From contig NC_045140.1 of NCBI RefSeq assembly GCF_008831285.2, positions 16,428,370-16,492,369 on the forward strand: a DNA stretch of 64,000 nucleotides, in the 5' to 3' direction. Source of the DNA: Nymphaea colorata. Its lineage: Eukaryota > Streptophyta > Magnoliopsida > Nymphaeales > Nymphaeaceae. Under the pieces are notes generated by a model. It saw only the letters and a list, made by a program, of their open reading frames with translations, had not been told where the DNA came from and did not search any database. Shown here piece by piece: positions 1 through 64,000 of this stretch; position 1 is the first letter of the stretch; each line of letters opens with the position of its first letter. The position numbers and the translations under genes were made by a program.

Positions 1-1438
1 AAGAATGGATAAGGAAAATTGATTAGAATGGATTTCTTTGTCTAATGGCTGTTACGGTGGCCTCATAAAGTTGAGCTCATCATGGAAGTGAAAGGTACCA
101 AGTAAGCATCATACCTGCAACTGCTCTTTCTTTAACAAATTGTTGCGGTGGCTTACAAGCATTCCCAATAGAAAGATGCCCATTTTTTTTTCCCAATGCA
201 AGAGAAATAGATAAAAAGGGTGAGAAAACCTAAGCGAATACCCACACGCTCTCTTACACACACAGAGATATAGATATAGATACAAAGAGATACTATGAAA
301 TGGGCCATAGTGACCGTAAGCTTGGGTAAAAGGAGATGTATGGTGGGTATATTTTCAACAAGAAACGAAAAAAACCTTTCATTCTTTCTCAGCGTCTAGA
401 ACTATACATATATGCGGCATTTCCCGTTATGTGGATTACATTTCTAAATGTTTTTTCCCGTGTCAGCATTAAGGCATTTCTTTTCATTCAGAGAGCGTAA
501 CAAATAACCTGCTCTCAAAAAAGACAAACCCGAAAATGAAAAGTTCCCTTTCTTCATATGCTTCAATGTATATTATAATCCTAATCATAATGCGATCGGT
601 ATCCTGTTCAAGTGACTGAATCCAAATTCAAATCCTAAATTCAATCAGGTCCTACTGGCTTTTTTTAAGTACAAGGACATAAAAATTAGACTGTCCAATT
701 TTAAATCAAACGGTCCAAATCCCCCTCTCTCCTCATGAGCCTCTCTCTCTCTCTCTCTCTTGCCTCTAACTTCTACCTATGATGAGTAGATGGAAGGGGG
801 AGAACCCCTGCAAGAAGAAAAAAGAGAGAAAAAATTGTGAGGGGATCGATGGGGAAAAAGTTAGGAAGGAAAAATTAAAGTCTATGTCCAATCACTCACA
901 TCTATCAACAAAAAAATGTTTGGTTTCAGTACGACTACATATGAAATAGCTGATGAGATAAATCCAAGTCTTTTTCATGGGAAAGCAAACACAACCTAAC
1001 AGAAAATATTTTTTGTTTGAATTCAAGAAGGGAATTGACAGAAGAAGTCTTCAGATTTTGAGGAGGGTGGGCTATCTAAAATTTGGATTGGATTGGGCAG
1101 CAGAGGGGCGTGGTATCGAGCCCGACTCCAGATCCAAATCTAATCCCTACCGGACGAGGCCCGTTGCCTTGCCTGTCCGGTGACGCCTGATCCAAACGGC
1201 AAGACGGTTGGAGCGTCGGATCCCCGTTCCCCTATAACGGGAAGCGACTCGAATCACCGCTTCAATCTGCCCAACGGTACCGACTCAGTGCTCATCCAGG
1301 GCTCCACCGTGACCCAAGAGCGATTCAAAGATCCGGTTCTTCCTCGTCTCCCCGTTCCGTGTCGAGACTCTAGGGTTTATGGAGGGTTTACACTTGACAC
1401 AGTGGAGGTGAAGCTGGAGCTGAGAGAGACAGAGAGAG
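1..1438. other. Upstream flank of the mL46 gene
   Basis: No gene is recognised here. The stretch is AT-rich to about 1,080 and then turns GC-richer toward the mL46 start, as expected of a promoter and leader. A short CT repeat lies near 738-760. An open frame at 1,180-1,722 runs across the first mL46 exon in the wrong frame and is not considered coding. No TATA box stands out. Confidence 0.5.
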
Positions 1439-4400
1439 ATGCTGAGGTCGAGCTCGGCTCTTCGTCTCTTGACACCCAGAGGTTCAGGGTCGGCTTTTTG
1501 CACGTCTGCTTCGGAGAAAATTGTGGCCGCCGTGCTCTTCGAGAGGTTGCCCGTTGTCATCCCCAAGATCCACCCCGCCGTTTACGCCTTCCAAGAATTC
1601 TCGTGAGTCATTTCTGTCACATATCTGTGATCGCATTGCTTAATGATCGAGTTTTCTCTTTCGCGTTCTCCTTATTAAGGGGCATTTTTTATGGAGTTTT
1701 CATTGTTCTCATTGGGGAATGAAGCTTCTCGTTTTCTTTTTGTACAATGATCTTTTTAAATTGGATTTGGGTTCTTAGTTTTTTTCGAGGTTTTCGATTC
1801 TGGAGTTGCTGAATTATTATTCAATGACCCTTTTGGGGGAATTTGCTGTAGGTTCCGCTGGCGACAGCAATACCGGCGGCAGTATCCGGATGAGGTCTTA
1901 GGGAAATCGGATGCCAGGTGCCCGCATAATTCCAACGCGTTGATCTTCTTTTTAAATTTGGGTTTTTGTTAATTCACAGTCGGATGTAATAGTGATGATT
2001 GCGAAGGTAGTTCTTTGAAGGTAAATGAATTGGTTAATCTCACGAACGTGATAAATAATGCTAAACGTGAAACAAAACAGGGAAGCAGGCTTGGTTGTTT
2101 ATCCTTTGCTGGGCACATTCCACTTGAGGTTGCATTTCTATATTGTTTTCGGGCATCTGCCGGTTGCGGGAAAAATGGTTACAGTAGCAGATCAAGGTTT
2201 TAGTGGTTGCACCTTTTTAAAATTTGTCCTCATGGTGGAGCAAGATGAGAATAATCGATAACTCATTCGATTGGGGAAGTACTCTTAGTTTAATTTTCTT
2301 ATCTGAAGTTGAAGTGATCTTCCTATTGTTATAGCTGATTTGAAGAGTTGGCAGGTTGTTACATTAGCTGCAGTTTTCTTTCCTAATTATCTCTTCGATC
2401 TGTTAGTTTGTTCCAATATGTGAACAAGAAAATACACTTTCTTTCTTTATGAATGCGAGAATCCCACCACCATTTATCGTCTATTCCTATCCCTGTTCAC
2501 TGTGTTTTGGTTCATAATCACAAAATTCAGATATGCAAGTTGAGGTCATGGTCGTTGTTTATGATAGAGGTATGCCTTAAAGATGTACTGCACACATCAT
2601 ATTGTGCTAACTAATCATGTCTTGTTGTTGTTTTCCAGGGGCAGAGGTGATTATCAAATAGACTACGTACCAGCTCCACGAATAACTGAAGCTGACAAAA
2701 CCAATGATCGAAAGTATGGTAGAGATTGCAAGTGAAATGCAATTTTTTCTTTTTCAGCACAAGTGCAATTTTATGAAAGTTTTTCTACTACAAGAAGCTT
2801 TTTGATCTATCCTGATTCTTTCAATTGCATATCATCTACAGTGTTCATAATGTAAAATCTCCACAATCTATAGATTCTATACTGTCTTGAATTGCAAACT
2901 TGGTGAATTATGTGAATTTTCCTACTTTTTCTTCATTAGGGGATGAAATCATTTGATGAAGCTATTAGCTTGTCCAGAGATGTTTTACAGATTTTATTTT
3001 CTAAGATTGATGTGCCACCTGCCATTCTGAAATTTCAGGGGAGCTAAAAAACGTCCAGCAAATTAGTATCTCTATGTGGGTCTGGAGGAGCAGGAATGTT
3101 AGATAATCAAGATGTTTATTTTGAATTGTGTAGCTTTTCTTAGGAATACATGTTCTTATAAGTTGTTTTACTTTCAGTATGGCAGAGACATCCATCGTTG
3201 TGACTTCTTTTAGACATTCTCCATTCTGTCCCTTGTAAAAAGTGTCTGACAGACTTAATGGAACTGAAGGAACTGTTATTGATTTCCATGATCAAGTGAA
3301 TGAAAAGAATTAATCTATGAAGTTACCAACGGATGCAGCATGCAGATAAATCAAAATGGAGGAACAAGTAGAAGCTATCCAGTAAGCTCATGATGCCTGC
3401 ATCTGTTATCATGCTTCGGTTTCGGATCGTGGGCTAGCATGGTTAACTCATTGAGGACTTTGTAGTTATATCCTCACCTTAATTGTATTATATCCTCACC
3501 TTAAGTGTATCATTGAGTTCTTTGTATTGTAGTTATATCCTCATCTTAACCTGGATCTTTTGATATATGATGTGCTTTTCCTGAAGGGAGCGATCTCGGC
3601 GCTGACCCTGACCAAATCTCATTTTGTGAATAATGAATTTTTCACAATTTGTCTGACTTTCGCTTGCTTAGCTTCTTAATAGATCAAAGCCATGAGTGTG
3701 TTAAGTTTAATTATATACTGTTTATAATCTTGGTTTAGTAAGATAGATGATGATGCAAATGAAATAAATCACTTTGCCATATTTGCAATTCTGCAGATCA
3801 TTACAAAGGGCACTTGACAGAAGATTGTACCTCCTACTGTATGGTACTTCATATGGAATGCCACCCGATAAGCCAGTCTGGCACTTCCCAGAAAAGGTCT
3901 ATGAAAATGGGGAAACACTACGCTTGGTAAGATATCTTGTTAGTCCTGTTCCTTACAAGATTTTTCGTCTGATCCCTTCTTTTTTCAGTGTGCAGAATCA
4001 GCATTAACATCCGTCCTTGGAGATCTATCACACACATACTTTGTTGGCAATGCTCCTTTTGCACATATGGTCATAAATCCAACTGAATCTGAACCTGGAC
4101 TTCCAGATTTTAAGGTGATTGTTTCCAGCATTCAGTTATCATCTTGTTATTGATAGTGTCATGACTGATTTGGGTGTGGGTATTGGCGAGGATACAGGAG
4201 CAAGCAATTATGGAAAACATTTGGAACTTGGAAGCATAGGAATAGTTAGTACATTGACAGACAACACAAGATAAAAGCATTCACAACTAAAAGGTTTCAG
4301 AAAAAGGAAGAATACTGCAGACCACATAAAAAGTACTAAAAAATTCATACAAAGAAGGCAAAATTAGACTTGCTCAAAGTTGAATGAGTCTATTGCAGAG

Positions 4401-5933
4401 AATAGCATGAAAATGCATCGATTTCACCTTTGTAGTTCAAAGTGCCTCTTGGCCTACCTTGGTGCTGGCGGTAGGCTTTTTTTTAATTCCATCTTCTATT
4501 ATATTGATTGATGTAAAATTTTTTCAAAATCCGCACTTTCTCTTTTTGTTTTTCCTTGTTTCTTTTTTCCTCCATTTTTCTGTAGGAGTGGTTAGTCCCT
4601 GATCAGCCACTGCTTAGGGGCCTGCCTTGGTGTTTCTTGATGTCTAGGCCTGTTTAGTGCTTTTAAGTTTTCAAGTACATAAAATTGATCTGGCATGGCT
4701 TTGATCGTGTTGAACCTGTGTGCCATGTTTTTTCTGTGTCCTGAAGTGCTACAAGTGCAATTGCGTTTTGGACCTGCCTGTCCCTGTGACATAGACAATG
4801 GATGTTTTAGTGTGGGCCCTAAGTCCATTTTGTTTACTATATGTCGATTATGGTCCATGGTGGTGTTGAGACAAACTTTGATGAACACAGTTTACTCATC
4901 TGAGATTTCTTTACGCAGTCCATTTCAGTTCTGATCATAAGCAATATAACCATTGGTTTGCCTGGTTGAAGAGCCCGGTTTTGCTGTAAACCTTGCATCT
5001 AGTAATCAACTGAGTGGCTCAGGGGCTGATAGTTGGTGCAAAGTTCCCCTTTGGTTCCTTTGATGCACATGATCAGCAACTAATTCCTTGTTTAGGTAAT
5101 GAATCATCAAAGATCAGATGCAAACATCTGAATTTCCAGGTCTCAGTATCCAGAGATAGCGTGATAAATAGCCTCTATTATGCTTTCCTTGCATATCTAC
5201 ATATGCATATTTAAGTGAGGTAATTAGGAACAGAGCCTCTTTTGCTCAACTCGCCATTTTATGTGCGCTGGGCAATTTCATCTCTGTCATCCATGTCAAG
5301 TATTGTTCTTTGTCTTTTTATCTGGAACTGAAACTAATTCTGGTATGTAAAAGATCGTGTTGAACTTTAGGATCCTTTTTGTTTGCCCTTATGGAAAAAG
5401 ATGAAACTTTCAATGAAGAAAATGTCGTACCTTTATAGTTTGCATGTTAAACTTGCCGTTTTGCTTCAAGCTGAACATGCCTTTAAAAGTTTCTTCTAAT
5501 GTAAGGGTCCTAATATATATGCATACTTTGGAACTAGAAAATAAAAGTATTTTAGTATCCCTTTTTTACAAATAGTTTCCTGACGGCACCAGCCTGAACT
5601 TAAGATTTTATTGATTACCATTTCTTCATAACATTAATCCTACTTCAAGAGCTCAGCTGTTTTTCACTTTAGAATTTAGAGTTTAGACTGCATACTATAG
5701 TAATATTTTGTATTCTATGCATAGACCTAGCAGTCTGCATATAACTTTTTCTTCGGATTTTCTGACTAGTTCCTTCTCTTTTGTTATAGAGGTTCTTTTT
5801 CAAATCACAAGTCATTGCGACCAATAAGTTTAATATCAGGAAATGTGAGGATCACGTCTGGGTAACAAAAGATGAACTGATGGAATATTTTCCAGAACAA
5901 GCGCCATTTCTTAACAAGATGATCATCAGCTGA
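1439..5933 (+). CDS. mL46: Mitochondrial large-subunit ribosomal protein mL46
   Basis: Six coding exons are seen: 1439-1602, 1852-1917, 2639-2713, 3797-3926, 3989-4114 and 5790-5933. All junctions are GT-AG, phases agree, and together they encode 234 residues ending in TGA. The start was chosen because the in-frame ATG at 1379 meets a stop after ten codons. The ATG at 1439 instead opens a Ser/Arg/Leu-rich N-terminus (MLRSSSALRLLTPRGS) that looks like a mitochondrial presequence. The rest reads as mL46, whose core has a Nudix-like fold: IVAAVLFERLPVVIPKIHP, then FRWRQQYRRQYPDE, VWHFPEKVYENGETLR, and a C-terminus with HVWVTKDELMEYF. The product is a structural protein of the mitochondrial 54S/39S-type large ribosomal subunit; no enzymatic role is implied. 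Intron 4 is only 62 nt and intron 5 is 1,675 nt. Length matches the plant family as I know it. No neighbouring gene shares its strand closely. Confidence 0.93.
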
Positions 5934-6883
5934 GCAAACGGCAGTGAAAGCATATCTCAGTGGACAGGAGGCCTTTGTATACGTTGGGGCATCTGGTATT
6001 CAAGTTTCAGCAGTTTGTCGGACTCTGATGCTGACGGAAGTTACCTGGTCTCTGGAAGTCAAGATCTGGATCTCAATTCATCAGTTCCATTGAGTGTAGT
6101 TGCGCTATGTCTAAACCATTTTTTGTTCAATTCCTTGATGATGCTCATCAGTTTTGGCAACCATAGTATTTTCAGCAGCGCTTTCACATGATGTTGCTGT
6201 TTCTCTTAACACAGTCCCAGAATAATGTAACTGATTACTTGGTGCAATGCACTAATGCAGGCTTGGTGACTTTTTGTTTATGCCTTCTGGATCTTAATGA
6301 ACGATTGTTACAGTATTTAGCCGGATTTTTTTTTTAATTTAGATTGTTACAGTATAAATGTGCGAACTTGTTTTCCAATACAGGTTAGAATATGGGCCAT
6401 GATCTGGAGCTTTTGTGGTAAGGACTGTCTGAATATCAGAACGTATGAAATATGAAAAGTCATTATGAGTGGATAAGTTCATCCAATGGCTTACCACCAC
6501 ATAAGGAAAGGGGGAAATATGAAGGGTTTCAAGTTGAGGACTACAGCTAGGCTTCAACCTGTCATTCTGTTTTGAGTTTTCTGTCGGTAATGTCCTTGTA
6601 ATGCTCGAGAATTGGGCCTTACCCTCATTGTCAGGGACACTTGCAACCTGCTGCATCAAATGCTGGTACTTCACATTTTTAAGATGTCATATCTTTCGGC
6701 AAAATAATTGTGATGCTCTATCTGACCAAATGATTTTTCAAGAGGTGTTTGGCAATAGGAATATCAATTCAATATTCAAAAAAATCTGTTCCAAAGATTG
6801 GGATAGATGCATAATAATGAATCCATAAAATCTTTTCCTTTTTCAGTTTTCACTTATAATATTGAAAAATGACTGCTATTGTT
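5934..6883. other. mL46 3' flank, nothing else seen
   Basis: The start presumably holds the mL46 3' UTR. Beyond it I see only AT-rich sequence with short chance frames and no domain-like peptide. Confidence 0.4.
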
Positions 6884-8269
6884 AGATATGGGGTATGGGA
6901 TTGCGGGTTGGCTTCATTGGACTGACCGAAAACATCCTTAAATAGGGCGATTGCCAGAATGAAGGGGAGGGCAGCTTGAAGAGCGTCTTAGGGGGAAGAA
7001 GCTTTAATCTGGGAAGGGTAGTTGTGTGCTTGTGTTATCTTACGGTTTTCTCTGGTAAAGGGTTGGTGAGTTAGTAGGGGCTAATAATGTGTGTAATCTT
7101 GTAAAGGGTTGGTGAGTTAGTTGGTCGTTAACAATGGTATGAGAGCCGAAATTCGGTAAGTTGTCACTCGTCCATGGGCCTTTTCAACCACAAGATGAGA
7201 TTCCAAAGGACTACGTGCTGCAGCTTGCATCCCAGGTACATGGCATCCCCAGCACCGACTCTTGGAGCCCAAAAGTGCTCGAAGAATATGAGACTACAAC
7301 TACATTTACAACCTTGCGAGTTCTGGATTATGACTGCGTAGGCGACTCTTCGTCTTCCTGGGCGGGACAGGAGCTCTACTAGGAATTGTGCCACCCTGAT
7401 GGGGTTGCCTTCTGCCCAACGTGGCCCAAGGAACAACCCTCTATGGTGGAGACGGAAGAAGAAATTAAGACTTGATAATGGCTACTGGACAGAAGAGAAG
7501 CAGAAGGGAGCACACTGCAATTTCCAGGACCTAGTTGGGCACCTTCTAAGCACAAACCCACACTGGCAACCAGAGAGCAAATAATCGACCGGATTATGAG
7601 GCATTTAGAAGAACATGAACAAAAATGGCGAAAGGAAGAAATATGATACAACCCCTGAGGAAAATTGTCGCAAGCATAGAGAAGGAGTTGAGGAAGACGA
7701 TGCCCATATCTCAACCCTAAGGGAGAATGCAAGCCAGAGAAACGTGGACCATGGATTTGCTACCACAAGGTAGGAGTTGGGAACTCACGAGAAGAAATGG
7801 ACAGAAGAAAGGCTGGCGTCAGATTGTCCCTTCATCCCTGTTAGCTGAGACAAACAAGGGGACATGGGCGGGAGGTCACTAAGGCAGCCTACGAAACCCC
7901 CGAGTATGGGGGGAATATCCTTGGCGATGGGGGAGGTACTCTTCCTTCTTCGTTTCCAGAGTTGATAGATTTTTATTCACGGTGTAGCCGTCCTCAACCA
8001 GATTAGGACGAGGGAGAAGCCAGGGAGGCATCTCATCTTGGGCAAAACAAGGGGTGATGAATTAGGAAGAAGCAGCCGTCAGTTCTTGAGTATCTCGAGC
8101 AATCGAAATGGACAAGGCGGCTGGCGAGAAAGAGACGAGGCTAATCGTAGTGGGGACCATGGGTGTTCTGTTGGGCCTGCCAGAGAATGACAACAGGTAG
8201 GGCGACCTGGGCGTAGGGCCGGGTAGGCTCGGCTCTTTCCGAACCGATGGGTCGGCCCAACGCTTGATA

Positions 8270-8617
8270 CCTGACTAAAAAAATTAGTTTTAAAATATAA
8301 AATAAAAATGTTTAAATATAAAATATTTTTTAATAATAATATATATTATTATTAAATAAAAAATTAAAAAATATAACCTATACTAGTACTAGGTGCCCAC
8401 CCATCGAGTACCCCGGCCACACCTTAACCTCAACTGCTCAAAAAAAATGACCGGAATGTTCAGGTCGACATCTCTAAAGCATCCCTATCGACTATCGAGG
8501 GGATAAAGAAGCTGCGGGTAGTTTCTATCCAACATTGTTTGAGTTAGTGAAAGTTGGATTGGGTGGAGTCAAGAAGTCTTTTGTGGTAAAGACGTATAAT
8601 TTCAAATAATTTTTTTT

Positions 8618-8656
<39 letters not shown>

Positions 8657-8680
8657 CTAATATTTTTTAAATTTACGTAT
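8270..8680. repeat. AT-rich tract with (TA)n microsatellite
   Basis: The tract is dominated by A/T, with TAATAATAATATATATTATTATT-like sequence near 8330-8350 and a (TA)n run near 8620-8652. It lies inside the LTR relic and carries no coding potential. Confidence 0.6.
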
Positions 8681-9079
8681 AAATTTTTAAAATCTGCCCG
8701 TTTCAGCATGTGTGTGTTAGAGCTACAGATGTTTTACGACAGCTTTGGACACTTACCGTAACCATTTTGAAAAAGTGGGCGAGTCGTGGGGGTTCTCACC
8801 TTCTCAGTTCTGCCTGGAAAGCAGCTTCGGCCAAAGATGCTTCAACTATGGAAGGGAACGTGAGACACTGAGAAATAAAGTAATAAGTCTGAGGATTACA
8901 GATTCATTTCAGCCGTTAAAGCCCACCACGAGCTTGGCTAAATGCTTGTGTGTGGCGCTAGTTCAGTCGGTCAGCAATCGCCTTGCTCAGGTTCATCTAG
9001 ACGTTCAGCAAGGGAATATCAAGGAACACATTGGTATGCAAGATCCTATCCGAATAACAATATATTGCTGGTGCAGGAA

Positions 9080-9800
9080 TTCAAGCCAAGGATACACTCA
9101 AGTACATTAACAGCATTTATCAAAAGGTGGAAGCATATGGAATATGCTGCATTGTACCCCCGTCTTCCTTTAAGCCGCCCTGTCCTTTAGAGGATGGAAA
9201 CACCTGGGAAAAACGCAAGTTTGAGATACGATTTCAAGATACTGACAAGCTTTAAAATAGAGAGCCAACAAGAAAGAAACCCAAAACACCCAACAGGAGG
9301 AGAAGAAGGAGACAGTCATGGACAACGGTCCCTATCGACATGGTCATTCTGCCCGATCTGAAGTAAATGAACCTGCAGTTTCTGATGATGATAGGTTTGG
9401 CTTCCATCTTGGTCTTGAGTACACTCTAGAAGCTTTTCAAAATATGCAGACAATTTTAAAGAACAGTACTTCAGAGTTGAAGATAGCTATAAGGATATGT
9501 GCTCCGGTGATCATGAATCTAAAATGAAGAAGGAACTGTCAGTTGAAGACATCGGAGGAAGATGAGGTGCATTATGGTGCTGACTCAGATACCGAACAGT
9601 TCTGCAACGGATTTGCAAAAGCAATTTTGACTTGTAAAGTTGATGATGATCCATATGTTTCATTTGGATGGAATATGAACAATTTTGCACGCCTACCTGG
9701 ATCTGTGCTGGCTTTTGAGCAGACAAATATTTCTGGTGTTTTGGTTCCTTGGCTATGAGTAGGAATGTGCTTCTCATCATTTTGCTGGCATGTTGAGAAA
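9080..9800 (+). pseudogene. Decayed JmjN/JmjC histone demethylase fragment (JMJ14/15/18-like)
   Basis: Successive peptide segments match the plant KDM4/JARID-type H3K4 demethylases in the right order. From about 9083 comes a JmjN-like stretch (DTLKYINSIYQKVEAYGI, then CIVPPSSFKPPCPL), followed near 9245 by NREPTRKK and a basic run. The FGFHLGLEYTLEAFQ segment is at about 9390-9440, YGADSDTEQF at about 9573-9602, and the JmjC core with SGVLVPWL and CFSSFCWHVE at 9733-9800, including the first iron-binding His and acidic residue. Resemblance stops just after HVE. These segments are packed into about 720 bp with no clear introns, which suggests a cDNA-derived copy. The reading frame is interrupted several times, so this is a fossil. 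It lies inside the LTR relic. The parent gene would act in the nucleus on histone H3 lysine methylation; this copy cannot. Confidence 0.75.
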
Positions 9801-9833
9801 AAGAATATAAGATTAGTCATGCTACGAGGACTG

Positions 9834-10217
9834 AAAACATCTTACATTTCTCCACTCTTTCAGATTGTTGGACAAAATATTCTCCCTGGTGAATTTTACA
9901 GTTATCCTAAGGTAATGACAGGACAGATAGCTAAAGGATACCCATCTGAGGAAATGCGACAAAGATGGACCGACCTAAGCTGGTGCAAGGTAGCTCTAAT
10001 CATTCCTGACCTGGATATTATAGAAGCTCCTAGACCAACCGCCCCAGAGTACTTCCCACTTGTCCTTACCTCATCTTCTAGAGCCGGCATGTTTTGCATC
10101 GACACCAAGTGCATGCATAGCTACTGGAACATAGAACCAGCAATGGAAAGAATGAGAACTCTAATCGCCAAGCAGCTGATTTGCCATTACCGGAAAAACT
10201 GTCTCATGCCAACGTAA
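9834..10217 (+). other. Unidentified open stretch after the JmjC fragment
   Basis: A peptide of more than 110 residues stays open from near 9834 to 10217 (it includes FYSYPKVMTGQIAKGYPSEE and ends HYRKNCLMPT). It does not continue the JmjC domain and I do not recognise the family. A splice-acceptor-like CTCTTTCAG precedes it at about 9855. It may be a second captured piece or retroelement-derived sequence. No function is proposed. Confidence 0.3.
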
Positions 10218-13200
10218 AGGAAGTCTCTGAATTTCAATTGTGTCCTTATGCTATCGTTGCCTTTGTTGAGCCATGGCCTTCATTTTCTTTTTCTTTTTTT
10301 AATGGTCGGCCACCGCCCTATTCGCCTGTAATCAGGGGAAGACTCCTGAACATTTGATTCGTATCTTCACATCTTGAGGACGGAGTATAGTTAGATATCG
10401 GATATGGAATTGTGGTTCGAGTTCATTGGAGTGACCAAAACATCCTTAATAAGAAGGCCGATGGCCAGAATGGAGGGGAGGGCAGCTTGAAGAGCGTACT
10501 GCCTCTGGGAGGAAGAAGGCCTAATCTGAGATTAGGGTTGGTGTGTCTATGTGTGTCTTTAACAGCTACATACATGAGCTTCAGAAAAAAATAAAAAAAA
10601 TGTGGTCAATTATTAAAAAAAATTAAAAAACTGAAAGTTAGGAAAAAAAAATAAAGTAAGTAAGAAACCAATAACACAAACATCAAAATATAAGTAGATT
10701 TGAAACAACTGTTTAGTATTAAAAAAAATAAAAAAAAGTGAAAAAATGCAAAAACTTTTTTTCGTTTTTTATTTTTTTTTTAAACCACTTTTTAAAAGCT
10801 TTAAATGGAAATTTAATTAATCACTTTTTTCTCAAAAACATGTTTTTTTGTGACTATGAAGCTGAGTTAGCGGCCCATTTTGAGCAACAGGATCCAATCG
10901 GACATACTTGGGGCCCATGACAAAATGGGCCTTTGGATCCTTCTTTAGAAGATCCAAACAGGGTTGCCGTGCATCACATGGAAGAGTTCGTCATTTTCCT
11001 GCCCATTGGGCATACAGCAGTAACTTATTATGTAAATGAGAAGAGAAGGGAAAATTACCTGCTTCATGCTTCAGCCCTGTCATATGAATCGTAGCCCATA
11101 CTCCACCTGCCCATCTTTCACAGGTCACCCATGAGTTGGGGCACCGAGAACCAACGGTTTTCCGAGATCTCTACTCATGTGAGAAAGCAGTATATATGTT
11201 TACTTGAAAACCAAGTTAGAAAGAAACGTATCTGATACGCAACGTTCTACCTCTTTTGGAATGAGAGAGAGTCAGTTTAGAATATTCGAGTTCCACACGT
11301 AGATAATTAAGTTTCACATTAATCCCTTGTTTTCACAAGTGCAATCTGTAGGATCCAAGCTGCTTGACGGGGCTTTATTTAGGGAGAGTAAACTATGTTG
11401 CAACTGAGATTTCTCTTAACCACCGCCCTTACTGAGAATGACCGGTGTCACTCAACACTTCATCTGAAATAAAAGTCCGACGATAGTTTTGGAGGTGCAC
11501 CTTTATCGACATGTGTCGAAACCTCAATATCAAACATGAGCTTTAAAAAAAGAAAACTGCTCAGGTTTGTGACCCAAGTACACCGAATTAGGAAAGAAAC
11601 GCACTCTCTGCAATAGTGTCTGCAATAAAATTACGATATTCGGTCCACTTGATCCGAGATTCCAACTTAAATATCACAAGCTGAAAAAGTCTAAGAATTC
11701 CATACCTTATTTGCCCATCTCTGGAATGATCTAGTAATTAAGTCTAATCCCAACTTTTTGTCTTTTATTTTTTAGTATTTTTTGATGTATTTACAAATAA
11801 TCACTCATCATTTGAGAAATTATAAATAATTATTCATGATTTCTAAGCATACACTTAATGTACGAAAAAAAGAGAAATATTTAGAAAAAAATCATTTTAC
11901 ACTACAAGAATCCAAACTTTTTAAGATCTCACAGCAATTTCACCTCTCCCTCCCTCCCTTTCCCTTCCTTTTGTAACTACATCCCAACACGCTCATAAGA
12001 AGGTAAACTGTAAGGGAGCAGATGCTCTCGAGCATTCACTATAACAAACAAGTTGAAAGACTGAAAAGCTCTTTATTTAAAGGAGTTCTTCTCTTTTTTA
12101 AATCTACTTTAACGTGCACTTCTGAGTAATTTTATGATCTCAATCAGCTACTTGCAGTCTTCGAAAAAACAAGTTGCTCTTTACAAATGCACCAAAAGTT
12201 TTGACAAGTTTTTGTTCTTTTGGTTTTTGTTTTTGTTTCTTTTTGTGTGTGCGGGGGGTGGGGGGAGGTTAGGCAGATAGCTACCGTATTGTGCCTCTGG
12301 AAGGTTAGGGATGTCAACTATTGAACAACTGTATCTTTTTAAATTTGAAAGTCTCAGCCAGGTTGATGGAAGCTCTAGTCGTCCATTCTCAGCCTTACAA
12401 TGGGAATAGAACAAGAAATTTTCAAAGGGCTTGTGAATCCAGACAAAATATGAAAGAACCAAAGATTTAGAAATGCTGTCTTAAGCTTGATTTGACATCA
12501 CAAAACACTTTTATATTCATAAAATTTGTTCTGAAACATCTTTATCGTAAAAAATAGAAAGCTGGATTAGATCTTCTCCCTTGAATCTAGAACCCACGAA
12601 TCACCCTAGCGATCCAACTAATATCATTCTACTTGTCGCACGCTTCTTTGATCATTCCGCGACCCCATGAACAGGAGATCTAAAAGTTGAAATCTACAAA
12701 ACCCTCGTCAGGACCGATTTATAACCACAATGGTTCCTGAACAAGCGTATTAGGTTACCGCAGGTGCTGCGTGAGACCGGGGATTCAATTAGTCATTCCA
12801 GAGAATGGTTCCTTCTAACAGTACTCAGAGGGTGTGGAGGCCGATTATGTTATTTTAATTTTTTACGTGATATTCGCTTTTTGAAATTTAACCACATGAA
12901 TGTGATCGACTACAGTTCTTGTTTGGTAGAAATACATCACTGCCCATTTATGGTAGACGTTTGACGAATTCAAAAAATCAGCTCAAATTTTTTCAGATTT
13001 TCAAGTCAGAAAACATCATAAAAATAAAAGAGGAAGCAAAATCCCAGAGTTTATTTCTGACAAAAAGGACCATGGTAAGCCCTTGCACAGGGTCTGATTT
13101 GGCCAACCACCATTAAAAGATAAAAAATCACAACTGTCCATACGGTATAAACGGCAGGAAGTACCGAAATTTTCAAGCAATAGAACACAAGATAATCATA

Positions 13201-14295
13201 CTTGTACCGCCCTGGTACTGCAGCAACATGCACCTGGCAATGAGTGATGACTCACCTATTTGTCACCAATAGACACTTGAACAATTGATTAATAGATGGA
13301 AGGCAAACTCCCAAAAGCTCATCCTGCAATTTCCAGACTGCTGCAACTGCAAATCTGTGACAAATAACAGGGACCATTCTGTAAGCAAAGCTGCTACCTC
13401 CCACCATTTCTGGCTTCCGCCAGAGGCAAGGGCTCCTACCCATGTTCACTTTACCTTTTCTCTTTTTAAATTTTAAATCTGGAGCGTCGGGGATACCGGT
13501 GGCTACCGAATGAAAACAAAGCAGTCCAGCCATTGGAGGGTACAAAGCCTGCCCGGTCTCATGTGCATCTCAGATGCTTGCTTCCTGTTTCACCACTATC
13601 TGCCAATAAACAGTAAGCACCAGTCAGAATCTTAGCAACCACTACCACCAAGAGTTTTCTTCCATTATCTGTCCCTTGTCAGATGCTATCAATAATGATG
13701 ATATCCCCTCTTGCGTCGTGTTCAAATTTTCTGTAGCCAGCTCCTTTATTTCATGTTTTATGATCAACCTGCTTCTTCCTGTCTCGTTTTCCTGTAATTT
13801 CTTTAATCACCAACATCAGTTAGCGTAATAAGAGCTCTTGGGGGTTGACAGAGACATTCATTTGTTGGCAACAGTTGCAGCTCCCTTTCCGGTTACCACG
13901 GCATGAAGCTTTTTCTTGCCTTATAATACAATACTTCTTCAGCCTCACGTCTTTATGAGTGGAGGTACTTTCACAGGGATGTTTTGTTCTTCTGCCGGAA
14001 TATTTGCGTCACAAGGAAAGAATGTTTCACAGACATTGATGACCAATGATGCCAGGAGAATGAAAGTCTGGAGGACAACAGCAAGAAGGCACATGGCGGC
14101 AAACCTGCGGCACATAAGGTATGTGTGATCTGCCTGGCTCCCTGAATGCCATCTATGAAGCACACCAGAGGGGCTGGTGTGATTACTGGTTGGCATCAGG
14201 GGAGCCAAGCAGGTCACAATTAATACGTACGTCCAGCTCAAGGTGCGCTTCTGTAAAAGCCACTGCACCTTAGTTTTCTGCACATTTCATTTGTT

Positions 14296-14398
14296 CACTT
14301 CAAAACTTGTATGTCCTAGGCATCATTCTGCAATGACATACAAGTTTTGAAGTGTTTGTCAGCAATTCAAAACTTGTATGTCATTGCAGAATGATGCC
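14296..14398. repeat. Perfect 33-bp inverted repeat with overlapping 20-bp alternative arm
   Basis: The arm at 14319-14351 is the exact reverse complement of 14366-14398, separated by a 14-nt loop (14352-14365). A third arm at 14296-14315 is the exact reverse complement of 14335-14354, so two mutually exclusive hairpins can form. The arms share the core ACTTGTATGTC and its complement. The size of the stem-loop (80 nt) is compatible with a small-RNA precursor or a tiny foldback element. It matches no microRNA I recognise. Confidence 0.85.
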
Positions 14399-14500
14399 GG
14401 GGACACATATTCTCTGATTAGCAGAAGAAACAATGCTGAAAGGGATTACCTATTTGCCTCAAATTCTTTTTGGGATCTAAGATCTTAGATCGCCCAAATG

Positions 14501-14502
<2 letters not shown>

Positions 14503-14538
<36 letters not shown>
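14503..14538. repeat. (GA)n microsatellite
   Basis: An uninterrupted GA dinucleotide run followed by a T homopolymer. It produces a spurious Arg-Glu repeat if translated. Confidence 0.9.
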
Positions 14539-14543
<5 letters not shown>

Positions 14544-16734
14544 TTTTTATGTTCATTTGCAAATTGCAACACAAGATTCTTGCAGCAGAATTTGGAATGC
14601 AGGGAATGATGCTGGCTTCAAATTTTTGGAGTTATCCGAGATAGTATTTTGGAGACGGGGAATAACGAAGTTTAAGAATCAAAATAGGATCTCGTTGAAT
14701 GTCCAAGAACCATCAGAGAAAGTTGGTGCGAATATTCAGCAATCCTTAGCTTATCCGCATACGATGGTTCCCGGTACTATCTCGGTAGCATGCAGTATGT
14801 AATTTCCAGTTATATTGAATGCCTAGCTCTGCATGTCGTGGACTTTCAAGGCTATATGAAATTCCTTCTGCGGCCATGGTGAAGTTTCACATAGATGGGA
14901 TCCACTTTCCGGCACCAGTTTTGCAGGTAAAGTAGCTTGTATCTGGAGCTTCCGTGGAAGAGGAATAAACCAGCAGGCCAAAGTATTGTACTTCTTTTTA
15001 TATATATATGTAGCTTATTTCCAGAATCAATGCATGGAAGCAGATGTAGAGTACAGATGAAAAAAACTGGCATGTTTCCTTTCCATTTTCTGTGAAAATG
15101 CATTAGACTTATTTAGGGGAGGGCATACCATAAACGGTAGAAAGAGAACGTTAGAAACCCCTAGAGAAGATTTCAATATAGAAGAACAAGAGTCTTGCTC
15201 ATGCTGAACGCGATCCAGTGTGCTTCTTAACCGACGGTAAGGACAATATCTTTCGCGTTCTAATGTACAGAGCTTGAGCCCCAAAGTGACCAGCGGAATA
15301 CAGATCAGTTGACGCGTGAGAAAACTACAAATCTTGATGAAACTTCAGCCGGAGAAGGAAATGAAAGTGTACACACTGGACACCTAATAGCAGATCTACC
15401 CTCTTATGAGTACCCAACTTGGAACTAGTCCGCCCTTTATATTACAACTAAGAGCATTGGCAGCGTGTATTTGCTGAAGTAAACGCATCAGACAACTGTG
15501 CGGGGAAAACACATCTCTGCGTGATGTGAACTCAGGGAACCAGTCGCATTATTTCTGAGGGTAACAAGTTCCGACCTGAAACGAAAATTTTTTGCCAAAT
15601 CAACACCATGCCTGAGATGAGATTCTGATTAATGGGTTTCAGGAAGCAACGTTTGCTGGATACTACTGCCAGATAGCTACAAATTGCTGTTCCTCTATAA
15701 GCATTGATATATTTGAATTTAAAATTGATGAGGAACAGTTAGTTTGTAGCTAGACAAGTTCTGAAAAGACACGAGTATTTCGAAACTCCAAAAGTCGGGC
15801 ACAAAATTATATGGGCCGTCGAACTTTCTTACCCGGTTGCCTTATGGTGCAGGAAAAGCAGGTGGAAGATTGCTCTCTGATTGAAAAGCAATGGTACCCA
15901 AGAAGATTACTTGGTGCAGCTCAATTTGCTCGAGGGTGATGCTCTCACGGTCTCACCTAGCATGACACGAGGCTCCATGGACCCACGGCCAAGGGCTCCT
16001 GTCATCGTGAGAGGTCGAACTAGACATGCCCCTGATCATTCAATGCACCCATCCAGAGGCATAAATATTTGAGGTAGACAGGAGGTCACATCTCGGTTGG
16101 TGGATGCGGGACTTAATGGAGAAGTACAAACAAATTAATGATGTTGACAGATTCGCTAGGCATGTAATTTATGATCTTATCATACTCGTTTGATTTGGAC
16201 TCTAGCTAATGGGATTCATATGAAAATTTAGAGCCGGCCTTATTTTTGAAGAGCAATTTGGATCTGATCAGCATAGCTTTCGACAATTATATGATGGGGG
16301 TTAGCCCTTTATTGAATTGAAGTGAAATATCGGGCTACAATTTGAATTTAGTTACGAATTTATATCAAATCTGAATCACAGTAATCACTAATCATTCTTT
16401 ATCAATTTCAACTTAACAGATTAGAAAACCATCGGATGTGTGATTGGGTATATCCAACTTACTTACATCCCTATTGGCGATTATCTCTAATCCTAATAAT
16501 TACTTCATAATCAGGCAAAAATGAGAGGACATGAACGACAGTGCGTGCATCTTGTCCATGCCTGACAAATCGTGCACTTGGTAGACTTGTTTATCCATTG
16601 AAGTGCAGGCGCATGCCTTACCCACCTGTTGATCAAAAGTAGTGCATCCAACTCGCCACTGGTTTGAGCTTCAGAATATCCGAATAGAACCATTTACATC
16701 AAGATCACATTCTCCCCTCTCTGTCGCAATTAGC

Positions 16735-17000
16735 TTGCTCATAAAACTGAGCAAGGGTCTGCCCACGCAATAGGGTAAACAGAAGGCGGCCAGTTGTGAA
16801 GTAGTCGGCGGCGAAGTCTCAGGCTTCTTGGTCTCGTTATTTTCGCCTGGTTTTCGGCCCTCGTCATCGTTCTCCTGTGGTGCCAAAGTTTGCCATCTGT
16901 GTGTGGTCCACTGCCTTCCTCGATGCTCTCACCACGCCGACCGAGGCGACGCCTTCTGCCGACCACCACCTGGTGACACCTGTGCCCAGAATGAGGCTAT
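16735..17000 (-). pseudogene. Broken third exon of a CxxC/CaaX-type HIPP gene (gene B relative)
   Basis: Read on the minus strand, this tracks exon 3 of gene B from the acceptor side (matching ATTCTGG..ACAGGTGTCAC) to the end. Recognisable pieces are DHTQMANF (gene B: GYTQMINF), a Glu/Lys-rich stretch (ETKKPETSPPTT; gene B: KDTKPPTV), and HNWPPSVY followed by a terminal CSVL that mirrors gene B's HNWPPVYW and CSIL. The pieces fall in different frames. A segment of the HMA fold between GVT and the VVVG strand is missing, so this is a dead copy. No second or first exon was found on the expected side. It points to an ancestral B-type gene outside the present cluster and in the opposite orientation. 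Confidence 0.75.
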
Positions 17001-17389
17001 GGCAATCAATATTATAACATAATAGAAGTACTTTTGAAGCTGAACAAGGAACGTTAATATATTTATAAAATATTCTTTGGGACATAATGCAGGAGGCTTA
17101 TAATGATAAAGTGGCAAACGCTTTTTCTAGCTCGCGAAAAGTTGAGAGCTTTGATAACAACCTTTTTTTTATTGATGAAGATCAATGAAGTTTACTTTAC
17201 AAGGGAAGATGGATTTACCCAAGGGCGCCAAAATATTTTTCATTTTCACTTTTCACTTTCCGGCTCACTCAATTCACATTTAACTATGTACAACTCAAAA
17301 TATATAATGGCAAAAGACCTAGAGATTTGGTTTGCACTTGTTTGGCTATTACAGCTATGCCTTGAAGCACGACCCGTGGAAGCCTGATC

Positions 17390-17810
17390 CAAGCAAAATC
17401 TTCTTAGGTAGTTAAGTCAAAACCGGCCATGAAGAAACTGGAATTGGTGAGGGAACGACCAACTCGAGTCGTCATGAAGGGGGAGGACTATTGGCAGACG
17501 CGGTGAGTTCAGGACTGGCTCTGACCCCGCACCCAGAGTTACTATAATCGGTTCAGAGGTGTTAATAGTTCAAAGGTAATCCGATATTGGACCCAAGTCT
17601 GAAATCATGCAGTTAGTTTCAAAAAGAAAATTATTATCGATGGATATCTCGTTGAATCCAGTTTTCTACTTTTTCTATATATATTCATCGACAAGGTTAG
17701 CTAGGTCAAAAATGTCTGAATCCGATTCATTGACCTACCTGAGTAAGGTCCACAGAGATCGGGGAGAAACCAAGGTAATATACCTTCAAATATAATATAA
17801 AGCAGATTTC
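17390..17810 (+). repeat. Dispersed repeat, copy 1 of 3
   Basis: This block shares long stretches with about 25300-25690 in the same orientation and with about 22450-22890 in the opposite orientation. Shared landmarks include GTCAAAACCG, ACGACCAACT, GACTATTGGCAG..CG.GTGAGTTC and ATCGATGGATATCT. One copy is inverted and not linked to any gene, so it behaves as an interspersed element and not simply as part of a gene duplication. No terminal repeats were identified. Confidence 0.6.
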
Positions 17811-17820
17811 ATCTGAAACC

Positions 17821-18090
17821 AGGTTTAGTTATTGGAACTTTTAAATATCATATAAATTTGACTTTATTTGAACCAGGTTTAGTTATTGGAACTTTTAAAT
17901 ATCATATAAATTTGACTTTATTTGAACCAGGTTTAGTTATTGGAACTTTTAAATATCATATAAATTTGACTTTATTTGAACCAGGTTTAGTTATTGGAAC
18001 TTTTAAATATCATATAAATTTGACTTTATTTGAACCAGGTTTAGTTATTGGAACTTTTAAATATCATATAAATTTGACTTTATTTGAACC
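17821..18090 (+). repeat. 54-bp minisatellite, five tandem copies
   Basis: Five head-to-tail units of exactly 54 bp start at 17821, 17875, 17929, 17983 and 18037, with a degenerate sixth beginning at 18091. Units look identical by eye, which implies recent expansion. Because 54 is divisible by three and a frame lacks stops, translation gives an 18-residue repeat (LTLFEPGLVIGTFKYHIN), but nothing suggests it is a protein. The homologous place near 25620-25690 has only one or two degenerate units. Confidence 0.92.
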
Positions 18091-18355
18091 AGGTTCAATT
18101 AATTATCGGAATATTTCAGGTCCATGGTTCTTTGGCATCCACGGACCCTTCAAGGCGGCTGAGAAGTCGGGCCGTTACTCGTTAGCTTGGAAAAAGTACT
18201 GTCGTTGTCTATGTCAAAAGGTTCTTTTATTCTTTATATCTTAATATTTGATTAAAGAATACTCTAATACCATTCCCACGCGTTTGTTGATGTCATACAG
18301 GCTCTTAAGTGTGGTGGGGTCCTTCCGGTTGTTTATCCCCAACATGCCTTTCAAA

Positions 18356-18846
18356 TAGGGGTAAACAATGAGTCGAGCTATTAGCTCGTGAACGAGTTTG
18401 AGTCGAGTCATTTGCTTAAGCTCGAGTTCATGAGTGGACTCGTTCAAATAATTGAGTTGAGTTCGAACTCAACACGTAATTGTCAAGTCGAGCTCGAGCT
18501 TTAATTGAATCCGTTGAACCTTAATCAAGTTGATATATTCAAACGAGTTTACGAGTTTGTCGAGCTTTAATAGAGTCGAGCTCGAGCTCAACATGTAACC
18601 ATGAATATCATTTCTACTCAAACGAGTTTGTTGAACCTTAATCGAGTCGAGCTTGAGCTCAGCAGGTAACAATGAATATCACCTCTATTAAAATGAGTTT
18701 GTAGAGCCATAATCGAATCGAACTCGAGCTCAACATGTAACTATCGAGTTGAGCTGGAGTTGCTTCCATCGAGCTATTCCAAGCTCAAGTCGAGTGGAGC
18801 TCAAGGTTCAATTAGTCGAGCCAAGCTCGGCTCATGTTCACCCCTA
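18356..18846. mobile_element. hAT-type MITE rich in GAGCTCGAG motifs
   Basis: The element starts TAGGGGTaAACAaTGAGtCG and ends with the inverted counterpart (…CATGTTCACCCCTA), a typical hAT-like terminus. It is flanked by 8-bp direct repeats CTTTCAAA (18348-18355) and CTCTCAAA (18847-18854), seven of eight bases matching, which fits the 8-bp hAT target-site duplication. The interior is built of repeated GAGTCGAGCT and GAGCTCGAGCT words on both strands, a common plant MITE pattern. It has no coding capacity. It lies 0.5 kb upstream of the HMA gene A promoter region. Confidence 0.85.
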
Positions 18847-19312
18847 CTCTCAAATGTGTTTCCCGATGTCTTAACTTCTTCTATTAATTTAACTATGCAC
18901 ATGAATGTTGAATATATTTAAACAGACAATAATGAAAAAATTCGTGACAATATGATCTTCATTAAACAACGAAAGACAAGATCGTGAACTTCAAAAGCTT
19001 ATGTCGCCTCAGTCCAGGAAGTGTAAAGAAGAGAAAACCCAATTTTCATGTCCTCATTTTCTCCTTCTGATCGGTTTTCCCCGTCTCTTTGTGTGGAACT
19101 GGAAACTGCAGTGAAGGAATCAAGTTATAAGAGCCTACCGTTGACCCTCTCCATTCTCTGACTTCGGTTCCACTTAAAGTTAAATGTCGGAATCTGCGGG
19201 ACCCGACGGCTCCACCAGGGCGCGCGGCAATTGCTTAGCAGATACGTGGAACCTTTCTTCTTCTCCGTCACTCTGCCCTGCTTCCTCCCTCTCTTCTGCA
19301 CGTATATGCGTC

Positions 19313-19320
19313 TATATAAA
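19313..19320 (+). promoter_or_regulatory. TATA box of HMA gene A
   Basis: TATATAAA lies 161 nt before the start codon. TATA boxes occur at matching positions before genes C and D, and the leader that follows is conserved among the three. Confidence 0.8.
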
Positions 19321-19480
19321 TGGATGCTCTTCCACTTAGCAATACCACACATCACCAGAACAATCTACTTTCTCCTGCCTAGCACAAAGAGAAATTCATT
19401 CGAGTGTCCGTTTTCGTCAGACACCTCTACCTACAAGTGGTAACGACCACAGTAGCCTCGTGATCTGCGGTGATTTCAAG

Positions 19481-20609
19481 ATGAAGGTATGCAGAAACTC
19501 TGGTGCATCTTCCTTTCCCTTTGATTTTCTGATCTTGTGCATTTCTTGCTTCTGTTGTCAAATCGAAAGCTACCCAAGGCCCAAAACACCCGATTTTATT
19601 CTCCAATTAGCATTGTATGGCGCATTTAAAGGAGAAGAACAAGTATGCTACCAACTAACCATTCCGCTCCAACATTAATTTCTTTTCTTTCTGTATGATA
19701 ATGACCGAAGAACCGATTCCGAACGCTTCTGCAGTGCCACAATTACTGTCTGTTGATACTACTTTTAAACTTACCGAATTTTGTCGGTGGAATTGACATT
19801 TTTTTGCCCCATCTGCAGCAGAAGTTGGTAATCGAATTGGACATGTTTGATGAGAAGAGGAGGTCTAAAGCCATGAAGATTGTCGTTGGTGCTGAAGGTA
19901 TGCACGATTTTCTTTCACTCCCTTTTTGTTCTTCGTGTCTTCTCAAACTTAGACAACCAAGCGCGAGTCATAAACTCTTTTCCCTGTGGAAAGGGAAAGC
20001 AACCTGAATTATGAAGTAATTTTATTAATTACCTCTCCCACAAACCCTTTATAAATTGTCCCGGGGCCATGCTAGTGTATCGTAAAAAGGAGGTGAACGC
20101 TACAACTGAGGTTACTGGAAATCTCACCACTTGGTAACAACACAGCTTTGGAGTTCGACGGCAAAAAGAATGTGAGAAGCTTGGGCTCGAAGAGGGACTA
20201 ATCTTTCTGCTCACCTGAACTACAAAACAAAAGCTTTATCTAAACTCCATGACTCATTCATATCATATAACATATGTAACCAGTGGTGCTCTCTTGAAAT
20301 GTAGGTTTGGCGTCTGTGGCTGTGGATGAGAAGGACAACAAGAAGTTGGTAGTGATAGGTGAGGACATGGACGCCTTTGAGATCGTGAAGTCCCTAAGGA
20401 AGAAGAAATTCAGGGCGATCATGGAGAGCTTAGACGAAGTGAAGAGCGAGAAGAAGGACGAAAAAAAGGAGGACAAGAAGCCAGAGGAGAATAAGCCCGT
20501 CGAGAAGTGGCCGTGTGTTTGCCATCCTAATTTACATCAGCATATCGCGTACCCTGTTCCAGTAGTCAGTAGCTACGGCTACGACTTCGATCCTTGGTCC
20601 ATTTTCTAG
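19481..20609 (+). CDS. HMA gene A: small heavy-metal-associated-domain protein lacking CxxC and CaaX
   Basis: Three exons: 19481-19486 (Met-Lys only), 19819-19897 and 20305-20609, all GT-AG, coding 129 residues. Residues about 3-70 form one HMA (beta-alpha-beta-beta-alpha-beta) domain: QKLVIELDMFDEKRRSKAM, then ASVAVDEKDNKKLVVIGEDM and AFEIVKSLRKKKF. The metal-binding CxxC loop is replaced by DMFDEK, so canonical copper or zinc binding is unlikely. A Lys/Glu linker (about 78-100) leads to a tail with EKWPCVCHPNLHQH and ends DPWSIF. A CaaX box would need Cys where Trp now stands, so the protein is probably not prenylated. Related HIPP/HPP proteins act in metal homeostasis and stress responses, and small-HMA members are targets of fungal effectors; the role here is unknown. 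Start choice rests on the conserved TTTCAAGATGAAG context shared with C and D. Confidence 0.85.
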
Positions 20610-20666
20610 CAGGCATATACCAGTAACTAGGCACGTTTCTGTTACTGTTTTGGGGGGCGCGTATCC

Positions 20667-20809
20667 TTGGCTCCCCTCTTGCAAGCCAGTGTTGTTAAAG
20701 GGGATGACAAAATTGTTAGCATTGGCCAATTCAAAGAAAAGAAGCCCCTCGAGCAATGGCGTATGTTTACCGGATTACTGCCCCGCAACATATTTGCTCC
20801 ATTATGTAA
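20667..20809 (+). pseudogene. Remnant of another HMA exon 3 with a CaaX tail, just downstream of gene A
   Basis: From about 20735 to 20809 the DNA follows the 3' end of gene C (GAGCAATGGC, GTATGTTTACC, CCCGCAACA, CCATTATGTAATACC). It encodes AYVYRITAPQHICSIM and then a stop, that is, a tail with a CaaX box CSIM. The preceding 70 bp give SVVKGDDKIVSIG followed by KEKKPLEQW. This resembles the start of an HMA exon 3 (SVALDGKDK..LVVIG) joined directly to its tail, with the middle of the domain missing and a frame change before the tail. It is a dead paralogue tail lying 60-200 bp past gene A's stop. Confidence 0.7.
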
Positions 20810-20978
20810 TACCTTGTTGTACAAGCAAAAAGTTTTGCTTATTTTTTTCCTTATGAAAATAAGCCATTTCCATCTATGGGTTACGCAGGCACTATAGCTT
20901 TGCCTAGTGAATGAAACAATTGCTAGTCATAAAAAAAGAAACGCTAGCAAGCAAGCATTGCATTCGTGCGAAGAGATG

Positions 20979-21148
20979 ACAAGACTTATGGTCATTGTAG
21001 ACAAAGGTATACATTCAGCCTTAGTAGTCCTTTTTACTCAAATATATATATATATATATATAACAAGACTTATGGTCATTGTAGACAAAGGTATACATTC
21101 AGCCTTAGTAGTCCTTTTTACTCTATATATATATATATATATATATAA
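20979..21148 (+). repeat. 84-bp tandem duplication, each copy ending in (TA)n
   Basis: The segment beginning ACAAGACTTATGGTCATTG at 20979 is repeated from 21063. Each copy finishes in an AT dinucleotide run (about 21041-21062 and 21124-21148). The two copies look nearly identical, so the duplication is recent and probably arose by slippage or unequal exchange at the TA tracts. Confidence 0.88.
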
Positions 21149-22449
21149 ACGGATCCACACCCAAGAGGATTGGATGCCAAAGCAATCAAATTAAATCATG
21201 AGAAAGCAAAGATGTCAGGGCCATGTTGCTACACACCTTAGCCATAGTTAATAGTTCAGACCCAATGGCATGCAATAAAGTATAAAAAGCATACCGAGCA
21301 CCACACCACGGTCCATCACCAAAAAATGCAAGTTCTGCAACCGACAAGAAATAGAAGGGCCGAACAGGAGATCATAAGCAAATGAAGGCATAGAGACAAG
21401 GGGCAAGGGGTGTAGCCATGAAACATTATACAATCGTCGCACCTCTAGTCATGACCAGAACAGATGAGAGAGAGATCCCAGGCCACTAGTTGAATGACAA
21501 AAGCCAAACTGCTAAATGCAAGGACTAAAATATGTTTTTTGCAATCTAACCTCACATATATGTTTAAACGCAACGATTAAGGTGTCCTTTTTGCAGAAGA
21601 CATATGTTAAGTTAATCATTTTTTAATTTAATGGTATTACAGTAAGTAAAACTGAACAGTTCGTATAACATCAAAATTTTGATCATATAGAAATTCTTAT
21701 TTTTCATAAAAACAACTTAAACTAAAACTTGCATCGTATCAAATTAGTTTTGGTAAACTTATTGGGATGTTTGTATTTTGTTTAAAATACTATTTTCAGC
21801 AAAAAGTTTGAAGGGTCCATCTTTTATCACCAAACAAGTGACCTTAGGTTTAGCAACTATATATATATACACACACATAATGTCGGATGTTGCATATCAG
21901 ATAGCTAAATATTAATAAATCGTTGTTGAAAACATGTAAATCAATTGTTTAAATCGGTAGATTTTATGCCTTAAATGCTAGATAACAAGAGGAGTGTAGC
22001 CAAGAATTTTTCATGAGAATGATGAAATTATGGTTTTCAAATTTTAACATGAACCAAAATAAAAATTTTCAAAATTTTTACATCAGATAAATAAATTTTT
22101 TTAAAATTTACATATAAAATAAAAAAATTTTGAAGGGACCAAAACCCCTGCCAATTACGCTACAATGCTCAGGCCCCTTTCTGTTGTTTGACATGTAAAT
22201 ATTCGCTGTTTAATTGATTGTCGTAAATTGATATGTCACCTTTTATTTTTTTTTAAAAAAAAAGATAGTTCAAAAGTAAAAGGAATAAACAGATGTCGTA
22301 TCGGGTTTGCAGGATTGGGATTGCGAAAAAGGTAGAGGAAACACTGATGCGCAAGTTGAAGCTTGAAGGGAGAAATACCAGGAGACACCTAAAGCGCATA
22401 CCCTGCTCACACGTACATGCATGTCCATGTTTAAAGTTTAAACCTTCCA

Positions 22450-22890
22450 ATAATTATACCTGGTTCAAATTAAGTCGTATAACCACTTGGTTCCGAACCG
22501 AGTCAATTTTATATAATATTTAAAAGGGTCTGAGCTTGGATTTTCCAGTATGCATGAGGACATAGACCCAAGGAGGTCAATGAATCGGATTCAGATATGA
22601 TATAGTGATTGCTGGTGGACTTAATGTGGCTGATTGATATATATGAAAAAAATAAAACACTAGATCCAAACTTTGAACATGCAATCAGATTTAAATGTCT
22701 GTCAAAACTAGATGTCCATCGATGTGAATTTCCATCTCACCAAGCTCAAATTTGAGTCCAATATCAGATTAATGCCTATGAACCATTAAAATCTCTAATC
22801 CGATTCTAGTAACTCTGGGTACACCCAGGTCCGAACTCACTGCATCTACCGATAGCCGACTTCCCCATTCATGCGACCCTCATTGGTCTT
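22450..22890 (-). repeat. Dispersed repeat, copy 2 of 3 (inverted)
   Basis: The reverse complement follows the block at 17390-17810: CCCAGAGTTACTA.AATCGG, GTGAGTTC, CATCGATGG, and AACCAGGT at its far end. It is more diverged than the other two. Confidence 0.55.
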
Positions 22891-23127
22891 CCCCTCACCA
22901 TTAAATATTCAGGTTAGTGCTTGCGGTCGGTTTTCACTTCCTTCGTATGGTACTGTTTGTCTTTTGCTGTGGAATGTGAGGGAACCAGTCTTTGGTCACA
23001 GAATTCCAACAATGGCGACAAGAAGTGGAATTAAACTGCTAAGAGGAAGTCAAACACGCATATCGTATACGGGTCAAACTTCTTCACTCTCTCGCTCGGT
23101 CTACATCTAGACCGTAATCTTTTTCAG

Positions 23128-23130
<3 letters not shown>

Positions 23131-23190
<60 letters not shown>
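23131..23190. repeat. (TA)n microsatellite
   Basis: About 60 bp of uninterrupted TA dinucleotides. Confidence 0.95.
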
Positions 23191-23192
<2 letters not shown>

Positions 23193-23874
23193 GTTCTCCA
23201 GCTTGATCATATCTCGTAATATATATCGATGATGTGATCCTGATGCTGAGAACAAGGAAAGGGTTTGTCCACATTGGCTTATTATATATGTAACAGTATA
23301 TGCAAATATATGCTATACTTGCATCTCTTGACATTGTAAACTGGTTGGTAATTGCCAGGTCTGCCTGTGGTCATAACTTCCTCTCTTGACCCTGCTTTTA
23401 TTCTTCTCTATGTTGTTAGAAAAAAAAAAGTTGAAGAAGACTGTCGAGAGAAGACTATGCCACACCACGACTCATGATTTAAGAATCGCATAAGCGACCA
23501 GTGATGTGATATCAAGGCACTTACCTTCAAAGCTTTTCCTAGTGTTACTCATTTCTGCGCAATTTAAACCAAACAAATGGAGGTTGTCAACTATTTTCTT
23601 AGACCAATTAGCGATTCAAAGTAAACTTTGATGCAACGTAGACTATGCGATGAATGATCGATGCACCAGTCCATCTGTGGAAGAGACCTTGTTATTCACA
23701 CTGCTTTGCCCCCACCAGGTCCCGATTCCTGGAAATATCTCGTGTGGAAAATTTGCTTGAGGCTGACATTTGGTAACCGTAAGAAATCGCCTGTCACCTT
23801 CTTCACACTAATGAACAAGATGTATTCTATGCCTACCAGCGCTAATATGTTTATTCCTACCTTTGCCGAACTCA

Positions 23875-23880
23875 TATAAA
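23875..23880 (+). promoter_or_regulatory. Possible TATA box of HMA gene B
   Basis: TATAAA lies 84 nt before the start codon. The leader of gene B does not share the conserved block seen in A, C and D, so this assignment rests on position alone. Confidence 0.45.
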
Positions 23881-23958
23881 TTGACGACATCGCTTGCCAT
23901 TCTCTCCAACTTGTGTATCAACCAGAAGTGAACACTTCGCTTGCCTTGATCTGCAACA

Positions 23959-24959
23959 ATGGCGGTATACATTCTTATCATCTAATTGTGCTTAGTTGGT
24001 TCATATCTTTTGTTTTGCAGTTTTTCATTAGATATTCCCTTGTTTTTGTAAATAAGAAGTTTTTTGGTGAATCTGGTGCAGCAAAAGTTGGTGCTGGATG
24101 TCCCGTTGTACTGCCAGAAGTGCAGGACTAAAGCCTTGAAAATTGCTGCCGTTGCACATGGTAGGAAATTCTTCAATTCGTCCTCTGATTTGGAAACTTG
24201 AACGGCGTGTGGTGCTGGGACAGGACGTAAGAATTAGCTAGAGAATCTGATTCAAATGGGTCTTGCTTAATCAGATCAGGATTCATATTTTGAATTGAAG
24301 GGGTTCTTCAACTTAAACCCATGTCAGACCCTGTACTAGATTAAAGTCCCCCGGGTACTTGCTTCACGTTGAGCTTTGTACAAGGTGGAATTCAAGTGCA
24401 AAACTTGGTAACAACTAATCGTGCTTCAAGACAAAGCAATATAGCCTAACAAGCCCACTAAAAAATCTGTTCTAGGTCTTCTAACTTTTATACATCTTGA
24501 GTCATAGATGATGCTGAGTTGAGCCGCCATTTGAAAAAGGCGATTTCTAGCTTACTTTTATTTCAGTTATCAGAAGAACAAACAATATTATTTTAACTTT
24601 CATATTCCTTGATGAACTTGAAAAATTCTTCTGCTTTATATGTCATTGTTTATTCACAGCCATCGCCGCATTCTGGTACAGGTGTCACTTCAGTGGCCTT
24701 GGAGGGAGAGAATAAAGTGCAACTGGTGGTGGTCGGAGAAGGCGTAGACCCAGTCTGCTTGGTGAAAGCATTGAGGAAGAAAGTAGGCTACACTCAGATG
24801 ATTAATTTCGCGCCACTGAGCAAGGACGCAGGCGAAGGTGATAAAAGTACCGAAGATAAGGACACCAAGCCTCCGACCGTGACGGGGGGTAGCTGTGCAT
24901 GCCAACACAACTGGCCGCCTGTTTATTGGGTAGACCCTCCTACTTGCTCAATCTTGTGA
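23959..24959 (+). CDS. HIPP: HMA gene B: HIPP with intact CxxC and CaaX box
   Basis: Three exons: 23959-23964 (Met-Ala), 24082-24160 and 24682-24959, all GT-AG, coding 120 residues. The HMA domain (about 3-68) starts QKLVLDVPLYCQKCRTKALK. Cys13 and Cys16 form the metal-binding CxxC that the other four intact genes lack. It continues TSVALEGENKVQLVVVGEGV and LVKALRKKVG, close in style to the HMA integrated in the rice immune receptor RGA5. A short acidic/Lys linker leads to HNWPPVYWVDPP and a terminal CSIL, a CaaX box for farnesylation or geranylgeranylation. By family knowledge this is a heavy-metal-associated isoprenylated plant protein that binds soft metals and is membrane-tethered through its lipid. 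Exon 1 is inferred from the ATGGCG|GTATAC context, because gene B lacks the leader shared by A, C and D. Confidence 0.85.
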
Positions 24960-25299
24960 GCAAACATGCAATGGAGGGAGGACGATATCTTCGAGGACAT
25001 GGTTCTTTATTAGCTTTGTCATGAAAAGCATTTAACTAGATACTACGAACTATAGGAGATTCTTAATTGTCCAAGTGCATTAATAGAATAGTATATTGAT
25101 GATTGAAGAAGAGCACCATTTGTCGCACAAGAATATTGCAGATTTTGGAACGCAGGAAATGATGCTGACTTCAAACTTTTCCACACAAGAATATAGCACT
25201 TGTCTCTTGTCGCCATTGGTGGAATTCTGGGACCGAAAACTGGTACCGCTTTGAATATTAATGGCCTCCACCGACTCTCCTATATCAAGACTTAATTGC

Positions 25300-25690
25300 A
25301 AGATGTCCGTTCGGCAAGAAAATTCAGTCAAAACCGACGATGAACAAGCCGGAATTGTTAAGGGACGACCAACTAGGGTCGTCATGCATGGAAAGGATTA
25401 TTGGCAGGCGCCGTGAGTTCAGACCTAGCTTAAATTTACTAGAATCGCGTTAGAGATGTTAATAGAATTCGCGCAGTAAGTTCCAAAAAGAAAATTCACA
25501 TCGATGGATATCTAAAATGACAGACACCCAAATGTCAAAAGTTTGAATCTACCTGACATGCCGAAGAAACCAAGCTAATATACCTTCAGGCTTCAAATGT
25601 AATACAAAGTTAACTCGATCTGAAACCAGGTTTAAATACTGGAACTTTTGAATATCATAGAAATGACTTGGGTTAAACCAGGTTTGATTA
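25300..25690 (+). repeat. Dispersed repeat, copy 3 of 3
   Basis: Matches 17390-17810 in the same orientation (GTCAAAACCG, ACGACCAACT, GATTATTGGCAG, GTGAGTTC). It is followed, as in copy 1, by AACCAGGTTT-type sequence, here with only one or two degenerate units of the 54-bp minisatellite. Confidence 0.6.
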
Positions 25691-25699
25691 ATTGCCGGA

Positions 25700-26670
25700 A
25701 TATTTCAGACTTTGGACCCACTTAAAGGGTCGCAATATGCGGGACCCGATGGATCCACCAGCCCAGCAATTACTTACCAGATACCCGGAACCTTTCTTCC
25801 CCTCCCCACTCTGCTATGCTTCCTCCCTCTCTTCTGCAGGTATACGTGCTATGCTTCCTCCCCTCTCTTCTGCAGGTATACGTGTCTGTATAAATGGAAG
25901 CTCTTCCACTCAGCAATACCCCACACCAAGAGATCAGTTTCCACTACAAAAAAATCGAGGCATTATCGTCAGCCAGAACAAGCCCGTGAAACATGGCTAC
26001 GCGTCAGTAATGGTTTTACCGAGATAAAGTTTTACCGACATTGGTAGTAATGTCGGTAAAAAATGAGTATCGCCAATGCGCTGGGTTAATAATCGACGTT
26101 TATATACGAGTTTTGGCACATCGGTGATGGTGCCTACACCAACGTTCAGTTAAACATTGCTATTAAGCTTTATCACCGCAAAAAATTGCATTGGTGAAAG
26201 TGTCTTCATTTCTAATTCACTTAGAACATTTTTTTTTTGAAAATCGAAAATACATGCACAAATAATTAACCTGCTTAGGTATTCCATGCATCAAGCAAAA
26301 CAAATGAAACAATTAAACATTTATAAACAAAACAAATATTGCATGCCGATGCACATGGTATGAAATTCTTCCATATCTCCAGTTATTAGGAAACTTGGAC
26401 GGGGTGTGGAGGTGGAACTGGACCGAAGAGTTAGCTACCGAATCTGATTCAAATGGGCCTTGCTTAATCAGATCAGATCTGGATTCGGATTGTGAATTGT
26501 AAGGGTTCAACTTAAACCAATGTTAGACCCTGTACTTAGATCAAAGTCCCTCACGTACATGCTTGCTTCACATTACAGTTGGTACAAGATCGAATTCAAG
26601 TGCGACAACAACTGATCATGTTAGCAGAAGAAGAAACAATATTATTTGAACTTTTTATCTCCCTTGTGTA
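25700..26670 (+). pseudogene. HMA gene remnant (B'): orphan promoter, CACTA insertion, then exon 2 end and intron of a gene B copy
   Basis: 25700-25941 copies the gene A promoter and leader: GGGACCCGA.GG.TCCACCA, CTTCCTCCCTCTCTTCTGCA, a TATAAA at 25889-25894 and CTCTTCCACT.AGCAATACC. It contains a 36-bp internal tandem duplication around 25815-25885. The leader is then cut by a CACTA transposon end at 25942. After the insert, 26340-26670 follows gene B from the last codons of exon 2 (GCACATGGTA) through much of intron 2 (AATCTGATTCAAATGGG, TTGCTTAATCAGATCAG). Exon 1, most of exon 2 and all of exon 3 are missing. The remnant joins an A-like promoter to B-like gene body, which fits a chimeric paralogue broken by transposition and deletion. 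Confidence 0.75.
25942..26330 (+). mobile_element. CACTA (En/Spm) transposon end, truncated
   Basis: The insert begins CACTACAAAAAAATCGAGGC, the standard CACTA terminus. It continues with subterminal repeats typical of the superfamily: TTACCGACATTGGTAGTAATGTCGGTAAA contains an imperfect inverted pair, and ATCGGTGATGG and ATTGGTGAAAG recur as a motif. No matching right end (…TAGTG) and no transposase were found, so this is a one-ended, dead fragment. Its downstream limit is approximate. Confidence 0.7.
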
Positions 26671-26890
26671 AATCTATGTTCCTTTTAACAATCAACTGAT
26701 CTTAGCAACAAAGAGGTCACTATTAAAGCTTTCGAACAGGTGACGCCCAAATGAACAACTGATCTTACTCTCCTGAACATCTATACTTTAATACAACGCC
26801 TGAGAGATGTTCATACATTCTTACAAGGTTCCTCTAGTTCTGGGAAAAAACAATGCCAAAATTGTTACACTCTACTTGCATAGCAAGGTA

Positions 26891-28146
26891 TTACATAATG
26901 GGGCAATTAGGATTAGCTTCTTGGTAGACGATGTGTTGCGGGACGGTAGGCTGGTAAACATACGGCCATTGCTCGACCGCCTTCTTTTCCTCTGGCTTCT
27001 CCTCATTTTTCTCGCTCTTCACTTTTTCCAAGCTCTCCATGTCCACCATGAAGTTCTTCCTTAGAGACTTCACCAGCTCATATGCATTCATGTCCTCACC
27101 AATCACTACCAACTTCCTTTTGTCCTTCCCATCCAAAGCAACCGATGACACACCTACACCACAAACAACTTCCTTGATTAGTTTATGTACATATAAGTAT
27201 CACATGTATATTATATGGATGATTAATCATCATGCATGGAGTTCACATAAAGTCCTAAGGTCTTTTTGTGATAGTGCTTTTACTTTGGTACTGGGACGTG
27301 ACTTTCTATGGGGTTTGGTGGAAGAGATGTGATTGGATTCATCGAAGACCAAGCAGATTCGAAAGAGTTGACTTGATCATGGCCAGCTGAGTCCGATATC
27401 GCAGTTGTCAAAATCAACCGATTCAAAAACAAAAAGCACTAGGAAAGTCAACCGATCGGTTGCCATATGCCAGCTTCATTTCAATTATTTTTTTAAAGAG
27501 ATTTTATATTTGTTTGAAATTTGTTTCCGTAATTTTCATGGAAAAACTAACTGATTCGTAAGCAAGTCACCGAATCGGCAGCCCTACCCCGATTTTGTGG
27601 GGGACCGATTTTTACAATACCACTGAGAATTTGGGATCTTTCAAAGAGAACAAGAATATATATTCTCATTAATAAAAATAGTATGAAGGAAAATGGTTAC
27701 CTTCAGCACCGACGGCAGTCTTCATGGCCTTAGACCTCCGTTTCTCATCAAACATGTCCACATGGAGCACCAACTTTTGCTGCAGATGAATAAAAAGAAA
27801 AAACAAAAAAAAAGATAAATTCCACCGCGGAAATTGCTACAAATTTAAAATTAGTTCATTTCCTTTGGCCGTCAACCGGCAACAGTTGACGAGAAAATGC
27901 GAAAGAAGAGAAAAACCGCGGCACCCTTGGTTGGTACTGAAGCGGTCGTAAGGCCGTAGCTAATGCTGGGGGAAGGACGAAAGGTTCGCCGGAAAATTGG
28001 TAGACCACAACCGGCGTCTACAAGAGAGGCAATATAACACCCAACTCCTCCAACGTTTCGGGCTTCGGCTTTGAGAGGCAAGAAATGCCCAAGATCAGGA
28101 AATTAAAGAGAAAGGAAGATACCCCAGAGTTTCTTCATACCTTCAT
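26891..28146 (-). CDS. HMA gene C: CaaX-bearing small HMA protein without CxxC
   Basis: On the minus strand, exons are 28141-28146 (Met-Lys), 27701-27779 and 26891-27153, all GT-AG, coding 115 residues. The HMA domain (about 3-70) reads QKLVLHVDMFDEKRRSKAMK, SSVALDGKDKRKLVVIGEDM and YELVKSLRKNF. As in A and D, the CxxC loop is DMFDEK, so metal binding by the usual site is lost. A Lys/Glu linker (KNEEKPEEKKAVEQW) leads to PYVYQPTVPQHI and a terminal CPIM. This CaaX box with final Met predicts farnesylation. The protein is thus an HMA-fold, probably lipid-anchored scaffold or partner protein and not a classical metallochaperone (inference). The leader and TATA box match those of A and D. Confidence 0.87.
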
Positions 28147-28307
28147 CTTGAAACTACTGTTACTGCAGGTGACGAGGCTGCTACTGTGGTCGTTAGCCCT
28201 TGAATGTGGAGAAGTCTGACGAAGACGGATACTTGAATGAATATTTCTCCGTGGTTTAGCAGGAGAAAGTAAACTGATCTGTTGATGTGAGGTGAAGAGC
28301 TTCCACT

Positions 28308-28313
28308 TATATA
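28308..28313 (-). promoter_or_regulatory. TATA box of HMA gene C
   Basis: TATATA (minus strand TCTATATAAG) 162 nt before the start codon, with GGAAGCTCTTC just downstream, the same arrangement as in A and D. Confidence 0.8.
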
Positions 28314-29286
28314 GACACGTAAACGCGCAGAAGAAAGGGAGGACGACGGGGCAGAGCGGCGAAGAAGAACGGTTCCGGGAAACTGCTATGCAATTGCCGT
28401 GCTGTAGGCTCTAATGGGTCCTACGAGAAGAACATTGATGCGGAAAGTGGGAATCCCAAGCAGTAGATATTGGGATCTGGACTGGGTCAATGGTGGATTT
28501 GCTGTATCAAATCGGAACGAGTCAAACATCCATTAAATGAAGAAATTTTTTAAGCAGTGAAGAACTTACTCTTCACTAAATGAACAAATGAAGCAACTCT
28601 CAACAATTGATGCATACAAGTTCACTTCTGTTATGCTACATCCTGTTTCACTTATGAATTATTACTTCGGAATAAACCTAATTTCACCATACTGGATCTT
28701 TTTCAAAGGCTAGTTGATCAAGAGTCAAATGTGAACAGGTCAATAATTTTTGAAGTGCTAATGTTCCCGATGCAGAGGGTTTCCAAAACCAACCAATTTT
28801 TGGTTGAATCAGCTGCTAATGTTCAATCGGACGACTTACTCTGTGTCGGCCGATTTTATCCACTGAAATTTCATGGTACAGAGCTACCACTCACTTTTTG
28901 AAGTTTGATCTTTTATTTCTTTGAGCATGCGAAGTTCAAATTATTGTTCGTTTCAATTTCGATCCATTTGAGCTTTCCTTGTTTTCTTCAGTTTTTCTAG
29001 AAAAAAAAAAAACTAATTTTCTGTTTATTTATTTTAAAATTAAAATAATAAATCTGATAAAAATTATTTTGATTATATTGGGATTCAGTAAATTTACTGG
29101 GGCTCAGATCCGAGGTGCTGACTCTGCTTCCGGTGAAACTTAAATCATGTGCCGTTTTTCAATTTAAAAAGAATTTGAGAGCCGGGCGTTTATTTAAGCA
29201 GAGAATCTTTCTCACCACGAATGTGGTGTCGCGTCGTCCTCGGAGCGGAAATGCAAGGCTGTCAAAACACCGTAAATCTTTATATT

Positions 29287-29424
29287 GGCCGATTTAATTT
29301 TAAAGATTGGTGTTATGACATTTAATATGGCCGATTTAATTTTAAAGATCATTGTTATAACATTTAATATGGCCGATTTAATTTTAAAGATTATTGTTAT
29401 GACATTTAATATGGCCGATGCAAC
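29287..29424 (+). repeat. 42-bp tandem repeat, three copies plus partial
   Basis: Units begin GGCCGATTTAATTTTAAAGA at 29287, 29329 and 29371, with a partial at 29413. Exact 42-bp spacing makes a 14-residue peptide repeat if translated (MADLILKIIVMTFN), but there is no gene context. Confidence 0.9.
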
Positions 29425-31181
29425 ACAAGATGCTTCTGTCCGGATCTGCTTCCTTCTTATTTTTCATTTAAAACTTTAAAAATAATTAAAAAGAAAGGGA
29501 AAGGTAGCTCTCCTAAAAGGACGTCCTCCGCTCTGTTTGTTTCTGGCAACAAGGACAACACTGGAGCCTACAACAAATTTGAAATCAAATTATTGCAGAA
29601 AATAATATATATATTCCAACCAAGTATGCATCTCATAAAATACTGTGCAATCAATGTGTCTGGCCAAGAGAGAGAGAGAACAGCAATTTTTACATGTCTA
29701 AATTTGAAGGCTAAATTTAAAATACAGAGGAAGAGCATGCAGCTGATGTGTAACATTTGATTATTGGGCAAAGGAGGAAAGGGACGAAAGAACTCCAGCT
29801 ATTATTAAGCCCACGATTATAAAGAAGTCGGATGGTTAGACCAGGCCTAACTATTTTTGGTCCAACGATTATAAGGCTCCCTGGCCTTGAATGGCGGCTC
29901 TTAGTTTCAATCATCATGTATGAACATAGAAAGGAAATAGTTGTCGGCACTCACTTTACAGCAGCCACCGGCCACCGGTGCCGGTAGTATCTACAAAGGC
30001 ACGCTTTTTCTTCATCTATTCGTCTCCCACTGCATGCGCAAATGACAAAACCGTGTCGTTAAAATTGTGACGAGCAAACCAAAGTTTACCAGTACGACCA
30101 TCCACGTTTTCTCCGTCATTTTAAAGAGAAATTCTGGGTTATCAAATTTTAAAGGTCCCTCGTTTGACACCCGATTCCATGCAACTACTTCAGTGAATGC
30201 CATTAGTAAGAAAAGTATTACTGTTATAAATTATTCTGAAACGCGGAAGCTCGGTAGATGCAATTTATTGAAGGCAAAATGCAAAAAATGTTGGAAAGCA
30301 GGGTAGAAGGATAATCCAGGCGCATCGGAAGCCCCAGAGAAATGAAATGACAGGGAAACGCATACGAAAGACAAAAAAGGGGAACGAAGAATCAACCTGA
30401 GAGCAAGAGATTGCAACCATGCGCCATGTTAAACATAAAGCACTACTTTGTGTGTGTGTCGTATGCCAATTAAGACTCCTTCAAATATCAGCGAATAATA
30501 TATTAGTTTCATTTAGCCCTGTACAGACCAGGCGGTTCATCCCTTAACTTATACAGGTTGCGACCAGCCGACGCACGATGACGATATCGCATCTTGTTTA
30601 AGCTTTGATACGAGAGGAAAACCGATTTTTACAACATTGAATTCAAACTTGAAGATCACGTTCTCAAGGCGGACCGCAATTGATATTGATAAATAAAGGA
30701 CTGGTCACACTAATCCCGAAATTTTATTCCTTGAATGCATCTCTCTCTCTCTCTCTCTCTTCTCTCACATGCATTACATCTAGCTAAGAGAAATGAGACG
30801 ACATCTGCAAAATTACTTTGATGGATGAAAAGAAAGGAGCAAAGAGAGACAAACGTGTCCTTTGATCTTTTTCTCAGCTTTTGTAATATAAAATAGTGCT
30901 TGGTATACCTGCATTACTTGTTTACAAACACGATCAAATTAATTAAATACGAGCTTTGTCAGTAAAACCACTCCAGACTTGGCTAGTACACACACAGTAA
31001 GTCCAACTTGCGAGAATCCAAAAATTCTAAAAAAAAAAAAAGGATGAAATACATACTATTCTTATTTATCAAAAGAAAACCATTACCCAGAACTGTTAAA
31101 CGTCCAAACCTAGTGCCCGGCATATTCCGTTGGATAAATACATGATTGCGTTTCTCACTCCCCAACTCAGCCTGCCGATAT

Positions 31182-31182
31182 T

Positions 31183-31220
<38 letters not shown>
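31182..31220. repeat. (AT)n microsatellite
   Basis: About 38 bp of alternating AT. It sits shortly after the point where gene E has been lost from block 1. Confidence 0.9.
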
Positions 31221-31225
<5 letters not shown>

Positions 31226-32731
31226 GAAAGGGAAACCTACCAATCAAACAAACCCAAGTCAGGGGAGCTAATTTCCACGAAAACTTAGCCTTTCCTTATC
31301 ACGTGAAGAAGTGCACTTTGCTTGTGCGTGAAGTTTCTGATTGAGCTATATTTGAGACATTTCTAATTCTTTGTTTTATAGGAAGCTTAGTTTGGAGGTT
31401 TTAGCTATTTTCGACCACCCAAACACTTGGTTGGTATTTGGGGGAGGGCGGGGCCGACAAAAAGAGATCTGCTTTGGCGATGTCTATTTGCATCAGATCT
31501 TCATCTTGTGGATAGGGATGTCAATATATGTGACTTGAATCGCATATCTGACAATTTGATCCAAAAAAATCAGATATGAAAATATATATATATATCCAAT
31601 TAAGAAATCGGATTGCGTTTGGATGACATTCGATCGGATTCGGATATACATAAATATTCAATCGGATTCATTTTTACACAAATATCATGTATTTAATGCT
31701 ATTAAATTTTAAAAATTGACAAGATTCGGTTCAAAATTCATATTCAGATTTTGAATTTGGATATGACTTTTCTTTATTCGAATTTGAATCTGAATTCAAA
31801 TCTGAATATGTGAATATTCAAAAAACGGATATGATTAAGGATATATCTAATCTGAATATGATCTGTTGACATCTTTAATTACGGATGAGGGCGTTATGAA
31901 CGTATTGCACAGCCAGTGTTGAAACAGGTCAAAGTTTATTGACGTAAACGCTTACCTATAGAGTTGAAACCAATCAGCATTCCTAAAAATTAATTTATTT
32001 AAACCTAGATCCTGTGGAGCAAGGCATGCCTTTTTATTTAGTTCATTTCAATAATGATATAGGTTGTTGGATTAGTTTATGCTCCCCATAAAGCCAAAAA
32101 CTTGGTGGCTAAGTAGTTCTCCTAGATTTTTTAGGCATGTCAATGGATCTGATTTAAACCGAATGTACACTTTACCATATCTGCTTTCGGGTATCTCTAC
32201 TTATTCTGGTTCGAAGTCAATTCAGATGAAGAAAAATCTACGACATATCTGAATTCGAAATATGAATTCACAATCTGAATCTAATCCAAATCTGATTTTT
32301 AGATTAATGTCTGAGTCCAATCCGACTTTTAGATTAATGTCTGAATCCAAACCATATTACAGGCATTGAGTACATGATATTTATTTAACACTATATCGAA
32401 TCAGAATCTAGATCTGCTTAATATTTACTTCAATCTGAATCCCAATATGAATTCGACTGGAAGTCATTACTAGAGCCCTTCTTAATTACTTTTCTGAACA
32501 CCTACACTTTAATACAATGCCTGAGAGATGTTCATAGATTCTAACAGGTAACATGGTTTCCCATTTTGTGGGAGAAACAATTTCTAAATTGTTAAAATTT
32601 AAGCGACTCCGCTTCCGTATGGAGAAATTAGGATCAGGTTGAATGTGGGCGTCGTTGTAGGCTCCAGGATGAACTGCTTGGCAGACGATACGTCGCCGGA
32701 CGGTACGCAAAAAGAAACAATTCCAAAATTG

Positions 32732-33175
32732 TTACTTTTTCTCGCTCTTCACTTCTTCTAAGCTCTCCATGTCCACCCTGAAATTCTTCTTCTTCAGAGA
32801 CTTCACCAGCTCAAAGGCATCCATGTGCTCACCTACCACTACCAACTTCCTTTTCTCCTTCCCATCCAAAGCCACCGACAACACACCTGCACCACAAACA
32901 ATTTCCATGGTTAGTTTATGTAATATGCGCATCATATGTATATTATATGAATAATTAATCATCATGCATGGGGTTCAGATGGTGCTTTTACTTTGGTACC
33001 GATTGGAGTGACATCGGAATGCACATTTTTCCTTTAGATGTGCATGTGAGGCAATTCAATGCACTGTGCTTTTATCAGAAGTTAAATAGCGAGCACTTGG
33101 TGATTCAACCACTATGTCCTGTTTGCATTAATTCTTGTAAGGCTTTCCTTGTATTCCTATTTTTCTTGTATTAGT

Positions 33176-33215
<40 letters not shown>

Positions 33216-33972
33216 ATTAGTCAATTGAGTTTGTTGACTTGATATTGGCTCTGGTTGTCAAAATCAACTGATGCAAAGTAAAAAACACTAGCAAAATTAT
33301 CCGATTCGATCGGTTGTCGTATGCCAGCTTCATTTCATCGATTGTTAAAGATATTTTATATTTATTTGAAATTAGTTTCTGTAGTTTTCATTGAAAAAAA
33401 AAAAATTGATTCGTAGGCAAGTCGCCGAATCGGCAGCCCTGCCCCGACTTTGTGGAGGGACCGATTTTTTACAACACCATCGAGAATTTGAGATCAAACA
33501 AAGAGAAGAAGAATATTCTTATTCATAAAAAGATCGTGAAAGAAAGTTGTTACCTTGAGCACCGACGACAGTCCTCATGGCCTTGGCCCTCCTTTTCTCA
33601 TCAAACATGTCCAATTGGAGCGCCAACTTTTGCTGCAGATGGGGAAAAGGAGAAAAGGTAAATTCCACCGCGAAAAACAAAATTAAAGTTAGTCATTTCC
33701 TTGGGCCATCGACAGGAAACAGTTGCGGCTTTCCAGATAAATGTGGAGATACATTATAACAAATTGGCTAAAATGTTCTAGCTAATGCTGGGGGCTGGGG
33801 GAAGGGCGAAAGGGTTCGCCGGAAAATTGGTCGACAACAACCGTCATCTTCAAAAGAGGCACTGACGGAAATGGGCGGTGGCTTTTGGATTTGACAACGG
33901 AAGCAAGAAATGCACAAGACCGGGAAATTAAAGAGAAAGGAAGTTTGTCCAGAGTTTCTTACATACCTTCAT
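32732..33972 (-). CDS. HMA gene D: minimal HMA-only protein, tail lost
   Basis: On the minus strand, exons are 33967-33972 (Met-Lys), 33554-33632 and 32732-32886, all GT-AG, coding 79 residues. The product is almost exactly one HMA domain: QKLALQLDMFDEKRRAKAMR, LSVALDGKEKRKLVVVGEHM, FELVKSLKKKNFRVDMES, ending EEVKSEKK. The CxxC is absent and so are linker and CaaX tail. The gene C linker codons are replaced by a stretch resembling the 3' UTR of C and D, whose first bases supply the TAA stop. Beyond it (about 32650-32705) the old tail is still legible (ACCGTC.GGCGACGTATCGTC). The frame upstream is clean, so the short protein may still be made. It would be a soluble, unprenylated HMA protein. 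Whether it is a functional gene or an early pseudogene is open. Confidence 0.75.
33181..33211. repeat. (GA)n microsatellite in intron 2 of gene D
   Basis: About 30 bp of GA dinucleotides. The corresponding intron of gene C lacks it. Confidence 0.88.
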
Positions 33973-34135
33973 CTTGAAAACACTGGAGGTCACGAGGCTA
34001 CTGTGGTCGTTACCCCTTGGATGTGGAGAAGTCTGACGAAGACGGACACTTGAATGAATCTCCCTTTCTGGTTAAGCAGGAGAGAGTAAAGTGATCTCCT
34101 GATGTGAGGTATTGCTAAATGGAAGAGCTTCCATT

Positions 34136-34141
34136 TATATA
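34136..34141 (-). promoter_or_regulatory. TATA box of HMA gene D
   Basis: TATATA (minus strand CTATATAAATGG) 164 nt before the start codon, with the conserved leader after it. Confidence 0.8.
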
Positions 34142-34149
34142 GGCACGTA

Positions 34150-37100
34150 TACGCGGGCGAGAGTGGCGGAGAAGAAAGATTCCGGGAAACTGCCATGCAA
34201 CGCGGCTCTAATGGGTCCCCTACGTGAAGAACTTTGATGTGGAAAGTGGGAACCTCGAGCATTACATGTCGGGAGCTGGACTGGGTCAATGGTGGCTTTG
34301 CTGAATCACATCGGAGATTCGGAATTGAATGAATGAAGATACTTTTCAAATTTTTAAGCAGTGAAGCATTTATTCTTCTCTAAATAAACAAATGAAGCAA
34401 CTCTCAACGTTGATGCGCAAAAGGACACTTCTGTTATACTACATGTCAAGCTGCTTAGAAACCTATTAGGATCCATAGAAAACATGGCAACTACCACTTC
34501 GGACTTTCAATACAAGCTTTTTTTTTTTTTTTTTTTTTTTAAAGACGTAAGATCACCTTACTGCCCAAATGCAGTAAAACGATCTAACAGTCTTAAAATA
34601 CCAATTGCTCTGCAAAACTCACCGCTCGCCCACTTAAACTGTTAGCCTCGTTTAAAAATCCGCCTGAAAATTCGAACCAGTGGTAAGCAGCGATGAGGGC
34701 AGTGGCATCGATCTCACCATCGTTGCAAAATTGGCCTGAATCGGCCTAATTCCTGTGGATTCGAACAATAATTCCCCATGCAGAGGGTTTTCAAAATCAC
34801 CCAATTTTAGGTTGAATCAGGTGGGCTAGTGTTCAATCGGACGACTCACTCTGAGTCGGCCGATTTTGTCCACTGAAAATTCGTGGGTTACAGGGCTGCC
34901 AGTCGATTTTTGAAATTTGATCTTTCATTTGTATGATCTTGTGGAGCTTAATTTCTTGTTTCGACGTTTCAGTTTCTATCATTTTTAGCGTTCCTTGTTT
35001 TCTTGATTTTTTCTAAAAAAAATCCATTTTTTCTTTTTTTTAATACAAATCTCATTAAAAATCGTTTTTATTCTATTTGGGTTCAGGCAATTTATTCACA
35101 GATTAGAATTAAATATATTAATATATCACTCTGACAATTATACCCCAACTAATTAAAAAAATGAAAAAATTAGTTTTGCAATATATTTTTTAAATGGTTT
35201 AATTTGACCATACCCGAATTTGAGGTTGAATTGTTTGGCTCCCCTGACCGCTATGGCAGTACGTTGACGTTCCAAAGATTTTTAGCAATGACGGCTCTTA
35301 ATTTTATCATTTATGAACATAGAAAAAAGAAATATTCTTCAAACAGACAAAAAAATTAGTTGAGTATGGCAATTCCAATTACAGGTTACTAGTTGACCTA
35401 AATGTTGGCACTCACTTTACAAATATATTTCATTTGTTGGATATTAATTAAAATACAGCCACCACCAGCAACCAGTACCGTTTGCAATATAATATCTAAA
35501 AAGGAGCACGCATTGCATTTTCCTTTTCTAAAGTCGTCTCCCACTACATAAGCAATCAACAAACCAGTTCCTGCAAAATTGTGATCAGCAAATATAGTCT
35601 TCAAACATAATTTGCCGGCGCAGTGAATGGGTTTATGTTATGAAGAATTGAAGTAATCGCTTTACCTGTATGGCCGCTCATTTTTTTTCTCTGTTATTTT
35701 AAAGAAAATTCCTTTTATTTGGTTTATCAAAAGGGATTCTTTTTTTGTTGATAAATTTTTATTGAACAAGAATAGAATTAATGGGCTGAACATTTGCAAG
35801 CAGGATAGAATTAGCTATGTTGAACTCGACTAAGCTTGTTTTGCCAGTTAGTTAATCTGCTGCTTGTGAGACTCAAATATATGTGTGCGTATATTCTATT
35901 CACCACTGCATGCCTACTAATTGACATAACTTCATCAAATTTATGTCGTCAAATCAACTAAGCGTTCAAGATTAAATTGTGGTTGTGATCTCAATATTGC
36001 CAAATCATACTTGTAGTCTCAACCTTGAGTTTGAACTATAGTCACAAATAACTTCTTGAAGTTTTAAATGGCTAGTTCGGTGAGCTTGAAAAATTGAAAA
36101 AAATACAGTAAGTTTTTAAAAAACTAAAAATGAGGAAAAAATTAAGTTAGAAACTAATAACACAAACATCAAAGATAAATAAATTTGCAATAAAAATAAA
36201 AGAAAAATTGTTTTGGCATAAAAAACTGAAAAAATGAAAAAAAAAATGTGTTAAAAACATGTTTTTAACGTTTTTTTAATGCATTTTTTTAAGTTCTAAA
36301 TGGTCATTTAATTTATTGCATTTTTTTAAAAAACCATATTTTCTATGACTATATTAATTTACTTGTGCACCGAGTTTATAACTTTGCATGAAAATATGAG
36401 ACAAATTAAAAACCTAGGCATGCCGTCTCGCTTAAAAGAAAATATTATCCGGAAGATGAGGGTCGGTGCACTGAGTTGGCATTGGTTGTCCAGGAAAAAA
36501 AAACACTAGAATTCAAATTCCATTAGAGTTCGAAACGGAGTTGGCATATGTAGGCCCTGTGGGGAAGAAGTTAGATTGCCAAATTCAAGCTAAAAATGAC
36601 AAGAGAAACATCTAACGAGATTTATGGATATCGGGATTTTAAGGGCATTTGATTGCCCTCGGTCTATTCCGATGTATGATATTTGAGATTAGAGATCCAC
36701 GAAAAAATCTCATCAATTTTTATTCAATCACGAATTTTAGTCCAGTGGCAATTTTCAAATTTTAAATCAATGAAACGAAGCCTGTGTCATTCAATTGTCC
36801 ATTCAGAAAGCATTACTTTATATATATTATATATGAGGAAAAACAGTGGACTTACGTTGAACGTTGACCTTATGTTTTATGTTTTACGTTTTATTTTTTT
36901 ATTTTTTTTTTCAAATCAACCATGCGTATGTGATTTGAATCTGCACGAATTACATACCGATGAAAAGAACGAGTTTTAAAAGTTTAAAAACTTTAGAACG
37001 TTGATTTTGAAATCTAAAATTTAAATGTTTGATAATGTTTTGGACAATGTCATAATAATATTGATCCGTATCGGTTTGTGTCGGCTGATAAGCGTCGTAT

Positions 37101-38280
37101 CAACCCCTCTTTACGACGAGACCCGCGCCAATTAAGGCCCCTAACCCTTCAAATATCAGCGAACAATATATTACTGCCATTCAGACCTGCGTATTCATCA
37201 CTCATACAGGTTGAGACCAGCCACGCAGGTTGAGACTTGAGACCAGCCGACGCACACTGACGATTTTGCATATAGTTGTTTAGGCATTTGATCCGAGATG
37301 CAAATCAATTTTTATAACATTGGTTTCAAACTTGAAGATCACATTCACAAGGCAGACCGCAAATGATATTGATAAACAAAGGACTGGTCAAACCAATCTC
37401 AAAATTTTACTCGTTGAATGCTTCTATCGGAAGACTACGGATTCGAGTCATAGCACATGGTTTCATAAAATCCGTACGATTTTTCTAATCTAAATCAAGA
37501 ACCCGACTCGGTGTTGTTAAAATAGAAAAGAAAATACAAAAAAAAGAGAAAGCAGAACCAAGTCAAGGTGATACGGATCAACCCGTTCTTTTTGCGCCAA
37601 AGATTTTACCTTTTTCCGAAGGAACTGGAGCTACATCTCTTTTCAATTTCCATTCAAGAATTCAAGAGTTCTTATGTGTTTCCACGCGACCTCCAAAAAT
37701 GAACAAATTCCTTTTATTAGGAACACATACAATATATTTCTCTCTCTAAATAATAGGTAACACAACTTGTTTAGTTGGGTGGTATGTCATAGCCACGTCC
37801 TCGGTTTAATTCTTGAAAAGAAGGTGCTATCTTGATGATATTTTGAAAAGTGTTGAACTAAGTAGACCCGTTTTTGTTTCTCCCTATTCTCCCCATCACC
37901 TCTCTCTCGTCTCACGTGCAGCATTAGATGTAGTTAAGAGAGGAGTAAATGGGACGATATCTGCAAATTCTGGTGGATGAAAAGAAAGGAGTAAAAACAG
38001 CCAACGTCTGCGTTGACCAACAATATTCTTCTCTGATCTTTTTCTCAACATTTGTAATATAAAAGAGTGCGTGCTATACGTGCATTGATTGTTTACAAAC
38101 GCGACCAAATTAATTAGGTACATGCTTTGCCATTAAAGGCTCTCTACACCGGGCAAGCGCAAGACCTTCCACCGAAGGAAATACAGAGTAAGTCCACCTT
38201 GAGAGAATCCAAAAATTCTACCCAAAAAAAAAAAAGAAAAGGAAAAAAATACACAGTTTTATTTATCAAAAGCAAAACAT
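34150..38280. other. Upstream spacer of block 2
   Basis: No gene recognised. It is AT-rich with a T-run at 34518-34540. It is collinear with the block 1 spacer at 28.4-31.1 kb, for example GTTGGCACTCACTTTACA at 35402 and AACTTGAAGATCACATTC at 37332. Confidence 0.5.
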
Positions 38281-38352
38281 CCAAGCCTAGTGCCTGGCAT
38301 ATTGACAAGCTTATATACCACATATGAAGCAATTGTCCTGGTTGTCACTCTC

Positions 38353-39813
38353 TCAGTAACGGCTGGTGGAATAGTTGTAGTTATAGCCGTCGTCGTATGG
38401 TGCAGGTGCAGGGTAAATTTGCGGCGGATATGTCGGCATGTAAACGTATGTCGTCCGATTACGATGGTGGTGTCCTTGCTTCTTCTTCTTATCTGAGTCT
38501 GAGTCCGAGTCGGAGCTGGACGAGCTCGAGCTGGAGCTCGACCGATTATGATGATGTCCTCGCTTCTTCCTATCTGAGTCCGATTCCGAGTCCGAGCTGG
38601 AGCTAGAGCTTGAGCCTGAACCAGAATCAGAGTCGGAGTCTGAGTGCCCGTGCTTCTTCTTATCCTTCCTTTCCTTCTTCTTCCTGTCCTTCTTATGTTT
38701 TTTCTCCTCCTCTTTCTTGTGATGCTCCTTTTTCTTATATTTCTCATGATGCTCTTGTTTCCCATGTTTTATTTCCTCTAAGCTCTCCATGTGGGCTTTG
38801 AAATTCCTCTTCTTCAGAATGTTCAGCAGCCCATAGGCATCCATCTCCTCACCTATCACCACCATCTTGCTCTCGTCCTTCTCATCTAATTTTACAGACG
38901 TCACACCTTCATTACAAAGCAACACCACCCAGTTAGGAGACACACAAATCAAAAACTAGTTAAATAAATCTTTTGGAAATATATTAGATGGGGTTTTTTA
39001 TGAAAACAAGTGCAATGCGAGAGAAGTAAGAGAACAAGAGCGGGATTTATGTAGATCGGGAGAATCTAGACAGAAAACAAAGGTAAAAGGAAAGAGGAAG
39101 GAGATTGTACGTACCATCGGCACTCACAACAGTCTTCATGGCCTTAGACCTGCTATTGTAGTCATCATAATATGTATCAAAGCTGAGCACCAGCCGTTGC
39201 TGCATACATATAAAGAAGACAGGAACTGTAAATATCTTTGTCAAGGGCCATGAAAAAATATACTGGCTTAGAAGCTTTCACGTATGAAGATATATTAAAA
39301 TGTCTGATAGGACATCAACCACAGGCGTATGATGCAATTCTAGGATCACGCAAAGATGGTTATTGGTAGCTTCCATGCACTGCTTCGTTTGGTCGTAAAC
39401 AGGTCGCAAGTATTCAGATCACATCCAGTGCAGTAAAAGGAAGAAATAAGGAAGGGAAAAAGAAAAAGACACCGAACTGTTGGCAGCAATGGTGCATGCT
39501 GAAGCTATATGGAAAGACATAGGGAATGAGGGAAGAGGTATAGAGGAAATTGGAAAATATGGAGGGTAGATGAAAAGTGATGCCAAAGAGGGCAAGTGCT
39601 AGTCAAGCTAGCAACTAATAAGCTAATTGGTTCTTTTGCCTCCATCAGAAAGAAGCAACAGTATTGCACGCAGAGATTTACGACAGGGTTTTTGTGAACA
39701 AATGCAAGCATTTTCTTGATCTGGGGAGTTTGGCTTTAACATTAGATGCACAAATTTCAGTAGAAGAAAAGAAAAGAACACATAAGAAATCGAGCGAATA
39801 TTCATACCTTCAT
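38353..39813 (-). CDS. HMA gene E: HMA protein with a long Lys/His and Ser-Asp repeat tail
   Basis: On the minus strand, exons are 39808-39813 (Met-Lys), 39115-39199 and 38353-38906, all GT-AG, coding 214 residues, nearly twice its neighbours. The HMA domain (about 3-75) reads QRLVLSFDTYYDDYNSRSKAM, TSVKLDEKDESKMVVIGEEM and LLNILKKRNF. Exon 2 is 6 nt longer than in the paralogues, adding two residues in the loop that replaces CxxC. The tail runs Lys/His/Glu-rich (76-117), Ser-Asp/Glu block (119-142), RKKRGHHHNR, ten Ser plus Ser-Asp repeats (153-169), KKKKQGHHHRNR (170-181), then a Tyr/Pro-rich end (184-214) finishing SRY. There is no CaaX box. The tail should be disordered, and the acidic Ser blocks resemble casein kinase 2 sites. 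His clusters could bind metal ions and the Lys runs could serve as nuclear signals; these roles are inference. Confidence 0.85.
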
Positions 39814-39937
39814 TATGAAACTGCAGAAGTAGCACTGTAAGCCAAAGGATGAGTTGGGGAACTTGAAATTGTGCTTGTGTTTAAGCAAGAGAGACTAGTA
39901 AGTCTTGATCTGAGCCGCTAAGCGGGGAGAGCTTCCA

Positions 39938-39945
39938 TATATATA
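39938..39945 (-). promoter_or_regulatory. TATA box of HMA gene E
   Basis: Minus-strand CTATATATATGGAAGCTCTC, about 125 nt before the start codon. The GGAAGCTCT following the TATA box is shared with A, C and D, but the rest of the leader has diverged. Confidence 0.7.
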
Positions 39946-39949
39946 GGGA

Positions 39950-42900
39950 GGGAGACCGACACATGCACGAAGGAGGAGGTGAGAGGCATCAGATGATCCG
40001 ATCGCTAGTCTTGAGAGATTGGGAAGGAAGGTTCCAGGAACCTGCTGCTTGCCCACTGGCTACCACGTGGGCTCCACCGGTTGTCAGCAAATGCCGTAGA
40101 TGAAAAACTTTCATGTGGGACCCGCCAGTTAGATACTATGGGCTGAACTTGGTCAACGATTGGCAGCCTCTACTTTGACCATATGCACCCAAGCTCAACA
40201 GCATGAACAATGTGTGCAAGTAAATGTCTCATTTAATTAACAAGCTAAAAATCAATTCATTATGATACTTCCAATTTTTTTTTGTATGTTTTCTTGTGGT
40301 TTTCGTGACTTTCCTCACGACGTGAAGCATTTTTACCGTTCGGTCGTCCCTAAACAAAGACAAGGCAATTCTTCCAAATCATATTTACTGTATATATCTA
40401 TCCATGCGGGGAAAGAGATAGTGTATACCCAATTGGTTGCTCTTATCAATGAATTCTTACTGCGGATTATCAATGGTTAAAGACTTCTACTTAAGAGTTT
40501 CAAGGTAGAAGACGTCAGCCGTTGGATAAATACATGATTGCGTTTCTCACTCTCGATCGGCATAATCGGATAAGTGTCCTACCAAACACGGCGTGCCGAT
40601 ATTTAAAATATGAAAGGAAAGGAAGACGTACGTAGCCATCAAAGAAAATTTCCACGAAATCTTACGCTTTCCTTATCCATGCAGAGCTGCTGCACTTTCC
40701 TTGGGTTTGTACTAAAGGGAAGGCTGTATATGACGTTTGAGATTAAGCTATATTTGAGACCGTGGCGTGCGTTGGGGACATTTCTTCTTTGTTTTATAGG
40801 AAGCTTTGCAGGTATATTCGGCCACCCAAACATTTATTATGCATTGAGAGGACGAAAAGAAGATCTCTGCTGTGGCCATGTCTATCGTCGTTGGTGAGAC
40901 AGATTGTCGCTTCCAGATGAACACCAGATCACCACCTTGTGGATGAGGACGACCAGCGTGTTGCACAGCAACTGCAAGCGTTGAAACAGGTCAAAGTTTA
41001 TTGACGTAAACGCTTACCTATAGAGTTGCAACTAATCAGCATCTTCTTAGAAATGCTGTAGGTTGTTTGATTAATTTATGCTCGCCATAGGTTGAAACTT
41101 GATGACCAAATAGTTCTCCTAAAAATAGTGATGTCAATGGATCTTATTCTAATTGAATGTATAATTTATCAATCTACTTTTGGTTATCTGTATAGTCATA
41201 TTGGAATTCAATGAAAATGAATAAAATCTGTAACTTATCTGGATCCGATTTTTAGAATAACATCTGAATCCGAATCCAACTTTTAAATCAAATCCAAACC
41301 ATATCATAGACATTGAGTATGTGATATTTATGTAAAGCTATATCTGATCAGAATCAGAATCCACTGAATATTTACTTAGATCTGAATCTAAATCATATGT
41401 CATTTCTTATATTCAAGTCGATCTTAAATCTTAATCAGATAACAATATCCAACTTTTTATGTGGTTCGGTCAGAAACTGGATCTAAATTGGATTTATTAA
41501 CATCCCTACCTAGAAACAACAAGATGTTGTACTAGCCAGTAAGTAACTCCTTCAAGTTGGCCTGTTGGACTATTGTAAATTTGAAATCGACTTGGGGTTG
41601 ATAAAAATTCTTGTTATTTCATAAGCTGGAATAGTTACTTAAAGCTATGATATACGGGCATGAGGAAATTTGATGTGTTCAGTACGAGCTTGTAAAAGGT
41701 GTTCGGGTTTTATAGGCTGCATTTTTTCATATGTTAGAAAAACTATTGTTTTGTTAAGTTGATGACTATTTAAATTTGCAAAAGCAGTTATAAATTGTTT
41801 AAAAGTTTTATATAGCTTTTTACAAACTTTAAAATTCCTTTAAATTTGTAAGTATTGTTTCCAACTCATAAAATTTGTAAGCATTCAAGTTTTTCAAAAT
41901 TTTCAAATCTTAGAACTTCTTGGACGTGATGAAACTTTTGCCTTTTTTTTTTTACAATTGCCAATGGTTTTGGAATGTATTTTTTTCGGTTTCTAAAAGT
42001 TAACCCTTTTTATGTATTTTGGTGAAATGTGTGTAGAGTTTGAAATTTTGCTAAACTTCATAATTTTTTTTGTAGTTATATTAAAATTCTAGCTGTTTGG
42101 AACACGCTTTGCAAAAACTATTATGTCTCGAAAATTATGATTCTTCACGTTTCTTGTTCTTAATTTGCCGTCTAATCCATTTTCATTAATGTTCAGTGAA
42201 AAAACAAATGAAAAGCGTGGTTAAATAGTTGCGCTCAATATGGGAGTCTTTTACTTTCTTTTTATGGTTTTTCCATTTAATTGATGAGTTAAATTTGGAA
42301 ACTAAAAAAAGCTTACGTAAATACTTTCATCTCTTTCTTTTCTCGTTTCAACGTCAATTTCTCTCTCAACGAAGCTCTCTCATCTTTCGATTCTGCCAGA
42401 TGTACAGCTGTTTTGGGACGGCACCGGAGCATCGCCGACGACCACCCACCGTGGTAAGGGGTCTCTCTCTCTCTCCCTTAAGCTACAAACTCTCTGCTTC
42501 GAGGGAGAGGGTTTCTGAAACCAGAGGAAACCCTCTCAAGCGGAGGGTTTCAGAGCTGAGAGAAAACCCTTTGCTTCGAGGCAAAAGGGGCTCCCTCTGC
42601 AGACTGCAAATCCTCTGCCTCCAGGCTCCTTTGCTTTAACATTTTGTATTTGCGGCTTGAGAATTTTGTGTTTGCAGACCCTTTAAATCTTCAGTTATAA
42701 ATTCAAGAAACGCAATTCTCAACCATTCTGTTTCTTTCCTTTTTCCCGCCGAGTTCCAGGGAGGGAAAGCACCCTCTCTCTCTCTCTCAGGCAGCGAGGC
42801 TGGATCCTCGATGGCGCCGACGATGGAAGGAGGATGCAGACTGCGGGCGTGGGTTGCCGCAGTTCATCATTAGGAATTGCAAGCAGCAGCTCCTATCCAT

Positions 42901-43465
42901 CATCCTCCCGCTGGACCAGATTCTCCACTTGCCTCTGGTGGCAGAGTAAGACTACGTTTCCTCCCTTCTCCATTAGCTCTTTCTGTTTTTTTTGTTCTCA
43001 TTAGGGTATTTTTTGACCCACAAGAACAATGCTGCTTCGCTAGGTCCACTGCTTGGAAGGGAAGGGGGCATCTAAAAGGTCGAGAGACAGACAGAGGAAC
43101 GAAGTCGAGAAGAGTTCGATCGGCCTTGGCCCTCGCTCGTCGATCTATCGATCCATCGAAAGCCGACAAACAGAAGAGCGTTCGGAGATCGAGGGCAATA
43201 GGGAGGTTTCCAGAGAGAGTTCACCGTCCCTCATTGTTAGCGATTTCAACACTTAGTGATCGATCGATCGGTCAATCTTTTTCTTAGATTGTACAGAACC
43301 TTACAAGTACGTTTAACGATCGCACTGTTCTGGTCCCATTTCAGGCGTCTCCTTCGCTTTCGGTAAACTCCTTTTGCCCTCCCGTCCTGCAGGTTCTTTT
43401 CTTCTCTGCGGTTCCCTCTTACAGTGCAAAAAGCGTTGAGCGGGGCTCTTGGTCCGACTGTGCAG
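39950..43465. other. Gene-poor boundary between the HMA cluster and the fragment-rich region
   Basis: To about 41,515 this is the end of duplicated block 2. From about 41,660 to 42,120 it is an AT-rich repeat that recurs at 51,085-51,560 (TTTTCATATGTT, TGGACGTGATGAAACTTTTG). From 42,400 to 43,440 it becomes GC-rich with CT-runs (42,455-42,480; 42,772-42,790) and several open frames, none of a recognised family. It could be the 5' part of the kinesin relic. Confidence 0.45.
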
Positions 43466-44887
43466 ATCACGTGTTCGACGAGACTTGCACGAACTTGAGG
43501 ATGTCACCAACCGGCAGTCAAGGGATTCAATGGTACCTCTTGAATTAGTTTTTGTTCTTTTAGTATTTTCAAGGATTGGACGATTTTGGTCATGTTCACA
43601 TCAGCGTTTCCTTTGTAACATCGTTGTGATCTAAATCATTGTTTGAACTGCTGCGAGCGCAAACGACACTAGTTTTGGTTATTTAGGAAGTCTCATGCCT
43701 GAGAGCTTCGTTGTTTGACTGTTCTAAAAAGTGGTACCCAATTCTTGCAGGAACTCTTTTCGCTTATGGGCAGACCAGCAGTGGGAAAACTTTCACAAGG
43801 TAAGGTTCTTCAAACAATCCAAGAGTTATCCATCTGGCTGTCCAAGAAAGTCTTTCGGCATATTCAGTTGGTAGTCATGTTGTTTTTTCACACGAATAAC
43901 TGCTAGAATGCTGTGAAGACCAACCTTTAAAATGGTAGACTGGTGTCTCTCTTCTGATGTTTGCTTGTATTTCTGAAACTAGACAACAGATGGTGAGTTT
44001 AGAATTGGGGTTTCATACGTGGAGGTTTATAATGAAAAAATCAACAATCTAGGTTAATGTTGAGATTAGCTCATAGTTACGTGGAGGTTCATGATTAGCT
44101 CTTTCCACGCTTTTCTTAATGGAGGTTAATGTTGAGATTCAATTTAGGTTATAGAAAGCTCAGGGCAAGAATCTGCGGCATTTGGTGATATGGTCAACTG
44201 AAGATGCTGTCCGTGTCTCTGTTTTGGTTTCTGATCTAGCACACTTCTGGAAACTATCTTCTATATGTTTCTTATGATGGCATATGGGATCATAATAGTT
44301 TTTAGTATTTCTTTTTTGTTTTTGAGTACATTGGATGTTTAAAATACAAACCTTTTTCTTTTTTACAGAATTTGGTAGATTTGGCTGGTTTAGTTTAAGT
44401 CACTAGTTATCCAGGAGTGGTGCTCATTTTTTTTTTTGCCCTATTTGTTTACATATTAACAAAATAATATTACAAATTCAAGTGTATACGCCATATATAT
44501 TGTCTATTCACTATTGTATGTATTATAGGACACACACACATGTAGGTGCATAGACTCTCAGATTCCCATATATTGAAACCACTAAGTCCTTAAATATTCT
44601 TATTTCCAGAGAACTATTTATGCTAGATTGCCAGGCCATGGTGTCATTAAGGGTACTTCAACTAGACCTCCCTCTTTTTGTTCTGGTTTAGATTCGTCTG
44701 TGGAATATCTCTTAGTGAAAATCAAAACCTATATGAATAATATGTTCAAGTATATTTTGTTATAAAATTTTCCTAGGATATTTTGTTATTTTTCTGTATT
44801 CTTCTTGTGGCAATCTTGCCAATACGTACACGATTATCTAAATAAATACACACCCACACATATCCCCCTGCCCCCCCACCCCCACAT

Positions 44888-44890
44888 ATA

Positions 44891-44939
<49 letters not shown>

Positions 44940-44955
44940 GTATATATATATCCAT
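44888..44955. repeat. (CA)n plus (TA)n microsatellite
   Basis: About 40 bp of CA repeats followed by TA repeats. Translated frames here are spurious. Confidence 0.92.
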
Positions 44956-45683
44956 AAATATTTAGAAATCGAAGAAAAAATAATATATGAGAAATCCCAT
45001 AATGGTCCTAAAGTAAATTTCAAATTCCATATGTGCAAGTAAAAGCGATTATTCACAAGCCTATTAATAGATCACATAATCATAGTATCTAGGAGGATAA
45101 ACTTTGAAGTATGCTTAACTAGGACAACAGTTTATTGAAGTCCTTTCTTGGCAAATAAAAGATTGGGGACCTATTCCATTGCCCTTTTAAGTGATGCCCT
45201 AATTGGCAGTTGAATATTAACTGGACAATTTAGGATATTCTCTTATCCTAATGATGCCAATATCCAGCCAATGCCGGGTCCAAGGATGTGCCAATGATAC
45301 GTCTGTCGGCATATATGGTTACTGAGGCCATTGGTGCAGTTCGATGTTTCTAAACTTGCATGTTGAGTTTTAAAAGTACACAATATGATACAATATGGAG
45401 ACCTTGATGATATTTAGAATTTAGATTCTAGTGACTGGACAATATTTGTTCTATGAAGCTCTCTCCTTAGCCCTTTCCCATAATGTTTTGCATGAGCTAG
45501 GATATGCTTTAGCAATATCACCTATTATGCTAAAAATTCCATGTTCTATTGCAATATAATCCAGGTTTTGGATTATCTTACACAAAGTTGCTATATAGTG
45601 GTTGGTTGCATTTGGTTAATGGCAAGTGCAGTGTAAAAGCATCTTTCTATCTGCTTGATTTGTCTTTTACTTTTTATCTTTAG

Positions 45684-46891
45684 GACTGGAAAGACATCTG
45701 TACGTGGTGCGTGGGCAGACAATATGACATGGTTCAAAGGTAAAGGTTGGTAATTAATACATATCCTCTATGTTTCAAACTTTCAACTATGGTCCAAGTA
45801 TAATGATATCCTTTTCTCAGGAGACCTGCTTGTACCCGACTCACTTAAGGATGCCTTTGATGGAGTTACTGCTGTGGTATGTGAATCCACACTTATCATT
45901 CTTCATTTGAAATGTCATTTATTGATGTCACTTAAGATAACATTGCTTCCTTTCCTTGGTTGAAGAAATTTTTACTGTTATTGAGAATGTTTACTTTTTG
46001 GAAGTATTTTCTCAAAATTTCTGCCTATTTATTTATACCACATTTGATGGTTCTTTCTGGTGAAATTGGACTATTGAGAAAGGCTATATATAATTTCAGA
46101 ATCTTATTGCTAGTTTCTAGGAAGACACAATTGCTAAATAAACAAGGTATTTATGGTCAACTTAGGTAAGAAAGCATTTTTGAATGAAAAAAGAGATCGG
46201 TCCTTCATGACATTGTACAGCTAAGACTATTTAACGGCAAAATGAGTGGTGTACCACTGTACCTTATTATTAGTTAGTTAACCATTTATAAAGTGTACGC
46301 ACAAGCTGTGGATAAAAAGTTGTTATGTTTGCAAGATAAGAACCTGATCCAGTATCTAGGAAGACCTGGTTAATGTTTAAACTTTAAACAGCGTATGCAT
46401 GACTATCATAGATAAAAAATAGGTTGGACTTCCTTCGGCATCCCAGCTGCTAAGATTTGTTTGATGGCAAACTATTTATGCAGGCTGTACTGTTAATCAG
46501 TCATAAATTTATAGACTGCACAAATAAGTCACAGGTAAAAAGCTGTTATTTGATATATGGAAGATGAGACCTGCTGAGTTGTGTCTTTGGAGTTTCTGGA
46601 TCATCTCATATAAAAGTTAGTGAATGAGTAAAATTCAAAGGGTTGCTGATGTATTTCATCCAGTTGCTAGTGTTTTTTTTTTTATTATTGTGTTCCTGGA
46701 AGATTAAGCTTGAATAATGTGTTTTTTGGCAATGATTTCACCTTCATTATTCAAGAGAGATGAGATATGTTATTCTGACCATTTTTAGGTATCTTGTGTT
46801 GGAGGCTTTGGCTCAAACTCTCATATGTATAAAGTCAATGGAACTGCAAATATTAATGCTATGATTGCTATCAGAGCTGCATCAGAAAATG
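45684..46891 (+). pseudogene. Three exons of an At5g10730-like NAD(P)-binding Rossmann protein, inside the kinesin relic
   Basis: Exons at 45684-45739, 45821-45876 and 46799-46891 keep frame across GT-AG junctions. They encode TGKTSVRGAWADNMTWFKG, then DLLVPDSLKDAFDGVTAV, then VSCVGGFGSNSHMYKVNGTANINA, and end IRAASENG. This matches the middle of the plant protein family of Arabidopsis At5g10730/At5g15910, atypical short-chain dehydrogenase-like proteins related to complex I NDUFA9, just past the nucleotide-binding Gly motif. A three-residue insertion (MIA) sits before IRAASE and looks like a small local duplication. The N-terminal GxxGxxG exon and everything after ENG are missing. The frame is clean over these exons, so the copy is either young or spliced into a chimeric transcript. 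It lies between kinesin switch II and the YRDSKLT exon. Confidence 0.8.
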
Positions 46892-47939
46892 GTAAGCTTC
46901 ACTTGTTCTTTGCAATGTTACTCTTCCACTTTCCCCTTTCTTCTGTTTGGCTTTTTGTGAGAACTTGTCACTTTCATGAGATATGTATACATGACAAAAC
47001 CTGGAACCTCATTTGTTGATATAAAAATACACAAATTTTATGCTTGCTTAGCACTTTTATTTTCAAGTTTAAGTGCATGGTTTGGGGAATAATAGAGGGG
47101 GGACTGTTTGTTCTCTTCGTTTATCGGATCATTCTTGCTGCCACCAGCATCATCTGTGTCAAAACCATTATGCATAAGTTATGATTTCTGATCCAAGACT
47201 GGTGCTGGTGGCATACGTTTGAAGGAAGGGAAATACATAAATAAAAGCTGAATAGCCCATTGGAAATGTTATCAACAGAATTAGTGATAGTGGTGTTAGG
47301 CAAAGGTCTGGCATAGGTAGCCGTTTGTCCTCTTAAATTTTTATTGTTAGCAGTATAATTATTAGGATTCTAATTTCTCACTGGTATATCATCTTTGCAG
47401 AGGACATATTCCTTACCGTGATAGCAAGCTCACCGCAATTCTTCATGCTGCTCTTGGTGGCAATGATTATCTGTACTGTTGCACATGAAGAGGTCAAACT
47501 TAAATCTGGTTTTTCTAGGTATTTTCTTTCAATCAATTCCATTAAACCTCATAGTTACATGCAATCAATTATCTATATATAGGTTCATGTTGATGAAACA
47601 AAGGGGACTTTGCAGTTCACTGGTAGAGCTAAGCGCATCACAAATTGTGTTCAAGTGAATGAGGTTATCTCTTCCTTGTCTTGTTTTAATTGTGCAGGAT
47701 AGTCATTTACCTTTGTCTTGATTTTTTTATGCATGTTTAATAGCTTGATCGAACCAACTGAGTTGTCTAAGACCTGTTAGCTTAGTCTCCAATCTGGTCA
47801 ATAAAATGGAAGAATCAGGAAATGGGAAGACTTGGCTTCGAATGACCAGGCTGAGTGATCCAAGTTTTGGCCGTGACAGCATAGTTTTGGCCAAGTTAGC
47901 CTAGTCCCAGAGTTTAATGGAGTCATTCATGTATACAAA

Positions 47940-50560
47940 GTAATGACAACTTTAAACTTTCAAGTTTCTAAAGTCCATTGGATTTTATAAATTTTCAAAA
48001 TGATTTTAAACATGGTCTAGACTTTTGTATATTTTAAAAATCACATCTGCATTCAAAAACATGTATGCATTCGGCATCCTAGACCGGATAAAATGACACC
48101 TCAGTTCTACTTGCTTGCTCAAAATCCGCAATCCAACATCCTAGACCCGATTAGATGAGACCTTTGATCGCGTAGGGGACTAGATCAGACCTATGATCTA
48201 TTTCTTAGATCAAAATCCCTAATCCAACATCATATACTTGATCACATAAAAAAATGAGTGATTTTCTGATTTGTTGTAAATTCTTTTCAAATCCTTTAGG
48301 AATTTTTGAAATCATTTGAAGAATATTAGTTTGTCTATATAAGTCTTTGAAATCATTGTCAAGTCTTCCAAAATTGTGCAAGTTGGCTTCAAATTCTTTT
48401 CATTTTTGTAGAATCTTCTCAATTTCTCGTTGTATCTTTAAATTTCTTGTATTTGATGTGTGACATTTCCTAAATGCTTGTTAAATTCTCAAGTTTTTAA
48501 TTGCACTTTTTACTCTCGAGTTTTTCAAATTTGTAAAACAATTTTAAACATGGTCTGAACTCTCTGGTTCAGATTTTAAAATTCGAAATCCAATTTCGAA
48601 TTACCAATCCAAGAGACCGTATAAGATTGGACCTCTACTCTAGAGCTTTGGTTTGATTCCTGCATACAACATCCTAGACCAGATCAGAGCTGACCTTTGA
48701 TCCAAAACATAGTTATGAATCCCTATTTCAACACCCCATACCGGATCAGGTCAGACCTCTGATCTATTTCTTGCATCCAAATCCTAAATCAAACATCATT
48801 GAACAGATTCAAATCCCTTTTGAGTATTTGGAATCATTTCCCGTGTTTTACTTTGTCTATATACATCTTTGAAACCACTCTCTAAGTTTTCCAAAATTTT
48901 GTAACTTGAATTCAAATTCTTATGATTCATTTTCTGTGAATTTTCTCAATTTCTTTTGAGTTCTTCAGATTTTTTGGATTTGATTTCGTACTTTTCTAAA
49001 ATCTGTGCTAAATTCTCAAACTTGTTAATGCACCTTTATACTTTCAAGTTTCTAAATACCATTGGATTGTATAATTTTTCAAAATGATTTTAAACATGGT
49101 CTAGACTTGGGTTTAATGTTTTAAAATTCACATCCATTTTCAAAAAAATATTCATTCGACGTCCTAGACCGGATAAAATGAGACCTCCGTTCTTAATGCT
49201 AGTTCAAAACCCGCAATCCAACATCCTAGACCGGATTAGATGTGACCTCTGATCTGGACCTTAGAGACGAGACCTCCGTTCTAGATGCTTGTTGAAAACG
49301 CAATCCAACATCCTAGACCGGATTGGATGAGATCTCTGATCCATACCTTAGGTCAAAATCCCAAATCCAACATCCCAAGTCGGATAAGATGAGACTTATA
49401 ATTGAAATCTTAGGGTAGAATCACCAACTTCAATTTTCGCGTAGGGGACTAGATCAGACCTATGATCTATTTCCAAGATCAAAATCCCAAATCCAACATC
49501 ATATACTTGATCACATAAAAAAATGAGTGATTTTCTGATTTGTTGCAAATTCTTTTCACATCCTTTAGGAATTTTTGAAATCACTTGAAGAATATTAGTT
49601 TGTGTATATAAGTCTTTGAAATCATTGTCAAATCTTCCAGAGTTGTGCAATTTGGCTTCAAATTCTTTTAATTTTCTTAGAATCATCTCAATTTCTTGTT
49701 GTATCTTTAAATTTCTTGTATTTGATGTGCGACATTTTCTAAATGCATGTTAAATTCTCAAGTTTTTAATTGCACTTTTCTATTCTAGAGTTTCTAAATT
49801 ACACTAGGTTGTCCGAATTTGTAAAACGATTTTAAACATGGTCTGAACTCTCTGGTTCAGATTTTTTAAATTTGAAATCCAATTTCGAATTACCAATCCA
49901 ACTTCTAAGACGGTATAAGTTTGGACATCTACTCTAGTGCTTTGGTCTAATTCCCACCTACAACATCCTAGACCAGATGAGAGCTGACCTCTGATCCAAA
50001 CCGTAGGTATGAATCCCATACCAGATGAGATTAGACCTCTGATCTATTTCTTGCATCCAAATCCTAAATCAAACATCATTGAACAGATTCAAATCCCTTA
50101 TGAGTATTTGAAATCATTTCCAGTGTTTTACTTTGTCTATATACATTTTTGAAACCACTCTCTAAGTTTTCCAAAATTTTGTAAATTGAATTCAAATTCT
50201 TATGATTCATTTTTTTGTGAATTTTCTCAATTTATTTTGAGATCTTCAATTGTTTTGGATTTGATTTCGTACTTTTCTTAAATCTGTGCTAAATTCTCAA
50301 ACTTGTAAATGCACCTTCATACTTTCAAGTTTCAAGTTTCTAAATACCATTGGATTGTATATTTTTTCAAAATGATTTTAAACATGGTCTAGACTTGGGT
50401 TTAATTTTTTAAAATTCACATCCATTTTCAAAAAAATATTCATTCGACGTCCTAGACCGGATAAAATGAGACCTCCAAAATCTGCATTCCAACATCCTAG
50501 ACCGGATTAGATGAGAGCTCTGATCTAGACCTTAGAGAGGAGACCTCAGTTCTAGCTGCT
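47940..50560 (+). repeat. Tandem repeat of about 1.1-1.3 kb units with a nested CATCCTAGACCGGAT motif
   Basis: The landmark TGATTTTAAACATGGTCTAG recurs at 48001, 49085 and 50373, and CGTAGGGGACTAGATCAGAC recurs at 48171 and 49440. The array therefore has two long units plus a partial third. Inside each unit the short motif CATCCTAGACCGGAT(A/T) followed by (A/G)GATGAGACCT recurs several times (for example near 48078, 49163, 49222, 49307, 49966, 50449 and 50492). Several percent divergence is visible between units. No coding sequence was recognised. Confidence 0.8.
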
Positions 50561-50569
50561 TATCAATTT

Positions 50570-53190
50570 TTTTCTAGTTTTACAAAATTCTTGCTATTTT
50601 GCACATGTTTTGCGAACACTTTTACTTCTTGAAAACCATGACTTTTCACGTTTTCTACAAAATGTCAAAGACTAAGACCATCGTTGATGTACTTATAAAC
50701 TTTTTAATGGTTTTGCTTGGTTTTTGACGTTTAATGAACTTCACAAAATTTTTGAACTTTTCCAAAATTTAACATCTTGCTACACTAAATCTATGGAAAG
50801 TTTCTAATTACTTTAAAAGTATCATTCAAACTTTGTAAATTTACTACTTTTATGGGTTTTAAAACTTTATATTTGGCATATCTTTTCTTTTACGGTTGAA
50901 GCACTTTTGAACTCTTTTAATCTTTTGCAAATGTTGCTTTGATCCCATAAAATTTTTGAATGTTTGAGAAAGCTTTACATTGTTTTGGTTTTGGAAAGAT
51001 GACATTTTTATGGGTTTTTGTCAAATTCATGTGCTATTTGAAATTTTGCAAAACTTAATCAAAAGCTGTTCTGGTTTTGCAAAATGGTTGCACTTTTTCA
51101 TATGTTGGAAGGACTATTGTTTTGTTAAGTTTATGTCTCTTTAAATTTGCAAAAGCAGTATTGATCTCTTATAAATTGTTTAGAAGTTTTATATAGCTTT
51201 TTGCAAATTTTACAAATCTTTTAAATTTGTAAGTATTGTTTTGAACTGATAAAATTTGTAAGTATTGGTGTTTTTCTTAATTGTCAACTCTTGCAAGTTT
51301 TTGGACGTGATGAAACTTTTGCCTTTTTTTTTACAGTTGCTAATGGTTTTGGACTTTTTTTTGGATTTCTAAAAGTTAACCCTTTTTTATGCATTTTGGT
51401 GAAATATGTGCGTAATTTGAAGTATTGGTAAACTTTATCAATTTTTTTCTAGTTTTACAAAATTCTTGCTCTTTTGCACATGTTTTGTGAACACTATTAC
51501 TTCTCGAAAATTTATGACTCTTCACGTTTTCTGCAAAATGTCAAAAACTAGTTGTAACGTTTATGTACACTTATAAACATGTTAAATGTTTTACTTGGTT
51601 TTTGACCTTTTATGGACTTCACAAAATTTTTACAAAATTTAACATCTGGTTAGACTAAGTCTATGGAAAGTTTCTAATTACTTTGAAAATAGCATTCAAA
51701 GTTTGTAAAATTTACTACTCTTGTGGATTTTGAACTTTATATTAGGCATAGCTCTTCTTTTATGGTTGAAACACTATTGAACCTTTTGTTGACGTAGGAG
51801 GGGGTCGATCACAGTGTTTTTCCTAAATAAGACTGTTTGTACTCTTTCAGTGGCTGTGTTGTTTGGTTGGACGTCTTTGTTCAGGTTTGTTTTGAAAGAA
51901 ATATGTTGTTGTTGAAGTTTGTTTAAGGGTTTAATGACTTAATCTTGCTTTCTAAGTGTTGCTGCATGTTATCATGGGATAGTTAAGGTCATTTATGTAT
52001 CAATCATAGTTGTGTTGTTGAGACACAATAGTCACAACAACAGCGTTCTGCTTAAGGCACTTCTTGTTGTACAGTAGGCTGATACTTTTGCACTCTTGTA
52101 AAGCATGATTGGCTTTACTGGTGAATGATTATTTCCACTAGCAATCTTTGATGCTGAGAAAACCTTTTGAACTGCTGGTATGGTAGTTATATGAGACATA
52201 AGTCACAGACTATGACATTGTGGAGATTGTACTATCTTACATTGGAAATGCTGCAGAATAGTCTACCATTGGAAAGCTGTATGCTTATGGTTTGTGGCTT
52301 GTTATTGTTGAAGCTGCTTGGTTTGTTAATGCACTCTATTTATGTCAATTTCATAGACCTTTTGGCAATTATTTCAGCCTGTTTAAAGCTACCATTCTCT
52401 TGAGTTTGTTTTTTGCATTATTTTTTCTAAACATGATAGCAATTGTTTTTGTTTTACAAGATTTTTTACATATTTTTATAATGACTACAAACGTTTATAA
52501 TGCCCCTGTAACCATTGCTCATTTTTTTCTAATTTTACAAAATTGCTGCACTTTTTCACATCTTTTGGAAAGACTATATTGTTTCGATTATGACTCTTTA
52601 CCTTTTCTAAATGTTAAATATTTCTCATATTTACTAATTTGAACTTTTTTAGACACTTATAAACTGTTTTGAAAGTTTTACTAGCTTTGTGATCTTTTTC
52701 GTACTTCCCAGAGTTTTTATACTTTTCAAATATTTAATGTCAAATACATTTTGCCAGTGAAACATAATTTCAAAAATTCTTATAATTTCTAAAAATTTGT
52801 TAATTACTTGGAAGGAAGCATTAAAATTCGTTTTTTTTATCGTTAAAATGACAATAACTAAAATATAAACTTTCACGTTTCTTGCTAACTATGCCATAAG
52901 AATTGTGATGTCGTTAACTATGCGGAAAGTATTAGAAAGTTACTAGCTTTTTATCGCATGTAACAAAGGATGATTGATTAAAATTAATACTAACCAAAAA
53001 TGCAACATTACTTTTACAAGTGAATTATTTGAAACCATGTTTAAATGCCTAGCAAATTGGTGTATTCAACAATGCGCTGATTACAGTGTGTTTACTTTTC
53101 AATTTACGGGATCAGTTTTCTTGTTCTTCATTTAGATAAATTTCACATTTAGCATACAATATGTCTTATTGGATTGCATTTGTTTGAATT
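50570..53190. other. AT-rich repeat tract, source of later duplications
   Basis: 50,570-51,560 resembles 41,660-42,120 and carries the words TTTGCAAAAGCAGT and GTTAACCCTTTTT. 51,577-52,350 is present again at about 59,575-60,335. 52,620-52,740 resembles 63,165-63,260 (GACACTTATAAA.TGTTTTGAAAG). No genes recognised. Confidence 0.6.
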
Positions 53191-53196
53191 GCTCAG

Positions 53197-53460
53197 GCTA
53201 CAAGGAATCCTTTGTGTTCAAGTGCCAACCAGTTCAATGTCACACAATTTTGTGGACCCCGTCCTGATGACAATGTGGACTCTTTTGGAGGCACTTCTAA
53301 CTCCACAAATGTTTCTCGAGTCCAGGCATGTCCAACTCAAAATTTCTATGAATATGTTCTGTCATCACTTGTTCCATGTTTCTGTGCTGCTCCTATTAAA
53401 CTTGGATATCGTTTAAAAAGCCCTAGCATCTCTATGCTTCTGCCATACGATTCATGCTTT
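53197..53460 (+). pseudogene. LRR receptor kinase ectodomain exon fragment (At1g06840-like)
   Basis: After a CTCAG acceptor, one open stretch reads NPLCSSANQFNVTQFCG, then CPTQNFYEYVLSSLVPCFCA, then APIKLGYRLKSPSIS. The layout (NPxC, FCG, CPxxxFYEYVP..PCFCA, GYRLKSP) is typical of the region after the leucine-rich repeats in the plant LRR-VIII-type receptor kinases such as At1g06840 and At5g37450. Resemblance fades after about 53,440 and no kinase domain or LRR is present nearby. It is an isolated exon on the same strand as the kinesin and NAD(P)-binding pieces. Confidence 0.75.
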
Positions 53461-55815
53461 TATATTTGCTCATGTTTGGCCTTGATTTGGATCTTGATGT
53501 CATGCTGGCATCAATTGCTGGTATAGTTGTAGTTTCTTCTCTCATTGAAGAAAGCATACTAAAGAGTATAGTAAAATTAACAAAAAACATCTGTGTAAGT
53601 ACCCTTGTTTTTGTTCATGTATTTGCATGTGTAATTGGTTTTCTAGTGTTCAGAGCTACATAGTTAGTTTGACTTGGAGATGTTTTCTTCTTCCCTTTTT
53701 CAATGCTAAAAAATGAGTTGATTGTAGAAGCATTAGCTTTGGTTATTCACATGTAAGCTGATTAGTGGGTCAATGTCTAATTTGATTTAAGTTCATAACT
53801 GGTCGTCAACAACAACGTTATGATGCTTGGGGTTGTTTACGACATTTGATTTTTGTATCATAAAAATGAGACCTTAGCTGACGATGCCTCTTTTTTTTAC
53901 GTACTAAAGTTTTATCCTTCTTTTTGAATTTTTAGTGTTTTTTGATAGAAGAACCTAACCCAAACCATTTGTGAAACTTTCAATCAGTTGAATACCCAAC
54001 TTTTCTTGGAACTCCTCACCCTTAAACCAATCTTTTGTATAGAAGACCCTACTTTTATGGGAGATTTGGTGAAGTTCGTTCTTTTAACCAGCCAAGTTTT
54101 ACATTCACCCATCTCTTTAGGGAGTACAGTTCCTTTCTCCTGCTGATATACCATTTGATGTCAAGAACTTTTGTAAAAGAGGAACTTTTCAGTTTTGCTT
54201 AAAAACATTTTGAAAGTGTTTTCTCACACAATGATGTGCCTTGCTTTATTCTTAGTACCTTTCCAAGTGGAAGGTGGAAACTTCAAATTCTTGTTGTCTA
54301 TCAATGGAAGAGGAAAATCGAAAAAATCTTGGATATGAGCAGTGAAGAAAAATCCTATGAAGTTGAGAAAGTCAAGACTAGGAAATGCTATTGACTCTGG
54401 CGATTAAGCATTTGCAAGGATTTAGCAGGAAAATATATTGAGGGAGAAGCCAAAATGCTCTATAAGATCTTGGCAGGTAGTAAAATGAGAGTTGAGAGAT
54501 GGGCTCGGAGCTTGTGTTAGTCGTTCCTCTGAGTTAGAAATCGAGAGTACCGGGTAGGCATAAAGGTGATTTATGTCTATTTCGCGAAGATAATGATTTA
54601 TGAACTTTTGACTCGTTGAAAACCCGTAAGGTGAAGCGGGTTGGACACGTGACAAAGCTACACATAACTACCAAAGTGGTGGAGCTTCGTAGTAGCCTTT
54701 GGGGTGGTGAGGTATTCCCTCAAAGGTGAAGGTCGGCCCAAAAAAAAAAAAAGAAAAGCACAAGAAAAAAATTGAAAGGCAAAAAGCTGAATGCAAAAGA
54801 AAAAAAATGAAGAAAAAACAAGAAAAAAGCAAAAGGTGCCTGCCAAGAGATGAAAGACATGAAGGCTGAACTCGCAAGAATTGAATGCGACAATCTTTCG
54901 TGGATGTACGATTTTGGGGTCAATATCTGCTCCTTGTTTTGATTATCTAGGATGTCGAGGATGGTTCCTTTCTGTTCATATTCTGGAAATTGAAGGACAT
55001 TCCTTTTAAAGATTCGACAACATTGATGCGAAATAAAACCAAATGCTTGTATGGTACTAACAGTACATGAAGGTTATATTATTTTCACAACACGAGCACT
55101 CAAGTTTATGAGTTGAATTGATTATTTTTGAACTATTTCAAAATTCAATGTAAAAACTTGACGTCTCTTGTATGTTTCCAGGATTCCTAGGCATAGCAAT
55201 AACTAACCAATCCCCTTTAGTCTTGAAAATGTTTGACCATTTCGTTACCAAATTGTTAGTCCTTCTGTGAAATAGATGAAACCCCTCAAACCTAGTTCAA
55301 CTATGCTGAGCATGATGAATTATCCATCCTTTCCTTTTGTCTTTGGTGGGACAAGTGATTAAGCTGACTCTAGATGATATTTTTCAAAAGTTCTATCGAA
55401 GTTGCATAGTGGTATATGTCCACCTAATCTTGTTTTTGTGAGTTGTATAAATTTCATCTGTTTGATCTTTATCCTTTGTTTCATTCTAGCTGCTGTTAAA
55501 ATCTTTTATGTAGTTATAGCTCTTTAATAAAAGGATCAGTTGAGGCATTCAGCCCTTTGGTTTGTGCCCCCTCCCTCTTTCCCCACCTTACTAATTTCTC
55601 GCTCCACCCATGTTCGTATCCATGCATTTTTATGTCATCAATCTAGTGCTTGAATTTTTTTTATTCCTCTAGCTTGGGTGGCCCCTTTATTTTAATTGAC
55701 ATGTGACTGGACATGATCCTGAATTGTCTTTTGGTTGTCTTTTATTTCCAAGAGGCCTCTACATGGTGGAGGCTTGATTTCTCATTTTGGATTTGAGACT
55801 GACTACATAAATTTT
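53461..55815. other. Interval between LRR-kinase and NFS2 fragments
   Basis: AT-rich. It includes an A-rich stretch at 54,738-54,840 that gives Lys-rich frames on + and Phe-rich frames on -. No gene recognised. Confidence 0.45.
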
Positions 55816-55819
55816 ATAT

Positions 55820-55951
55820 GAGGTAAATGGTTCCAGCTTGGTGTATTTAGACAATGCAGCTACATCTCAAAAGCCATATGCTGTTTTGGAAGTTCTTCGT
55901 GATTATGCGAGGGCTACAGCTCAAATGGTCACCACAATATTCATTACTTAA
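55820..55951 (+). pseudogene. NFS2: Chloroplast cysteine desulfurase (SufS/NFS2) exon fragment
   Basis: The exon encodes [28 protein letters not shown] and, after a one-base frame change, [14 protein letters not shown] before a GTATCC donor. This matches the N-terminal exon of plant CpNifS/NFS2, including the strongly conserved [11 protein letters not shown] element. In place of the usual NSNVHRG it has SSNGHHN, so the Arg of that loop is changed. The parent enzyme uses pyridoxal phosphate to release sulfur from cysteine for plastid Fe-S clusters. Here only one damaged exon is present, on the + strand like the other captured fragments. Confidence 0.78.
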
Positions 55952-56146
55952 GGTATCCCAACATAACGCCCCATACCTACCCTTACTCTCTCTCTCTCCC
56001 TCCCTTGTCTTGATTGCTTGCTCACTCACATGCATGTTCAGAGTTGGACACCCACAATGATGCACTCTTCCTGTTTGCAAAGGAAGCAAGAAAAAGAAAA
56101 TTCCTTGTTCTAAAATTCTATGTTTCTGTATATCAAGGAAGGAAAA

Positions 56147-56306
56147 AAATAAGGGTAGTTCATTGGGTGCATGGTAAATCATTTGATTTAATCTTTTTTC
56201 AATAGTTTTATTATTTGGCGTATTGAAAAAATAAGGGTAGTTCATTGGGTGCATGGTAAATCATTTGATTTAATCTTTTTTCAATAGTTTTATTATTTGG
56301 CGTATT
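56147..56306 (+). repeat. 80-bp tandem duplication
   Basis: AAAAAATAAGGGTAGTTCAT through CGTATTG is present twice, head to tail, with no visible differences. Very recent. Confidence 0.9.
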
Positions 56307-56457
56307 GTGCGGTAAGTATTTGAAAAGACTCTGGAACCTTAGTGTCGCCTGTCATTTTTCATTGTTTCTAGCAGCAGCAGTCCGACCCATATAAGTGCTT
56401 AATGTCCTATACACTCATCAATGTTAATAATTTTCTATAATTAATATGTTACAAGTG

Positions 56458-59400
56458 AAATCATTGGCTAATACTATTGAGCCTATCTTGTCTATGTCAA
56501 GTGTAGTGGGCTATGTCAAGAATATAATCAGGGTCTCTATCAGATCTCAACAACCTGGAATAGCTGCCACATCCCTAACTATGCCTTTTATAATCAGGCT
56601 GGTAAAACATCTATATAAGCATATTGTGTCATTATTTAGTGAAGCTTTGCATATATTGACAGACAACCATTGATTGCAGCATGAACATAAACCATGAGAA
56701 GAGAATTCGTTTTGTTGATACTCTAGCCATCTAGAATCTGCAATACAACATCAGATTGGGCAGACCTACACGCAAGGGTGCGGTTAGTAGATCCCTCTTT
56801 ATTTTGACCTTTTATGGACTTCACAAAATTTTTACAAAATTTAACATCTGGTTAGGCTAAGTCTATGGAAAGTTTCTGATTACTTTGAAAATAGCATTCA
56901 AAGTTTGTAAAATTTACTACTCTTGTGGATTTTGAACTTTATATTAGGCATAGCTCTTCTTTTATGGTTGAAACACTATTGAACCTTTTGTTGACGTAGG
57001 AGGGGGTCGATCACAGTGTTTTTCCATGTCAAGAATATAATCAGGGTCTCTATCAGATCTCAACAACCTGGAATAGCTGCCACATCCCTAACTATGCCTT
57101 TTATAATCAGGCTGGTAAAACATCTATATAAGCATATTGTGTCATTATTTAGTGAAGCTTTGCATATATTGACAGACAACCATTGATTGCAGCATGAACA
57201 TAAACCATGAGAAGAGAATTCGTTTTGTTGATACTCTAGCCATCTAGAATCTGCAATACAACATCAGATTGGGCAGACCTACACGCAAGGGTGCGGTTAG
57301 TAGATCCCTCTTTATTTTGACCTTTTATGGACTTCACAAAATTTTTACAAAATTTAACATCTGGTTAGGCTAAGTCTATGGAAAGTTTCTGATTACTTTG
57401 AAAATAGCATTCAAAGTTTGTAAAATTTACTACTCTTGTGGATTTTGAACTTTATATTAGGCATAGCTCTTCTTTTATGGTTGAAACACTATTGAACCTT
57501 TTGTTGACGTAGGAGGGGGTCGATCACAGTGTTTTTCCATGTCAAGAATATAATCAGGGTCTCTATCAGATCTCAACAACCTGGAATAGCTGCCACATCC
57601 CTAACTATGCCTTTTATAATCAGGCTGGTAAAACATCTATATAAGCATATTGTGTCATTATTTAGTGAAGCTTTGCATATATTGACAGACAACCATTGAT
57701 TGCAGCATGAACATAAACCATGAGAAGAGAATTCGTTTTGTTGATACTCTAGCCATCTAGAATCTGCAATACAACATCAGATTGGGCAGACCTACACGCA
57801 AGGGTGCGGTTAGTAGATCCCTCTTTATTTTGACCTTTTATGGACTTCACAAAATTTTTACAAAATTTAACATCTGGTTAGGCTAAGTCTATGGAAAGTT
57901 TCTGATTACTTTGAAAATAGCATTCAAAGTTTGTAAAATTTACTACTCTTGTGGATTTTGAACTTTATATTAGGCATAGCTCTTCTTTTATGGTTGAAAC
58001 ACTATTGAACCTTTTGTTGACGTAGGAGGGGGTCGATCACAGTGTTTTTCCATGTCAAGAATATAATCAGGGTCTCTATCAGATCTCAACAACCTGGAAT
58101 AGCTGCCACATCCCTAACTATGCCTTTTATAATCAGGCTGGTAAAACATCTATATAAGCATATTGTGTCATTATTTAGTGAAGCTTTGCATATATTGACA
58201 GACAACCATTGATTGCAGCATGAACATAAACCATGAGAAGAGAATTCGTTTTGTTGATACTCTAGCCATCTAGAATCTGCAATACAACATCAGATTGGGC
58301 AGACCTACACGCAAGGGTGCGGTTAGTAGATCCCTCTTTATTTTGACCTTTTATGGACTTCACAAAATTTTTACAAAATTTAACATCTGGTTAGGCTAAG
58401 TCTATGGAAAGTTTCTGATTACTTTGAAAATAGCATTCAAAGTTTGTAAAATTTACTACTCTTGTGGATTTTGAACTTTATATTAGGCATAGCTCTTCTT
58501 TTATGGTTGAAACACTATTGAACCTTTTGTTGACGTAGGAGGGGGTCGATCACAGTGTTTTTCCATGTCAAGAATATAATCAGGGTCTCTATCAGATCTC
58601 AACAACCTGGAATAGCTGCCACATCCCTAACTATGCCTTTTATAATCAGGCTGGTAAAACATCTATATAAGCATATTGTGTCATTATTTAGTGAAGCTTT
58701 GCATATATTGACAGACAACCATTGATTGCAGCATGAACATAAACCATGAGAAGAGAATTCGTTTTGTTGATACTCTAGCCATCTAGAATCTGCAATACAA
58801 CATCAGATTGGGCAGACCTACACGCAAGGGTGCGGTTAGTAGATCCCTCTTTATTTTGACCTTTTATGGACTTCACAAAATTTTTACAAAATTTAACATC
58901 TGGTTAGGCTAAGTCTATGGAAAGTTTCTGATTACTTTGAAAATAGCATTCAAAGTTTGTAAAATTTACTACTCTTGTGGATTTTGAACTTTATATTAGG
59001 CATAGCTCTTCTTTTATGGTTGAAACACTATTGAACCTTTTGTTGACGTAGGAGGGGGTCGATCACAGTGTTTTTCCATGTCAAGAATATAATCAGGGTC
59101 TCTATCAGATCTCAACAACCTGGAATAGCTGCCACATCCCTAACTATGCCTTTTATAATCAGGCTGGTAAAACATCTATATAAGCATATTGTGTCATTAT
59201 TTAGTGAAGCTTTGCATATATTGACAGACAACCATTGATTGCAGCATGAACGTAAACCATGAGAAGAGAATTCGTTTTGTTGATACTCTAGCCATCTAGA
59301 AATCATTGGCTAATACTATTGAGCCTATCTTGTCTATGTCAAGTGTAGTGGGCTATGTCAAGAATATAATCAGGGTCTCTATCAGATCTCAACAACCTGG

Positions 59401-59812
59401 AATAGCTGCCACATCCCTAACTATGCCTTTTATAATCAGGCTGGTAAAACATCTATATAAGCATATTGTGTCATTGAGAAGAGAATTCGTTTTGTTGATA
59501 CTCTAGCCATCTAGAATCTGCAATACAACATCAGATTGGGCAGACCTACACGCAAGGGTGCGGTTAGTAGATCCCTCTTTATTTTGACCTTTTATGGACT
59601 TCACAAAATTTTTACAAAATTTAACATCTGGTTAGGCTAAGTCTATGGAAAGTTTCTGATTACTTTGAAAATAGCATTCAAAGTTTGTAAAATTTACTAC
59701 TCTTGTGGATTTTGAACTTTATATTCGGCATAGCTCTTCTTTTATGGTTGAAACACTATTGAACCTTTTGTTGACGTAGGAGGGGGTCGATCACAGTGTT
59801 TTTCCTAAATAA
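56458..59812 (+). repeat. 513-bp tandem array, five full units plus rearranged ends
   Basis: ATGTCAAGAATATAATCAGG recurs at 56513, 57026, 57539, 58052, 58565 and 59078, an exact 513-bp period. Units look essentially identical by eye. The last full period breaks at about 59300, where the array's own left edge (AAATCATTGGCTAATACTA, first seen at 56458) starts again. That final copy lacks 62 bp after GTGTCATT, then runs to TTTTTCC at about 59810. The second half of each unit (from TTTTGACCTTTTATGGAC) derives from the unique sequence at about 51577-51830. No protein is supported. The high homogeneity implies recent amplification or ongoing homogenisation, or possibly an assembly effect. Confidence 0.93.
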
Positions 59813-60335
59813 GACTGTTTGTACTCTTTCAGTGGCTGTGTTGTTTGGTTGGACGTCTTTGTTCAGGTTTGTTTTGAAAGAAATATGTTGTTGTTGAAGT
59901 TTGTTTAAGGGTTTAATGACTTAATCTTGCTTTCTAAGTGTTGCTGCATGTTATCATGGGATAGTGAAGGTCATTTATGTATCAATCATAGTTGTGTTGT
60001 TGAGACACAATAGTCACAACAACATCGTTCTGCTTAAGGCACTTCTTGTTGTACAGTAGGCTGATACTTTTGCACTCTTGTAAAGCATGATTGGCTTTAC
60101 TGGTGAATGATTATTTCCACTAGCAATCTTTGATGCTGAGAAAACCTTTTGAACTGCTGGTATGGTAGTTATATGACAGACATAAGTCACAGACTATGAC
60201 ATTGTGGAGATTGTACTATCTTACATTGGAAATGCTGCAGAATAGTCTACCATTGGAAAGCTGTATGCTTATGGTTTGTGGCTTGTTATTGTTGAAGCTG
60301 CTTGGTTTGTTAATGCACTCTATTTATGTCAGTTC
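59575..60335 (+). repeat. Recent duplicate of 51577-52350
   Basis: The sequence from TTTTGACCTTTTATGGACTT through CTATTTATGTCA matches 51577-52350 almost base for base. The few differences include TTAGGCTAAG versus TTAGACTAAG, AGTGAAGGTC versus AGTTAAGGTC, and a small insertion near 60177. The two copies bracket about 7.2 kb that holds the LRR-kinase and NFS2 fragments and the 513-bp array. Confidence 0.9.
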
Positions 60336-60989
60336 TTGTAAGTCTTAACTTTTTATTATTAAGCTAAGTTAAGAATGTTGTGTGTTGCTTGTTGAGACAT
60401 ACAATTATGGTCTAGAACTGACATGAAGGCTGTCTTAAAGGGGCTTCTTGGATATTGACAATATGTTGACAGTTCTAAGGGAGAACCTGGGCAAGATGAT
60501 GTAGTTTTTGTAACTTCCTTTGGGGAATGGGATAAAAATAACTCTAAGGTGAAGTTGGTTGCTTCGAGCTATGAACCAAATATAGCTAAGTATAGTTAAA
60601 TTTAAAAGTGCTGAAGGCATTTTAAAGTATCTAAGATTAATGTATGCTCAGTCAAATTGGACAAGACGATACCAACTAGCTCAAGATTTGAGAGGTTTAA
60701 GTTAAGGAAATTAATCTATCCACTCCTTTGAGATGCACAAGATGTAAGGACTAACGAGTATCCTGAGTGTAAAAAGATGGAAATAGAAGCAAGGGAACAA
60801 GAATATGTCATAGAATTTTTGATGGCCTTCAGATCCGAATTCGTTGCCAAAAGCTTGTGTTCTTTAGTTCAAATTGTTTCCAAACTTATGGCAGAATACG
60901 TTAAAAATAAGTCATTGGGAGGAAATTGTGTAGAAGACTCTGCGCTTGCGCTGTCTAAATCATTTGGTAGAAGATGAGGTAGTGGGAAA

Positions 60990-61986
60990 TAAGGCTGGGC
61001 GTCGGGCCGGGCCGCGCCCCGGCCTGGCCCGGTATGGGCCGGGTTTGGGCCGGGAAAATCCCGACCCGGGCCGGCCCGTCTCCCTCCCCCTTTCCTGCTT
61101 CCCCCCTTCCTGTCCCCCTTCCCGTCTCTCCTTCCCCCTTCCCGTCTCCCTCCCCCTTCCCCTTCCCAGTTGGCCAGTTCCCCTTCCCATCTCCCTCCCC
61201 CTTCTCGTCTCTCCTTCCCCTTCCCAGTTCCCCTTCCCGGCGACCCGCACAGCAACCCAGCTCCAACATGCTTCACCCTCTGGTTTGGCCATCCGCGGAT
61301 CATCAAAGCTCGTCAATGCCACCTACTTGCTGATCTTTGTTCTACTTCAATAGCATCGCCACCTGCTCGAGCTCTTACTAGCAGCACAAGTCGTCAGATG
61401 TCTTCATCGCCACCAATTTCATTCGGATGATCGACTCCCCTTCCTATCGACATCGATTTTAGGTCATTCCTTCAATTGCTGCCATTTGAAACATCACCAC
61501 CCTCCTTCGGCTTTAATTGGAACCCAGATTATCACTGTCCCCATTTTCGAAGGCCCCAACCCACCTGCACCTCGATCGTCTCTCTCTTTCTCGTTTTCTG
61601 ATTCACCAAAACCTCAACTGGGCAGCCCATCTTCCCCCCCATTCCATTGCCTCCGCTCAGCCTGCACTCCATCTTTGTTCTTCACACGACGCCCTTGCTG
61701 TAACCGACTTCACACGAAGTATCCGACTTCATCTCCGGAATCAGGCGACCACGGTGTGAGGGATTTGCACAACAACGTCGACAAGGCGCAGAAGGAAGAA
61801 GGTTTAGGGCTTTGGGAGGGGGAAACGCCGCACGGTCTCTGCAGGAAGGAGAACGACGAGCGAGGAGGGAGGTCGGCGGGCAGGAGGAGGTCGTCGGTGG
61901 CTGGAGGAGGGCGGTCGGCAGGCCGGGCCTAATTTTTTGTGGCCAGGCCCGGTACCCGGCCTGGCCCGGCCCGATACCCACCCCTA
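60990..61986. mobile_element. hAT-type non-autonomous transposon with intact target-site duplication
   Basis: The left end reads TAAGGCTGGGCGTCGGGCC. The reverse complement of the right end reads TAGGGGTGGGTATCGGGCC, so about 24-bp terminal inverted repeats match at most positions. Perfect 8-bp duplications GTGGGAAA flank it at 60982-60989 and 61987-61994, as hAT elements make. The 997-bp interior is strikingly GC- and CT-rich: CCCTTCCC-type runs at 61,080-61,240 and GGAGG runs near 61,860-61,925. Several open frames result, but no transposase or known domain. The perfect duplication suggests a fairly young insertion. Confidence 0.88.
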
Positions 61987-62291
61987 GTGGGAAATCATTT
62001 GAAATGAGAAGGGATGAACGATATTCGGTGCAACTATTGTAATTAAAGAACTGTGACACATGAAATTCAATTGCTTAGTGCTAAAGAAAAATAAAAGGAA
62101 TGTATGTTGCTAGCTCTTGTGGGGATGAAAATGAGATGGAAGACACCTAACATGAGTGCAAGTAAAAGAAATCTCCTCAACTGGAGACAATCAGTTTTGT
62201 GGTAACATCCTTTAAAGCATTCAAAAGCTTTTTGGTCATAGTACTTTGGTAGCTTCCATTCTCCTGGTGCCTCTTTTCATATGACTGCAAA
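61987..62291. other. Short unique spacer
   Basis: Sequence between the hAT and Mutator-like insertions. Nothing recognised. Confidence 0.4.
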
Positions 62292-62651
62292 CTATGTCAC
62301 ATAGGTACTTGTATGGGTGCCAGTGCGGGTATGGATACGAACCATTTTCCAAAAACTTGGGTGTGGGGGTACAACCACACACACAGGACAAGAAGGGCGA
62401 ATGGGCAAGGGACGAGAGCGGCGAGGACAGGGGGAGGCGAGAGGGCGAAGACATCGTGCGAGAGAGGGAAAAAATGGTTTTTTAAAAACATGCGATGGAC
62501 CATTTTGGACTCGGTGAACTTTGATCGAGTCCGAAAATGGTCGGATTCGACCTCGGGTATGTTGATCATACTCGACATGGTCAACGCCGCACCCGTATCG
62601 GTGTCATACCGGTAGGGTGCTGGTACTTTGGAGCAGTACCCGTGTTACATA
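62292..62651. mobile_element. Short Mutator-like or related DNA element
   Basis: The 9-bp direct repeat GACTGCAAA occurs at 62283-62291 and 62652-62660. Between them, the ends are inverted: left TATGTCACATAGGTACT, right (reverse complement) TATGTAACACGGGTACT. A 9-bp duplication fits Mutator-like elements. The interior, about 360 bp, has repeated GGGTA/GGTGC words and no protein. Confidence 0.75.
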
Positions 62652-63270
62652 GACTGCAAATAAGACTATCTTAACTAATTGCTATTCTTGTATTGGATTT
62701 TTTAAAACGGCAAATTGTTCTTCTATGTACATAACTAAATATGGTTAGATTACTTCCAACTCTTGTCTTGGTGGTAGGTGACGTATTGATTATGTTTACC
62801 ATGTTCCCTCTCTTGTCGTAAATCTAGTTTTCATTGGTCAAATTACATATAAAATTATATACACATTTTCTCCTGCAGATTGTATTGTACATGATCAGCT
62901 GTCAGGGAGGAAGATTAGAATTGGCCTTGGGAAATATCATTTATGCTCCCTTGACTAGACATGAGCTTTTTGACGAAGGAAACTTGTGGAACATATATGT
63001 CTGTAAAGGATGAATCAATGGTGTGGTACAAATATTCTGAAAATCTCTAATTACTTTGTAAGAAACATTCAAAATTTCCAAGGCATACGGCTCTTATCAG
63101 TTTTACGATTTGATGATTTTTTTGGCTTTCTTTTTACAATTGCAAATGGTTTCAAACTGTTCTCTCGTACTTACTAATTTGAAATTTTTAGACACTTATA
63201 AATTGTTTTGAAAGTTTTACTAGCTTTGTGATCTTTTTCATTCTTCCCAAATATGTGATGTGAATGATAT

Positions 63271-64000
63271 GTGATCGTCTCATTTTGAGTGCAAAACATA
63301 CGATGAACCCGGTACAACAAAAAGGAAAGCAGTCTTGTGAGACCTGGGAATTGCTCTAGGATCTTGATGAAGCAACATGCGCACCATCAAGCTAAAAATG
63401 TCAATTAGATGCAATTGAAATAAATGGCTGACTGGTTGACACGATCAATGCGTGGCCAACTAGATGCATTGGCGATGTGATGTGATCGTCTCATTTTGAG
63501 CGCAAAAGATACGATTAACCCCCTTACAACAAAAGGGAAAGCAGTCCTGTGAGACGTGGAAACTGCTCTAGGATCTTGATGAAGCAACATGCGCACCATC
63601 AAGTTAAAAATGTTGGTTAGATGCAATTGAAATAAATGGCTTACTGGTTGACACGACTAATGCATGGCCAACTAGATGCATTGGTATAATGGTCATTTTT
63701 AGGAGCTTATGCGTATTGCACAAGGAAAGTCAATCAAAAGCATGGAATACTTGACAAGTGCACTCAAGGGACCTTATGTAAATGATACGCGATCGTGTCA
63801 TTTTGAGCGAAAAAGATACGATCAACCCTCTTACAACAAAAGGGAAAGCAGTCCTGTGTGACATGACATGAAGACTGCTCTAGGATCTTGATGAAGCAAC
63901 ATGTGCACCATCAAGTTAAAAATGTCAGTTAGATGCAACTGAAATAAATCGCTGACTGGTTGACACGACCAATGCATGACCAACTAGATGCTTTGGTATG
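63271..64000 (+). repeat. Repeat of about 210 bp, three copies, running off the window
   Basis: Copies start at 63271, 63482 and 63789, each with GATCGT.TCATTTTGAG, GGAAAGCAGTC.TGTG, CTCTAGGATCTTGATGAAGC and TGGTTGACACGA. The first two abut (211 bp apart). About 100 bp of unrelated sequence separates the second and third. Copies differ at several percent of positions. The third reaches the window end. Confidence 0.9.

Follow-up and report, generated by a model that had tools for sequence, protein, structure and literature searches.

Gene fragments from four sources in Nymphaea colorata: a likely layered mosaic of nested pieces

Clusters of intron-bearing fragments from several genes, all on the same strand, are often taken as a signature of Helitrons. 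One such cluster lies in a 64,000-nucleotide stretch of the Nymphaea colorata genome (the window, i.e. the whole stretch of DNA analysed). The tract holds exon remnants, with introns, from a kinesin gene, an epimerase-fold gene (labelled "At5g10730-like"), an LRR receptor kinase (LRR-RK) gene and a chloroplast-type cysteine desulfurase gene. All are on the + strand, as are the other features located below. The initial annotation had recognized these remnants, their common strand and their retained introns, all of which we confirm, and had attributed them to a single Helitron-like carrier. Is the tract indeed one mobile element? Our analysis suggests otherwise: it is probably a layered mosaic of nested gene fragments rather than a single mobile element. 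Agreement in strand is weak evidence, because four independent pieces would agree by chance at a frequency of 1/8. Nor do the pieces lie side by side, because kinesin sequence is found on both sides of the At5g10730-like piece. We refer to the window copy as A and to related composite copies as B–F; E was read only in part.

Kinesin remnants and repeat family K

The kinesin sequence belongs to a repeat family, termed K, with 14 copies in addition to an apparently intact parent kinesin gene at C3:26.26 Mb (L035, read at C3:26,256,200-26,261,200). Homology to this parent begins at 43334. The 5' part of the kinesin segment (43334..44393) aligns to L035 639-2265 in three blocks of 83-86% identity, with introns kept, and exon peptides mark exon remnants at 43459-43530, 43750-43800, 43998-44051 and 44369-44389. 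The 3' part (47192..47949), which is 87.8% identical to L035 2277-3031, was likewise delimited by exon peptides (47192-47230; 47399-47492, with a frame change; 47583-47663) and by matches to kinesins in the PDB. One window kinesin exon matches solved kinesins with E=8.4e-5, and a second more weakly (E=0.06); the Pfam Kinesin match (E=9.9e-7, 28.5 bits) falls below the cut-off of 29.3.

Upstream of the kinesin homology, comparison of K copies defines a left part with no assigned origin (42635..43333), which starts at a breakpoint specific to A and B. Matches to the window start at 42635 in C, D and E and at 42643 in F, and to the left of this start C–F have further sequence in common with one another. 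Among the dispersed K copies, three agree at 97-98% across 6.5-8 kb, and the similarity between L027 and L028 runs past the left edge that both have in common with L025. Two candidates were rejected: L034, considered as the kinesin parent, is another K-like fragment (first exon only) next to a tandem repeat, and C3:26,258,170, considered as a ninth insert-free copy of K, is the parent gene. As a first step, a stretch of the kinesin gene spanning 3.1 kb would have become part of K, whose copies are now found on several chromosomes. The homology and the copies are directly observed; the manner in which K spread is a matter of interpretation.

An epimerase-fold patch within a kinesin exon

The kinesin exon is split by 2,798 bp (44394..47191) containing three exons with their introns. 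Both ends of this patch fall inside introns of the donor, an epimerase-fold gene at C3:19,096,874-19,099,645 (L024), which matches it collinearly at 88% of nucleotides and has additional exons flanking the copied 2.77 kb on either side. One donor exon upstream of the copied stretch scores above the cut-off for Pfam Epimerase, and the corresponding peptides of the window gave no match in Pfam or the PDB; we take patch and donor to be At5g10730-like. The patch is present in 6 of the 14 K copies and absent from the other eight, four of which were read as sequence and four judged from the coordinates of adjoining matches. It is also absent from the parent gene, whose exon is uninterrupted at the insertion point. 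At this site, 7-8 bp of the target exon have been replaced, at most 2-3 bp are common at the joins (by eye), and no target-site duplication is seen at the patch ends. Searching with the patch gave 31 matches, of which 7 are full-length (the six composite copies and the donor) and the other 24 are shorter than 60 bp, so the piece does not appear to be mobile elsewhere.

Templated double-strand-break repair (patch or filler DNA) would leave a donor that persists, is collinear and extends beyond the copied stretch, together with a small deletion or microhomology at the join and no target-site duplication. Judged from the sequence, the patch fits such repair, and hence the repair-mediated filler capture that the initial annotation had named as an alternative. 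In one K copy the kinesin exon may have been broken internally, and the gene at C3:19.10 Mb would then have supplied 2.8 kb as the repair template, through template switching or synthesis-dependent strand annealing. PMC4423477 cites Wicker et al. 2010 (Genome Res., 'Patching gaps').

Production of filler DNA through strand annealing is documented in plants (PMC3445842, PMC4423477), and maize shows filler where ends are joined (PMC2686159). Like templated filler, the patch is a collinear, intron-bearing gene copy from one donor, with small target loss and no target-site duplication. Unlike it, the patch sits within a gene fragment belonging to a repeat family, and six copies of the composite now exist. 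Moreover, 2.8 kb is large for classical filler, which counts against our explanation; the examples drawn from these sources span 1-131 bp in maize (PMC2686159) and 1-123 bp (PMC4423477).

Repeat family N and the AT-rich blocks

The LRR-RK and cysteine desulfurase pieces are carried together by a second repeat family, N. Relative to a gene on C10 (L036), the LRR-RK segment (53078..53794) has an internal deletion of ~1.09 kb: 53078-53498 of A corresponds to L036 2100-2520 (86% over 421 bp) and 53500-53794 to L036 3610-3925 (76%). The same deletion join is seen in all six N copies compared (A and L029, L030, L031, L032 and L033), and at least 15 N match rows begin exactly at 53078; N therefore has its own history. 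By eye, the L036 exon appears to encode the ectodomain of a receptor kinase and, after it, a membrane span. Its Pfam ALE2_N match (E=6e-4) is below the cut-off, and the LRR piece found nothing relevant in Pfam or the PDB (two irrelevant PDB matches, E 0.7 and 1.2). The middle of N (53795..55810), common to dispersed N copies, has no assigned origin. None of three peptides from it scored above a Pfam cut-off, and a Complex1_51K match to the L037 peptide (E=0.018, 15.4 bits versus a cut-off of 31.2) is probably due to chance. Further right, a frame at 55811..55948 is homologous, over ~55817-55909, to part of an exon of a chloroplast-type cysteine desulfurase. Its best PDB match is the Arabidopsis chloroplast enzyme 4q76 (E=1e-7), and its Pfam Aminotran_5 score (E=2e-4, 20.9 bits) is below the cut-off of 21.5. 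From copy comparison, the right part of N as found in A covers 55949..56800. Homology of C and D to A stops at 56800, where C continues in common with L029, L031, L032 and L037. N right ends vary between copies and include a stretch that resembles Copia coding sequence by eye.

Families K and N also occur apart. At the dispersed N loci L029-L033, five stretches of 7-8 kb, window matches lie only in N, plus AT-rich sequence at one locus, and there is no match to the window kinesin. Within the stretches compared, N has no match in L025-L028, L024 or L035 (versus L032 and L036) or in copy F (versus L032 and L037). It was not found beside the five N-free K copies read, and K adjoins N in copies A–D.

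In A and B, an AT-rich block of internally repeated units (47950..52519) sits where C and D have 1,054 bp (E: 1,053), as seen by comparing A and B with these copies, and the first 240-300 bp of this sequence continue K. AT-rich sequence joined to N (52520..53077) is common to C and D, with only the first 463 bp comparable in E; none of the five dispersed N copies that were read showed it. The AT-rich repeats had been proposed as the body of a carrier. The repeat pairs are real (41.7/51.1 kb, 82%; 52.6/63.2 kb, 92%), but the carrier role does not hold, because among the copies read only A and B have the right end of K replaced. The repeats look like a separate, later layer. At 56513..59300, a 513-bp unit is repeated in tandem. 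The unit is chimeric, combining 288 bp from the end of N with 225 bp from the AT-rich block, and the tandem copy B has about one such unit.

Order of events and alternative explanations

Copies A and B form a tandem duplication (99.6% over 15 kb, starts 42.8 kb apart), and C and D are 99.9% identical over 21.6 kb. Kimura distances are 0.073-0.083 between insert and donor (introns, 0.077-0.089), 0.047-0.059 between F and A–E, 0.001-0.008 between A and C, and 0-0.0007 between A and B in K plus insert. In our reconstruction, the kinesin-patch composite, once formed, would have been duplicated (F versus A–E). Family N, with its LRR-RK and desulfurase pieces, would then have become the neighbour of the composite in the A–E lineage, which would have been duplicated recently. 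This adjacency is observed in A–D, and E was read into the first 463 bp of the common right-hand block. Finally, the AT-rich block would have come to stand where the K right end was in A and B. Against this, the distance between insert-bearing and insert-free K copies is 0.053-0.075, somewhat smaller than that between insert and donor. Yet the insertion is not expected to predate the separation of the two kinds of K copy, so the account has to assume that rates were unequal or that copies underwent conversion with one another. In addition, the A–B distance is 0.009 in the left half of N versus 0 in K, making conversion or assembly error possible there.

The idea that one Helitron captured all four pieces stepwise, the tract being its body, draws on the four intron-bearing pieces on a single strand and on the right end of the 2.8-kb insert, which reads CTGA followed by T. 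We consider it highly improbable. CTGA-T is also present in the donor's own intron, and we rejected it as a Helitron end; the left end of the insert is not TC, and at none of the breakpoints 42635, 44394, 47950 and 53078 does the sequence on the right open with TC. Rather than insertion between A and T without loss, the known pre-insertion site shows 7-8 bp replaced. As had been suggested, we looked in 41-64 kb for G+C-rich hairpins preceding a CTRR end; the + strand had none and the - strand one (42524), away from any breakpoint. The gene pieces do not travel as one unit and are found apart elsewhere in the genome: the kinesin lacks the insert in eight copies and the parent, N loci lack the kinesin, and the single full-length match to the epimerase-fold piece beyond the composite copies is its own gene (L024, C3). 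The single-carrier reading thus fails by the refuting criterion that the initial annotation had itself set, because the pieces have independent carriers and times. Next to no chance is left for the view that the fragments derive from full-length genes whose introns are very large and extend beyond the tract. Introns are kept, but apparently intact kinesin, epimerase-fold and LRR-RK genes occur elsewhere, the insert splits a kinesin exon, and a later exon shifts frame. It is also very unlikely that assembly error in a duplicated region created or inflated the composite. Near-identical blocks on small contigs (C382, C310, C466, C37) and the unequal 513-bp array in A and B would be in keeping with such error, yet the kinesin-patch core occurs in six places, including copy F, which cannot be an assembly duplicate because it has diverged (91-92% identical).

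A more serious contender, and a real possibility in our view, is that each family is a gene-capturing transposon in its own right (of Helitron, Pack-MULE, CACTA or non-autonomous LTR type), that K and N came to lie next to one another by insertion, and that K received a single repair patch. Copies of each family are scattered across several chromosomes (K, 14 copies; N, at least 68 match rows after 39 of 927 candidates had been scored), the three closely similar K copies and the Copia-like stretch fit this account, and a transposon could have spread either family, their ends being mapped in part. Opposing it, no transposase-like frame other than Copia ones was seen by eye among frames of at least 130 aa at 12 loci (B, L027 and L028 left out), N right ends differ from copy to copy, and L027 and L028 are alike beyond the edge common with L025. 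As for fixed Helitron ends in K or N taken singly, those read in either family are uneven, each family having been mapped in part. Long terminal inverted repeats were looked for across 41-64 kb without success: the longest of 21 inverted-repeat pairs is 41 nt at 71%, within AT-rich repeats, and none is at a breakpoint. The tract as a whole thus shows neither mark of a Pack-MULE or other TIR transposon: long terminal inverted repeats are not seen, and the insert has no target-site duplication, which would be 8-9 bp long. As to LTR transduction, introns are kept, and L025, L027, L029 and L032 contain no direct repeats longer than ~81 bp.

The layered mosaic that we favor resembles gene-fragment Helitrons and Pack-MULEs in having multiple intron-bearing gene fragments within multi-copy repeat families. 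It differs in that no common termini were found around the pieces, whose donors, carriers and ages differ. A cluster that looks like a Helitron can thus arise from independent layers, and fragment content alone is insufficient for calling Helitrons. No paper joining Nymphaea, Helitron and "gene capture" was found in the one collection searched. The tract is a well-resolved example of already known processes, in which a single genome supplies the donor, the parent, copies in the pre-insertion state and relative dates. It is probably non-functional, because the kinesin pieces are interrupted. Tentatively, and with low confidence, we suggest that a repeat family can gain gene segments by break repair, that such patches travel along, and that neighboring families fuse, giving exon composites without a capturing transposon; some composites might then be transcribed as chimeras. 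The extent to which repeat-amplified, kilobase-scale repair patches build gene chimeras thereby becomes testable. The A/B tandem and the near-identical C/D pair are like local segmental duplication clusters, with no notable difference. Five of the six composite copies are on C3, as are the donor gene and the kinesin parent (the sixth is on the small contig C382); on the tentative reading above, this would favor same-chromosome templates.

Copies of the composite and its kinesin component

The assembly searched, in which the window occupies C3:16,428,370-16,492,369, comprised 407.8 Mb in 783 contigs (the Nymphaea colorata genome is described as 409 Mb, with 14 pseudo-chromosomes and 804 scaffolds; PMC7015852), and because genome searches scored best candidates only, each copy count given here is a minimum. 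With a 2-kb probe taken from the kinesin end, at least six near-full copies were identified: the window copy (A), B, which lies 42.8 kb downstream of A, C, D, E (on the 34-kb contig C382) and F, which matches the probe at 91%. Truncated relatives were also matched (e.g. C641:11205 and C5:5205545). A and B are 99.6% identical over 15 kb, and C and D are 99.9% identical over 21.6 kb. Window positions 42635 to 47949 are common to A, C, D, E and F, with F starting at 42643. The block 52520-56800 of A is present also in C and D; in E it is comparable over its first 463 bp, the limit of the fetched sequence, and it was not found in the 30 kb of F that was read.

The 3′ kinesin stretch alone gave at least 20 match rows genome-wide. 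They include the six composite copies, the parent gene and eight copies of the kinesin-bearing repeat family (K) that lack the At5g10730-like insert, one of which takes up two rows; the others are a terminal 95-bp piece of contig C310 and three matches that are weak and short. By our reading, the motor-domain exons of the parent, L035 (C3:26,256,200-26,261,200, minus strand), are uninterrupted and more exons flank the captured stretch on both sides. Homology with K spans L035 positions 639-3731, introns included, in blocks of 80-88%; K lacks about 195 and 400 bp of the L035 sequence. At the left join of K copies, we read non-kinesin sequence giving way to the first kinesin exon. A second set of loci, on C2, on C1 and at 0.06-0.21 Mb of C6, where five of them cluster, shares this exon and a portion of the K left region; L034 (C1:38,293,000-38,299,999) is the sole locus read.

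A separate family carrying the receptor-kinase and desulfurase pieces

A single family, N, with at least 68 match rows (39 of 927 candidates scored), carries both the LRR receptor kinase piece and the desulfurase piece. Fifteen of these rows start exactly at window position 53078, and both left and right ends vary between copies. Relative to L036, an LRR receptor kinase gene on C10, A and all five dispersed copies compared (L029-L033) share an internal deletion of ∼1.09 kb, and homology in the dispersed copies extends further left than in A. We read the L036 exon as receptor ectodomain, followed by an intron and then the membrane span; L036 gave no profile match above the cut-off. The receptor piece (53188-53523 in the window copy) retains an open frame of 112 aa in nine of 41 protein matches, of which six lie on C3 and the other three on contigs C310 and C466; ten dispersed copies among the 41 have stops within a 53-55-aa frame. 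The desulfurase exon also occurs, again as a fragment, at a C10 locus ∼21 kb from L036. By eye, the right end of N (L029 position 5868 onward) resembles Copia coding sequence, with ∼24 bp repeated beside a Copia-like fragment. Between the tandem copies A and B sits a third N copy, which is partial (window 53603-55313 matching C3:16,501,665 onward, 99.5%).

N was not detected in the sequence fetched for four of the eight insert-free K copies (L025-L028), for F, for the patch donor locus or for L035. Conversely, none of the five dispersed N loci gave a kinesin match to A. K adjoins N in A-D and, over the part that was readable, in E; this adjacency is absent in F. The initial annotation saw the pieces as one structure with the signature of Helitron capture, and named Pack-MULE-like or repair-mediated filler capture as alternatives. 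The gene fragments are real and the tract does look unusual, but these comparisons show a stack of separate events (K, patch, N and rearrangement). K without the insert, N without kinesin, and K loci lacking N in the stretches read all argue against a single unit. A parent gene for the kinesin, a donor gene for the patch and a matching C10 gene for the receptor kinase were found and compared, a check that annotation had proposed; the independent carriers it had named as contrary evidence are seen in the two separate families and the patch's own donor gene.

Origin and age of the At5g10730-like insert

Sequence was read for four insert-free K copies, and in these the positions matching A:44393 and A:47192 are 7-8 bp apart; in A-F, 2.8 kb (44394..47191) takes the place of those 7-8 bp. 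The L035 exon is uninterrupted at this site, and we infer from adjacent match coordinates that four further K copies are insert-free. Among 31 matches to the 2.8-kb piece, 24 are shorter than 60 bp and seven are full-length, namely A-F and C3:19,096,874-19,099,645. At this last locus the copied stretch lies inside a gene and is flanked by exons, at 5684-5782 on one side and 9543-9671 on the other, which identifies the gene as the donor. The stretch starts in one donor intron and ends in another. The insertion is the one step in the tract for which before and after states are reconstructed, and it bears the marks of templated break repair.

Kimura distances between insert and donor are 0.083 (A) and 0.073 (F), with introns (0.077-0.089) exceeding exon positions (0.017-0.030). 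K copies with and without the insert differ by 0.053-0.075, and the insertion therefore seems as old as this split or slightly older, yet it is expected to postdate it. We attribute the mismatch, which is the chief quantitative strain on the repair-patch reading, to conversion or to a difference in rates.

Rearrangement between and beside the families

Where C and D carry 1,054 bp, and E 1,053 bp, that begin with a 240-300-bp continuation of K, A and B have an AT-rich block instead (47950-52519). A tandem array (56513-59300) is built of a 513-bp chimeric unit of N end and AT-rich block; A holds several of these units and B about one, either a copy-number difference or an assembly effect. A and B are identical in K and differ in the left half of N (distance 0.009); thus, either sequence has passed between the two tandem copies or their assembly is imperfect. 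From 63258 to 64000 and onward lie ∼212-bp tandem repeats, relatives of which adjoin F and the K-like fragment in L034. A G+C-rich stretch (60990-61986) whose inverted ends are imperfect, 29 nt long and 79% complementary is possibly a hAT-like element.
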